Part shown: positions 1 through 64,000 of the stretch, piece after piece
How positions within the stretch are numbered: the stretch's first letter is position 1
Layout of the letters: each line of letters starts with the position of its first letter
Assembly (NCBI GenBank): GCA_022478985.1
Contig: JAKSZP010014532.1
Span: forward strand, 152,753 to 216,752
From: Massospora cicadina
Taxonomy: Eukaryota > Entomophthoromycota > Entomophthoromycetes > Entomophthorales > Entomophthoraceae
DNA length: 64,000 nt
Reading direction: 5' to 3'
Notes under the pieces: model-generated
Databases searched by the model: none
The model's input: the letters and a program-made list of their open reading frames with translations, nothing else
Told to the model about the DNA's origin: nothing
Made by a program: the position numbers and the translations under genes

Positions 1-1645
1 ACTTCAAAAAGGAGGAGGTCCTCAATTAAACCTGTGTATTTTAACTTCTCTTGAAATGGTTAGGTTAAACTGGCTTTTAATATTTACTTTTAAGCAAAAC
101 TAATCCACTTTTTAAAACTAAGCAATATTTCCATTGTCATACATTATATCTCTCCTACTCTTGACATAACCTTGCCAAGGTTAAATTGATACCAAACATA
201 AGTAGATTATGCACCTTGCTTCTGATGATGTGCTCCTATACCCAGTTGGACTTTAGGTTTAATATAGATTAGGCTAACTTATTACATGTTCATCATTGAT
301 TTTGCTTTTATATTTGTTTATCATTATATACTAGCAGAGTTACCCAGAGTTGCTTTGGTTTATATATAGATAATTTGACTGATTAATTTTAAGTTCATAT
401 TATAAATAACATAAAACCACTTAATCATTAACATTGAACATATCAAACAAATTAATCACCAACCACATACCCAATTCAGTTGAATCTACCAAATTAGTAA
501 AAAACTACTAACCACTTAGACAAAACCAATTGCCTCTATTGAATTACCAATATCATTAAACCACTGAAAAAAGCCAAAGAACCTATCAAATCAATCAAAA
601 ACCACCAAAAACTCATTCAAAAATCAATTGAAGATTTGAAACAAATAAAATCTCACTAACTTCTTAGTTAAATAAGAATTAAGCTTTATCAAATTAATCA
701 AAAGTCACCAACTATCATCTAAATAAAATTATATATCAAACCAATAAAGAACCATCTGCAATAACCCAAAATTATTGGATCTATTGAATATTTCAGAAAA
801 GCATTAACCATTAAGCAGTTTCATTAACCCTATTGGATCATTCAAATGCCACCAAATTGTTAACCAAAGCATCTCTATATTTTAGGGGTCATATATGTGT
901 ATATAATGACATATCATTTTTTAAACTACTGAACAATTTCCATCTAGCTTGGCATAGATATTTTATAAATTAGAAGTAACTACTATAAAAAGATATTTCA
1001 AATCATAATAAGAAAAACAAAAATAAAGTAGTTATTTTTAAAGATGCACGGACAATAAATGGTCAAGCTATTATCCTTTAAATGTAAGTGCTTAAATTGA
1101 ACTTGATTGAAAACTACTCAAAAATGCAGAACTTACCATTTTATAATAAAACCCCAAAGTAAACACAGATACATGATCTTTTTATATAATTTTGAAAACT
1201 ATGTTGTCTCATCCTTTTATTTTTGGTTTTAAACTATCACTTGCAATATCAGTTTTAAGTTTCTATCAATATATAATATAAATATAAATATAAATAGATT
1301 TTTACAATTATATAGGATTGAATGAGATTGAGTCTTTCTGAATTTGAAATGATTTTCTTAAACATTATAAGTACTTAGTATTTAATGCACTGTCTGAGTA
1401 TGATCACTGTTTAATCAATCAGAATTGTCCTACCTGTTTAATACATTGCCTAAGCATAGCCACTGACCAATCAGATTAATGAGATCAAATACACACACAC
1501 TTTCCTATTTTACATTAGGAACTCCAGCTATTAAATTTGATGTTTCCCAAAAGAAAAATTCAATATATATAAATTTTGATATACAGAAACTTAATTTTTT
1601 TAATATATTAGGTTAGAAAAATCACTGGAATTTATTAAAAAATTA
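1..1645. other. AT-rich intergenic repeat filler, no gene
   Basis: No reading frame here has coding character. Positions 1-60 carry an AAAAAGGAGGAGGTC segment that recurs near 8010-8030 (AAAAAAGGAGGAGGTTCT), so the window starts inside a dispersed repeat. About 400-870 is a degenerate array of the ~47-bp unit described at 6940-7215 (units like ACCAATTGAACCTATTGAAT...ACCAACTGCTTA). A short (AC)n run lies near 1491-1500. Confidence 0.6.
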
Positions 1646-1662
1646 TGTATAGGCTTACATAC

Positions 1663-3556
1663 AATTTACAATTTATTTGAGGTACGCCAACCAGGGGATG
1701 GACAGTACTGAATCACAACACCCAAAATGACAAAATAAAACTACTAACCAAGTGGGAAGTGGAAACTGCTAACCCACCACGGCAGAGGGTGAGGAGGGGT
1801 TGGGGGTTGGTTTTCAGAAAGACCTGCCTCAATCATGGGATGTTGGTTACAGTGCCAGACCAGAGCAGAGAGCCAGGGCGTTGGGGCATCCGCATAGTGG
1901 GGGTGGAGGTCAGCGTAGTAAGAGTTTTCCACTTCCTCATCAAGATAATGATAGGAGAGTGATTCAACAAAAGCTGCAAGGAGAATTTCTGCTTCTTTGC
2001 AGGCTTCAGGAAGTTGGGTGAAAAGGGAGATACTGTGGTGGGTGATTTTGGCTGAGGGGTTTAATGAAGCAAGCGTTGCAACATTCATAATAGCAACTTC
2101 AGCATCATCAAATAGTTTTGAGATGTCACTGCAGGGAGATTCAGGGAAGTCAGGGGGAAGAAGAGGGTGGGCAGGCCATGCTGGAGCTGAGCCACTGACT
2201 GGGCCACCGCAGTGCGTAGTTTTGGGCACTGAGGAGAGGCCATTGCAGCTAAGGTGAGCTGGTGGTCACTTTGAAAGGGGGCTGTATTGGGCAGAGGAGC
2301 GAAATGGCGAGGGGTAGGGGTTTCATCAAAGTTGGGAAGGAAAAATTCTGCCTGACCATAATCAAGTTGGCAGAGAGGTTGACCTGTATGCTTACTAATG
2401 AGGACATTACCTGATTTGTCATTCTCAGCCAATATATCCCATGGATTTTGGTTCACTGGAATAGTGGCGTTCAAATTTGGGTGGGTGGGATTAGGTGAAT
2501 GGGCAGCTGCTTGGGTGCCAATGGTGGTCCAAGCATTGCTCTGATTGGCTGGGTGGATCTAGGTGGGAGAGTGAGGCTAGAGGTTTTGGGGGGCTGATTT
2601 TCCATGTGGGCCCACTGAATGATATTGGAGGGTGGGGAGGGGGCAGCAAAGAGCCCCATACTGAACCTCCAGAGGGGGCTCAGAAGCTGCAGCAGCAGAC
2701 TTGGCCTGAGGGCACGCTTTTTTGAATGGTCAAGGCCAAAGCAGAGGGAACAAATCTGCCTACCATTATCAACCCAAGCCCAAAAGAAATGATCAGGCGC
2801 TGCAGCCACACTAGTGCAGGGTGGGATTTGTTGGGCTATAATAGGGTGGTGTGGGATGATGGTGGCTGTTGCATGAGGAGCAGCAAGGCGCTCCACACCA
2901 GATGGAATAGCAAAGATGAGGTTGGGCTGAGTGCCATAAGCCATGAGCCCCGCAACCAACTGGGCATACAAAACCTGGGGTGGAAGGTGGGATGGGAGAT
3001 TTGCAAAGGATACCACCAGCATGGTGTCTGAAGGGAGGTGAGTATGGGTTGTGGGAATGGGTTTTTTTTATAAATTAGAGGAGTTTGTGCTGCCACTTCA
3101 GCATCCTCCTCATATTGGAACCCAACGTCAAAGTAGCCCTTAAAAGGGCGGAAGTCTATAAAGCCAGCTGGCACAAAGGCCGCAGTGGCTAGATCAATAA
3201 TTGCCTTATCAGCATATGGGAACAAATGCCCATAGTCCACTCTGAGGCAATAGCAAATGGTGGAGTGAGGGAGGGCGAGAGGATGGGGGTGAGAAGGGTG
3301 GACGCGCGCCAGGTGGAGCACTAAGTCCTGTGGGGGGACAAAATGGCTGGAAGCAGTGGGTGGGCTGTTTGAGCCCATCTGAACGCACTTTCGCGCGGGG
3401 CGGAAAATGTTAGGCAGGGGTGCACCGCTGCCCCACACTGGGGTGGCAGGCAGCGGAGCCAAGACATCAAAGAATAGGTTTGGGCAGATGGCTGTGGATA
3501 AATAAAACTTAAAGTTAAAATTGCTCAAAAGTGACTTTGAGCAGTAAAAGAAACCT
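1663..3556 (-). mobile_element. 1.9-kb gag-only (HAL1-like) retroelement, copy 1
   Basis: This is a discrete 1894-bp insertion flanked by a perfect 17-bp direct repeat, TGTATAGGCTTACATAC, at 1646-1662 and 3557-3573. A duplication of that length is typical of target-primed LINE-type insertion and not of LTR elements, whose TSDs in this window are 5 bp. The element holds one gag-like reading frame and no reverse transcriptase. Its 3' end, read on the minus strand, finishes GGTTGGCGTACCTCAAATAAA, which is the same tail as the SINEs and the LINE at 15147. Copies 2-4 at 12156, 26540 and 53215 have the same size and ORF. It is best explained as a non-autonomous ORF1-only derivative moved by LINE machinery, analogous to mammalian HAL1. 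Confidence 0.85.
1744..3528 (-). pseudogene. Gag-like zinc-knuckle protein of the gag-only element (frameshifted)
   Basis: About 595 codons are readable, broken by at least three frame changes (near 3060, 2472 and 2085-2229). The N-terminal third has a conserved core containing LFPYADKAIIDLATAA, then PAGFIDFRPFKGYFDVGF. The middle carries a zinc-knuckle-like segment, ICSLCFGLDHSKK, whose last Cys is lost here; copy 3 keeps C-x2-C-x4-H-x4-C. Further on are NPWDIL and SDHQL motifs that recur in copy 2. No protease, RT or endonuclease signature occurs. It probably encoded an RNA-binding ORF1/Gag protein. The exact family is not recognised, and conservation of motifs between copies is the main evidence that it was coding. 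Confidence 0.75.
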
Positions 3557-3573
3557 TGTATAGGCTTACATAC

Positions 3574-5010
3574 TAAAATAACATTTTGGTAATAAATAAA
3601 AGAAAACCATAAGCATTTATTTGTTAAAACTCAATGTATCTATTTAATAAAAAGTATGTATTGTACAGTATTTAATTATTTTTTTTAAAAATTGTTTGTA
3701 TTTAAAAAAGTAGAAACTTATATATTGAAAACTTCATGGGTCTTGAAAAATTAATAAATGGAGATTTTTGATATATAGAAGTTCAATATACAGAGGTCCT
3801 GCTTTATATAAATAGATATCATAGATAGATTGTGGTATTACCTGGTATTGCTAGATAGATAAACAAATAATTTGAAATAAAATTTTAAATTATATATCAT
3901 AGATAAACTAACAAACTTCTTAAATAAAACAATCAAACATAAAAATCAGCTAATTACTAACTGCTTGGTAAACCTAAATTAAACTTACTAAAACAACCAA
4001 AAACTACCAACAACTAATTAAAACAAAATAATCTTATCAAATCAGCCAATCACTAATCACTTACTAAAACCATCAAGCTTAGTAATCAACTTAAAAACCA
4101 CCAACTGCTTGGCAAAACCATCTAAACTAATAAATTAACTAAATATGTAACTGCCTAACCATAATGTTACAAAATACCATTAAGATATATAAAAATTTTA
4201 CCTTTTACATAAAACTTTCTATTTACTATTATAAAACAATTGTACTAATCCAAAACATTTGTGGGCATGCACACAACAGCTCACCAAAGTTTCATTATGA
4301 CTGTATTAAGTAGTATAGGAATGCATATGTTTCAAACAATGGATCAGATAAAGAAACATTCATTTTTACTTGCTTTCCTTTAAATCACAATCTTGTTTGT
4401 TCTGGAATCTTGGGACAAATATACCACACCTAGAATTTTTCTAGCTAGTACAGGTTTCGAACTTGAAACCTTGTCCTGGAATCTTACATCCTTCATTTAA
4501 CACACTTCCTGGCATAACCTGTTGAAATTTCATAGTTACTAAGGTTGGATGACAATACAATATTCCATTAATTTTTATTTTAATAGTAAAAGAAAAAGTT
4601 TTATATGTATAAAGTGATAATTTTATGTTACTCATGGTAAATGGTATATTGTTACAGCTAAGAAGTATGATAGTTAATTCAATAGGTTAAATGGTTTCGC
4701 CAAGTGGTTGATAGTCATTTCGCTAATTATTAAAGTAATTATTTTGATAAGTAGCAAGTGATTGTCTGATTTGATAGTTTAAATGGGGTTATCAAGCGGT
4801 GGGTGGTTTTAGGTTGATTCAATAGGTCCAATTAGTTTTTGGTGAATATTTAATAGTTTTTAGTTTTTGGTGAATAGTTAATAGTTTTTTATTTAAGATT
4901 TTTCAACTTTAAGAATATTTACAATGGTAAAGGTGTAAGCTGACAAAATATTAGAAAAGCAAGGCTAAAAGGCCCAGAATATATTTATGTTCTCTAAATT
5001 ATTATATATA
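3574..5010. other. AT-rich filler with minisatellite-like repeats
   Basis: No gene is visible. Positions 3935-4160 hold plus-strand units of the ~47-bp repeat (ACCAACTGCTTGG, AAACCATCTAAACTAA). Positions 4670-4900 hold the same repeat in reverse complement (GTTTTTGGTGAATA, CAATAGGTTAAATGGTTT). Positions 4405-4470 carry a short dispersed repeat listed separately. Confidence 0.55.
4405..4472. repeat. Short dispersed repeat with a tRNA-like B-box
   Basis: GGGACAAATATACCACAC, then a T-rich stretch, TAGC and GTACAGGTTTCGAAC, recurs at 14222-14281. The GGTTTCGAACTTG part resembles an RNA polymerase III B box, so it could be a remnant of a second SINE family. No A box was identified. Confidence 0.4.
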
Positions 5011-5030
5011 AGAAAATAATATTTAATAAG

Positions 5031-5577
5031 GGAGGATACCCCAGTGGTAGAGTATGGACCCTCTACCACTGCCTCCCGAGTTCGATCCCGATAATGGACT
5101 TTGGGTAGGGGACGATTTTGACTGTGTTGGTTTTGCGCGCCAATGCCCCGAACCGAGATAGCGAATAGCAAAGGCGGTCCATGGAGTTCCTGGCCTATCA
5201 TACGCCGCGCATGCCGCGCATGGGGGTTTTCCGGGTTTTATCCTCCTTTCCCATTTTCTTCACTTCCCCTCATCGGTGCGGTACCGTCCCCAGGTCGGCC
5301 CACCTCGAATAAAATTTAAAATTTAAAATAAGATTTAATGCCTCCCCGAGTTCGATCCCGGTAGTGAACTTTGGGTAGGGGACGATTATGACTGTGTTGG
5401 CGTTGCGCACCAATGCCCCGAACCGAGATAGCGAATAGCAAAGGCGGTCCATGGAGTTCCTGGCCTATCATACGCCGCGCATGGAGGTTTTCCGGGTTTT
5501 ATCCTCCTTTCCCATTTTCTTCACTTCCCCTCATCGGTGCGGTATCGTCCCCAGGTCGGCCCACCTCGAATAAAATT
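5031..5577 (+). mobile_element. tRNA-derived SINE, dimeric insertion
   Basis: The first unit (about 5031-5324) has a tRNA-like head, a ~200-bp body and the tail CCACCTCGAATAAAA. The second unit (about 5340-5577) is the same sequence lacking the first ~40 bp of the head. The pair is bounded by AGAAAATAATATTTAA at 5011-5026 and AGAAAATAAGATTTAA at 5578-5593, a 16-bp TSD with one mismatch; AAAATAAGATTTAA occurs again between the units at 5325-5338. It keeps CpG sites (GCCGCGCATG) that are lost in the other copies, so it is probably the youngest. It is noncoding; mobilisation by the LINE at 15147 is inferred from the shared tail. Confidence 0.85.
5037..5090 (+). promoter_or_regulatory. RNA polymerase III A and B boxes of the SINE
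   Basis: TACCCCAGTGGTAG (5037-5050) matches a tRNA D-arm A box and GAGTTCGATCCCG (5078-5090) matches the T-arm B box. The ~40-bp spacing is tRNA-like. GTGGTAGAG at about 5044 and CTCTACCAC at about 5061 can also pair as a hairpin. The second unit of the dimer keeps only the B box. Confidence 0.75.
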
Positions 5578-5593
5578 AGAAAATAAGATTTAA

Positions 5594-7315
5594 ACATATG
5601 TGCTAACTTAACTTGTAGCAAATAGCAATAAAGGTAATTCGTTTAATTTAACTTAGTTTAATAAGAGTACTTAGTTTATTTATTATTTATACAATCAAAT
5701 TGAATTAATCTATAATAAATTCTACTTATAGAGCTTTTGAAATAAAAAAATAAACAAGTTATTTATATAAATTTAATGAAGTAAAAGAATTAATTAAAAT
5801 GAGTTAAATATATAAATTGAATGAAATAAATTAATTAAATTAGATGATAAAAAAGTTTGAGCTGGGAATCAAACCTGCAACTCTATCTTAATTTTAACCT
5901 TAAGATTAACCATTAATTGTTTATTGTTTATGGTTAGTTTTTAGGTAAGAAATTTGGTAAATAAATCAATTTATTTAATGATCCTCAACCACTTAGGTAA
6001 AAAGTTAAACCAATCAGATCAATGGGATCATACATACATACACACATAATTTTCAATTTTATATATTAATTATAGATAGATTGTGATATTACCTGACATT
6101 GCTCAGGTTTAATAAACAAATGTTTCAAATTGAGTATTTTTAAGATTTTATATCATAGATAAACCACTAAACTGCTTAGGTAAAGCCATTAAACACACCA
6201 AAATTAACCAATCACCAACTGCTTGGTAAACCTCAGCTAAACTTATCAAAACAATCAAAATCCACCAATAACTTACTAAAACCGATTACCTATTGAAAAA
6301 CCAATCACTAACCACTTACTTAAACCATCAAGCTTATTAATCAACCTAAAACCACCAGCTGCTTGGCAAACCAATTAAAAATATTGAATCAGCCAAATAT
6401 CAGATTTCTCAGCCAATAACAATATACTGTCTACCATTAAAAATATAGGATTTTTACTTTTCACATCTAAAACCTTTTATTTTACTATGAATTTTCAAAA
6501 ATCCTTTCTTAGTGCTCACCTACATTATATAAAGAACCCATGTGCAAAATTTCATGCTTCTAGACCCACCAGTTTAGGCTGTGCGTTGTCTGTCAGTCAG
6601 TTAGTGTTAGAGTATTATTAAGTAGAATAAAAATTTTATAAATCAAAGGTGGTCAATTGTGAGTCTAGTCTATCACTGGATAAACTTAATTCTGACATAG
6701 ACAAATCTGTAGCTTTGAATCAACTTTTTATATTAAGATTTATTAAAAGTTTGGGACCATCTAATACTAAAAAAAGATTTATTAAAAGTTTATGATGGTC
6801 AATTGTGAGTCTAGTTTATCACCAGTTAAACTTCCTTGACATTGGCAAGTTGGTAGCTTCAAAGCAACTTTTTTTTATTTAAATTTTTAGAGTCAATGAT
6901 GGTTGATTATGAATCTAAACTTTGTTAGATAAATATCGATAGGTTTAAAGTAATTAAACCCATCAACTTAACAAAGTAAACATAAAACTGTATAGTAAAA
7001 CCATTGAATCTGTCAAAACAACTAAAAATTACCAACGACTCAACTAAACTAATTGAACCCATTGCATCAGCCAATCACCAAATGTATACAGAAACCAGTG
7101 AGCCTATTGAAATGACCAAATAACTGCCAACTGCTTATCAAAACCAATGAACCTAATGAATTGATAATTACTATCTGCTTACTCAAAATTATTGAGCCTA
7201 TCAAATTTCAAATAACAACAAAATCACACAACCAAAATGATATAAATATTGCCCTTAACCTTTAGATATCATTGATAAATTCTATTTATAACTTTTAATT
7301 ATCTTTTATAATTAA
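5594..7315. other. AT-rich filler with ~47-bp repeat arrays
   Basis: No gene is visible. Repeat units occupy about 6180-6420 and 6940-7215. On the minus strand at about 5853-5882 GTTGCAGGTTTGATTCC resembles a tRNA T-arm/B box; without an A box or cloverleaf I do not call a tRNA. Confidence 0.5.
6940..7215 (+). repeat. Degenerate ~47-bp minisatellite-like array
   Basis: Consecutive units start near 7033, 7079, 7125 and 7172. Each has the form ACCAACTGCTTA...AAACCAATGAACCTA...ATTGA, spaced 46-48 bp. Related arrays lie at about 400-870, 3935-4160, 6180-6420 and 11955-12145 on the plus strand, and in reverse complement at 4670-4900, 10540-11260 and 14920-15060. Confidence 0.55.
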
Positions 7316-7319
7316 GAAA

Positions 7320-8190
7320 ATGAAGATCAGCCTAAGATGGTTCCCAATATTCATAAATACTTTTGGCAAGTTTAGTTATTTTTTAGTATATTTATTTGTG
7401 AGATAATATATATAATATATGCACAATGATTTTTTATATAAAAATAGTGAGGATTAAAAAATTATATAAAAATAGTGGTTTTTTAGATGAAAATAGAAAA
7501 AAGAAACACCTTTAAAAGGAATTAATTTTTGAGGAAAAGTTTAGCTTACAATTTTTTAGAAAAAACTGAATTAAATTTTTTTGGGAAAAAACAGAACCTT
7601 CTTCAAAAAAGGCTCTAAGGAGTATGAAATAATTAAGAAATTATGAATACTCAATGAATCATCTTTGAAGTTGGCACCATATTCCAACCAGTTTTATACC
7701 TTTGCTCCAAATAGAAATTAGAGATTATATTGGATTAGGTCCAAGTGTAAACTATAAGCAGCTAAAAATATACAGTGGTGAGTATATATATTATAAATGG
7801 GTGTTACAAGTTATTTAGAAATGTGGCGCTAAAAAATCAAAAATAGTTTCATTGAGTATTCTTGATTTCTTAATTACTTCATACTTTTAGAGCCTTTTTT
7901 AAGGAGATTCTTTACCCCCAGTTTTATATAATTAAGAAAATAAAAAACAGTCTAATATGTTTTTGATGTTCATAAATATTTGTGCCAAGTTCGGCTATTT
8001 GTTAACCAACTTTAAAAAAGGAGGAGGTTCTCATTTTTACCAGTATATATGTTTTTTATGTTTGTGTATGCATTACTTTGAAATTAGAGGACCAATTTGG
8101 ATATACCTTTAATATTTTTTTATGAAATAACATATATAATATATACAATGAACTTTATTTTTATATAGAAATAGTGAGCTTTTAAAAATC
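7320..8190. repeat. Imperfect direct repeats flanking the MITE-like element
   Basis: ATAATTAAGAAAAT plus the following ~75 bp at 7316-7400 recurs at 7927-8000 (both contain TTCATAAATA...CCAAGTT or GCAAGTT). ATATATAATATATGCACAATGA at about 7408 recurs at about 8141, each followed by AAATAGTGAG. This may be a duplicated segment around the foldback at 7601-7906 or fragments of a larger element. Confidence 0.4.
7601..7906. mobile_element. MITE-like foldback element, intact copy
   Basis: The left arm (7601-7658) and right arm (7848-7906) are imperfect inverted repeats of about 58 bp. Both contain AAGGCTCTAA and ATACTCAATGAA when the right arm is reverse-complemented. The ~190-bp centre has no ORF. 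A second copy at 8836-9060 plus 10436-10510 shares arms and centre. A TIR-bearing, non-coding 306-bp unit in at least two copies fits a MITE; the transposase family is unknown. Confidence 0.65.
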
Positions 8191-8433
8191 ATATGGAGAC
8201 AAGTGGTTTACCCAACGCTACTCAAGTTTTTTATGAGCTCACACTGACAGCCTAAAGGCTGTTCCAGCACTATGCTTAATCCACTTAGACTAATAGCTTT
8301 GCTGTTGCCCTCATGGCTAGTAAGCTGGTTACCCTAAATCTATTTATAAATATAATAAGCTACTTAAAGCTCTAACACTTGTTTATGCTTAGTTTTAGGT
8401 GAGTAATTAGGTAAATTATTTGATAATATTTTC

Positions 8434-8710
8434 CAATGCTCACTCAATTGCACAAATAGATTGAACCATCTGACTTAATAATTCAGATTTTCTATTATTT
8501 GCCAAATCTCACCCACTCACCTGAATAGATTAACTTATCATACTTGATGCTTTAATCTTTGATAATATCTGCCAATTCTTACCAACTCACCCAGATGTTA
8601 AACCTATCAGATTCATTAGTTTCAGATTTGATAATTTTCACCAATTCTCACCTAGTCACCTAAATAGATTGAACTTATCAGACCCAATGGTTTCAGATGT
8701 CAGTCATTAA
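8434..8710 (+). repeat. Tandem repeat, four ~69-bp units
   Basis: Units begin near 8434, 8503, 8573 and 8642. Each reads roughly CCAATTCTCACC, ACTCACCTAAATAGATTGAAC, TTATCAGA and TTTCAGATTTGATAATTTT, with many substitutions. It is distinct from the ~47-bp repeat. No coding function is visible. Confidence 0.55.
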
Positions 8711-9060
8711 ATGAATGTTTTTATTAAATAAACAGTAATTTTAAAAAATGAAAAAAGAACCAACTTTAAAAAATGCACTATTTACTTGGAAAAAAGAACT
8801 ACCTTTTAAAAATTTTTTAGAAAAAAGAACTGCTTTACAAAAAAGGCACTAAAAAGTATGAAATGATTTATAAATATATGAACATAATAAAAACTTTTTA
8901 TAGTTGGCACCTTATTTCAAACTGCTTTATAGAGATTTGCTCACATTATAAATTAGAGCTTATATTGGATTTGGTCCAAGTGTAAACTATAAGCAGCTAA
9001 GAATATACAGTGCTGTATATATGTATCATAAAAGGTTTTTAAGTTAGTTTAAAATATGGC

Positions 9061-10435
9061 TGTAAGTCCCAGGGAATGTCCCTTGGCTCTTGATTGGGCC
9101 ATTTTCCCATTCCCAAATAAAAGACACCAAAGAGGATGGTGGTACCCCTCATTACTCAGGGCAATCTTGCTCATGTAGTAGACGAGTGATGGGTAACAGC
9201 TCTTCCACTTCAGATCCCACCCCCAGCACCCACACTGACCTCAGCAGAACTGTTGTGGGGAATTAGAAAAATCTGTGCTGAGATTGTCAAATTGAAATTG
9301 GTCAGATCTAATTTGAGTGGCAATATGGCCAATGCCCAAATCTCAAATGGCTGGAAAAGCATAAAGACTGAGGTATCAGACAGAACGCCTGACAGTTCCA
9401 ATTTGATCAATAAGCCAATAGAACTAACATTGGGTGTCATCAACAAGGGTTTGAAGCCCTCTGTTGGCAATTTGGGCATTGCAGCTGATGTGATGCCATT
9501 GACCAAATGGATGGTTCAGCAACTGAGCGTGGGCGGGTTGGGCGTCCTGAACCCAATCCCAACCAAATGGACCCACCCCTATGTGGGGTGGCCTTGGGGA
9601 TTCCCATCGCTCGTTGGGCTAAAGGCTATCATGCCAACCATTGGAAACGTAGCCAAGCCCCAGTTTGGACATTTGAGGTCGAACTGACAGCGACTCAGCC
9701 CACCACTGAATTTTGCAATGTCAGTTTTCAAGGAACAAACCTGCCCACTCTCAAACAATTTGCCAGTTAGGTCAAAATTGTGGGACTGATCCCATCTTGT
9801 CACTACCCCAATCAACCACTATTTAATCAGTTGCATAGCACTAAGAAAATTGTTGGTTGATTTTCTTTTTCTTTTCCTTTAATAAAACTTTACCAAAAAA
9901 CTAAAAAACAAATTTTATTATTTCTTCTGACTGCATCCCTGATAGCATTTCCATGATGGCCTGTCAGCCCATATATCAGATGGGCTCTACCAGTACTCTT
10001 GGTCACTATGGCCCCCTCCATCATCAATTAGGTCCAGCAAGTCCATTATTTTTGGCTCTACAACCCCATGATCACTAACTTCCAGCAGCAATACATGGGG
10101 ATCTTGTGGCCATATGTCCACCAATTGCAAGAGAGAATTTGTCTCCTTGCCACCCCAGTTGAGATGGCACCATATACCAAGGATCCTATTGAGACTATCT
10201 CAGTGATTCTACCCCTGCAGCAAGACCCCCTGGGTTGGAAGTAGGTTCAGTGTGATTTTTCATCTGGGATCATTCTCACCATGTTGTTGCACCAACGTTT
10301 TGTCATTTCCCAATGCCCATCTTCATAACAAGTCATCTAGTCAGCAATGCCTCTGGCATTCTGGCTTGCTTTTTGGGTGCTTATGCATCCCAACTGTCAA
10401 GTTGGTCTAAACTTCTTCTGCCATTTCTATATTAA
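9061..10435 (+). repeat. Solo LTR, B-type chromovirus family
   Basis: It starts TGTAAGTCC like the B LTRs and is flanked by the 5-bp duplication ATGGC (9056-9060 and 10436-10440). The intact MITE confirms the target site. It carries the family signature: TATTTAAT at 9820-9827, 32 nt before GTTGGTTGA at 9852, then AATAAA. The 3' terminus (TATTAA) has lost the expected CA. At 1375 bp it is longer than the B LTRs (about 1.11 kb). Confidence 0.75.
9121..9770 (+). pseudogene. U3-encoded ORF of B-type LTR (pol C-terminal extension)
   Basis: The frame reads PLITQGNLAHVVDE, then IPPPAPTLTSAELL, and continues openly as 144 codons from 9253 to 9687, with GVLNPIPTKWTHPYVGW near its end. The same protein pattern is found in U3 of B (31660-32404) and F (61430-62120), with LITQGDLAHVVDKSW and GILNPF.TNW..PYLG. 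No known domain is recognised. In the intact B element this frame is continuous with the polyprotein end, so it is read as a C-terminal extension of pol that lies in the LTR. The run between 9140 and 9253 is interrupted by at least one stop. Confidence 0.55.
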
Positions 10436-10510
10436 ATGGCGCTGACTAAAAAATGTTTTTATTGATTATTCATACTTTTATCAATTATTTAATACTTTTT
10501 AGTAATCTTT

Positions 10511-12140
10511 TGAAGGTGATTATTTTTTACATTTTTTGTTAATTCACTATGTTCAATTGGTTTTGGCTGAGTGGTTGATGGTTTTATATTGATTTGATAG
10601 AATTTGATTTCTTATTTTTATTGATGGTCATCTACCAATAGATAATAGATTAGGATTACCTGATAAAACTTTAGACCACAAAAAGCTCTGGGTAAATCTG
10701 GGTATTAACAAAAATTAAGCAAAAGATTTCTTTACAAAGATATCATTGTGTCTATGCATCTATTTAGGGTGTATTTTCTCATGAAGAAATAAAACAAAAA
10801 ACAAACATGGCATAAGTACTTTATAAAGTTTGAGAATGGTAATAAACTATTTTATAATAAAAACATAGCTTTTTAATATCAGTTCTATATAAGATCAGAA
10901 AATAGATGCTTCTAATGGTATTATCAATTCAATATGTGCTTTAATATTCATTTAATTTGAATAGTTTCATAGGTTTTGATAAGTGGCTGGTAGTTTTTGG
11001 TTGTTTTATAAGTTCAACAATTAATTTTAGCTAATTGAATTTAATTTTCATTTGATTTGCTAAGCTCAATAGTTTAAAATGGTAGATGGTTTAGTTAAAG
11101 CTATATTTTTAATTGGTTTCGGGTGAGTGGTTGATATTTTTTAGTTAATATGATAGTTCAGTTGGTTTTGGCTAAATAGTTACTGATCTATATTGTTTTA
11201 TAGTTTTTAATTAAAGTTGGCCAAGTGGTTGTTAGTTGGATAACGCAATAGGTTTAAAGGGTTAACTTATTATTGGCCATCTACCAATGGCAACTAAAAC
11301 GATCTATTATAATAATCTGGTAAATATAAACTTAAGCAAAGCTGGGTTACTTGGCTAGTCTCAGATAAAATTTAAAGCCTAGGTATGTTTAAGCTATTAA
11401 ATTGCTGTTATAGATTACTTAGATCCTCAGTTGCAGTGGCTTAGCTAAATTTTTAAACTGTATTATCAGAGGATATAAATCAACAAACTTTTGTCATCTA
11501 AATCTGATAATTTGTTTCTTGGCTAAGTCTTACTTAGATTATTATAGATTTGTTGCTTATTTAATTGATATTTTGTAAAGTATATATTGGCTCATGTGTC
11601 TCTTTACATATATTTGGTTATCCATTATATGCAAAATTAAGTATTAAATTTAAAATTAAAACAATAGAAGGGAATATAAAACTAAAAAATTATTTATTTC
11701 TACTTTCTTTATTTAATACAATAATGCTTTAACCGGTTATAAGGTTTTTCCTGTTACTTTTAAGCTATGACTCAATCATTTACTTAAAAACACTTTATAA
11801 AGTTACTAGCTCTAAACCTGTTCTATGCCTGGGTGTTAAACATTTTTATTAATAAATGGATTACCCAACGTTGCTTAATTTTATATTTACCTAACATTTT
11901 AATTAACTTTAGCTCTTATTTTGGTAGGTGAGATACCGATCAATAAGTCTAGGAAGTAATTACTCTATTTTATCAATTAGTTAACCACCAACAGCTTTAA
12001 AAATCACAATAGATCTATTTAATCGACCAACCAAATACCAAGTGATTGGCAAAATCAATTAAATCTATTTAATTACTTACATATCATCTACTTAAATAAA
12101 AAAATTAAATCTATTGAATAACCTAAAAACACTAACTACT
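10511..12140. other. AT-rich filler with reverse-strand ~47-bp repeat
   Basis: No gene is visible. About 10540-11260 contains units such as CAATTGGTTTTGGCTGAGTG and GTGGTTGATGG, the reverse complement of the array at 6940. Forward units reappear at 11955-12145. Confidence 0.55.
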
Positions 12141-12155
12141 TGCCACATTATATTG

Positions 12156-14038
12156 AGTTATCTAAGCCAAACTGACCAGGGGATGGAAGTACTGAGTGCT
12201 CAAGGAGTGCAATTAAAATCTATAACAAACTGAAACACCCATATAGGCATCTTAAATCAAAATAAACAAAAAACACAAACCATGTGGGAAAGTAGTTAAC
12301 TAATATTAAACTATGGTGGAGAAGGAGGGGGACTAGGAGGAAGCTTAGTACTTAACCCTATGCCACATCTGACTCTGACAAAGGCAGAAGGAAAAGGCAT
12401 GGGGGCATCCACAGAATGAGGTGCATGATGTGAAAAGGGAGGGTTAAATTAGCAAACTTGGCCATGCTGAGGGCCTCAAAATAATTAGTGAGGCGTTGCT
12501 TAGCAGTCATTCAGATTTTGGGAAGACAAGCCATACTTGTGGCATTTGTAGGTGTGTTACAGTTGGAATTAATTGTCATTTAAAAAATCAAAACTACAAT
12601 AGCATGTAAGCTTAGTGCAACATCATGAAGAATAAATTTGGTGACATGTGGAAATCCAGGGGAGATTTGGCCTTGAGAAAACCAGAACCCAACATGTCAA
12701 CTGATTTAAGGGTTGCCTTATGGAGGGGAATGTTTTCAGGGGAGGAAGCTGCAGCCATGGCGAGTTGATGGTCACTAAGGAATGGTTCAGCATTATGTTT
12801 AAACATATCACTTGGGGTTATTCTGAGCATCAAAGTTAAATTCAAAAATTTGACTAAAGTCAATTTTTTTGGGTGAGAACAGGATGATTTTACCCAATGT
12901 ATTAACCTCATACAATAAATCCCATGGATTCTGGTTAATTTTAATAGGGGCATTGGTGAAAAGTTGGGAATGGGCAAGAAAATGGGATGGTTCTTGGATG
13001 GCAACAGTAGTCCAATCCTGATCCTGATTGTCTGAACTCAATGCAGGGGTTTGAGTGTGGTAGGAGTTATGGATGGAAGGTAAATATCGTGCTGACATCT
13101 GGACAATCTGGCTGAGTGCATAGTGGCAGCAAAACACCCCATTATAGTAATTTCAATGAATTACCAGAAATGGGGTCAGGAGTGTTAGATACATTGGTTT
13201 GGGGACAAAAATTTATACAGATCTATCTCAAAACATAGAGGACAAATTTGTTGATCATATTGACATGAGCCAAAAGAAATAACCTGACTTTGCAGCAATG
13301 TGTGCCCGCAGGGGATCTGTTGGCAATGCTGGGGTGATGAGGGGTGATGGTGGCAATGGTATGAGGGGCAGCAAGGCGCTCTGCACCAGAGTTAACAGCA
13401 AAGTAGAGTCAAGGGTGAGCGCTATAGGCAGAAAGACTAATATTAACTCATCAAACAAAAGTTGGGATGGGAGTTGAAAAGGGAGATTTGAAAATGACAC
13501 TATCATTATTGTGTCAATGGAAAATCAAGTATGATTGATGGAAATAGGAGTGTGTTTATAAATTAAAGGAGGTTATTCATCATAGAAGTGTCCTTCACAG
13601 TTGGAAACCTATATTAAAATAGCCCTTATGAGGGAAGAAGTCAATAAAGCTCAATGGCATAAAGGCAGCAGTGAAAAGCTCAATAATTGCATTGTCAGCA
13701 TATAGAAATAGTCATCCATAGTCAACACTCAGGAAAAAGTGAATGTTGGATTATGGTAGGGCACATGGGGGATAAGATAGATGAAGGCGTGTGATTCTGA
13801 GCGCGAAATCCTTTAGTAGAACAAAGTGACCATAGTGTTGGGCAGACATTTTGTTCCCATATGCATGCATATAACTGCAGGGCAGAAAATTCTAGGTAGT
13901 GGAGCGCCATTGCTCATACTGAAGCAACAGGCAGTGGAGCCAATGACATGAGTGGTAAGTGGTTGGCAATTAAAGGTGGTAAAATAGGCTGTTTATCTCA
14001 AAATTTCCTGATAAGTTGTCAGGCAGAAAGAGCTTTTT
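12156..14038 (-). mobile_element. Gag-only retroelement, copy 2
   Basis: This 1883-bp insertion is flanked by TGCCACATTATATTG (12141-12155) and TGTCACATTATATTG (14039-14053), a 15-bp TSD with one mismatch. The minus-strand ORF remnants at 12612-13910 match copy 1: SDHQLAMAAASSPE parallels SDHQLTLAAMASPQ, INQNPWDLL parallels VNQNPWDIL, and LPFQLPSQLLFDELI parallels LPSHLPPQVLYAQLV. The tail is decayed beyond CCATCCCCTGGTCAG. It is more mutated than copy 1, and its zinc-knuckle region is hard to trace. Confidence 0.8.
12612..13910 (-). pseudogene. Gag-like ORF of copy 2 (fragmented)
   Basis: Four open segments (13910-13722, 13506-13255, 13137-12808 and 13004-12612) in different frames follow the order of the copy 1 protein. 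The N-terminal core (FPYAD...FKGYF) is heavily disrupted near 13600-13720. No enzymatic motif is present. Confidence 0.6.
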
Positions 14039-14214
14039 TGTCACATTATATTGTAATTTAAGTATATAAAACAGATATACTATTATATAAGGACTCAGTA
14101 AAGTACTTCAGCTAACGCTTTAAGTGTTTAGTTGAATTGATAGGGTTTTTTGCAAAGCAGCTCAATCTTATTCATAATATTTGATTATAGGTATTTAAAA
14201 TTAATTGAGGTGGG

Positions 14215-14285
14215 TCAATGATGGGACAAATATACCACACTAAGTTTTTTTATAGCCTGTACAGGTTTCAAACATGTGTTGAACA
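14215..14285. repeat. Second copy of the 4405 dispersed repeat
   Basis: GGGACAAATATACCACAC, a T-run and GTACAGGTTTCAAAC match 4411-4465. An inverted ACAAAACCTGTAC follows at about 14283-14295, so a small hairpin with GTACAGGTTT is possible. Confidence 0.4.
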
Positions 14286-14569
14286 AAACCTGTACTAAAT
14301 TGGAAGCAAGAATTACCCTGCCAGGATAACTAACCTTGGTTATAGATATTTTATAATGGGACTTTACTTTGCTGCAACAATTAATTTCTCAATTTGAAAC
14401 TAATCAAATTGGTTGAATAGATTGAAAGAAGTACAATAAATTTCATTATATTATGACTGATGGATATCTAGCGCATTATATTAAAGATTAAAATTTTGGT
14501 TATCATCATAATTAAACCAACTGATATTATGATTAAGTATAAAAAGTATTAAAACATTTTAATCAATAA

Positions 14570-14843
14570 TGAGGAAAGTGCTCAGTGGTAGAATATGGAC
14601 TCAATGACCACTGCATCCTGAGTCAATTCTGGTAGTTAAACTTTAAATAAGGCACAATAATAACTATGGCAGTGTTGCGCACCAATGCTCTAAAAATAAG
14701 ATAGTAGATAGCAAGGCGGTCCGTGGAGTTCCTAGCCTATCAGAATGCTGCATATGGAGGTTTACCTAGAATTTATACTACTTTCCTATTTCCTCATTAA
14801 TTAATGTGGTGTACGTCTTCAGGTCAGCACACCTCAAGTAAAA
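14570..14843 (+). mobile_element. SINE copy, decayed
   Basis: The head CTCAGTGGTAGAATATGG and GAGTCAATTCTGG (decayed A and B boxes) is followed by a body with TGTTGCGCACCAATGC and GGCGGTCCGTGGAGTTCC. The 3' tail is CACCTCAAGTAAAA. A TSD is not clear. CpG loss relative to the 5031 copy suggests greater age. Confidence 0.75.
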
Positions 14844-15138
14844 ATGGTTAAAATAATATGTTCTTTGGTTTTTCTAAGCATTATAGTTACTATTAGAATA
14901 ATCAAATTAGGTATAATGACCTTGAGATGCAGTTTGATGGTTATTTGGTTTATTTTATAGGATCAATGGTTTTGCTAGGTGATTTGGTTATTATTTAGTT
15001 AACAAAAGGAGCAATAGTTTTCCTAAGTGGTTCAGTGGGCATCCAGCTTGTATTATCTAAGAGTTAAAAAATTCATATTTAAAATTAATGGGACTAAATG
15101 ATATTCCAAGCAAAGCCGCTGATTGTAGCTAGTCTTAT
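14844..15138. other. AT-rich spacer with repeat remnants
   Basis: Reverse-strand ~47-bp repeat remnants (GGTTTTGCTAGGTGATTTGG, CCTAAGTGGTTCAG) lie at about 14920-15060. No gene is visible. Confidence 0.45.
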
Positions 15139-15198
15139 TATATTTGTTTATTTGAGGTAGGAGGACCATGGGAGAAACTCTACTAAAAAGAAAGTATT

Positions 15199-15482
15199 TT
15201 TTATTCTATTCAAGGTGGGCTGACCTGAGGAGAATACTGCACCAATTAAAGGTATCCAATGTATGGGAAAGAAGGCTAAAACCCAGAAAACCTCCATGTG
15301 CAGTGTATGATAGGCCAGTAACTCCATGGACTGCCTTTGCTATTTGCTATCTTAGTTTGGGGCATTGATGAGCAACGCCAACCCAGTCATAATTGTCCCC
15401 TACCCAAAGTTCTTGTACCATAATTGAACTTGATGAGGCAGTGGTAGAGGGTCCATGTTCTACCACTGGGGTATCCTCTCAT
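15199..15482 (-). mobile_element. SINE copy, minus orientation, with TSD
   Basis: This copy is flanked by TACTAAAAAGAAAGTA at 15181-15196 and 15483-15498, a perfect 16-bp TSD. Read on the minus strand it begins with AGGATACCCCAGTGGTAG and ends near ACCTTGAATAG. It is inserted into the 3' end of the LINE, so it post-dates that LINE copy. Confidence 0.85.
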
Positions 15483-15599
15483 TACTAAAAAGAAAGTAAT
15501 TAAAATAAAAGAAAGGCTGAAAATTTCTAGGAGCCCTTACAACTCAGCAAAATTTTTTATCCAACTCCGTCCTTGTTTTCAGGGTGAGGTGGTAGAAAT

Positions 15600-17880
15600 A
15601 ATGGAGAGACTTAAGTGTCTTGAAAGGATATCCAGAGAATAAAGGTGTGGGAGTATGTGTCTATCTCCAGGAACCAGCTAGTTTCAATGATTGTATTTGG
15701 AAGAGCCATTTAAAACCCTGATCCCAAAGAACCAAATTTTGGAAGTTGCGTGTAAGATGGCAATGTTTTTGACTGAGCATTTTCATCATAGTGAGAGACG
15801 CCTTATTGATAGCTTCCAGGATGGAAGATTGGATCGCCCATAATGTCATGGATGCAATTAGTGCTCTAAGGGTTTCTGAGAAATTTGTGAAATCACTTGT
15901 ATGGCAAATGTATCATGAGTAAATTAAAAGTAGTAATTTCAAAAATTGAACCAGATATGATATTTCTATACAAATGACATTGGATGTGGGGCAGCCCTCT
16001 ACCCAATGTATTAAAGTATTATGTACGCTGCATATTGGTCAATGGTTGACAATTACATTGGACCTATCTGCTGTGCAATATTTTTATAAGGATTTTTTCA
16101 AAAAAATGGGATTTTGTTTTATGTGTAATAAAGAATGATGAGTATTTACTCACATCTTCTTTTGATCTTTTGGGGAGTAAGGAGTATCCAAAGAATCTAT
16201 TAGGTCAATCCTTGCTAGAGTTTTTGGAAACTTTGGGGTGGAAGGGTTAGGATTTATTGGTACATCATCAAATAGTTGAAAAGTATCTTGTATCTGCCCT
16301 ACAATGATTTGGTTTCAGGTCAATTATTTTAAAATCTCAGTTGGAATGTTTGTTAATATTTAGCGTGCCTTTACATGAGGATGGGCACAATAGGGGTCAG
16401 ATGCATTGGGGGATATGATAGGTATCTTAATAAAGTACTGGGTGCATTAGGATTCACCAGAACTTATACTCTTTCTAAACTGCCTCTTGCTGTCTTAGAC
16501 CAATGTAAGGCTTGAGGGTTAGAATTAATCACTTAGACAATCTATTTTCTCAATATATATGGATTAATTGTTGGTGGAAATTGAGGAGTCCCACGCCTCC
16601 AAAGGTTTATTGAATAAAAGAGTTTTTCAATACTGATATGTGCCTTTATGCCATAATAAAACCATGATTGTAATATATCTCTTAGTGAGTTAAAGAAGGT
16701 GGTATATGGTATGGCATTTTCGGTGTACCATTTTATTGTCATTATCAAAGTATCAGGTAATAAACTTTCCCTACAAGCCCTGTTGAGCGTCATGAATGAT
16801 AGCTACTTTATTTGAGATGCTGATAATAACTTTTATCCCTATAACTGTAGATGTTATCCTCCATAATTCAGCCATCCATCTAAACGTAAGATGGTTTGGG
16901 TAGAGGGGTATCTCTGAATGTTATGATTAACCTCATAATTGATGTTGGCGAGAAGTTCCAATATGTTATTGATGCTAATGCTTGCCAAGTAGTAGAAGCT
17001 CAGTCTTGTGTCAATTAATTTTGGCATTACTTACTTGTTTGCTTAAATTAAAGTATTTTCAAGTTGTGGGTATTTATTGTATTGGAAAACCACTACCACG
17101 CAGTCATCTACAAATGAAACATTTTGTAGGCTTTTGCCCTAAGAGGCAATGCTTTCCAGTTCTAATATATGACTCACAGTACTGGATTCAGCTCTAATTT
17201 GTAAAGCAATGGCATTAGGGGTCGCCCTGTTTCAAACTGCGCTGTGGGAGAATAGAGTATAAACAAATTCTTTTCAAGGATAGCCATTGTTAATGACTCA
17301 GTTGAAAGCATATACAGTTGTAAATTGAGTTAGTAGGTGTAAAGTTTCAAAGTTGCCTAATGTACTTCCAATGAACGCTATCATATGCCCTTTTTGGTCT
17401 AAAAGTATCAGCGTACATCTGACTTAGTGGCACATGCTGGCAACGGTGTAATGCTGTTTGATTGATGCAATTGGGGACAAATTAATATTTGTTTCTTGAT
17501 ATGGAAGTTTCAGCAATTTTACTCATCCACTTTTTGATAGTATGTTAGAAATTTTTTTGAGTCTGCCTTGGTGAGTGATATAGGGCGCTAACTATCCAAG
17601 TCAATTGGATCACCTTTTTGAATAAGAGTACAACAAAGGCTTCTTATCCTTCAGGCAGTAAGCATGTATCTAAAAGCAATTATAGATGGACACTTTGAGT
17701 AGAGGTACAATTAAATTAAAGTGTATCATGTAGAAATGCTAGGCACTGCATCTGGGACAGGGCTTTTTAGTGGGGTGCCCAGCATACAGAATCCTATAGC
17801 ATTTTGTAAGAAAACATTAACTAGACTGATTATGTTATTAGGAGTTTACATTTTAATTTAACTAAGATTTCTGATAACTT
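15600..17880 (-). pseudogene. LINE reverse transcriptase (inactivated)
   Basis: RT motifs appear in order on the minus strand, with stops and frame changes between them. LIQKGDPIDLDS and RPISLTKAD (about 17560-17640) match the LINE fingers motif KKGDP..NYRPISL. RAYDSVHWKYI (about 17350-17400) matches the FDSV..W box. FVDDCVVVV (about 17080-17115) is the F/Y-A/V-DD catalytic box. GGVGLLNFHQQ (about 16590-16620) is the typical GGLGL motif after the thumb. The order and spacing exclude an LTR-type RT. The frame is broken in many places, so it is inactive. The clade was not assigned. Confidence 0.75.
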
Positions 17881-17916
17881 CTGGGTAACTGTAATCTATT
17901 TGATATAATGCAATAT

Positions 17917-18619
17917 TTTGAGGTGAGTTCTATAACTATCAAATTTACAAAGAAGAAAGGAAGGTCCAAAACTCAACCAACAAGGAGATGACTTTATTAA
18001 TATTTATAAAAACTTATCATGAGCGTGGGGCAACACTTTCTTGGTTTATAGATATAAAATGGAAGACCTCCTTAAGGAGGTAAACGGCTAGGCTGACAAA
18101 AGGTAGCATCTGATGATTAAATATCATAAAAATAGCCTTATTCGAAGAAAAGAGAAATGACCAACAGAGAAATTGGTTGGATAAACACTACTATAAGGAA
18201 AGTTGAGGCGATATGTCTGGATCATTTTATTGAGGCTTTGATTAATTTTTGCCAATAACAAGAGACTACCATCTATAATAGTCTCATAACTTGAGTCTGC
18301 GTAGACTCAAGATATTGACACAAGCTGAATATTATCTTTTTCAGTAATATTCTATTTTGATGACATATCAAACCCTCATTTGAAGATTAAGTATACAGCC
18401 ATCCTTGTAAAAACTATACCTGGCGACCTTAAATGCCACTGATATAACACCATGAATATCATCAAATGATTTTCTGGGATTATCCTGGGATTGCTTGGCC
18501 TTAAACTAGTGTTGATACAAGGTATATCTAAGATCAGGGAAGGCTATCAACTTTATTCCTTTTCCCTCCTTAATTACTTCTTAACTTCAAGATTAACACC
18601 AAAAACATGTCATGAGGCA
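17917..18619 (-). repeat. 3' LTR of element A
   Basis: This LTR pairs with 38400-39091. Shared landmarks are GAAGGAAGG near the left end, GACCTCCTTAAGGAGGT, GAGACTACC, and the right end CATGAGGCA (CATGAGACA in the 5' LTR). On the minus strand TATAG at 18195 precedes GTTGGTCA (18165-18158) by 30 nt, giving a clear promoter and start. GAATAAG follows as a candidate polyadenylation signal. Confidence 0.8.
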
Positions 18620-19021
18620 TTACTTACCCTCCAGTTTCTGAGGCACCACCCCTCCATCCGTGGTGTCAGCAAAAGAGAAGTTTTTATGGGCTAAGATAAC
18701 TTCATGGCTGCAGTTTCAGGGTTGAACTTGGGACCAGAGAAATCAGGAAAGAGATTATGGAAAGAGGCAATAAAGTCTTAAGCATAAGTGCATTCACAAT
18801 AAGGAACCAAGCTATCCTCTTCAGCATCAAACCTCTTTCAAGATACAGATAGTCCAGCCTTCTTTTCACATGACAAGAGGCCACAATCCCCTATAACTCC
18901 CACTCCAGTGCCCTCATTCACAAGGTGCAGCTTTGGTGTCTCAGGATGTAACCCTCAAACCGTGTCAACTTTCTATAATGGAACATAGAAAAGATTCTGA
19001 ATTTAGGAGGAAGATCCAACT
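18620..19021 (-). pseudogene. Chromodomain and pol C-terminus of element A
   Basis: The frame IVASCHVKRRLDYL, then (after a frameshift) RFDAEEDSLVPYCE, matches the chromodomain of element C (IVASHRVKRILEYLVSWKGFDAAENSWV). The aromatic cage and WKG core are damaged. In chromoviruses this module sits after the integrase and directs insertion to modified chromatin. It connects across the solo LTR to the integrase at 19923. Confidence 0.65.
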
Positions 19022-19026
19022 GATAC

Positions 19027-19917
19027 TGTCAAGAGAGTGTCTGTAACTCTCTCGTTCCCAGCAAGATGATGTGGGATGCAAACCCATATTGCTAGGGAAC
19101 TAGCTGTTAGAAGAATGGGAAGACAAGCACCTCGAGCAGTGCCAGTGCAAAAGGTACCCCAGGCAAGTGTATAAATAGCAACATAAAATACCAGTTAAGT
19201 AAGAAACAACATCGCTTGAGTGGACCCTAAAGGGGCGTCCATAATAAAGTGTGGCTTGATGTCAGGGGCTTTGGGTGCCTCAATCTGGAGGGGACCTGGG
19301 CGGCCCACAGGTGCTTTGGGATTTTGGTAAATTGTGAGATAAGGTAGTGGTCCACATGGTTGGAGACCTCCCTGAAGAGGTCCACCACCAAGTTTGCCCA
19401 AGGAACCATTAGGAAAACGTAAAATAATGGGGGGTTTTTATTAAGCAAGTCGATCAACAAGGAGTGTTGATCACAAAAACCTATTTAAAATGAATTGGGG
19501 AAATTTGGGTTCTGCGGAAATGCACCCAAGCCATGATGCTCCAATAAACAGACGCTTCTGTCAGTTTTGGTAAAATACACCAAAAGTGCCTTCACTTGAG
19601 TAATCGATTGAAGCCTTATTTTACCTGAAGTCAAAATCTCATAGCTGGAGCAGGACTAAACCCTTGCTCTCCAACCAAGCTAACTGAACCATCATTATTC
19701 AAAATGTAAATTGTTCATTTTAGGGTCTGAGCTGAAATAAGAGGCTGGGCGTTTTGCACCCCATTAGTATCAACCTGGGCTTGCTTGGCTTGCACCCAGC
19801 GTTGATCTAAGGTGTGCTACAAGTCAGGAAGAGCCTGAAGCTTCATCTTCTGGGCCTCCTGTCGCCCAGCCTTATCCCTAGCATCAGTGCCTACTATCAT
19901 GTCATCCAACCATGACA
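19027..19917 (-). repeat. Solo LTR, C2 subfamily
   Basis: The perfect 5-bp TSD GATAC lies at 19022-19026 and 19918-19922, inside the pol of element A. Minus-strand ends are TGTCATGG and ...TTGACA. U3 encodes SWLDDMIVGTDARDK and QEAQKMKLQALPDL, with the DGS-type segment seen in element C; R/U5 encodes GRPGPLQIEAPKAPD and MDAPLGSTQAM. The same subfamily occurs at 47249-48141 on the plus strand. Confidence 0.85.
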
Positions 19918-19922
19918 GATAC

Positions 19923-21286
19923 GAGGCATGGCCCACCTTTATAACAATGCAGTACTTTCTTATTCTCTTTGATCCCAGTTTCTTACATTGCTTCTTCATT
20001 GTAATGTTTATGGCTTCCAGAATCAACAAATCTCCTTCCTTATATCTAGGCCCTACCCTTCTCTTCCCATCCACGTTCTTCTTGTAGCTCTTCATTGCTG
20101 AGTTCAAATTGTTATTTACCTCCTGATGTACTTTCTTGATGAAATTGAAAAAGTCTACCATAATTACTACCTTGGTCCCACAACTGGGTTCCATGTTAAA
20201 TGAGGGGTCATAACCATAGTTAGAAAAGAAGGGAGAGCACCCAATAAAAGAATGATGGGAGTTAACATAATTGAATTGAGCCAAAAGAAGGTTCAAAACC
20301 AGTCTGAGTGAACAGATACCATATAGCACCGCAAGAATTTTCCAAGGCATTAGTTAAATCGTTCTGTCTGCCCATCAGATTGTGAGTGGAATGCTGGTGA
20401 ACGGCAGGGGCATATCTTTAAAGCCTTGCAAGGTTCTTCCCAGAATAAGGATGTGAACTATGGTACATGATCACTGATGTTCTCCTTAGGTATGCCATAA
20501 GTGTAAGAAACATGGGAGATAAACAGCTTATCCATTTGAGCCGCAGTCAATTTGAAGTGGCATGAGATATGTAGGCAAACTTTGTTAAGCAGAAAATAAC
20601 ATAATAATGGCATCTTACCTCTCTTAGAGAGGTAAATTCACAATAAAAATAACTAACAATGAATTTCAAGGCCCTTCTTTTTCTGGACTGAAACCAACAG
20701 CCCAGCAAGGGGATGAAGATTTATTTTCATACTGATGTACGCAAGACGCTCCTTGTCATACAGAGCTATCTGGGCTGATCTACCTTTCAGTTATATGTGT
20801 GGCAGATAGAGCTCCAGGCTTTCGCCTTACCAGAATGACCCACGGTTATTCTATCATAATACTCCCTGATTAGTTCCAGGCAAAGAAGTCTTACAGGAAT
20901 CCATAAGCATTCCTGGAACCATACCACATTATCCTTTAAATAATACTCCTTTATTAAATCTTCTCAGTCCAAGTTGCACAGAAAATAATTATACTATACT
21001 CTGGGGACAAAGATTGTAGCAAGGCAACCCATCTAAACATACTATAGTCATCCTGGTTCTCTAGGGAAGCAAAACCAGGAGCACAGATAACTAAAGATGG
21101 CTTAGTAGACATAAATGTACCCTGAGGAATCACCAAGTGAGAAATGTGGAGCTCCACCTCTTTGGGTTCAGAAGCTAATTTTGGATTGCAACTTAAAGCA
21201 TCAGCTAAACCATTCTCCTTGCTTTTGTGAACTCATAAAAGAACACAAATTATGCAAGAGTTTCATACCAACAAGTCTAATGTAGG
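19923..21286 (-). pseudogene. Integrase and RNase H end of element A
   Basis: The C-terminal integrase reads LAQFNYVNSHHSFIGCSPFF, then NYGYDPSFNMEP and the GPY-like RVGPRYKEGDLL. Further upstream on the minus strand the core (about 20350-20700) and the HHCC region (about 20750-20900) match element C, as does the RNase H end with CSKQGEW-like text near 21200. Element D interrupts it at 21286, where C continues with an uninterrupted AAGTGGGGTTAG site. Multiple stops make it inactive. Confidence 0.7.
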
Positions 21287-21412
21287 TGTTGGACATTTCA
21301 ATATATGTTCAATAGTGGAAAATATTTGAGCATCGTCCCTACACTAGATTACCTCTCAAAAACTACCTTAGGGGAAAACTAAATATCTAACAATTTTAAT
21401 ATAAAAAAATTA

Positions 21413-21710
21413 AGGGGAGGATACCCAAGTGGTAGAGTAGGGTCCTCTACCGCTGCCTCCCCAAGTTCAATTCCAGTACTGGAACTTTGGGTAAGGGACA
21501 ATTATTACTGTGTTGGCGTTGTGCACCAATGCCCTGAACCAAGATAGCAAATAGCAAAGGAAGTCCATGGAGTTCCTGGCCTATCATACGTTGCATGTGG
21601 AGGTTTGTCAGATTTTATCCTCCTTTCCCATTCATTTGATTTCCCTTAATTGGTGCAGTATTATCCCCAGGTTGGCCCACCTCAAATAAAAATAAAAATA
21701 TAAAAAATTA
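21413..21710 (+). mobile_element. SINE copy in D 5' LTR, plus strand
   Basis: The head GGATACCCAAGTGGTAGAGT and B box AAGTTCAATTCC lead to the tail AGGTTGGCCCACCTCAAATAAAA. The flanking ATATAAAAAAATTA (21399-21412) and ATATAAAAAATTA (21698-21710) form a 13-14 bp TSD. It is nearly full length. Confidence 0.8.
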
Positions 21711-21719
21711 TTATTACTA

Positions 21720-21952
21720 ATTTGAGGTGTGTTGACCTTGGGATGATACTGCATTAACAATGGGGAAATAGAAATGAAATCAATAGAAAGAAAGATAAGG
21801 TCTGGTAACTTCCATGCTCAGTGTTCTGATAAGCCAGATTTTCCATGGACTGCCTTGCTAGCCACTATCTTAGTTCAGGGCATTGGTATGCAACGCCAAC
21901 AAAGTCAAAATCATCTCTAATTTCATCTACTGCGATTGAACTTGGGAGGCAG
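21720..21952 (-). mobile_element. 5'-truncated SINE, inverted neighbour
   Basis: It starts at the tail (TTTGAGGTGTGTTGACC on the plus strand) and ends at the B-box region (ATTGAACTTGGGAGGCAG), so the A-box part is missing. With the plus copy next to it the transcript of D's LTR would contain a long inverted repeat. A TSD is not clear. Confidence 0.75.
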
Positions 21953-22835
21953 TTTTTATAAATAATTTATATACTAAAATTATTAGGAAATAACTTTGGC
22001 TAAAATTAGCCCCTTTTATAGGCTTTAAAATTTATAACAAGTGAAAATATCATACTTTGCCTGATTGGCTAATCCTTTTTAATTTGCAAAACTAAAATAA
22101 TTATGCTTTCAGCTACCTCACCTCATATTTTCTAGATCTTGAGTTTTTGCAAGATGTATTTAATTCATTTACTGTTAATTGATTATAGCTGACTGAGTTA
22201 TGAAGAAGCACTATTCTCATTTGGAATCTGAATGGCTTTGAAATATATTAGATTTATCTTAAACATATGCGACAATCCAAACCTCAAGAACATGCTTTCA
22301 ATATACAAAATCCAATAAATATCTAATTAATCTGATTGTAATTTTATTGCTGAATTTAACGGATTTACACTAATTAATAATAAAAAAGCAGTAATCTGAA
22401 AGATGATTATCAAAATTAAATTATTACAACGCTAACTAATTATTGCAATGTTGGAAGATATCAAAATTCTGTCTGTCTCCACATGTACCTTTTCGTTAAC
22501 AAATTAAAATAAAAATCCTTTTAGACATATTAGTATCTCGTGATCATAGTTTTGATCCTGAGATAAATCCTAGAATGTTATTATTATTAAATGGATATAT
22601 AAACCCCTATTATCATTAAATAAAGATAGTTTTTTAATCCATATATACTTTAGTTATTTTTATATAATAAAGCTCTTCATTCTAACTAAAAGTTAGGCTT
22701 ATGAACTTAGAAGGACAATTTTGAACTCCTCTCTCTTAGAAATATGTGAAATTTTAAGCAATTCACGCCTACCATGATGTGGGAGTTCTGAGTTAGCACC
22801 CAGCGAGACACCCAACAAGCTAGAATTCCTACAAT

Positions 22836-22853
22836 TGGTTCTCACTTCAGGGG
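22836..22853 (+). promoter_or_regulatory. tRNA-type primer binding site of D
   Basis: TGGTTCTCACTTCAGGGG starts 2 nt after the 5' LTR and begins with TGG, complementary to a tRNA CCA end. E1 and E2 have TGGTGCTCACTACAGGGG at the same place. The tRNA species was not identified. Confidence 0.65.
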
Positions 22854-22939
22854 CCCCTGTACATTACTAAGTTTACAACTGCTATCTTAGAGAAGGAAGA
22901 TCTACCTGTGCTACTTCAAGCTTCTTAGAAGCTTCACAA

Positions 22940-24640
22940 CATGTGTGGTAAACACCTCAATGCTATACATAACAAAGCCTCTATCAATTACAGATCTAAA
23001 TGCCTGAACCGTCACCTAATACACCCTAATGACACTGACATCTCATCCACTAAGCAGAAAGATGAAAATGCATCGGATTTCTTGAGGACAAACTAGAACA
23101 AGCTTTGTTTTGCATTGGTGAACTTGCGGCTAATAACCCTTTTAATTTCTCATAAATCAACAAGAAGTCATCACAATTGAAAAGTACAATAAGGCTTTCT
23201 GAAAAGACACCATAAAAGACTTACTCTCTGAGCTCCTCCAGAAGCTCCCAGACTAACACTTCAAATTAATCAAGGATGAGTACAACATGCGCATCAAACA
23301 TCTGGAAGCTGACTGTCAGGGGCTATGAAAACTCAAATCCACTGCTTAAGCTCGCATCAACACACTTGAAACCTAAGTCAAAGTTGAAAAAGAGGATAAC
23401 AATGTCTTGAAAAGGCAGATGGATACTCTGGATTCTACCCTGAAGCTCTCTCCAGAAAGCTTACATGAACATTTGAACACCAATGCTCTTGCTGCATACG
23501 CCTTGTGTGAACTGGTACCCCCTTAAACTCCTTTGACACTATGAGCAAAGTTAAAGAACTCGCTGAAAAGAAATAATCTTTCCTGAAGATCATTCTCCAT
23601 GAAGAAGACACATCGTTTCCTTTGCTGATCGCTTCTATGCTGATGCTTAAGAGTTATCAAACATGAAGATGCTTACCTTTGAGGAAGCAACTGCTATTGT
23701 CCTTTCTGCAACTAAGCATGAATAGTACATACCATGGCTTATCAAAGAGCTAAAGGGTACTATAAATCAATAGTCAACATCTGGTAAACCATAACAATAG
23801 AATGCACCACACTCAGACGATTTTCTCAAGCAACCTCTTTGACACATAATGCCATATCAATCTCAACCCCAGCGATGATATCCCAGGCCTGACTTACCAC
23901 TGTCATAACTTGGAAGCACCTGTGAACTACCTGGGAAAATGGACAAGCAGATTAGGGACAGGTACCCCTAATGCTGATCAGCTCACTGTCCTGCCAATGA
24001 ACCAACTCTAGACTAAAACCTAAGCCACAAGTGTAGCAAACACAGAAGCCCTTAAGATCAACCAGGTGACTCTGATGATTATACTTGCAACTCTATTAGC
24101 CTTATGGATATGACAGGAGGTGCTGAGAGCACTGCAGATGAAACGCCTTCCATCTTCAAACTAAGTTACAAATGTAACAAACACAGAAGCTCTGTAAGGA
24201 TTCCTGCAGCACCCATCAGATTAGATCAGCCTTTTCACCACTTTTGATCAAAGAAGGGGGAACGATACTAAGGCCCTTCCATTAGAATAAATAGCGGCTT
24301 TAGGGCATACCCTTGATGAGCTCTGGGTTTCCATCAAGGCCACTCATCTCGATTTTACAAGTTGAAGAGCATAATGGAACTATTATGCCATGAAGTTCAA
24401 TATAGAAAAAGACTATGTCACAAGTCTGGGTAATCTTTGACGAAATCTAAGCACAATTGAGCAGAAAAAGACTGAAATCCCAACAGGAGCGCCAGCACAG
24501 AAATCAATCTGGCAAAGAACCCTCTGAGGACAAGAAAAATTTTATTAAGAAAATGCAAGAGACGTAAGCATGCTGGAACCTGACAGAAGCAAAAAATCTG
24601 ACAGCAGAAATTTCAAAACGAGGCACCTGCAATGTCAAGC
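22940..24640 (+). pseudogene. Gag-like region of element D
   Basis: Readable stretches include DFLEDKLEQALFCIGELAAN and VKVEKEDNNVLKRQMDTLD, the latter with coiled-coil heptad character. FADRFYADA and LTFEEATAIVLSATKHE follow. The last two parallel the gag core of E1 (FYSQFYTQTLPL, LITLDDAIIAAISNL) and E2 (FYSEAQPL, LPLNEAIASILADL). This supports a capsid-type Gag of the E lineage, heavily interrupted by stops. No clear zinc knuckle was found. Confidence 0.55.
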
Positions 24641-25034
24641 TGAGTCATGGTGCAAAATTTATGGCGTTTTGATTAAGATTCTCATGTCCTGTTGTAAGAA
24701 ATATACACAGCCCCCACCCCTCAAATCCCTTCAACTATAAATACTCAGTGCTCTGCTGATGGTAGAGCGCTGTATTAAGTTGTCATATTCTTAATAAACC
24801 TTTTATTTCGCCAAAATTGCCTAAGTTTTCTTTTTTAATTTTCAACTATTCTGGGTGTCCAAAAGTACTCTACCCCAACCAATGGAGGGCCCACATTCAT
24901 TTGTAACAGTGATGATCATGGGTGTCACATATATCAGCTATTGCCTCTCTCAGCGCTGAAACCTTCAGTAGTCATCCACTAAGAAATGTACAATGACCCA
25001 GCTCAGGAGAACGAATATCCAGAGTATCAAAATG

Positions 25035-25375
25035 AGCGGAGTGATCAATCACTCAATCAAATTCACCATGATTATGAAGAGAATGAAGACACTTTTTTTT
25101 TCAGCCGCTACTTGGGGATACTGGTTGGATTTAACCTGACAAAACTAATGCCACCACTTGGTACCAAGTGCATGTCTAAATGAGTCAGGAGTACATTATG
25201 AACGCAAACAAGAAGAGACGATTGATCCATCACTCAATCTAATCTGCTGCAAATACAGCGAAGATGGAAACGTTGATTCATTTGATGCTACTTGAGTGAA
25301 ACTGTTGTTATTGAGCCTACAAAGCAATTGTCACCCCACGTTATCAAGCGCATATCCAAATAAGTTGGGAGTATG
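25035..25375 (+). repeat. ~182-bp tandem duplication in D internal region
   Basis: CACTCAATCAAATTCACC at about 25050 and CACTCAATCTAATCTGC at about 25232 start two similar units. Their translations align (DQSLNQIHHDYEENEDT / DSSLNLICCKYSEDGN; MPPLGTKCMSK / LSPHVIKRISK). The PPHVTKR-MSK pattern may be a protease-region remnant, but no DTG triad is visible. Confidence 0.5.
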
Positions 25376-26539
25376 ACTTGAACACAAATCTCAGATGGGC
25401 GGAACAATGCCCTTCTGCTAACACAGGCAGTTTGACCTCAATGCGTGAATCATGGTCAGGATCACTGCCTGTGCTCAGCTTAGTGGTCAGGGTGGGAATG
25501 AAGTTCATAGATTAATACTTTTCACATTTCTCCCCGCGTGGTTCTATTATCATATCATCAGAAAGGCGATACCTTAAGGATTTTGGATCCTATTGTGGGT
25601 ATTGGATTACCCCCAATGGAAGCTAAGTATTTCATTAAAACGTCGGTTGTCTAACAAGCTCTAATGAAATTTAATATAGAGACTCTGATGATTCTGCCTA
25701 CAGCTCTGATGACCAAAAGGACATTACAGTCAGCGCTTAGAACACCAAAGATGAAAAAATAGTCAACATGACCTACCAACCTCCTCTGATTATACTTAAG
25801 GGATAAAAAGGAACTCCCTGATAATCATAAAACATATAAACCCTCATTCCTAAGCTTGCCACATCATTTTAGACCATTTTTCTACAAAGGACCACAAATT
25901 GGATATACTTGATCTCAATATCATCTTATCAGCTGATTGATTTAACATATGTTACCTAACATAAAATCTGGACAGCTTAGTTACAGGCATTTAAGACGTC
26001 CTTGCACTGCTGGGTTACTTAACGTTATTATTCTCAATAATAGTCTATCAATAAAAGACTTGGTTTTATGCATTCTCAGTACTGTGACCCTACGTCTACC
26101 TCCTTTACTTTGCCAAGTTTTGACCTAGACCTAAAAAGAATGTGGGAAGGATTCCAACTCTGATTCTTTGTTCCAATAATTAAAGGGGGTTATGTCAGAC
26201 ATACTAATATTTTCTCTATAGTAAAAAATTGTAGCATCGTCCCTACCAATAGTTTCTCTCCCAAAATTACTTTAAGGTCAATATTACGATCTAATATTTA
26301 TATCTAAACTTTTTAATACTAACATTTATTTAGGAAATAGATTTGCGCTAAAATTAGTCCTTTTTATAGGTATCATGGGTTATGATGAGTGAAAATATTC
26401 CAACCACACCTGATTGGCTAATTTTTTACATTATGAATTCACAATAATTATGCTAGCTACCCAGCCTATAATTGGCTAGATCTTGAGTTTTGGCAAGATG
26501 ATTTTAATTTATTTAAAACATAATGGTTACAGATGAAGG

Positions 26540-28433
26540 CTTTCTTTTGCTTTGATCAACTAAATTGAAGCCAAATTTTAAGCTTTAAAGTAAACAAAAA
26601 ATATCCAATTGAATCTAGTAATTTAAGCAAAATGTTGATGCCATCGATGCCTGCTTCCCTGGCTTGGTGTGGTGGTATGCCGCCCTCTGGAGTCCTTTGG
26701 CCACTACTGAAGCGCATCTGGGCTGGCTCTGATAGCCCTCCCAATGCCACCGGGCGTTATGTCCCACCCTGGGACTTAGCCCACCTTCTTGCATGCACAT
26801 GGGCGGTGCTCCAGAGCCCTTTGGTGCACCCTCAGAGCAACCTGCATTTTGGCCTCCAGGTCAGATATGAGAATCTTTTCCCATATGTGAGTGCAGCCAT
26901 CGTCAAGATGTCCATGGCAGTTTCTGAACCCACTGGGTATATCAATTTTTGCCCGTTCAAGGGCTATTTTGACCTCAGATTTTAGTCTGAGGCCAATTGT
27001 GGCAGCATCTAAGCTACCAAATATGTTTAAAATTATTCCTATCCCCACTGTTCATACATGGCTTTTAGATGAGGCCTCTTTGGTGGTCCAGTTTGCCAGG
27101 TTGCTCCACATCTTTCCCATGAACGCCTCCACCATGAGCTCACAGAGGGTTTGTTTATTTGTGGTGCAGACCCCATGATGCAGTTTGTGGTTCCAAATGG
27201 GGTGGATTGTTTAGTAGGGCCGTGCACCTTTTTAATGACCCACCCATTCCATCATGACACCTATCTCACGATTCCCCCTTCACATGGTGATCAGATCTGC
27301 CCCTGATCACCCATTCTAGGCACACGTTGAGAATGGCTGTGACATTTGCCCCTTGTGCTTTGAGCTTGATCACTCAAAGCAAAAGTGCCCTATGGCTTCC
27401 ACCTCCACCGCTTCCACTGCTCCCCCCCTCCAGCATCAGCTCAGCTGCTGCTGCACCCAATTTTTTTGAGTGAGGCTCAATTCTCCCACCCCCAATCTCA
27501 GCAATTTCTGGCATGGCTTCCAAAGCTGCGGTCAATCAAAATTTGAATTTTTTTTAAAAATTTGGTCAAAGTATGACATCCTGAGCTAATGGCTGAAACA
27601 GTTTCATCTGAGCTGCCAGGGTTGACAGTTTGTGGCCAATAAGGTGTGACCAACTTGCCAACTCCAGTGGATGGGCTGGTGTTAGCCTGGTTAAATCCTT
27701 TTGAATGTCTTGATTGGATTGATAAATTGACTAATTGTATAATGTTGAAGCAGATTTTGCATTGGAGTTTTTCATTAATCCTCCCAAATCACGCTCCCAC
27801 CATTTTTTGTCCCAAAAAGATTATCTCATCTATGCAATATTAATAGAATGGCAGTTGAAGACGCTGCAGCTCCTGACAATACCCTCCTCCACCAACAACT
27901 CCATGGGACGATGGAACCCCTTGTTGAGGTTATACCCATCCCAAATTTCCCTCATGATCTTGAAGAGGATGCAAAATATGAAATTGAGGAGCTTGCTTTT
28001 GGTGCAAGCCACACTTGCATTGACACAGAAAAAACCTCTCTCTTCAACCCCAATTATCTAAAACCTGCTGGCACATCAAGTCATTTACTTGTGTGCCTGC
28101 TCTCATCAATTTTGCTGCGCATCAAATTGCTCAATATTTTGAGGCGATGGACACTGCCGCTTCATTACCAAAGAAAACCCACAATATACCTCCTTATGCC
28201 ACATGTTACTGATGCTCCCACCCTGATTCTGTCTGTCATGGTCCGCCAGCTAAAGTGGGCACTGGATAAAAGTTTCCTCAAAGCTTCCTCCCCTTCTGAT
28301 ATGGCTTCCTAGGCTATTAGCTGATTTGCCATAATAGAAAACATTTTTTATTCGAATAATCCCTTTATTTTCCCATTTGCGAATAAAGATGAATGGCGGC
28401 TCCCCCTTTTGGGTTAGGCACCATTAGTATTAA
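26540..28433 (+). mobile_element. Gag-only retroelement, copy 3
   Basis: This 1894-bp insertion has the same length as copy 1. It is flanked by TACAGATGAAGG at 26528-26539 and 28438-28449, extended to about 16 bp by ATGG with one indel. Its 3' end is TTGGGTTAGGCACCATTAGTATTAAA-like, a decayed version of the shared tail. It sits in D's 3' LTR and so is younger than D. Confidence 0.85.
26629..28312 (+). pseudogene. Gag-like ORF of copy 3, with intact zinc knuckle
   Basis: The protein starts with MLMPSMPASLAWCGG at an ATG. Then come RYVPPWDLAHLLACTW, the core LQVRYENLFPYVSAAIV, PTGYINFCPFKGYFDLRF and, at about 27340-27395, CPLCFELDHSKQKC, a complete C-x2-C-x4-H-x4-C knuckle. The C-terminal segment (27848-28312) includes HQQLHGTMEPLVEVIP and lies in the region matching copy 1's end. 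Stops and frameshifts near 26980, 27300 and 27480 break it. It shows best what the ancestral protein looked like. Confidence 0.75.
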
Positions 28434-29097
28434 ATGGTACAGATGAAGGAGTTAAAAAGAAGCACTATCTTTGATTGGAACTCTGATTGAAACCAAAAAA
28501 TCTTTGACTTTTTTTTCTAAGTTAAATGCAAAATCTGAACCTTTAAGGCATTTTTCAATATACAAACCCCAATCAAAACCTAACTATTCTTATTAGAATT
28601 TTATTCACAGACTTGATTAATTAGACCCTCTTAATAGTTATATAAGCAATCATCTGAAATTATATTATCAAAACCAAACTATTGCATTTTTGTCTAATTA
28701 TTGTAATACTGAAAGATATGCAAATTCTGTCTGTCTCCACATGTACCTTTTCCTCAACCAATAATAACTAAAATCCTTCTATATACGTTGGTATCTTGTG
28801 ATCATAGTTTAGATTCTATGATAAAGAGTATTATGTTTTTTATTATCAAAGGGTATATAAACCCCCATTATTATTAAGTAAAAATTGTTTTTAACCCTAA
28901 TATTTTAGTTATATTTTATATAAGTAATTCTTTTACTTTTCTAACCAGAGTTAAGTCTTGTGAGCTTAAAAGACACATTTGGCTTCCTCTCTCTTAGACA
29001 GGCATGAAGTACTAAGCATACCGTGACTGCCATATTTGGAAAATTCTGGGTTAGCACCAAGTGAGCAACCCAATTTAGCCAGTATTCCTACAGCGGG

Positions 29098-31292
29098 GTT
29101 AAGAAATTAGGGGCATGGTATTACAGAAGCACTTGATGGTCAGTACAAACTTAGAATGTCTGAGAAGAGCCATTTAGATGATGGCGACAGTAAGTTAATG
29201 ATTCCAATACTGCCAATAGTTCTTTGTCATAAACTTTGCAAACCAAATCAGGTAAGGGTATATTCTGGAAAGAACCCTACAGGATGCTTAATTTTGTCTT
29301 TGTCCAAGTTTCACAGGCAGTAACTACAGCAAAATTTAGAAGCGTCGCTAGTCACTAAAAATTCTTATAAAAGGTCCATGTGATAATGAACTGATGTAAA
29401 GAGCAAAGTGGAATTTACGGCCTGCAAGGCGTCCTTTAGGGCAGATGACCACTGAAGAATTTTGCTACACTGGCTTTATACAAGGGTGCTGCAACCTATG
29501 AAAAATTTTTAGTGAACTTCTAAGGAAGTTGTATATCCCCAAAAAGTTTCTCAATTATATAACTGATGTTGGTGTGGGATAATCAAAAATTTCATTCTTC
29601 TTATCTGTAGTGATCATATGGCCTTTGTCAAAAACAATTTTGCCCAAAAAGGTTACCTAAATAATAAAAACTTCATCTTTAGTGATATCTAGTTTCAAGT
29701 TTGCTGCTCTCAAATGCTCTACCACTTGCCGCAGATGGATCTCATGGGAGTCTTGATCAGGGAAAAACAGTATGTCGTCCATATAGGTCACAACACAAAC
29801 TTAAAAACAACTCTCCTAATTCCACATTATTATAACGTTGAAAAGCTGCAAACGTATTCTTAAGGCCAAAAGGCATGACCCAGAATTGGAAGATCACATT
29901 CCTGGTACATAGTGCAGTGTGACAAACCCACCCCTTTTTGATGCAGATCTGTTTAAAGGCGTTTAGCAATCCACGTTGGAGAAGAATTTGGCTTTCTCCA
30001 CATAATGGGAAATTTGTATCTCCAAAGGAATGGGAGGCATATTGGCTATGGTGGCATTATTCATGTTATCATAATCTATACAAGGACCTAAAGTACCATC
30101 TGATTTTTACAAAAAGAAGTGGTGATAATATGGAGATGCACACTAAAAGATGGACCTTTTTTCAAGTTGCTCTTTAACCAAACATCTAACGCTTCTTTTA
30201 AAAAAGTCAAATGGTACATTGAGGGGAAAATGAGAACATAGTCAACTGTAAGTTAAAAATCACAATCAAACTTAGAATGATCAGGTAAGAAATTTGCAAA
30301 ATCCAAATAAAATGAAGTAACAAACCCTTCAAACAAGAAAAAAGTGAACTTTTTAAGTATGCTTCAGCACAAGTGCAAGACTGTTTTTGTGTGCATTTGG
30401 CCATTTAGAAAATTGCTCAGAGTGTCTACCTACGACAAAGGGGGTTTTAAATTGCCTACCACTCTTCAAGGACAAAGTTTAGGGTCTTGGCTTTAGGGTG
30501 GTTTTGATATCAAATTTTGCCACTTCCACTATCAAGATAATTGAGTACAGCAGTTTTTAACTTCCAAAAAGTGGTTAGCCAAGTGGTACTTACCAATTTT
30601 GGAAGAAACTAAACCCTGAACTATCAGTGTGGGAATATCCTGGGAGGCACCTGCCCTTACCATACCACCAGGTAAGTAGCGTAACTCAAGATAGTCAACT
30701 AGGTCTTGATTAATAAAATTCTCAAAGGCACCAGTATCCACCAAAATATTTGTCCTAAACTTCACTAAAGGGGGCGAAAGAGTAGCAGAAAGCAAAAAAT
30801 ACTTAAAATATTCTTTTTCAATATATGCAGTGCAAGAAATTCATCAGTAAGGTCAGCTGCAGGCATATTTTGTACCAACAAGATGCTTTTTAAGTCAAAA
30901 AAGGGAGTGTAATAGTTGCTACTCTTATAACTAATAAAACATATCCAGAAACTTTTCTGCAGTAGCATAACAGAAGACATATTGATTTAAGTGAATTTTT
31001 CATCCTCCTGGTGCATCAACTCATAGTGGGGATCAGATGAGGGTATTCAGGGGTGATATGGTACACTGAAATCGGTCTGGCGATAGATCCACAAGAGCTT
31101 ATAAAGTGCATGTTTGTATTTATATGTTACACAATAACAGAGTTTCTGGGTTCCAAAATCACAATACCTAATTTGGTAGACAGCTGAATATTGCCATCCA
31201 TCACCATTATGTTGAATTTCTTCCAGCAAAGATTAGCATCATATCAGGAGAAAAGTTATAAATTAAATAGCTTATCAGATGAATCCCTAATT
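29098..31292 (-). pseudogene. RT, protease and gag end of element A
   Basis: RT text at 29969-29757 reads MLNAFKQICIKKGWVCHTA, QFWVMPFGLKNTFAAFQR, then YGRHTVFP in place of YMDDILVFP. The protease at 30795-30532 has ILVDTGAFENFINQ, where DTGA is the aspartic catalytic triad. Its following segment (YLELRYLPGGMVRAGASQDIP) parallels element C. The gag end continues to 31292, where element B interrupts. The damaged YMDD and many stops show it is inactive. Confidence 0.75.
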
Positions 31293-31297
31293 AGCAC

Positions 31298-32407
31298 TGT
31301 CAGGCAAACAGAAAATTATTTTAAGACTGGCCTCCAATTTAAGTGCTGAAGCACCCAAATGGAAAACACAAATGGCATAGCACTGCTGATAGTATGACAG
31401 TTATGGAACCAGGAAGAAATTTCGCCATTAAGTGCCCAAGAGCCATAATCTGTATATTCACCTAGCAAAGTACCAGGTGAACACAGCAATAAACCCAGAG
31501 GGTTGTGGGAACAAAGGTGGAAAGGATTATTTAGTTTTTAGCATAAAAACTGGAATTGGGTAAAGGGTTTTATTGGAAAGATAAGTAAAGAAAATTGACC
31601 AACAATTTTCTCAGTGCAACGCAATTAAATAGTTTTTGATTGGTAGTGGTTCAAAGCAGGGATTGGGTCCCCAAATTTGACCTAACCTGGCGAATTTTGG
31701 GGGAGTAGAGGATAATTCTAATTGGAACCAGCATCAAAGGATTCAGTGGCAGGCTGAGGCACTTCGTGTTTCCACCAATGCCTGCTCGAGGCTTGACTGC
31801 GTTTATGTCAGTTAGCATGATGGCATCTGACCTGACAGTAAGCGGGAATTCACCAGGACCACCCCACGTAGGGGAAGACACAATTGGTTAGAAATGGGTT
31901 TAGGATGGTTAGCCTGCCTGTGCCCGGTTGCTGGGAATTCATTCAGCTATGTGAGTTGTGTCAGGCACAAATTCCAATTCTTGAACCAAAGGGTTTGAAT
32001 TATTGGCAACGATCCCCAACAATTTTGAAGGGAATTTGGCAACGGCAATCATATCACTTGATGGCTCAATGTTGTCCACAATTCTGGCTGATAATTCTCT
32101 TATTGTTTCTTTCTGAAAAGAGGTTTTCTGATTGTCAGGCTTACTTCCTGTTAATTTTGAACATTTCAAATTAGATTCAATAATTTTAGCGTAGATTTTA
32201 ACAATTTGGTGGACAAGTTTGGCAGAGGTAAGTGCAAAAACTGGGGGAGGAATCTTCAGAGGGAGCGCTGTAACCCAGCTCTTGTCTACCACATGGGCGA
32301 GGTCACCCTGGGTGATGAGGGGTAAAGCTGCCCTCTTTGGACCCTTCTTGTTTGGTAATGGGAAAATCGCCTGACCCACGCAAAGGGGACGTTCCCCTGG
32401 ACTTACA
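31298..32407 (-). repeat. 3' LTR of element B
   Basis: Length 1110 bp; pairs with 36248-37359. It starts (minus) TGTAAGTCCAGGGG and ends TGTTTGCCTGACA. GTTGGTCA is at 31603-31596. Confidence 0.85.
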
Positions 32408-32604
32408 TTACCCTTTCCTTTTGCCAAAGGAGGGGCACCTCCAGTGGGAACCTGCATAAGGGCTACATTTTTGTGCGCCTTGGGCAACTTGATCGCCATC
32501 AACGCTGCAACTTTTTTGGGTGGGGATGGGGAGCATCGGGATGGGACACATGAAATGCCTTGGCCAGTTCCATGCAGTTTGAACAATTGCGGGCCTTGAC
32601 CCAA
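31660..32604 (-). pseudogene. Polyprotein end of B extending through U3
   Basis: An open stretch of 221 codons (32604-31939) starts upstream of the LTR (KLPKAHKNVALMQVPTGGAP), crosses the LTR boundary at 32407 (GKGNVSPGERPL) and continues with LITQGDLAHVVDKSW, then IPPPVFALTSAKLV. After a stop it goes on as SSPTWGGPGEF...DAIMLTDINAV. Element C has an equivalent junction (LAPAHKNFSLAQAPG, then MSWLNDMIVGT in its LTR). No known domain is recognised. Presence in U3 of B, F and the solo LTR at 9061 argues it is a real conserved extension. Confidence 0.6.
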
Positions 32605-33760
32605 CTGTTCTCAAAAGCTGGATAGCTCTTTCAGGCAACAAGATACTGAATCGACCTCCATGATTTGCGGGACGCTAAGATAATTTCCACCTCAGCCTCC
32701 TCTGCATCCTCAATTACTATTGGATCAGAATTAGCGGGAGTGGTCCCTTGAATGATGACAACTGAGATATGTGGAAGATGGGGTGCTGTTTACAATGAGC
32801 TGGCAACTTTAAACAGAAAGCATCATTGCTAAGCCTTACTACGCCAAGTGGGGACCTGAACGCTTGCTTGAAAACTTCTGGGAAGGTACATGCAACCGCA
32901 AATGGCGCATATCAAGCATAAAATATTAACCTACCACTATGTCGTGGTCAAAACCTTTTTTGATCTACAAACTGCTTGTAATCATTGATAGCTTTAGTGA
33001 GATGCTCCCATACTAAGGACTGGGTAGAACGAATGTGCTCAGCATCATCTGTGACAGCTGAGACCTCTGAATGCAGACAGGGACTGACTGAAAATGAGGG
33101 CTTATACCCTAACGTCACTTCATAGGGAAAAATTCCCATAGAGGCGTGAGTTCCATAGTTATAGGCAAATTGAGCGAGGGGAAGGCCATTGTCCCAGATA
33201 TCCTGTGCAGCTGCAGAATAGCAGCACAAATACTGTTCTAAGATTTGGTAACCTGCTCAGTTTGTCCATCGGACTGGGGATGATACACTGTGGAATGGCA
33301 GGGGGTAATTTTAAGATGGATAAAAGCTCATTCCAGAAACGCACTATAAACTGAAAACCACAGTCGCTGATGATCTCCTGTGGGAGTCCAAACATAGAAA
33401 GCAAATGGCGTACAAAGAGATGAGTAGTTTCTTCTGATATAATCACGCAAGAGTATGGAATAATAGGGAAAATTTAGTAAAATGACTGACCACCACCAAC
33501 ATCACCATAAATCCATTAGAACAGGGAAGTTTGACATTAAAATCCATGGACACCAATGTCAATGAACCCTCCGCCTGTTGTAAAGGATGAAGAATACCCT
33601 TCCTTCCTGATTAATCTGACTTGGCTCATGCACAAGTAATGCAGTTGGCAATCCAGGCTTGTACTTCTTTTGATAAAAACGCCCAATTAAAAGTCCGCTT
33701 GATCAACTTGGTACATTTCTTATTTCCTGGATGACCAATTGTGGGAGTGTTGTGATGTGA
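32470..33760 (-). pseudogene. Integrase and chromodomain of B
   Basis: The integrase C-terminal part reads LPLAQFAYNYGTHASMGIFPYE and YKPSFSVSPC (33229-32948). The core (33446-33159) has LFVRHLLSMFGLPQEIISDC, covering the second catalytic Asp region. The chromodomain at about 32720-32500 reads VEIILASRKSW, IQYLVA, then KSYPAFENSWVKARNC; the WKG tryptophan is replaced by a stop. The HHCC zinc finger lies near 33600-33760. Stops and frameshifts inactivate the protein. Confidence 0.75.
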
Positions 33761-34059
33761 CCAAAACACCTCAGCTCTGAAGAGAGGGGACCCAAACCTG
33801 GGACAAAAACTAAATGAGACTCTCCACTAAGGAATATAGGGAATGCTTTTGAATTTGAAGGGACAATTGGTCTAAAAACTCCATTCTTTTGGGACAGGTC
33901 ATTTGAGCTGCTAAATCATGAAATAAGAGAAGCATCAGGAGCTAAGTCTACTTAAGAGACCACAGGCGGTACAATAGATATAATTTGTTTGGTGGGAATC
34001 ACAGTAACTAGGTCTGCTTCATATGAGTCCATGGGGTGAATAAGCCGGGTTGCAGCTAA

Positions 34060-35330
34060 GGAAATTGGGGAGCACGTTTAATGCACCTTATAAGAATTTG
34101 TACTTAAAATTGAAACTACACAAATTCTGATAGGTACAAGCTTGCCTATGTGCCAATTTTTGCAGCTTGCAAAAATACTGAAGAGCTTGGTGATCTGTAC
34201 ACACCATTAACTCATGCTGAGCGCCTTGTAACAGATACCGCCAATGAGTCAGAGCCCATTCTACAGCTGCTAATTACTTATTGTAGATGGCCCAGTATTG
34301 CTCAGTAGAAGAGAATTTTTAGGAGAAGTACGTGACCAGATGTTCTAAACCCATTATACTCCTGGAACAGAACAGCCCCCAATGCAACAGATGAAGTGTT
34401 GAATGCAACAATATATGGTCTGGATGGGTCGGCATGTTTTAGAATGGGAGGCGATAAGAACACCTCTTTGATTGACTCAAACGCCTGCTGGAGCTTGGGT
34501 GTCCAATGAAAAGGAACATTCTTACCCATGAGGGGGTGAAGTGGAGCAGCTAGTTGGGAAAGGGCTGGGGAAAATTCCTTATGGAAATTAATGGTGCACA
34601 AGAAACTTCATAATTTTTTTGGGTTGTTGGAGTTGGCCATTCATGGAAGGCATCCAACAGGTTAAGGGAAATTGAATACCCATCTTTTAGAACAAGGTTT
34701 CCGAGAAAGGTAACTTCCTCCCTATAAAACTCGCATTTTGAAGGCTTGATGAACAGGTCTGCCTTATGCAAAGCAGCCACTTCCGCTTCCTAGTCTTTTG
34801 CGTGTTGTTTGGGGGAAGGGGAGTGAACCAAAATGCCATAAATATATGCAACTGCGCAAGTAAATTAGAGGTCGCCCAGCACACTATTGATCATTCTTTG
34901 AAATGTGACTGGCGCATTCTAACATGAAGGGCATAACACAGAATTAAAAAATACCTCAAATTGTTTGGTTCGTGGTAAGCCATTCTTGACCTTCCATTAC
35001 CCATATTTGGTTGAAGGAATTCATGAGATCAAGCTTGTAGAACACACGAGACTTAGCAATTGCTTGACTGATAGTTTGCCTCAGGGACAAAGGGTAGGGT
35101 TCATATACTGTAATTTTATTTAGAAGTCCATAATCCATTCAGGAAAGGAGTAACCTTCATCTTTCTTGGCAAAAACGATGAGAGAAGCAACTGATGATCT
35201 CTCTTTAAATAACCACCCTATCTTAAGCATATCATCTAACCAAGTGTTAAGAGCAGCCTCCTCCTCTGCAGTGTGTGGATACAAGGGAAAGTTAATATTC
35301 ACTAAATGCACCGTCGTTCAGAAACCTAAG
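34060..35330 (-). pseudogene. Reverse transcriptase and RNase H of B
   Basis: RT is spread over several frames: WLDDMLKIGWLFKERSSVAS (35311-35120), SRVFYKLDLMNSFNQI (35138-34956), ADLFIKPSKCEFYREEVTFLG (34780-34550). RNase H follows: FEFHKEFSPALSQLAAPLHPL and LMGKNVPFHWTPKLQQAFESI in the connection region (34601-34302), and ADPSRPYIVAFNTSS, where the RNase H Asp has become Asn. The YxDD box is in a damaged stretch near 34800-34850. It is clearly Ty3/gypsy and non-functional. Confidence 0.75.
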
Positions 35331-35665
35331 TTGAATTTAGTGTGAAAGAGAAGATGTTCCGCCTTGTTGGATTCAAATATGCTTATATAGTGCATTAATT
35401 CTTTGCAAAAATTAGTTGGAAGGCCCACAGGGGAATTGAGGGAAGTGATGGAGCTCCGTCCTTGAGTTTTCTTAAGGGTATTGAATAGAAAAAATTCCCC
35501 TTCCAGTTGTTTATTAACAAAAGAAAACATATTTGGCTCCAGGTGAATTCTAACTTGGTGTCAGTACTACTATCCAACACCCAATATTAAAGGAAACAGC
35601 AAGTTTGTCATTGCTGAGAACCAATCACAAAAGCTAAACTGATTTACTGAGAAAGGTACTGTCCT

Positions 35666-36170
35666 TCAGACTAGATATGAGGTATGGGAGGCTGAAGAAG
35701 CAACCATCACTGAAGGACCTAGAGCCAGGTCAAGCTTTAATTTTTGGGCTAGCTCAACACTCATAAAATTACCTGAGGCTCCAGTATCCACCAAAACCTC
35801 AAAGGAGACGTGGTGAGATAGGATACTAAACTTTATGGGAAATAAAAAGTAGACGAAATTCTCTTTTATTAGCAGCTGTATTTGAATATGTAGATATGGA
35901 AGAAATGGCACTAGGATTGGGGGAAACCAATAGGTTTATAACAGTAGTAAACACTTCATAAGTTAGAATGCCAGAACATGCTGTCTTGGGCACGATGGCT
36001 GCAGCAATTATGGGATGTGATTCAGACAATGATTTGGAGCTGGGATTTGACACCAAGGCCACCTCGGTGGCTCCTATCTTAAAGATTTCATTTTAGAAGG
36101 GTGGGCTTAGACAATTAGAGAGATACTAGGCTATTATGGCCATAGTAAAATCTCTTCACAGCCTGATTAG
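35666..36170 (-). pseudogene. Protease and zinc-knuckle remnant of B
   Basis: VLVDTGASGNFMSVELAQKL (35911-35666) is a good retroviral-type aspartic protease with DTGAS. Upstream (about 36140-36080) RFYYGHNSLVSL and LSKPTLLK looks like a CCHC knuckle whose cysteines became Tyr or other residues, consistent with C:G to T:A changes. Nothing of the capsid region remains between here and the LTR. Confidence 0.7.
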
Positions 36171-36235
36171 CTGAGAAAAAAGGACCATTGCTATGCCAAT
36201 ATTAACGAGAAAGGCGTAAATGGTTAGGAAAGATG

Positions 36236-36243
36236 GTTGGTCA
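36236..36243 (-). promoter_or_regulatory. Self-primer binding site of B
   Basis: On the minus strand TGACCAAC begins 4 nt after the 5' LTR end (36248). It is perfectly complementary to GTTGGTCA inside the LTR (36553-36546), which lies 32 nt after a TATTTAAT box (36585-36578), the expected transcript 5' end. This is the arrangement used by Tf1-type self-primed elements. No tRNA-type TGG site is present here. Confidence 0.6.
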
Positions 36244-36247
36244 TTTA

Positions 36248-37359
36248 TGTCAGGCAAACAGTAAGTTATTTTAAGACTGGCCTCAAATTTAAGTGCTGAA
36301 GCACCCAAACGGCAAACCCAAATGCCAGTGGTACTTCTGCTGGTATGATGGTTATGGAACCAGGAAGAAATTCGCCATTAAGTGCCCAAGAGCCATAATC
36401 TTATATAGTCACCTAGCAAAGTACCAGGTGAACACGGCTATAAACCCAGAGGGTTGTGGGAACAAAGGTGGAAAGTATGGTTTAGTTTTTAGCATAAAAC
36501 TGGAATTGGGTAAAGGGTTTCATTGGAAAGAAAAATAAAGAAAATTGACCAACAATTTTCTCAGTGCAACACAACTGATTAAATAGTGTTTGATTGTAGT
36601 GGGTCAAAGCAGGGATCAAACCCCCAAATTCAACCTAACCTTGAGAATTTTTGGGGAGGAGAGGATAATTCTAATTGGAACCAGCACCAAAGGATTCAGT
36701 GGCAGGCTGAGTCACTACCAGTTTATCCACAAATGCCTGGACCGAGGCTTGAATGTGTTTAAGTCAGTGTGATGGCATCTGGACTGATGGGCAGCAGGAA
36801 TGCCTTAGGGCTACCCCATGTAGGGGCGGTCCCAATTGGTTGGAAACGGATTCAAGATGGCCAACCTGCCTGTGCCCAGTCACTGGGACGTTAATTTAGC
36901 CAAACTATTTGTGTCAGGCACAAATCCCAGTTCTTGAACCAAAGGGTTTGAATTATTGGCAACAATCCCCAACAATTTTGAAGGGAATTTGGCAACGGCA
37001 ATCATATCAATTGATGGCTCAATGTTGTCCATAATTTTGGACAATAATTATCTTATTGTCTCTTTACAAATATTGGCTTTCCAATTGACAGGCTTGAATC
37101 CAAACATTTCAGACATTTCTTCTTAAATTCAATAATTTCAGAGCAGATTTCTTCAATTTGGCGGACAAGTTTGGCAGAGGTAAGCGCTGAAACTGGGGGA
37201 GGAATCTTCAGAGGGAGCGCTGTAACCAAGCGCTTGTCTACCACATGGGCGAGGTCATCCTGGGTGATGAGGGTACAGCTTCCCTCTTCAGACCCTTAAT
37301 GTTTGGGAATAGGAAAATCGCCCAATCCACGCAAAGGGGACGTTCCCCTGGAACTTACA
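36248..37359 (-). repeat. 5' LTR of element B
   Basis: Length 1112 bp; pairs with 31298-32407. It contains TATTTAAT (36585-36578, minus), GTTGGTCA (36553-36546) and the U3 ORF (SAKLVRQIEEI, LPGIVANNS-type text at 37240-36940). Confidence 0.85.
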
Positions 37360-37364
37360 AGCAC

Positions 37365-38399
37365 TATGCAGCTAGGCCCCTGTCAAACCCAAATTTTCTT
37401 TTCTGAGAACAGAGACGTGGTAATGGAAGATGTCTCAATTTTAAAAAATTTTGTCCTTTTAAGAGTGGTATCTATAAGGGCGTCTTCATGTGAAAGAATT
37501 GCTTCTAAATTATCTACTATACAATTTATATCTTTGGATCAGACCCCTGCTGACCCTCAAATTTCCTCAATTAGGAAGGTGAAATATTGAGGACTCCTCC
37601 ATTTTCAGAGGAGAAATGTTGTTGCCAGTGTGATATCTATAAAGTTCCCTTTAGATAAAACAATTGTGGCTTAATTTACTGGACCCCCTTCAGTTGATGT
37701 GTGTAAATTACAAAGAAGAGCACTAATTTCAAGGTTGGAGTTGGAAGGCATAGCCCGCCACACCTGAGAGCTCATTGCTGAGGTTTCCAAAGTTAATTGG
37801 AGAAATTACGTTTTGACTATGTCAACCTATGGTAGGTCCTGTACCAACCTAAATATTCATATAAATAGGGCACCACAGGGTGTCCCACCTGATGAAGTGC
37901 ATAAAAACATATAAAGTATATAAAGAAGACAAGTTAGGGTGAAGGAATTCCAAAAAGAGTAACAAGCCTTCTATCAACTTTCAAAAGAATGGCTAAGCCC
38001 TGAAGGCTATATTTTCAGTCATTCACTTTAGTGGAATGTCAAAAAAATAAAATTTAAACCTTAAAAGGGTGTACAAGAGTCATTAGTATCTTCATTCATA
38101 GAAGCTTACTAAGCAATAAAAGCTAGCTGCTGCTCAATACAACAACTTTTTACAGGTATGTCTGAATTAAGCGCAACAGGTCCTAGAATTGTCCAAAACC
38201 ACCAGGTACATGAATGAAGGGAAGGAGCCCTCCCACGGATGGAAAAAATCTCAATGCCAAGCTGTTCAACAAATAAAACAAATAAAAAAGTAGCGGTTAA
38301 GTGCCCATTGATTGTGGTAATCAGCAAAAGAATCCTGTTACTACTAAAAAAGAGTCATATTTAAAATCCTTATAAATTTAAATAGATATTGTTGTCTAA
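37365..38399 (-). pseudogene. Gag of element A, 5' part
   Basis: The region after the 5' LTR reads LLITTINGHLTATFLFVLF, VEQLGIEIFSIRG and APSLHSCTWWFWTIL (38327-38109). Element C's gag remnant has LEQLSAIMVAS and VPTLHAHTWWI at the same place, which supports coding. The reading frame links back into the LTR end (RVIDTLLT). It is interrupted by stops and cut by B at 37364. Confidence 0.6.
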
Positions 38400-39091
38400 T
38401 GTGAGGAGGGTGTCTATAACTCTCCTAATTTTTAGAAGGAAGGAAGGATCCAAAAATTATCACCATGGAAACAACTAAAAATATGAATAAAGCCCTCATA
38501 AGCGGGTTTAACAGTTTCATGGCTTATAGATTTAAAAATTAAGACCTCCTTAAGGAGGTAAACGGCTAGACTGGCAAAGGGTAATATCTGGTAGGTAAAT
38601 ATAGTCAAATAGCTTTATTTAAAAAAGGGAGAGATGATAAAATAGAGATTGGTTGGGAAAACACTACTATAAGGGTGGGGTAATAATCCTGAATCACCTT
38701 ATTGATTTTGATCAAATTTTGGCCAATAATAAGAGACTACCTTCAATGGAAGTCCCATAATTGAGTATGCATAAACAAAAGACTTTGACACAAGCTGAAT
38801 ATCACCTTTTACTAGCAATATTATATTTTGAGAACAAATAGTAGACTCGTTTAAAGATGAAATGTAACATCTATCCTCATACAAACTAAGTCTTTTGATC
38901 TTTAATGCCATTGATGTAACACCATGAATCTCATCATGCGATTTCTTGGGATTAACCTGGGGCTGCTTGTACTTAACCCAGAATTGATCCAAGGTATATA
39001 TGAGATCAGGAAGGGTAGCAACATGCTCCTTTGGCCTTCCTTACTTCCTCCTTGTCTCCATGATTCACACCAGAAATTATTTCATGAGACA
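38400..39091 (-). repeat. 5' LTR of element A
   Basis: Length 692 bp; pairs with 17917-18619. U3 encodes a 97-codon open frame (38992-38699) with VKYKQPQVNPKKSHDE and MALKIKRLSLYEDR, aligning to element C's U3 protein (ALKRTVYSINADG). R/U5 encodes ALFIFLVVSMVIIFGSFLP, a hydrophobic segment, followed by RVIDTLL at the LTR end. Confidence 0.8.
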
Positions 39092-40842
39092 TAGAAGATG
39101 TATCATTAGTTGAGCCATCTCAAATACTTTACTGGGGGTATTGATGAGCGCGCCTGTACTAGCAATAACTTGAGTGAAAGATATTCTTTGTTTTAAGTCA
39201 GTATAGCTGCGCATAAATTTTCTAGTTGATTTTCACCTTTAATGACCCGTGAGGCTGCCGCCAATATACTTAGACATGTTGGCAGGCAATGTTAATCATA
39301 TTCTAGACAAACTGTTTTTTAACTATTTTCAAGTTACACAGGCTGTATGCCTAGAAAGGGTACTCATCTCCAGATGAGAGAGAGTGTTTTGTAAGTGGTC
39401 AGCAACTGTTAAAGTTGCGTAATGCCAGTGGGTGGCAGTTCATTTTTTGTGGCTGCTATCTGTTGCTTTAGAAGACCCCATGTTTACAAGGGGCTTTTTG
39501 AAAATGGCAAAAAATATGGGTCAATGATTTTAATTAGTAAATCCTTCTTGTTAACTCCTCATAGGGATATTGTATGATGCTCACCTTATTCCAGAAAAGT
39601 TGTTTCTGTGGTTGTTCAAAATGAGTTTAGGGTTAAAGTTATAAATGATGATTTGAATACTGAAATTAGGTGGTTTTAAACCTCTAAGCTCTATATCTTT
39701 TAAAAGGAATACCTAAAGAAAGTAGTGTATGTGGGACATTGATACTATTGCTCCCTGACGTAATGTGGGCGTTTCATATAAGACATGCCAGAATAGTTGG
39801 CTAGGAGGGGGTTGTATAAGCCTTTTTATTTAAACGCAAAACTTCCATATGGCCTGGGTACTAACATGTCATTGGACAACAATCAATGCATATTTTGACT
39901 GACAGTAGTAGTCACATAAAACAAACACATTTCCTGATAGTTCAAGTTATGTGACTCTTGCAAGGATTTAATACAGTCATTAAATAGGTAGGTGCAAACA
40001 CGTTAATCATGTATACTCATCCCTGTCCCATGAGAAATAGATGGTGAGCACGCATCCATTTTAGAATTTTTGGAATTATTTGCAAGAAGCAATTTGATAG
40101 GTCGTGTTGGGATTCCTTTTTTGTAGCTCAATGGTGCAGTGCCAAAGAAGCCAATAAAGATACTTGAAGCAGTTTGATACTAATGACAATTATTTTAAAT
40201 ATTTTTGACGGTGCCAAGTCACGCTTGAGTCCTAGCAACTAGAGTATCCTTCCTATGGTAAGTATAGCAAAAGGGACTTATTGAGGTCAAATACCAAAAA
40301 GATGTATTAAATTAATGACGTAACTTTATATTTCAGTATAAATAAAAGGATTTATACGGTACATCTAACAATAAAAACCAATAAAGGAAAGAAATCAGTA
40401 AAATTAATAGAGGGGGAAATCCAGATGTGGGGCTTTTGATCAAGCAATACATCTGGATTGTACAATGCCTTTGTAGCATATTTTTGATAGGGCGAAAAGT
40501 GTTTTAATGTACCTAGTTACAAGAGGCTGGTATCATTTAAATTAGTAGCTGAGAAGCTTCCCTATTCTTACCCTTATGAAGGTACATCTTAAATTACTGC
40601 CTCCTGTGCCACCTAGTGTAATAGTCACCTGACATTTTTTGTGTTCATTATGATTATGCAGGATTTCATCTCAGGGTATTTTAGGGTAAAATTTGTCCAA
40701 AGTAATTCTCCTAATATAAAATTGAGCCTCACCAACTATTGGTCTTTCCATATTATTAATCAATGTGACTTTTTAAACCACCTTCTTGGGTCTAGGAGTT
40801 GGCTCTTATGGAAATTGATTGCTTGATGTTTTTCCATCAGGT
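39092..40842 (-). pseudogene. 5' part of the interrupted LINE plus an unresolved retroelement end
   Basis: Minus-strand coding traces include SFTQVIASTGALINTPSKVF (39092-39190), which joins the LINE RT at 17916, and LLIKIIDPYFLPFSKSPL (about 39480-39540). These should be the region between LINE endonuclease and RT; I could not identify endonuclease motifs securely. Nearer 40842, PTPRPKKVV and VTLINNMERPIVGEAQFYI read on across element C into 46782 and may be the C-terminus of element G. A perfect 10-bp inverted repeat, ATCCAGATGT / ACATCTGGAT, lies at about 40419-40458. The boundary between the two elements is not resolved. Confidence 0.4.
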
Positions 40843-40847
40843 CTGAC

Positions 40848-41692
40848 TGTAAGGAGAGTGTCTATAGCTCTCCTGTTCCCAGCGTGGTAGTGCACGGTGC
40901 ACAAGGCCAATGTCAGGGAGCTAGCCGTTAGAATGAAAGTTATTAGAGCCCAGCAGAGGGTGCTGAAGCAATAACAACTTAGGCAGAGGAGTGCGATTTT
41001 TATAGTAAATAACCCACCAAAAGTGACGCGATGCACAAAGAGGAAGGGGTAAGCGACCCATGTTGCAGGGAACCTGGGCGCACCAATGGTGCACTAGGGG
41101 ATAGCTTAATTGTATTGAAAATGGCAAATTTAATGGAGCGCGAGACCTCCTTGAAGAGGTTCACGCATAGGACTGTTCAAAATATCATATATAAAACATA
41201 AAGTGGGAAAATGTTTATTAGGAAGTCGACCAACAAGGAATGTTGGTCACAGAAAACAAAATTAAACTTCATTGGGAAATTTATAGTCTGCTGAATTGGT
41301 CCCAAGCACTGAATCACCAATAGGCAAACACTACCATCCAAATTGGTAGAAACATTAAAACTGACTTCACTTGAGTAATCGATTGAAGTTGGATCTGACC
41401 CAAATGCATGATTTTGTAAATAAAATGGGTTTCAAAACCATGTTCCTCAACTAACTGAATCAAACATCTGCGTTAATTGAGTAAACTGTCTGTTTTAACG
41501 CCTGGGCTGATGTAAGGGGCTGGGAGTTAGGCACCTCACTAGTACCAACATGGGCATACTTGGCTTGTACTCAGCGTTGGTATATTGTGTTCCTGAGGTC
41601 AGGAAGGTCCTGAAGCTTCACCTTCTTGGCCTCCTGTCGCCCAGCCTTATCCTTGGGGTTGGTACCCACTATCATGTCATTTAACCATGACA
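40848..41692 (-). repeat. 3' LTR of element C
   Basis: Length 845 bp. On the minus strand TTTAATT (41266-41260) lies 32 nt before GTTGGTCGAC (41234-41225), then AATAAAC. Just upstream of the start GTGACCAAC, ATTCC and GTTGGTCGAC can form a hairpin. U3 is coding (MSWLNDMIVGT, KKVKLQDLPDLRN). Confidence 0.85.
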
Positions 41693-41837
41693 TTACCTTC
41701 TCCTCCCAATGGGGCTCAACCCTCTCTCCAGGGGCTTGCGCTAGGGAAAAGTTCTTGTGGGCTGGGGCCAACTTCATTGTGGAAATAATCAGTTTGAGTT
41801 GAGATCCCGCAGCGTTGGGGAAACGCTTATGGAAAGC

Positions 41838-43110
41838 TTAAATCAGATCTTGGGCATGCACACAGTCACGTTCTAAGACCCAACTGTTCTCTGCAGCGTC
41901 AAAACCCTTCCAAGATACCAGGTACTCGAGTATTCTCTTAACACGGTGGGAGGCTACTATCTCTTCTACTTCCCACTCTGGCGCCCCATCCACGAGATAG
42001 GCCCCAGGAGTTTCTGGGCCCTCAAACAATGTCAATTTGCTCTCATGAAAGATAGAGAAGATCCAAAATAAAGTTAGAAGATCTAACTGGCATGTGGCAT
42101 GACCCACCTTTCTAACAACTGCGGTAAGGGCCAATCCTCTTCAGTCCCATCTTCTTGCATGGCTGCTTGATAGGGATGTTATGAGTATCAAGCATCATGA
42201 GATCCTTTTCCTTTTACATGGGACCAGCTCGGTGCTTACCATCAGCGTTTTTCTTATAGACTTGCATTGCCGCCTCAAAACTTGGGAAACCCCCTTTGGA
42301 CCTTCTTGATAGTTTTGGCAAAGTCCACCACCGCTTTAACCTTTGACCCACAGCTGGGCTCCATGTTAAAGGGGGGATAAAGCCATGGTTGGCGAAAAAA
42401 GGGGAACATAAAATCAAATAATAAAAACTGTTGTTGTAGCTAAATTGAGATTAGGGAGGTTAGAAACCCAATCTGAATGATCCGCGGCGGTGTAACACCG
42501 CAGGAACTGTTCCAGGCACTGGTTCACTCGTTCAGTCTTCCCAACTGATTGGGGATGATATGCAGTTTAATGGCAGGGGCGAATATAAAAAGTCTTACAC
42601 AACTCTTCCCAAAAAACGGAGGTAAACTGGGGTCCCCAGTCACTGATAATTTCTTGAGGGAACCCCATGAAGCGTAAACACATGAGTGACGAAGAGCCTA
42701 GCCATCTCAGCCGCGGTTATCGTTGTTCTGCAAGGAATAAAGTGGGAGAACTTCATAAAACGGTCTACCATCATTATGGAATCATAACCATCAGAGGCAG
42801 GTAATTGCACAATGAAATCAACTGAGATGGAAATCCAGGGCCCACAGCCTTTTGGACTGGTACCAACAACCCCGCTGAAGGTTGACGATTGGGTTTCATC
42901 TGATTGAAGACCAAGCACTCCTTACAATACCGCCCCATCTGAGCAGGCAAGCCCTTTCAATTGTAGGTGCGACGTATAAACTCCAAGGTCTTTGCTTTCC
43001 CAGGATGACCAATGGTGATTCCATAATGATGGTCCCGGATGATTTCCAGGCGCAGTGGTCCAATAGGTACCCAAAGGCGCCCCTGAAACCACACCAACTT
43101 ATCCTTTAAA
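41838..43110 (-). pseudogene. Integrase and chromodomain of element C
   Basis: The integrase core (42918-42640) reads ISISVDFIVQLPASDGYDSI with the first catalytic Asp, then RFMKFSHFIPCRTTITAAE and FTLHGVPS before the second Asp region. The C-terminus at 42417-42214 contains NHGFIPPLTW and KNADGKHRAGP (GPY-like). The chromodomain (42134-41838) is well kept: WEVEEIVASHRVKRILEYL, VSWKGFDAAENSW. The WKG and E-N-S-W pattern is diagnostic of chromoviruses. The domain would bind methylated histone tails to guide integration. Frame breaks occur near 42430 and 42920. Confidence 0.8.
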
Positions 43111-43359
43111 TTAAAAACCCCTGGATAGGTTCTCTTGATTTAAAGCGCTCTTAGCAAGTACCATAGTATATTTGGCTGACAGCGGCTGAGAAAGGACTAC
43201 CTTCATGAACATACTATATTCCTCTGCATTTCCAGAGGTGCAAGCGCTGGCCTGCAAGCTGGGGGAGAGGGAAGTTAAGACAGAATTTTATTTGGAGAAA
43301 TCTTTACCTGTGTGTTGTGGACTTCTACCTCCTTTGGATCAGGAGCTAAAGCAGGGTTG

Positions 43360-44580
43360 CATCTTAAAGCATCCGCCAAACCATTATCCTTGCCCTTGGT
43401 GAGTCTGTAAGAAAAGGAAAATTGGGCAAGGGTCTCATGCCAACGGGTCTGCAAGTGGGGTTAGAACATGAGGAGCGCGGTAGTACAGCAAGGCATGGTG
43501 GTCTGTATGTACCCAGAAAGGTTGGGATGAGCCATGCAAGTGGTGACGCCAATAAGTCAGCGCCTCCACCATTGCTAGTAACTCCTTGTCGTAAATGGCA
43601 TAATTCAACTCAGGCAGAGACATTTTCCTAGAAAAATATCACACTGGATGCACTATCCCATCTTCGCCTACTTGTAACAAGGCAGCTGCTATGGCGAAGT
43701 TGGAGGCATCAGTTGACACAACGAACTCTTTGGAAGTCAAAATGGTGAAGGATGGACGTGGAAAACATGGTGTACTTCACAGCTTGGAAAGCCTCCTCTA
43801 AAGCGGGGGACCACTGAAGCACTTTTGAACCAATAGCCCTATACAAGGGCGTTGACACCTCAGAAAGATTTGGCGTGAACTTCTTGAGGAACGTAAACGT
43901 CCCCAAAAATCTCCTCAATTCTTTTACTGAAGTGGGGGTAGGCCACTCATAAATCGCCTTTTCCTTGTCTGGAGTTATCATGTGTCCTTAGTCAAACACG
44001 ACGTTGCACAGAAAAGTGACCTGGGACCTGAAGAATTCACACTTGCTAATCTTCAGTGTAAGGCTGAATGCCTTTAACCGCTTCACCACTTGCCAAAGCT
44101 TTACTACATGGAACTCCTGATCAGGGGAAAATACCAGGATATCATCCATGTAGGCAACCGCGCATACCCCTAATAAGTCCCCCAACGCTGCATCAATGCG
44201 GCGTTGAAAGATAGCAGGGGCATTCTTAAGCCCAAAGGGCATGAACCAAAACTGGAAAATCCCTTTTCTGGTACATAAGGCGGTTAACCACTCTTGTCCC
44301 TTTTTAATCCGAATATGAATGAACGCATTGAGGCAATCAAGCTTGGAAAAGACCTTAGACTTCTCCACATAGCGTGAAATCTGAGAGTCCAAAGGGATGG
44401 GATGTAGATCTGGTACAGTGACGTTGTTGAGATTCCTATAGTCCACACACGGGCGCAGAGTACCATCAGCCTTCTCAACAAAGAGAAGGAAGAGCATAAA
44501 TGGGAGGTCCGCTGAAAAATCGCGCCTTTGACTAACTGCACCTTCACCCACACCTCTAATGCCTCTTCCTACCAGAAAGT
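43360..44580 (-). pseudogene. Reverse transcriptase and RNase H of element C
   Basis: The RT (44551-43988) is nearly intact: DGTLRPCVDYRNLN, VFSKLDCLNAFIHI, FMPFGLKNAPAIFQR, and the catalytic AYMDDILVFS. The thumb/connection (43981-43709) has WPTPTSVKELRRFLGTFTFL. RNase H (43623-43435) has LNYAIYDKELLAMVEAL, covering the catalytic Glu, and TDHHALLYY. It is the clearest Ty3/gypsy RT in the window; a stop separates RT from connection near 43985. Confidence 0.85.
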
Positions 44581-44989
44581 CAATCGGTAAATGAGAGAAA
44601 AAATACGCACCAAATCCACAGTGAGCTTGAACTCACAATCAAATTCTGAGTGATCAGTTAGTGCGTTTGCAGAAGCGACATCAAAAGAAGACTTAAAACC
44701 CTTCAAACAAGAAGGTAGGGAAACCTCCACGGTGGGCTTCAGCATAGAAGCAAGGCTAAGAGTGTTAAGATGTGGCCAGTGGGGCAATTCGCCCTGGGCG
44801 TTATCCTCCAACAAAGGAATAAGTAATGTGCGACCATTATTTTATGTGAAGGATAGGGTATTCTCTTTCAAGTTGGTTTTAACGTCAAACTTCCGCCACC
44901 ACTCCACACCAAAAATGATAGGGTACAAGAGGTTTTTTAAAGCTTAGAGGTGATCAGACAGGTGGTACTTGCCAACCTGATAGTTCACT

Positions 44990-45210
44990 GTCTCAATGAT
45001 CTTCAGAGTGGGAATATCTTGGGACGCCCATCCTCTAACCGTACTACCTGGCAAGTAGCTCAGCCCAAGATAGTCGGTCAGCCTCTGGTCCATAAAGTTT
45101 TCAGTGGCACCAGTATCCACCAGAATAGTGGTGCTGAGTTTACCTACAGGGGAAGAAAGGATAGCAGTCAGTAGAAAATACCCAGAATGGTCTTTGTTTA
45201 AAGCTCAAAA
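44990..45210 (-). pseudogene. Protease of element C
   Basis: Minus-strand text ILVDTGATENFMDQRLTDYL, then YLPGSTVRGWASQDIP, is an aspartic protease with the DTGA triad. It parallels DTGAFENFINQ in element A. In LTR elements it cleaves the Gag-Pol precursor. The flanking frame is broken. Confidence 0.75.
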
Positions 45211-45349
45211 CGCCAGTAAAACACGACTAAACTCTTCATCTGGCATTAAAATGTCACCCTGGTATAATTTTAAATCGAAGAATGGAGAGGGATACTTGGC
45301 CACTCTTACTACTGAGGCCACATATCCCACCATATCTTCAGCAGGGGCA

Positions 45350-45936
45350 TAAAATTTTCATATTGTAAACACAGTTCCATTTCAACTTCATGAGTGCTGC
45401 GAATCATGGAAGAGTTCAATCGGGGATTTTCTGGGGTGATTTGATACACAGGAGTAGGTTTCATATCTGAGCCATGTGAGAGCAAATATGGTTAATGGTA
45501 TACATAGTGGTTTCATTATAAAACGCCTTTTTAGGTGTAAACGACCCTATTCCCATAACAGCAATGGAATGTCTGACGTTATCCAAGGCCAATACCCCCA
45601 GGGCTATTGCGCTGATTCCTCCAGAAATTTCTGAACGCGCTGTCAAATTAAAACCAATTTATTAAAATTGAAATTAATAATCTTGGTGGAAAGTTGGGGA
45701 ATCACTACTTTCAAACCTTGAAGTGTTCATATCCACCAGGTATGAGCATGAAGTGTGGGTACTTTCCAGTTGGAGGCAACCATAATAGCGCTGAGTTGCT
45801 CCAACATTTGGGAAAAAGAAGAAACAGCAGTGCGGCTGACCACAGCCAAAGCCCACAGCCGGCGCCTACCATTTACATTTCAGACAAGTCCCACTTGAAA
45901 AAAATTGTGTATAAATTTAGGAGGTTGGTCAACTAA
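45350..45936 (-). pseudogene. Gag remnant of element C
   Basis: Just inside the 5' LTR the frame reads QMLEQLSAIMVAS and VPTLHAHTWWI, matching element A gag. The segment 45646-45461 (ALGVLALDNVRHSIAVMGIG) follows. The distance to protease is too short for a full capsid and knuckle, so gag is internally deleted. Confidence 0.6.
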
Positions 45937-46256
45937 TGTAAGGAGAGTGTCTATAACTCTCTTGTTCCTAGTGTGGTAGTGCACGGTGCACAAGGCCAAC
46001 GCAAGGGAACTAGCTGTTAGTATGAAAGTTATTAGAGTCCAGTAGAGGGTGCTGGAGCAATAATAAATTAGGCAAAGAAGTGCGATTTTTATAATAAATA
46101 ACCCACCAAAAGCGACGCGGTGCACAAAGAGGAAGGGGGTAAGCGACCCAGGTTGCAGGGAACCTGGGTGAACCAATGGTGAACTAGTGGATAGTTAGAT
46201 TGTATTGAAAATGGCAAGGTAAATGGACACAAGACCTCCTTGAAGAGGTTCATGCA
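45880..46256 (-). pseudogene. LTR-encoded hydrophobic ORF running from R/U5 into gag
   Basis: From an ATG at 46253-46251 (MNLFKEV) a frame runs through U5. After a frameshift, an open stretch from 46176 to 45880 contains FGGLFIIKIALLCLIYYC, then WTLITFILTASSLALALC (two likely membrane segments), and RVIDTLLTLVDQPPKF, which crosses the LTR end at 45937 into the internal region. The same features occur in the 3' LTR of C, in C2 solo LTRs (ILLMASSLEMWVC, AGNERVTDTLL) and in A (ALFIFLVVSMVIIFGSFLP, RVIDTLLT). It is read as the start of Gag, or a separate membrane peptide, encoded by the transcribed LTR. Confidence 0.6.
45924..45933 (-). promoter_or_regulatory. Self-primer binding site of element C
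   Basis: Minus-strand GTTGACCAAC starts 3 nt after the 5' LTR. RNA beginning GTTGGTCGAC (3' LTR 41234-41225) would pair over 10 positions with one G-U wobble. The 5' LTR copy of the start carries one change (GTTAGTCGAC, 46314-46305). Confidence 0.55.
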
Positions 46257-46776
46257 CAGGATTGTCAGAGATATAGTAGTAAAATGAAAAATGTTTATTG
46301 GGAAGTCGACTAACAAGGAATGTTGGTCGCAGAAAACATAATTAAACTTTGTTGAGGAAATTTGGAGTCTGCCAAAGTGGTCCAAAGCACTGATTGACCA
46401 ATAGGCAAACACTACTATATAAATTGGTAGAAAACACCCTAACTGACTTCACTTGGATAATTGATTGAAGTTGGATCTGACTTGAGCACATGATTTCATA
46501 AATGAAGTGGGTTTCTAAACCCCATTCCTCAACTAACCAAATAAATCCATCAGCGTTAATTGAGTAAACTGTCCGTTTTAATGCCTGGGCCAACGCAAGT
46601 GGCTGGGCGTTAGGCACCTCACTAGTAACAACATAGGCATACTTGGCTTGTACCCAGCGTTGGCCTACTGTGTGTCTGAGGTCAGGAAGGGCCTGAAGCT
46701 TCACTCTTCTGGGCCTCCTGTCACCCAGCCTTATCCTTGGGGTTGGTACCCACTATTATTTCATTTAACTATGACA
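45937..46776 (-). repeat. 5' LTR of element C
   Basis: Length 840 bp; pairs with 40848-41692. The upstream half holds the U3 ORF and the downstream half the hydrophobic ORF; only about 90 bp around the promoter lie outside the two frames. Confidence 0.85.
46342..46770 (-). pseudogene. U3-encoded ORF of element C (pol C-terminal extension)
   Basis: A 120-codon open frame (46704-46342) reads RWVQAKYAYVVTSEVPNAQP, then ALKRTVYSINADGFIWLVEE, and ends FLNKV with a TAA that overlaps the TATA-like TTTAATTATG. The 3' LTR version is continuous with the integrase side of pol (LAPAHKNFSLAQAPG into MSWLNDMIVGT). C2 solo LTRs (LNEDGSIWLIGEQGFESH) and A (LSLYEDRCYISSLNES) encode the same protein with diverged DNA. 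The function is unknown. Confidence 0.6.
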
Positions 46777-47248
46777 CTGACATCAGGCATCTAACTTAAA
46801 TCCCTTCAAGAATATTGGAAAGCAAGTATAAACCTAAAAATTGGCTAAGTGTGCAGTTGATAGTTACTCCAATTTCAGACTTGCTTGAGTATTCATCCCT
46901 GCGCTTGTGGTTATAGGGTATGGCCCATCCCAGATATAAGCTAATTTTTCCTCCTTGGGGTGCTATATGATTGGGATAGTACAAGACAGAATCTAGATTC
47001 TCAAAGGAAGATAAAGGTTAGCGGGATTATTTGCTGCATAGCCTTCTCTTGTAACCGCCTTGGCTATATTTGTCATTGCCCCTGATTAAAGTTGTATATT
47101 ATTCTGGGCTAATCTTCTTAGCACATTTCAGGCTCTTTGTATATTACTGGTAACTTTGAGAGTTAATAGAGCAGCGATTTCAGATCCTCTTCTATATAAG
47201 GCCTTGAAGGGTAACACTTTGACGATATGATGTAAACTTATCATATAA

Positions 47249-48141
47249 TGTCATGGTTAGATGACTTTATAGTAGGAACAGATGCTAAAGATAAGGCTGG
47301 GCGACAGGAGGCCCAGAAGGTGAAAATTCAGGATCTTCCTTACCTGAAACACACCTTAGATCAACGCTGGGTGCAAGCCAAGCATGCCCTGGTTGATACT
47401 AATGGGGTGCAAAACGCCCAGCCTCTGATCTCAGCCCAAGCACTAAACGAATGATTTACATTTTAAATGAAGACGGTTCAATTTGGTTGATTGGAGAGCA
47501 AGGGTTTGAGTCCCACTCAAGTTGTGAAATTTTGAGTTCAGGTAAAATATGGCTTCAATCAATTACTTGAGTAAAGGCACTTTCAGCGTATTTTATTAAA
47601 ATGGACAGAAGTGTCTGTTTATTGGAGCGTCAAGGATTGGGCACACTTCCGCAGAACCTGAATTTCCCTGGCCCACTTTAAATATGTTTTTGCGACCAAC
47701 ATTCCTTGTTGGTCGACTTTTCTTAAATAAAACCCCTGTTATTTACGCTTTTTAACAATGGTTCCTTGGGCAAACTTGATGGTGGACCTCTACAGGGAGG
47801 TCTCCAACCATGTGAGCCACTACCTTATCTCACAGTTTACCAAAATCCCAGGGGCACCTATGGGCCGCCCAGGTCCCCTCCAGATTGAGGCACCCAAGCC
47901 CCCTGACGCCAAGCTACACTTGGTTATGGACGCCCCTCTGGGGTCCACTCAAGCGGTGATGTTCCTTACTTACCTTGTATTGTATGTTGCTATTTACACC
48001 CTTGCCTGGGGTACCTTTGGCACAGGCACCGTTTGAGGTGCCTTCCTTCCCATTCTCCTAATGGCTAGTTCCCTAGAAATGTGGGTTTGCATCCCACATC
48101 ACCTTGCTGGGAACGAGAGAGTTACAGACACTCTCTTGACA
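47249..48141 (+). repeat. Solo LTR, C2 subfamily, plus strand
   Basis: It runs TGTCATGG...CTCTTGACA, flanked by TATAA (47244-47248) and TGTAA (48142-48146), a TSD with one mismatch. The promoter reads TTTAAATATG (47677-47686), 31 nt before GTTGGTCGAC (47708-47717), with AATAAA at 47726-47731 and ATG at 47758. U3 encodes SWLDDFIVGTDAKDKAGRQE. Confidence 0.8.
47758..48140 (+). CDS. R/U5 ORF of C2 solo LTR (hydrophobic)
   Basis: The ATG at 47758 lies in a good context (ACAATGG), 50 nt after the inferred start of transcription. The open frame of 92 codons contains MVPWANLMVDLYREVSNHV, GRPGPLQIEAPKPPDAK and a hydrophobic stretch VMFLTYLVLYVAIYTLAW. It ends at a TGA at about 48034; the next frame continues ILLMASSLEMWVC and AGNERVTDTLL to the LTR end. 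The minus-strand twin in the solo LTR at 19027 has the same protein (GRPGPLQIEAPKAPD, MDAPLGSTQAM). The role is unknown; a membrane-associated N-terminal Gag segment or a small membrane peptide are both possible. Today it is an orphan in a solo LTR. Confidence 0.45.
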
Positions 48142-49164
48142 TGTAAGCCATATTACGCACTTGGAAGATATTGGTCCTAGTGTAGTACATCAGTAGTGGC
48201 CATCTTGCGTAATATAAAAAATAACATTCCATTTTCTCTTTCTACATTCCCATTAGTTAATGGTTTGTAGGGCGTTAAAATAGTTGTTAAGTTCCAATGC
48301 TCGTAGCTAAGTTTCTCAAAACTCTTAAGGTTAAGTTATTCCCATTGTTGCTTAGCAGTACCTGAGGGCAACCATGCCTAATAAATATAATTTTGGCATA
48401 AAATAGTTAGCAGTAGCCTTATCAGTCTGCTTGGTAAAGGCAATTGCTTTTACCCACCTTGTAAAAAAGATAAATTTCCTACAAGGGTGTACCAAGTTTC
48501 TCTTAAGGATTCAGGAAGTGGACCTATGATATCTAAACTGATGGTATAAAATGGCTGCTAAGGGGTCATTGAATTATAACTATAATTGGCTTTATGATTC
48601 ATTTGTTTTTACAAGTGATTCAAGCGTCTAAGACTTTTACTACAGAGCCCAGTATTTCTTCCCAATTGTATTGATTCTTGCTCCATTTGTCAGGTTTTGA
48701 AAAGATGAACAAACCAAAATTTAAGCTCCCAAATTTGCCTTGGCAGATCTTCTCTTTAAATCAGTTTGGATGAAACCTTACCCTGAAGGAATTAAAACTA
48801 GATTCAAATAGGAAGCATCAAGCATATGAGAACCATGGGAAAAACCTAAAGGAATCTCGTCCCTGCTTCCCAAATCATGAGAAGCGCTACCACCACCACT
48901 GCAGTCACAAGGATGATGCAGTAAAATGAGGGCGCCAACCAGGCATTTTATCTGGAAGGAAGTAAAAGATCCTAATTTTATGGGGCCACGAAGGTCCCTG
49001 AGGCACCATGTCCCCACACGCCCTATAGATATTGATGCTTTCAAGCTCAAAAAAGTAGTTTATATTCGCTCCATACAATCTTTTTTTACCTCTCCGCTAT
49101 TTTCAGCTTCAAGCACATTTGCAGAGTTCAGCTACAGTTAAGAAAGCTGTTCCACTGTGAGAAG

Positions 49165-49182
49165 TGGTGCTCACTACAGGGG
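49165..49182 (+). promoter_or_regulatory. tRNA-type primer binding site of E1
   Basis: TGGTGCTCACTACAGGGG is identical to the E2 site at 56638-56655 and close to D's (TGGTTCTCACTTCAGGGG). It begins with TGG, as needed for a tRNA CCA end. Confidence 0.65.
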
Positions 49183-49189
49183 GCTCTGA

Positions 49190-51115
49190 GCTGTCCAAAG
49201 TGACAACGTCTATCACAAGCAATGGAGAACACTAGCAGTCATGAAGATCAATCTTCTGATTAGTTGAGAAGCATCACTTAGTGGATTAGTACCTCGCGGT
49301 ATGAAGTACTTCCCACAAAGCCTGGAAGCTTAGAATTTTGAGCCACGTTTTAGTTCTCCCTACCTTCAGTTGACAGAAATCAGTATCAACTTCCTACAAG
49401 AACCTTAACGACATTTTATAACAGTTTATAAATGGCATTTACTCTGTGGTTGCCTACTCCAGCCGCTCCTGCGCCTCTTCAGTGCCCTCTACCATGCAGG
49501 ATCTTTATACCTTAGCCCAGCAACCCGTAGGGAACTGACCTTTGGAAACAAGAGCTACCTTTAAAACTTTTTTACCCTGCTATTCATCACTTCTTACAGT
49601 TAATTATGTTACACCATAATGAAGTCTTCCAACAACTGGGGCTAACCCAAACTTTAAACTCCCATGTTTTCAATTTTTACAACGTGGCCTCCTCCTTTGT
49701 CCATGACAACTATGAGGCTATTATTGATAACTGATGACTAATTACCAGAGCCTAAGGCCAAGTTGCGGTGTTGGTTTCCAGGATTTCTGGATACCTCAAA
49801 GACCAACTTCGTCAGAATATCCAATTCTTCAAGGCTGCATGGAACAAGCGCATCCACCAAGATGAAGATCTGGTATTGACCCTAAAATAACACTATCAGG
49901 AGCTGGCCTCTTGCAACTACAACTCCAGGAGTGTAAGACCTGAAGGGTCTAGGGGACCCAAAGGAACTGAAGGACCCCATGGGCCTCAAGGGCTCTCTGG
50001 CCTCACGGCACCTTCTCTGGGAGACCATGATGATCCTTGGCAAAAGGATATTTGAAAGCCCTAGCCGCCTTATTCAATCAAATATGGAATCAGCCCAGGG
50101 ATGTAAACTATGATTAGATGGAGTCCCCATTGACACTGGGATCTCCATTGAGGCATTGTTGGACGAAATTTATAATTTCAGCGCCTTCATCAAGTCTACT
50201 GATAGCTGTATTTCTCAGCTTGAACAAACCTGTCGAGGGTTCAAGATCTTCTTGATCACCCTTAAGAGTCATCTTCTTCTTTAGGGCGCTGATTAAAGTC
50301 TTAAATGAGAAGGTTTCTCATAAGGCTTCAATTTCCTCCTTCAACCGAAACTAGGATGATATATAAGAGGCCTTGAGGGACTAAGACCACAGTTTGATTA
50401 GTAGGTCCCCTGCGACTATGTGGATACTGAGATCTCTGAGCCTGCACCCATTCCATGCGTTAACACCCTCTCTATTCCTCTTGTAACTAACTTTAAACCT
50501 AGTTTTAAAGAGAAGTTCACCCTTTGTCAGTAAAGCAGAGACTCTTTCCTATATGCCTATGAGAGTTTTATGGAAGAGGCCACCAACTGGCAGAAAGTGA
50601 AGTATATCCACTCCTTCCTTAACAGCACTGCTTGGGAGATCATGACTCCCCACCTGAAAAGATGCAACACTAGGAGCAAGTCTGTGTGGCCTTAGTCCAG
50701 GAATTTAGCGGCAATAAAACCCTGGCCAATCAAAAACAGGCATTTAGGGGTATCCGTCTGAATTAAGGAGAGCCTTGTGGAGTTTTACAGCCAATTCTAC
50801 ACTCAAACGCTACCCTTGGTTACCACCAATCTTATTACCTTGGACGACGCCATTATTGCTGCCATCTCTAATTTGAGGTCCTATCCCAAAGTTCAATTGC
50901 ATATAATTGGTCAAAATAATAATTTCATATCATTTGAGAAACCAAGGAAGCAACTAACGAGATCCCTGCAATGACCCTAAAATTTCTAAGGCTACCTCTT
51001 CAGCTTCCTCCAACTGTCCTTGGGTCCATGTGGTCAAAAGCCAGAAGAATCCTTGACCCCAATGCACCTACTGCAATGGCTTCTGACACAGCATTAAGAC
51101 ATTCTGGAAATGACT
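49190..51115 (+). pseudogene. Gag of E1 with collagen-like stretch and zinc knuckle
   Basis: Readable segments in order: LIMLHHNEVFQQLGLTQTLN; FFKAAWNKRIHQDEDLVL; a collagen-like run GSRGPKGTEGPHGPQG (within 49939-50001); VALVQEFSGNKTLANQKQAF; the capsid-like core FYSQFYTQTLPLVTTNLITL and DDAIIAAISNL (about 50777-50890); and CTYCNGF.HSIKTF (51060-51110), a C-x2-C-x4-H-x4-C knuckle with the last Cys changed to Phe. Many stops interrupt the frame. Confidence 0.65.
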
Positions 51116-51374
51116 TGCTGAGGAGGCGAGTAAAGGGCAGTCAGCATGAAAGACGAGACGCTCCATGCTGACACCCCTAAAACTCCTCAAGGATCAACCA
51201 TGACCTTGAACAAACCTGGGGATAGCGTACCTAAAGAAGAAGTTTTGGTATCTGTTAAAGGTAAAGGAATTGATAATGCTTACTCTTCTTCCAATGACTC
51301 TCCCATGTTTCTCACGCTACATCCACATTTCAGAAGTTTGCTTACTAACGTTTCTGTTTGAGCTCATTAGTTTC

Positions 51375-51670
51375 TGGTTCTCAATATAATCAACAGTGGT
51401 TCCCCCATAATTGCTATATCTTCCAAGTTGATGAAGCGTATCAGATTCGCTCAAGACTTGCCACATTATATGGAGTATGACACGGCTGAGCCACGATGTA
51501 CCTGATCTCTAGGGGCCTATTCTTCATTACCTATCCGATTTGGGAAGCTCTCTGTAAATACCCCCGCTGTTGTGCTGGATAACCCAAGCTACGACCTTTT
51601 TCTTGGAACTCAGCTTCTCCAAGACTACTCAGCAGTGGTACATTATGACGAAGGATTTTTATCTCTGCTA
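51375..51670 (+). pseudogene. Protease region of E1
   Basis: Text INSGSPIIAISSKLM replaces the D-T/S-G triad with N-S-G, so the catalytic Asp is lost. AYSSLPIRFGKLSVNTPAVV and DNPSYDLFLGTQLL follow. The order and spacing match E2 (IPDTGSSVSVVSS, YSSLTIRFGKL, NNTYDLLIGTQFM), which confirms the assignment. Confidence 0.65.
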
Positions 51671-52224
51671 TGACATTGGTTCCCCTAATCAATGAAACTT
51701 CCCATGACTCTAAGACGGAGGTTAAGGTCTGCTCTTGCCTACTAAAGAGTGAGAGCTGAACTGCCAACTCGAGTATCATGTATTGGGCTCTCAGGTCTGG
51801 CAACCCCCACCTGCTATTGATGGACAAGAAGGCATGCCGATCTACTTATCTAGGGCGATCATTATACCTCCAAAGTCCCAAATCATTGATGATGCCTGGG
51901 TCCATGTCATTATCTCCTCTGGATATCTGCTGGATTTCTGTGTCTCATATAACTGACCGCCAAGGAGGTTTTAACCTGCCAGGAATTCTAGATCAAGCTT
52001 ATGCTAGATCTAGATCAGTTTTGTTGGCATACTTGATCAACAGACCCAGGGTAGTAGGCCCAAACAGTACGCCTCCTGTGTCCGCCTCCTGCCAGTAGAG
52101 GCTGTTGATGACGTCCACAGTTTTGGGAGCCTAAGGAACTTTGGTTTGGAGAAGCTTTCTGTGGCCTTAGTTGATACCAGTTATGGAAAGGATCTCACTG
52201 AAGAACAAAGCGCAAAATCCAAGA

Positions 52225-53214
52225 ATTACTGGATGAGTATTTTGACTTATTTTGGCCTCAACCTACGACTTTAGAAAAACGAATGGAGCTCTACATCATG
52301 TGGATACTGGGGACGCTCCCCTTCTGGTCAAAACCTTATTAAAGAAAGTAAGGTTAAAGAATCCCAGGTGGCGGTAGAGCTCAAACAACTACTCAAAGCT
52401 GGACTCTTGGTGACTTCATGAAGCCCTTAGGCCTCTCCTCTCCTGCTGGTTTGGAAGAAGGATGGCACCCATAAGGTGATGATGGACTATCATCAGCTCA
52501 AATCCATCACCAAGAAGGACAGTTATCTTCTGCCCCAAATTGATGACTCTCTCTAACTGCTCACTAGATTGTGGTACTTTTACGCGATAGACCTTGCCAG
52601 TGGGTATTAGCAAGTGGAGCTCACCCCCAAAGATCAATACAAGTGCTATAGCCAACAAAGGGCTATTTAAACCCACAAGGACCCCCAAAGCCTCTGTGGC
52701 GCACCGCCCACTTTTTAACGCACCATTAATGTGATCCTCAGGGACTTGAAACTCTCATGTGTTCATGTCTATCTTGACGACATGCCTATCTTCTCATAAG
52801 CTTTTAATGGATATGTGGAGCATCTTTAGGAAAGTTTTCAAGTAGTTTAGGAAGACTTTGATAAAGATCAAATCTTCGAAATGCTCCTTTTTCCAATTGT
52901 AAATGGATTTCCTGAGACACAAGGTCTTAAAAGATGGCATCCAGCCCATACTGGACAAAGTTGACGCCATAAAATAGATGTTGCGCCTTAGAGTCTAAGA
53001 AATAGTTAGGTATTCCTTTGCACGGTGGGTTATTAGTGTCATTTTATCCCTCAGTTTGCACCTTAGCTGAGCCCCTAATTTACCTCCTACAGAAGAACGT
53101 GCCTTTTTGAGTGGCGGCTGGAAAAAGAACAAGATTTTAATACGTTGAGGGCCGCTCTTTGTACTAAACCCATTTTTAGTCCATACAAATATGATCAGCC
53201 TTTCTTTCTATTTA
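52225..53214 (+). pseudogene. Reverse transcriptase and start of RNase H of E1
   Basis: Motifs are PLLLVWKKDGTHKVMMDYHQ, KKDSYLLPQIDDSL, FYAIDLASGY, QVELTPKDQYKCYS and the catalytic VHVYLDDMPIFS (about 52765-52800). Then come KPIFSPYKYDQPFFLF, the RNase H start, where the gag-only element is inserted at about 53215. Stops at several points make it inactive, though the YLDD box itself is intact. Confidence 0.75.
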
Positions 53215-55135
53215 ACCAAGGTAAGCTGACCAGAAGATGGACATTAACGATGCTTATATGAGAAAAAACTTAAAATTAAAATAAAATAAAGTTAAAATGA
53301 GACAGATGGATCAACTTGAACTGACGCAAAGTTCAAATAAAACACACCAACCAAGTTGGAAGCATGAACCGCTATCCATCCATGGCATTGGGTGAAGGGG
53401 AATCAGGATGTTCTTCTTCCTCATTTGTTGTGGGCATGTAGAGACACAAAACTGATAGCAATGATGTGGGCGCATCATGAAAATGGGGATAAATTTAACA
53501 AATGGGTTCTTGCAACTCAATGTTTGCAATGAGAAGGGTGGAAATATAGTATAAAAGTGCTTTTTCCTCTTCAATTCGTACTTTAGGTAGGGTGGCGATG
53601 GTTGCAAGGTTATTGCGGGTAATGCGGGTCTTTGGGCCAAACTTTGTGACTGCCACAACTTTTTGAACTGTTACATCTGCCACCTGATAGTATCAGAGAT
53701 GGTATTTTTTCTGTTTTGGAAGCATGGTACTAGTAATATAGGAGGTGGCAGGCCCATAGCCAGTACTGCAACTGATTTTATAACAGCTTTATAGGTTGAG
53801 CGACATTTGGGGGAGGCAAATGCCTCTTCAGCTAGTTGGTGGTCAAATTTAAATGGGGTGGCATCAGGGCGAAGCGCATAATGGCGCCTTGGGAATTGGT
53901 CCGATAATCAGTAATTAGATACATTTTTAATGGATGGGCCACAGCCCATTCAGATTCAGGGATAAGCTCATTCGATTCACCAACCTCAACCAAATAATCC
54001 CATGGACTTTGGTTGAATTTGAATAGGTTGTTTGCATATAGGTTATCTGTTGCATTTGGCTGAGAGGATAGTCTAGGGCTTACTTTAGTTCATTCTGGCT
54101 CCTGATTGGTGGTCTCAGGAGAAGAGGTTCGTTGAGGTAATTTTTGTTTTGTTTATTCAGTGGTTGCTGTGGCTACCACTTTGGAAGGAGGGGGGAGGAT
54201 ACTGTCCCACTCAAAAAATGTTATCGTATCAGCTATGAGGGTCATTATGCATAGAGTCAGGTGTGGACGCCATGGCTCATGAGATGGAGGGGCAGCACTG
54301 TTTTAAATGGTCCAGTTCAAAACAGGTAGGGAAAATGGTTCACCCTCCATCACTCAATCCCAAAAAGGATGGTCTGGCGCAGAGGGGATAATGGTGCGAG
54401 GGGGATTGAGAGGGCCATTTCCATTGATACTAGACAAATAGTCACAAAGATGTGGGGCCCTGCAAGGCAAGTGTCTGCATTAAGAACCACGAATTGTACA
54501 ATGGGATTTGAAACATATTTCAATAATACAGAAATAATTTCTTTAAAAATTTTTGGGTGGTAGGTGGGTAAGGAGGCCTACGAACTGAACCACAAGATTG
54601 GTGTCAGCGGGAAACTGGGAGCGAGTAGTTGGAAGGGGGTGCCCTGGAACACCAGGGGATGGTAGTTGCTACTGAAGCATCAGCTTCACTTGAGAAGCCA
54701 AGATAAAAATACCACTTGAAGGGGTGGAAGTTGATGAAGCCTGCAGGCTGCATAACAGCCTTGGCTAATTCAATAATTACTTTATCTGAATAGGGGAACA
54801 ACTTGCCATAATCAACCTGAAGGTTAAATCACATGTTGCTCTAGGGGAGCACAAGGGGGCAGCATGGCACCATCTGGGTTTGAGTGAGATGTAAGGCTAA
54901 GTCCTTAGGTTGCACATAGCGTGCTGGAGAATTCAGAGGGCTGCTAATCCAGTCTGAGCACGTTTGGAAAAAGCTGAAAAACATCAGGAGGTGGCGCACC
55001 GCTGCCCCATATGGGGCAGCAGGCATCAAACGCATTGACATAAGAAAATTGAATAGGACGATGATGAGTGGAGCTGTTTTTACTAAATTTTAAGTTATAA
55101 TTTGACCAAAAGTGAAAGAATAGAGTGAGTTCTGA
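53215..55135 (-). mobile_element. Gag-only retroelement, copy 4
   Basis: It splits E1's RNase H between QPFFLF and SNFAVMVILSQHD. The 3' end on the minus strand reads CTGGTCAGCTTACCTTGG, close to copy 1 (CTGGTTGGCGTACCTCAA). A degenerate target repeat TTTCTTTCTATTTA (53201-53214) and TTTATTTTTCTAATT (55136-55150) is likely. Length is about 1.92 kb, as in the other copies. Confidence 0.75.
53311..55041 (-). pseudogene. Gag-like ORF of copy 4
   Basis: It starts MSMRLMPAAPYGAAVRHLLM at an ATG near 55041. RYVQPKDLALHLTQTQM, the core LQVDYGKLFPYSDKVIIELA and PAGFINFHPFKWYFYLGF follow, and TCFELDHLKQCC (about 54290-54330) is a zinc knuckle in which the first Cys is lost. The same order as copies 1 and 3 supports one ancestral protein. 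Stops and frameshifts are frequent in the C-terminal half. Confidence 0.7.
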
Positions 55136-55139
55136 TTTA

Positions 55140-55988
55140 TTTTTCTAATTCTTCATTTTTGTGAGTAATTTTGCTGTCATGGTAATCCTATCCCAGCATG
55201 ATTAAAATCAGGTCAACAACCAAGTGGCCTATTTTAGAAAGACTCCAAGTAAAGGCTGAATGAAACTATAGCGTTACAAAGTGGGAATGCCTGGCTATCG
55301 TAGCTAGAAAACAAACACTTTTGGTCCTATATCTACGGCACCCACTTTACCATTGTCACTGTTTATTCCTCGCTCCAGTGGCTCCAAAAGATGAAGGACC
55401 TGGATGGCCGTTTATCCAAATTGGCCTTAAGACTGCAGAGCTATAATTTCACTATTGTTTATTGTGCGGGCGTGACTTACCAAAATGCTGATGGCCTCGC
55501 TAAATTGCCAGTGATGGCTTCTTTGACACCTAAGGAAGATCAACTGTACAACTGATTAGCTGACCTGAACGCTAGAAGTTGTAAGCTCCTGAGTTTCAAG
55601 CTGAGCTCCGAAAGATGACTTGAGATACTCAAATAAGGAACAGGTTGATATATAAGGGGGTCAACAAGAAATAGCTCCCTTATGTCCGCCCTTATTCCCA
55701 AACCAACGTTATCCTAGAGGGTCATACTACTGTGAGACATGGTGTAGTCAAGAAGACTCACAATTGGTTTAAGAAATGAAATTATTATACCAGATGTGAA
55801 AACCATCCAAGAGGCCTGTTCCTGTATGACTTGCTGATCTAGTACTGGGACAGTCCTCAATACAACACTCAGTCATTGCCCCAATGGGACCCTTTAATGT
55901 CATTAGCATTGATGTGATAGGACCTCTGCTACTGGATTGTACAACCATAGACATCCTCCTAGACATGGGCCATCTAATCAAATGGGTT
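55140..55988 (+). pseudogene. RNase H end and integrase start of E1
   Basis: RNase H resumes with SNFAVMVILSQHD and FIYGTHFTIV-like text: YIYGTHFTIVTVYSSLQWLQ, KMKDLDGRLSKLALRLQSYN, FTIVYCAGVTYQNADGLAKL (to about 55510). The integrase then shows ISIDVIGPLLLDCTT (about 55890-55930) with the first catalytic Asp and ends at LIKWV, where the 5' LTR of E2 begins (55989). Confidence 0.75.
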
Positions 55989-56635
55989 TGTCAGACAATT
56001 ACAAGTCCAATACTGTAAAAAGAGTGTTTTGGAGGTAAATACGGAAAATATCGGCCAAAAGACCCTAGAAAATTTTTAATGGAACCCCTCAAATTGGGGG
56101 ATTCATCTAGCTCTGCTCTTCGGCATAAATAGCTTATGTAGGTAGCCAGGTCACGCTGAACCCGAAGCAGAATCTGAGGGAGTCATTTTGAGGGACTGCC
56201 ATTCAATTGGTTTACATATATTAAATCCTTGCCCCACGGGTCCATCTTGCCTGCTAGTGACCCACCATCAGCCCTTTCATTGAGGTGATGGGAATCTTGA
56301 TTGTTCCAATAGGATAAAATCAATATTTCCTAATTCAACTATTCACAGCTTTAATGAATTTCTCTCCCCACACACTTCAAGCATCAATATTATTTAAATA
56401 CTATGCAGTGAGATATAGTTAGAGATCTCTTTTTATCTCATCGCTGCCACTAATAAAATAACTATAAAAACCATTTATTTTCATAGTTTTAAAGACTCTT
56501 AGTTTATTATAGGTAGTACTAAAAATATTTCTTTTTATAACAGCAACTGAGAGTTTGGATACTCCTGCTCCTGCTAAATTGTCAATTCTTGTGCAAATAG
56601 CGCCAAAGAGCATTAGTAAAAACCAGGAATTGACA
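55989..56635 (+). repeat. 5' LTR of E2
   Basis: The 647-bp sequence starts TGTCAGACAATTAC and ends CAGGAATTGACA, like the D LTR start (TGTCAGACAT). TATTTAAATAC near 56392 may be the promoter. No long ORF is present, unlike the A/B/C LTRs. Confidence 0.7.
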
Positions 56636-56679
56636 AGTGGTGCTCACTACAGGGGTCCTGTAAACCACAAAAACATAAC

Positions 56680-57780
56680 AAAAATGGAGGTTGGTATGGG
56701 AGATTAACCCTCACAACCTCCCTGCTCGCTGAGTCCAGGCTAGTTGAGTTAGAACAACAGCAAGCCAGTGCTTTGTCTCGCCTTTATAGTTTTGAGTAGC
56801 ACCCTTATCAAGGTTTCATGGGGGCCTCCCCTATTATCAAATAACCCCCTCTCAGAGACAAGTGCACATCTGGTGAGGACAGTATTGCCTCCTTCTTTTT
56901 GTTTATGAATCTGCTATGGAAGGAGTAACTGACCATCAGAAAACCAAGAACATCCTTCCCTGCTCGAGTTGTATGGCTCAAGAGATAACTCTTCTTAACA
57001 TGGCCACCATCAGCACCTGGGAGGAGGTTAAGCAAGCGCTTTTTAAAGAATTTTTTCATGCAGAATAAGCAAAAGCAAAAACAGGCTTTATGTGCTTTAG
57101 TCTGAAAAAAGGGAATTAATCGTCTCTTTTGTTGAGCACTTCTATAGCGAAGCTCAACCTCTGTTGCTTGCAAAAATGCTACCTCTCAATGAAGCCATTG
57201 CTTCTATTTTAGCTGATCTGACGCCTCATCCCGCTTTGGCGATGCATATCCCTTCAGCCAAGCGCTATTTTCAGAATATACGAGATATCAAGGAAGCTTT
57301 GCTAGCAGTGGCTGACATTTATGAACCTGACCCTATGCTAGGAGCTCTAAGGAGAGAATCTACTACAACCCCTTCAGCCTCTTCTACGGCTGTCTCTCTC
57401 TGGTTTCCTGCTCCCACAATGCTGCCGAACTGAGACAATCCTACACCACATGAGGATAGCCAGAGGATACTGGCGTAACTATGCAACGCTCCCCCCACAT
57501 CAGTTCCAAAAGATCTTCTGTTAAAGGAAGGTATCACTTTTCCTTGACCTCCTCCTTCTTCAGAGCGTTCTTCTAAGGTGAATCAATTGTCACATCCTGT
57601 CAAGGCGCTCTCTCTATCCTCTTCATCCTATCCTCTGGTTGGCCATTATTCAAAACCTGAGGCTATAGGGCAGGCCAAGCCTGCTACTGCAAAGGCTAAA
57701 ATCAGATTATTACAATCCTAAAGCCTCCTAAAATACTAATAAGATGAATGAGAAACCCCATGGCCTATCCTGCAATAAGA
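56680..57780 (+). pseudogene. Gag of E2
   Basis: MATISTWEEVKQALFKEFFH, FYSEAQPLLLAKMLPL, NEAIASILADLTPHPALAMH and YEPDPMLGALRRE form a capsid-like region; the stretch 57164-57433 is open for 89 codons. The first half aligns with E1 (FYSQFYTQTLPL) and D. The frame changes at about 57110. I did not see a convincing zinc knuckle. Confidence 0.6.
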
Positions 57781-58179
57781 GAAGTCCTAAGCCCAACTTA
57801 CATCCTACTAGCTCCCTTATGTGCATAAATAACCCCTCTGATGACAAATCTGAAGGGGGTTTGAAATGTTGGTTACTATGCCTTAGGAGACTCTCATTGA
57901 GTGGAGGTACCTGACTTGTTGAACCCAGAAAAAGTGGACACAGCTAGGATACCCCGCCAAACATATCTTCATCAAGCGCTAAGGGGTTAAGAAGTTATTG
58001 ACAATGACAGTGACGCTGACCAGCTCATTGATATGCTGATTCGATCCACCAAATGTGTTCACACCATGCAGTTTATCCAGGAAAAGTACCCGTAACTGCC
58101 AAAAGACTAGCTTCCACTCTCCGACTAAAAGAGTCTATGCGCTTTCCACAACTTGGGTGAAGCCTAAACAAAAGCAGAG

Positions 58180-58545
58180 GTTATTGTCAACAGAGTAAGG
58201 GTTACAGCTATCCCAGATACTGGATCTTCTGTGAGCGTTGTGTCATCCAAAGTCACAAAAAAATAAGTTAGCCCCTGACTTTAACTACACCCAAGAGTTT
58301 GGTACTGCTGGTCCCTCAAGCATGTGCACTATTGGTTCCTATTCTTCTTTGACCATCCGTTTTGGTAAGCTCATTTTGTTGGCCCCATCAGTAGCCTTGG
58401 ATAATAATACCTATGATCTGCTCATTGGTACACAGTTTATGCTCAAGTATGAAAGAATAATTAGCTTGAAGCAGGTCTATCTCTCCCTGCTTAACTACGA
58501 AGTTCTTTTGATTCTGACCAACAGTGAACTTAATAAAAAGTAATA
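58180..58545 (+). pseudogene. Protease of E2
   Basis: IPDTGSSVSVVSSKVTKK has the intact D-T-G triad. SSLTIRFGKLILLAPSVALD, NNTYDLLIGTQFMLKYE follow the fold (flap and hydrophobic-G motif region). There is one frameshift after VTKK near 58260. Confidence 0.75.
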
Positions 58546-58575
58546 TCTCTGCACCATTGAGTACCCTCCTCCGCC

Positions 58576-59700
58576 TTGTCCCTTCACTATACAATGGCGG
58601 GACGAAATAAAAAGATGTCGCCTCAATCAGTGGATGCCCTAGATGGTATTCCTTTATATGCGTCTGAAGAGGTAGTAATCATGGATAGTGAACAAAGTGT
58701 AGTTGACACTAAGATTACCTTACAAATCCCCCACAACAGTTTATTGCATCTAATCAGCATTTATAAAGCTAGCCTTATTGAGGCTAGAGTATTACCAGGA
58801 GTGCTAGACCAAGACTATCAGCGTCCTATTAATTTCCTGCTGAGGAACCTCCCAGAGAAGGACATGATCGTCAAGAAGCATCAGGAGATCGGAAGTGGCC
58901 TGCTAATTTCCATTGAGGACGTCCAGCAAGGTCACTGTATTGGTTCTATGGCGAATATGGGCCTACCTGCTGATCAATCATTATGTACTCTTCCCATTTT
59001 TCACATTTCTGGTGATTTAACCCCCTCAAAGCTTAAAAGCTTATTTTTTACTAGAGTCCTATAGCGATATCCTCTCCAAATCTGATACTGACTATGGACA
59101 TATGAAGGGTTGGACTCATAACACTGACGTTGAGGGATGCTCACCCTATCCATCCAAACCCTATTAAAAATCAAGAGTATAGGAGCTACAGATGCGAACA
59201 GAGCTCAAACAGTTGCTGATTGTTGGGTTGATGGCGTCCTCCCAAAGTCCTTGGTCGTCCCCACTTATTTTAATAAAAAGAAAAAATGGAGGTTATTGGG
59301 TAGTGATGGATATTGCAAATTGCACAACCTCGCAAAGAAGGATAGCTATCATATTCCCCACATTGATGATGCCCTAAACCAACTCTCCGACTCTACCTTC
59401 TTTTCCGCCATGGACTTTGCTGGCGGTCATTGGCAAATGGACCTTTCTCCCCAAGATCAGGAGAAATGCGCTCCCTTTTGCAGTGATGGTCTTTTCCAAA
59501 CTACCTGACTATTTAAAGGGCTGAGCAACGCATCCGCAACTTTCCAGCGAGCCATGGACCATATCTTGCAGGATCTGAAGTTAATTTGTGTCATCTTTTA
59601 TCTTGATGCCAACACGGTGTTCTTTAAGATTTTCAATGAACATCTTACTCACCTTAAGGAGGGGGTTTTCGCATATGCAAGTCTAACATCAAGTTAAAAC
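58576..59700 (+). pseudogene. Protease-RT linker and reverse transcriptase of E2
   Basis: An open 162-codon stretch (58576-59064) with ARVLPGVLDQDYQRPINFLL links to RT. RT motifs are KKDSYHIPHIDDALNQLSDS, FFSAMDFAGGHWQMDLSPQD, LSNASATFQRAMDHILQDL and FYLDANTVF, where the second Asp of the YxDD box is Ala (about 59598-59630), so it is catalytically dead. Confidence 0.75.
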
Positions 59701-59939
59701 CATCCAAAGCACCATTTCAGAGGAATAAAATTTTCTGGGATACGCCATCTCTCAGGAAAGTGTCCACCCCCACAGGATAAGCTAAAGCTATAGCAAAAAT
59801 GTCTCCCCCTAAGAATTTGCGGGATATTCAGGTATTTTGGGCATAATGGGGTATTACCATCAGTTCATCCCCATGTTCGCCCATCTCAGTGAGACCCTCG
59901 TCCGCCTCTTGGCTAAGAACACACTTTTATTGGGGTACT

Positions 59940-60975
59940 GAACAAAAGGCCGCTTTTTGATAAACTGAATGAGCTATTGCAAAAAAGGCAATCATCCGCC
60001 ACCCTGACTATGTTCAGCCCTTCATGTTATTCACAGATGCCTCTTATTATGCCATCGGAGCTATATAAGCTCAACTGGATGAGAATGGGGTCAATCATCC
60101 CATGTCCTACTTTAGCATGATGCTATCAAAAGCCAAATGTAACTACAGCGTCACTGATAAGGAGTACCTTGCTTTCTTGCTCGCTGTGAAGTACAACCTC
60201 CCCTTCTTATATGGTTTTTCCTTCAAATTGGTTACTTACCACACATCCTTAAAGTGGTTGTAGAATATAAAGGACCATTGTAGGGTTAGCTCTATGGTAT
60301 TTGAAGCTCCAGCATTATGACATGACAATTGACCATTGTGTGGGAACTCTCATATGAACGTTGATGGGTTGACACGGCTGCCTGTTCTTCACTTAGACAA
60401 TAGTGAAGCTGAGAGGTATTGTGACCTCCTAATGACTCCTGACTTATGGGCTAATGAAAAAGAACCCATTCAGAAGATGCTATCTCAGCACTCCCGCAAT
60501 ACTAATGTGGAAAGTGGGAAGTTATACAAGAAATCAGGGGTGAATTAGTTACCATTATCTTTGGCCATCTGAGCGAGTACTTGTAAACCTGGAGTCTCAC
60601 ACTATCCTGGGACATGGTGGAGTACAAAAACCTAAGTGTGGATTAAAAGCCGTTACTAATGGGAGGGCATCATGGAGGCCTTAACTTGAGTCCTAGATGC
60701 CTGCCTGTCTTATTAATAGCAGTCCAGCTTCAAGACCAAGTGATAATATTAATCTACCACCCCTCAAAAGTCTTTCCAAACAATAAGTATCGATGTGGTT
60801 GGCCCTCTACCCCAAGCTAACGGTGGAAATAGATATATTTAGTAGGTATTGATTATTTACCAAATGGGTTAAAGCTGTGGCTTTACCTGCTTAAACTGCA
60901 AAAGCTACCGCCAAGTTTTTCACAAGAATATTTCACCCGCAGAGGTTGTCCCCAAATTCTTCTCTGTGACAATAG
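59940..60975 (+). pseudogene. RNase H and integrase of E2
   Basis: RNase H reads HPDYVQPFMLFTDASYYAIG, then HPMSYFSMMLSKAKCNYSVT and DKEYLAFLLAVKYNLPFLYG, with catalytic D and E present. The integrase has QTISIDVVGPLPQANGGN (about 60780-60830) with the first Asp, and stops at CPQILLCDNS-type text near 60960, just where F is inserted. Frame breaks occur near 60260 and 60550. Confidence 0.75.
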
Positions 60976-62126
60976 TGTCAGGAAAACAGCAAGTTTGTAT
61001 TAATCCAGCCTGCCAGCTTAGGTGCCAGAGCACTAAACGGCAAATCAAAATGCCAGAGGCACTGCTTCTGGTACGACAGTTATGGAACTGGGAAGAAGTT
61101 CTGCCAATAATTTCATATGAGCCATAATCTCATAAAGACACAATGAAATACCAGATGAATACAGCCATAAACCCTGAGGGGTGTTGGAATGCCAGAGGTA
61201 AGGGCGGTTTGTTTTTAACGTATAAACTAGAATTGGGGAAAGGATTTTTTATTGAAAATTAAAGGAAGAAAATTAACCAACAGTTTTCTCAGTGCCATGC
61301 ACTTATTAAATAGTGCTCGCAAGTAGTGAGTTCAAGCAGGGATTGGGTCCCTCAAATTCACCTAACCTGGCGAAAAATTTTGGGGAATGGGGCAGATAAT
61401 CTCAAATAGAACCAACATCGAAGGCTTTGCCAGCAGTCTGAGTCACTTTCAGTTTGACCTTGAATGCCTGAACCAAAGCTTAACTGCATTTCAGTTGGTT
61501 AGCATGATGGCATTTGGCCTGACAAGCCACAGGAATTCCCCAAGGCCACCTCACCTAGGGGCGGTCCCAATTGGTTGAAAATGGGTTCAGGATGCCCAAC
61601 CCACATATGCCCATTCGCTGGGCCATTCGTTCTTTCAAATGAGTTTCATCAGCCACAACTCCCAAATTGCTGGATAAGGATTTCATTCTATCAGCAATGG
61701 TTTCCAAAGATACCATCTGAACATCAGGAATAATTCCTGACAATTTCAGGAGGGGGTTGGCGTCAATGATCATATTGGAGATTGAGTCAAAACCGTCCAT
61801 GATTCCAGACAATAATTTGACATTTTTCCCCTTTTTGGCATACATTTTTTGATCATCTGGCTTTGATACCATCATTCTCAAATTCTTTAACATCAATTTG
61901 GTGATCTCAGCACAGATTTCCTTAATCCACTGACCAGTTTGACTGAGGTGAGCGAGGGTACCAGGGGAGGAATCTGAAGAGGGAGTGCTGGTACATAACG
62001 CTCATTTATCACATGAGCAAGGTCGCCCTGGGAGACGAGGGGTACAGCCGCCCTCTTTGGCCCCTTTTATTTGGAAATGGATAAAGCGCCTGATCTATGC
62101 ACAGGGGACGTTCCCCTGGACTTACA
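60976..62126 (-). repeat. 3' LTR of element F
   Basis: Length 1151 bp, B family. TATTTAAT (61312-61305, minus) lies 31 nt before GTTGGTTAA (61281-61273). U3 encodes 113 open codons (61896-61555): MSLETIADRMKSLSSNLGVV-like text and GILNPFSTNWDRPYLGE. Confidence 0.8.
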
Positions 62127-62230
62127 TTACCCTTTCCTTTTTCCAAAGGAAGGGCACCACCACCAGGAAACTGCACGAGGGCCACATTTTTGTAGGCCAT
62201 AAGAAATTTGATTGTCATCACAGTTGCAAC

Positions 62231-62257
62231 TTTTTTTTTTTTTTTTTGGGGGGGGGG
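62231..62257. repeat. T17-G10 homopolymer junction
   Basis: Seventeen T followed by ten G. In element B the same place (about 32510-32530) reads CTTTTTTGGGTGGGGATGGGG, so the tract expanded in F or is a sequencing or assembly artefact. Confidence 0.7.
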
Positions 62258-62259
62258 TC

Positions 62260-63376
62260 AGAGAGCTTCAAAATGGGACTCATTGAACGTTTTGACCAGT
62301 TTCATACAATTAACGCGATCCTGAGCCTTGACCTAACTGTTTTCATAAGCTGGATACCCCTTCCATGCAACGAGATACTGAACCAACCAACAGAATTTTC
62401 AGGATGCTAAGATGGTTTCCACCTCAGCTTCTTCAGCATCCTCTATCACTGTGAGTTTGGGTTTGGCAGGAACAATCCCCTTGAATGGGGACAACTGAGA
62501 CACGTGAAAGACAGGGTGCTGTTTCCAATGAGCTGGCAGTTTTAACCAAAAAGCACCAATGACCAAGTCTTACTCCACCAGGTCGGGGCCCAAAAGCTTA
62601 CTTTCAAGATTCTGGGAAGGCACCTGCATCCGTAGAAGATGAATATCCAACATAACATGAGAGCTCACCACTATATCATAGCCAGGAATCTGCTTACGAT
62701 CTGCAAACTGTTTGTAATCATTGATAGCCTTTGTGAGATGCTCGAGCACCAAGGACTGGGTAGACTGAATGTTCTCAACATGAGCTGCGGAAGCTGGAAC
62801 CTCTGGACATAGACAGGGACTGACTGAGAAAGAGGGGTTATAACCCAATGCCACTTCATAGGGAGAGAACCCCATAGAAGCGTGAGTACCGTTATTATAG
62901 GCAAATTGGGTGAGAGGGAGGTCATCGGCCCAGGTATCTTGTGTGGCCAACATGTAACAATGCAAATATGTTCCAAAATTTGGTTAACCCAATCGGTTTT
63001 TCCATCAGATTGGGGATGGTACATGGTAAAATGGCAGGGGGTGATTTTTAAGATGGTTAAAAGTTCATTCCAGAACTGCACTGTAAATTGGAGTCCATGG
63101 CCACTGATGATCTCTTGCGGAAGACCAACATTGAAAACACATGCCGTATGAAAAGATGAGCAGTTTCTTCTGACGTGATTGCGGAAGCACAGGGAATAAT
63201 TAGGGAAATTTTCTGAAGTGATTGACCACCACCATCACCACCATAAACCCATTAGAACAGGGAAGTTTGACAATAAAATCCACAGACACAAATGTCCATG
63301 GACCCTCCGCCTGTTGTAAGGGATGTAGGAGGCCATCTCTTCCTGAGCAGTCCGACTTGGCTCAAGCACAAGTAAT
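62260..63376 (-). pseudogene. Integrase and chromodomain of F
   Basis: Chromodomain (about 62460-62290): EAEVETILAS, QYLVAWKGYPAYENS, VKAQDRVNCM; WKG is intact. The integrase C-terminal part (62965-62570) has LPLTQFAYNNGTHASMGFSP and YEVALGYNPSFSVSPC. An upstream frame (63081-62671) has QFWNELLTILKITPCHFTMY and HPQSDGKTDWVNQIL, the catalytic Glu region. A frameshift separates the last two frames near 62950. Confidence 0.75.
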
Positions 63377-64000
63377 GAAAATAGATGTTAAATCTCAGCG
63401 ATTTAGTATGTACTCGTTAAAGGGTTTTTTACACAGGGTTTCCCCCATTGAACAATTAAAACGGTTGATATGATTATTGCCAGTTCCTTGATACATTTGT
63501 AACCACTTAATCCATATAATAAATATGGGAGTAATTCCCCAATCACTTCTTTGTTAAAATATATTTTCAGCGGATCCTTTCTTCATCTACTCTCTTCCTC
63601 TTTCTTTCTTTCTTTACCTAACCTAATACTACTCCTCCAATCCCCTCGTTTCACTGATATCCCAGAGGCCTCTGCCAGTACCAACTCTTCTGCTTAGTTT
63701 ATTAATGTCGCCATCTTTTTATTGGTTTTGGCTTATTACTCTTTAATTATTTAATGCCTTGATTTGAGGTGACCAAAACCCTTTCATCAAATGTTGACAT
63801 CGCCTTATCGCCCTATTTTGAAGGCAGCCTGATAAGACACGTTATGACCCATTATCGCCTTATCCTAAAGCGACCAATCACTTATAGCTCTGAATCATCC
63901 TCAGCGGATTCTGTCCATTGATCCTTCAGCAGAATTCCTCCAATGATCCGCGTGGTCTTAATAGTGGCTTGTCATCCAGTCATATAAATTCTCAACATTA
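63377..64000. other. Unassigned AT-rich end of window
   Basis: No coding frame with recognisable similarity. There is a CTTT-rich microsatellite (about 63592-63617) and a TATAAATTC near 63985. It could be the continuation of E2 or a further LTR; the sequence does not decide. Confidence 0.4.

Follow-up and report, generated by a model that had tools for sequence, protein, structure and literature searches.

A window of 64,000 nucleotides from Massospora cicadina, the whole stretch of DNA analysed here, contains four sequences of about 1.9 kb that an earlier note, based on the letters alone, had described as one family of gag-only retroelements moving in trans. To our knowledge, ORF1-only parasites of LINEs are known mainly from mammals, and the locus raises the question of what these units are and by which machinery they might be moved. 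We consider it highly probable (roughly 87%) that the copies are half-LINEs, i.e. non-autonomous non-LTR elements of approx. 1.9 kb that encode LINE ORF1 only and were most likely mobilised in trans via a common 3' tail.

Four ORF1-only copies in the window

The four copies were found where the earlier note had placed them and with the same lengths (Table 1). Each is colinear with P0003, a 587-aa ORF on a 1,857-bp contig that spans nearly the whole unit: copies 1-4 match residues 8-584, 14-581, 11-563 and 8-585, with alignment scores of 910, 455, 489 and 578 (the reverse strand scored 38 in copy 1 and 35 in copy 2), and the translated pieces match in identical order along all four. Full-length DNA identity among the copies is 47-58%, and their longest local match, between copies 1 and 2, covers 648 bp at 67%; because of this low identity they are regarded here as four old and different lineages rather than the single family initially proposed. 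In comparison with P0003, frameshifts are present in 4/4 copies (7, 12, 11 and 15 in copies 1-4) and stops in 3/4 (0, 6, 2 and 5). As the published assembly of M. cicadina MCPNR19 is largely Nanopore-based, according to the available part of its description (PMC9584336), some of the frameshifts may be sequencing errors.

Target-site duplications (TSDs) were scored against 3,000 random placements. Those claimed for copies 1-3 were confirmed, with 17/17 positions in copy 1, 16 bp with one mismatch in copy 2 and 18/17 bp with one indel in copy 3, each exceeding all 3,000 random placements, whereas the degenerate duplication ascribed to copy 4 was not detectable, the best match being 6 bp and equalled by 25% of the random placements. 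The true 3' end of copy 4 may lie slightly below position 53215. Much of the remaining window is occupied by diverged repeats that look Ty3-like by their ORFs (31298-33641, 36248-37359 and 60976-63377, and likewise 19027-21278, 40848-43450 and 45937-48141).

Table 1. Elements and 3' tails in the window, and tail B in related loci (positions of the latter are within the locus named; strand of the ORF1-only copies is that of coding)
Feature	Position	Strand	Remarks
ORF1-only element, copy 1	1663..3556	-	1,894 bp; member of the abundant subfamily; TSD 1646-1662 / 3557-3573
Tail A of copy 1	1671..1698	-	28.3 bits, rank 7; 0/20,000 random 60-mers as good
SINE	5022..5328	+	tail A 5287-5314
SINE, shorter 5' end	5339..5593	+	tail A 5548-5575
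ORF1-only element, copy 2	12156..14038	-	1,883 bp; TSD 12140-12155 / 14038-14053, one mismatch
SINE, diverged	14583..14859	+	tail A 14816-14843
Degraded LINE, probably 5'-truncated	15146..17827	-	tail A 15146-15173; SINE inside at 15195-15489
Tail A of window LINE	15146-15173	-	23.7 bits, rank 8; 0/20,000 random 60-mers as good
SINE, inserted in window LINE just before its tail	15195..15489	-	perfect 16-bp TSD
SINE	21411..21705	+	tail A 21664-21691
SINE facing 21411..21705	21716..21953	-	tail A 21716-21743
ORF1-only element, copy 3	26540..28433	+	1,894 bp; tail B; TSD 26522-26539 / 28433-28449, one indel
Tail B of copy 3	28364-28433		3' end of the copy
ORF1-only element, copy 4	53215..55135	-	1,921 bp; no detectable TSD
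Tail A of copy 4	53210-53237	-	17.2 bits, rank 9, little above the 16.3-bit match at 59868; 1.2% of random 60-mers as good
Tail B in L008	1809-1883		conserved 3' stretch
Tail B in L011	5457-5531		conserved 3' stretch
Tail B in L012	3070-3144		conserved 3' stretch

Encoded protein and signs of selection

The protein relatives found were P0003 and hypothetical proteins of Massospora cicadina only (four, then one more). The encoded protein consists of a core homologous to LINE ORF1, which ends in a CCHC knuckle, and a further part after it, for which no match was found in the LINE. By sequence homology, we classify it as a LINE-type ORF1 and not as an LTR-type Gag, which the term 'gag-like' had implied. 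The knuckle (CX2CX4HX4C) is complete in P0003 and in P0001, another Massospora protein, and among the window copies it is complete in one frame, by eye, in copy 3 only. The initial statement of one protein per copy and no reverse transcriptase (RT) holds. The RT of the LINE at locus L019, described below, matched none of 32 sequences at E 0.1 (0/32), these being the four window copies and 28 loci (L021 is copy 1), with flanks of 1.5 kb in 8 and of ~70 bp in 20.

Pfam returned no family above the cut-off for the ORF1-only protein, zf-CCHC_4 being seen in P0001 only and below the cut-off (E 0.26), and neither Pfam nor PDB gave a match to an RRM upstream of the knuckle. There were no PDB matches for P0003 and seven weak ones for the profile (E 0.16 or worse), none in PHROGs for two proteins, and viral contigs contained neither relatives of P0003 (two pattern matches, none confirmed) nor an exact tail. 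Type I LINE ORF1 proteins, with an RRM followed by CCHC, are reported from the I, Jockey, R1, Tad1, plant L1 and L2 clades (PMC4120745, in the part available); the Massospora protein resembles them in that a CCHC knuckle ends the conserved core; no RRM model matched it.

Differences between the copies decrease from codon position 3 to 1 to 2 in 6/6 copy pairs of the protein-guided alignment, the six pairs being drawn from four sequences and hence not independent. The same order was obtained in DNA-only alignments (p 8e-5 to 2e-9), with codon phases taken from the protein-guided alignment and same-phase sites only. The excess at position 3 may be taken as a sign of selection at the protein level. 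This bears on two further explanations. One is that the copies are retropseudogenes of a LINE ORF1 mRNA, which were moved passively and whose protein product plays no part; TSDs and a missing RT would be expected there too, but a single ORF that is colinear in four diverged window lineages and P0003, and in which codon position 3 changes most, makes this very improbable. The other, to which we give just as little credence, is a gene family that was domesticated or is effector-like and owes its spread to retroposition by chance, like the EKA genes of powdery mildew. The codon-position signature of selection is compatible with it, and in Blumeria, EKA proteins derived from LINE ORF1 have turned into effectors (PMC4641428, in the portion available); selection between lineages is, however, equally expected for the ORF1 of a mobile element, and the tail, TSDs and uniform ends described below fit such an element.

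An autonomous LINE with a homologous ORF1

The genome does contain a full-length LINE with a matching ORF1, as envisaged in the earlier note. It is a 5.3-kb element, two copies of which, on contigs C19 and C6, are 94% identical over 5,277 bp; one is flanked by an 18/18 TSD (AATAACTAATCACCCCTC) and the other by a 24/25 flank match running a few bases into the element start. Its RT was recognised by RVT_1 (E 4e-36), with zf-RVT below the cut-off (E 9e-5). Pfam found no endonuclease in the LINE piece tested, and motifs seen by eye are presumably those of an endonuclease. In L019 and L006, the RT is preceded by an ORF1 that matches residues 139-254 of P0003. Composition-corrected tblastn with P0003, run in a four-sequence database, gave E-values of 3e-5 (C19, minus), 2e-5 (C6) and 1e-7 (a second LINE, C19 plus), and hhalign aligned the profiles of ORF1-only and LINE ORF1 proteins (4 and 3 sequences, respectively) with a probability of 95.9% and E 5.2e-9, in an alignment of 119 columns that takes in the knuckle. 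The second LINE (L029, C19 10751-12625, plus) belongs to another subfamily with a homologous ORF1, faces the first one and carries, by eye, what we take to be endonuclease-like motifs. RT pieces of other LINE clades were seen in L009 (5119-7274) and L013 (1986-2795).

Within the homologous domain, ORF1-only proteins share 32-60% identity (90% for copy 1 vs P0001) and LINE ORF1s 47-92%, compared with 16-32% across the two groups. A tree of 9 sequences separates ORF1-only proteins from LINE ORF1s with a support of 1.0, although it is unrooted and a single origin is not proven by the split.

The window itself harbours a related LINE in degraded form; a SINE lies between its body and its tail, which we take to be parts of one element. 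A composite of it, with frames chosen by eye, was matched by RVT_1 (E 2.6e-12) and had R2 and LINE-1 proteins among eight PDB matches; the raw frames gave nothing in Pfam, and a protein search with the composite gave nothing at E 0.001. Because a choice of frames by eye favours a match, the comparison with the L019 RT was run independently, and it matched window positions 17827-17555 (E 3e-4) and 17655-16981 (E 2e-4).

Tail A and its carriers

A 28-nt tail matrix, trained on the six SINEs of the window, was applied to 127,946 positions. The training SINEs took ranks 1-6, followed by copy 1, the window LINE and copy 4 (ranks 7-9), with copy 2 at rank 14; ranks 10-13, at 16.3 bits or less, lay elsewhere and include the matches at 59868 (16.3 bits) and 14199. 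As a control, 20,000 random 60-mers were aligned with the SINE tail (Table 1). The tails of copies 2 and 4 are weak (for copy 2, 10.1 bits, reached by 2.4% of random 60-mers), the match in copy 3 is reached by 7%, and those at the four 5' ends, which served as a further control, are equalled by 22% or more.

In the copies of the copy-1 type that were examined (29/29), tail A has its highest score over the entire element at a distance of 8-9 nt from the 3' end, with 13.2-32.5 bits (median 28.3). For the LINE clade of L004, L006, L018 and L019, each locus (4/4) has a tail match of 17-18 bits, approximately 250-450 bases to the 3' side of where RT-protein similarity ends, in contrast to L009 and L013, with RT of other clades, where no tail match was found beyond the RT on the same strand. 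Typical tail letters are TCCCCAGGTCGGCCCACCTCGAATAAAA for the SINE, TCCCCTGGTCAGCGTACCTCGAATAAAT for the half-LINE and TCCCATGGTCAGCCTTCCCCACAATAAA for the LINE; without gaps, 23 of 28 letters are common to half-LINE and SINE, 19 to half-LINE and LINE, and 18 to SINE and LINE. This connection of the ORF1-only copies with a LINE and a SINE is absent from the earlier note. A stem may be drawn in the tail (CGG...CCG in the LINE and some SINEs, TGG...CCA in half-LINEs), for which no claim is made, because CpG decay would produce both changes.

Tail-A matches were also observed on other, unassigned sequence (L001 7657, L010 2853, L012 8572 and 9594, L014 9399, L022 4695 and 4861, and L024 1108), all of them above 13 bits and some above 20 bits (L001, L012, L014, L022 and L024). 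More copies of the SINE family are present in L005, L009, L018, L019, L023 and L028. Judging by eye from its promoter boxes, the SINE head may be tRNA-derived, but neither ARAGORN (0 tRNAs) nor Rfam (no tRNA) confirmed this. Weak Rfam miRNA matches at 21643-21764, below the gathering score, were rejected, as they are caused by two facing SINEs (inverted repeat 21453-21952).

Tail B

Copy 3 and three relatives end in a different conserved stretch, tail B (Table 1). Blastn aligned copy 3 with L011 at 85% over 62 bp, and an nhmmer model of these same four sequences gave E-values between 1e-19 and 7e-24. The end of tail B recurs in L003 at 4451-4498 and 9406-9452 and, more weakly, at 5777-5813; the two stronger places have 48 nt in common at 94%, behind unrelated sequence. 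No LINE with tail B was found among the loci examined. As a lead from sequence comparison, tail B points to a possible second partner LINE.

A discrete and abundant unit in the genome

With copy 1 as a DNA query, the 1.47-Gb genome (16,968 contigs) yielded 8,090 candidates, of which the best 40 were scored. Thirty-seven of the 40, the window's own copy included, start at base 1-9 of the 1,894-base query and end at 1876-1894, although full length is favoured among these places because only the best candidates were scored; of the other three, two are split and one reaches only to 1789. Apart from copy 1 itself, the places are 91-93% identical to copy 1. We examined 29 copies with their flanks, i.e. 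28 of the 40 scored places (L021-L028, L021 being copy 1, and L031-L050) and L016 from an unselected sample. TSD scores of 12 or more were obtained in 22/29 copies, with lengths of 12-21 bp, and scores below 12 in 7/29, while among 2,000 random placements two reached a score of 12 and none 14. Median pairwise identity of the 29 copies is 92.4% (406 pairs); all of them lack a full-length ORF, the longest open frame being 460 aa.

The least probable of the explanations weighed is that a longer RT-bearing LTR or LINE element left the copies as internal fragments or truncations, the case named in the earlier note as the one that would overturn its reading. It is favoured by the degradation of all window copies and the existence of LINEs with a homologous ORF1. 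For the copy-1 subfamily, from which most of the evidence against it comes, it was not borne out, given common ends in 37/40 places, unit-flanking TSDs in 22/29 copies, a tail close to the end (8-9 nt) in 29/29, no RT in 32/32 and a protein that shares only 16-32% identity with the LINE ORF1s examined.

Other classes were rejected. LTR retrotransposons leave a short TSD of fixed length, whereas the TSDs here are long (12-21 bp) and the protein is homologous to LINE ORF1; direct terminal repeats are also missing, with no second direct match within a copy at E 1e-3. A SINE is not compatible with a length of 1.9 kb and a conserved protein, and no tRNA-like 5' head was seen by eye.

Mismatches to the majority base of the 29 copies amount to 21% at CpG vs 3.2% outside CpG, and the observed/expected ratio of CpG is 0.14-0.34 in the window copies and 0.32 in the whole window. 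The copies are decayed at CpG, which points to CpG methylation. RIP was rejected: TpA/ApT of 0.51-0.71 and (CA+TG)/(AC+GT) of 1.6-2.1 in the copies are not RIP-like by what we take to be the customary thresholds.

An unselected sample of 20 stretches of 10 kb (200 kb), at the starts of contigs C1-C20, was searched by tblastn. Eleven clusters were obtained, among them a LINE ORF1 (L019:9082-9582) and a weak match in L015, which leaves 9 to 10 ORF1-only copies; an additional weak match in L018 appeared in a looser search only and is outside this count. By proportion, approximately 66,000-73,000 copies would be present genome-wide (the Poisson 95% range for 9 being 4 to 17), and the ORF1-only element makes up a visible share of this giant fungal genome. 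In a comparison of genomes (PMC10515909, in the text available), M. cicadina alone is noted to have an expansion of LINEs, and in the available parts of this paper and of the assembly description (PMC9584336) the ORF1-only element is not described.

Half-LINEs and their possible mobilisation

The comparison with HAL1 made in the earlier note gains support from the missing RT (0/32), the TSDs (22/29) and an ORF1 homologous to that of a LINE. HAL1 (half-L1) of mammals encodes ORF1p only and, according to the accessible part of PMC5753468, had several origins in mammalian evolution. Both are non-autonomous LINE derivatives with ORF1 only, but the present elements differ by their fungal host, a CCHC knuckle in ORF1 and a sequence-specific tail common to LINE and half-LINE, and, in contrast to the several origins of HAL1, for the fungal ORF1-only proteins a single strongly supported split from the LINE ORF1s seen was observed (unrooted). 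HAL1 proper, a mammalian L1 derivative, was rejected, as the host is a fungus and the elements end in tail A or tail B.

Among fungi, the EKA genes of Blumeria derive from LINE ORF1, and among nine Avrk1-like consensus sequences apparently none has both ORFs (both from the portion of PMC4641428 available). Together with the Satine and Kryze LINEs of the same fungus, they resemble the Massospora elements in being fungal, very numerous and derived from LINE ORF1; they differ in being regarded there as truncated copies of LINEs that were recruited to serve as effectors. The main text of that paper has 0 occurrences of 'target site' and of 'non-autonomous', and no common 3' tail was seen in the portion available. 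A 3' end that a SINE has in common with a LINE is linked with stringent template recognition, and 58 such SINEs are given in the available text of PMC3747384; the Massospora elements are similar to these pairs in combining a SINE and a LINE with similar tails, and differ by a third, protein-coding carrier of the tail. Half-LINEs as a kind are known, and, as far as searched, the fungal variant with a LINE-shared tail is new: no report of one was found in the literature, most subscription journals and the repeat databases being outside the search.

From the common tail we infer that half-LINEs would be moved in trans by the tail-sharing LINE. According to this scheme, which draws on sequence features for transcription, ORF1 function, tail recognition and the supply of enzymes in trans alike, the half-LINE would be transcribed, and its ORF1 protein would coat its own RNA. 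The endonuclease/reverse transcriptase of the autonomous LINE would recognise the common 3' tail, nick the target and prime reverse transcription there, leaving the 12-21-bp duplication; SINEs with tail A would be moved by the same LINE too. It appears to us an even chance that the ORF1-only elements represent an old entomophthoralean lineage, split from LINE ORF1, under selection for its protein and comprising at least four lineages, in which an exchange of tails (the copy-1 type having tail A and the copy-3 type tail B) would reflect a change of partner, more than one LINE having been exploited. With one and the same tail on a LINE, a SINE and a half-LINE that codes for a protein, such a fungal system would make it possible to separate two questions that tend to be treated as one, the role of ORF1 for its own RNA and the recruitment of enzymes by the tail.
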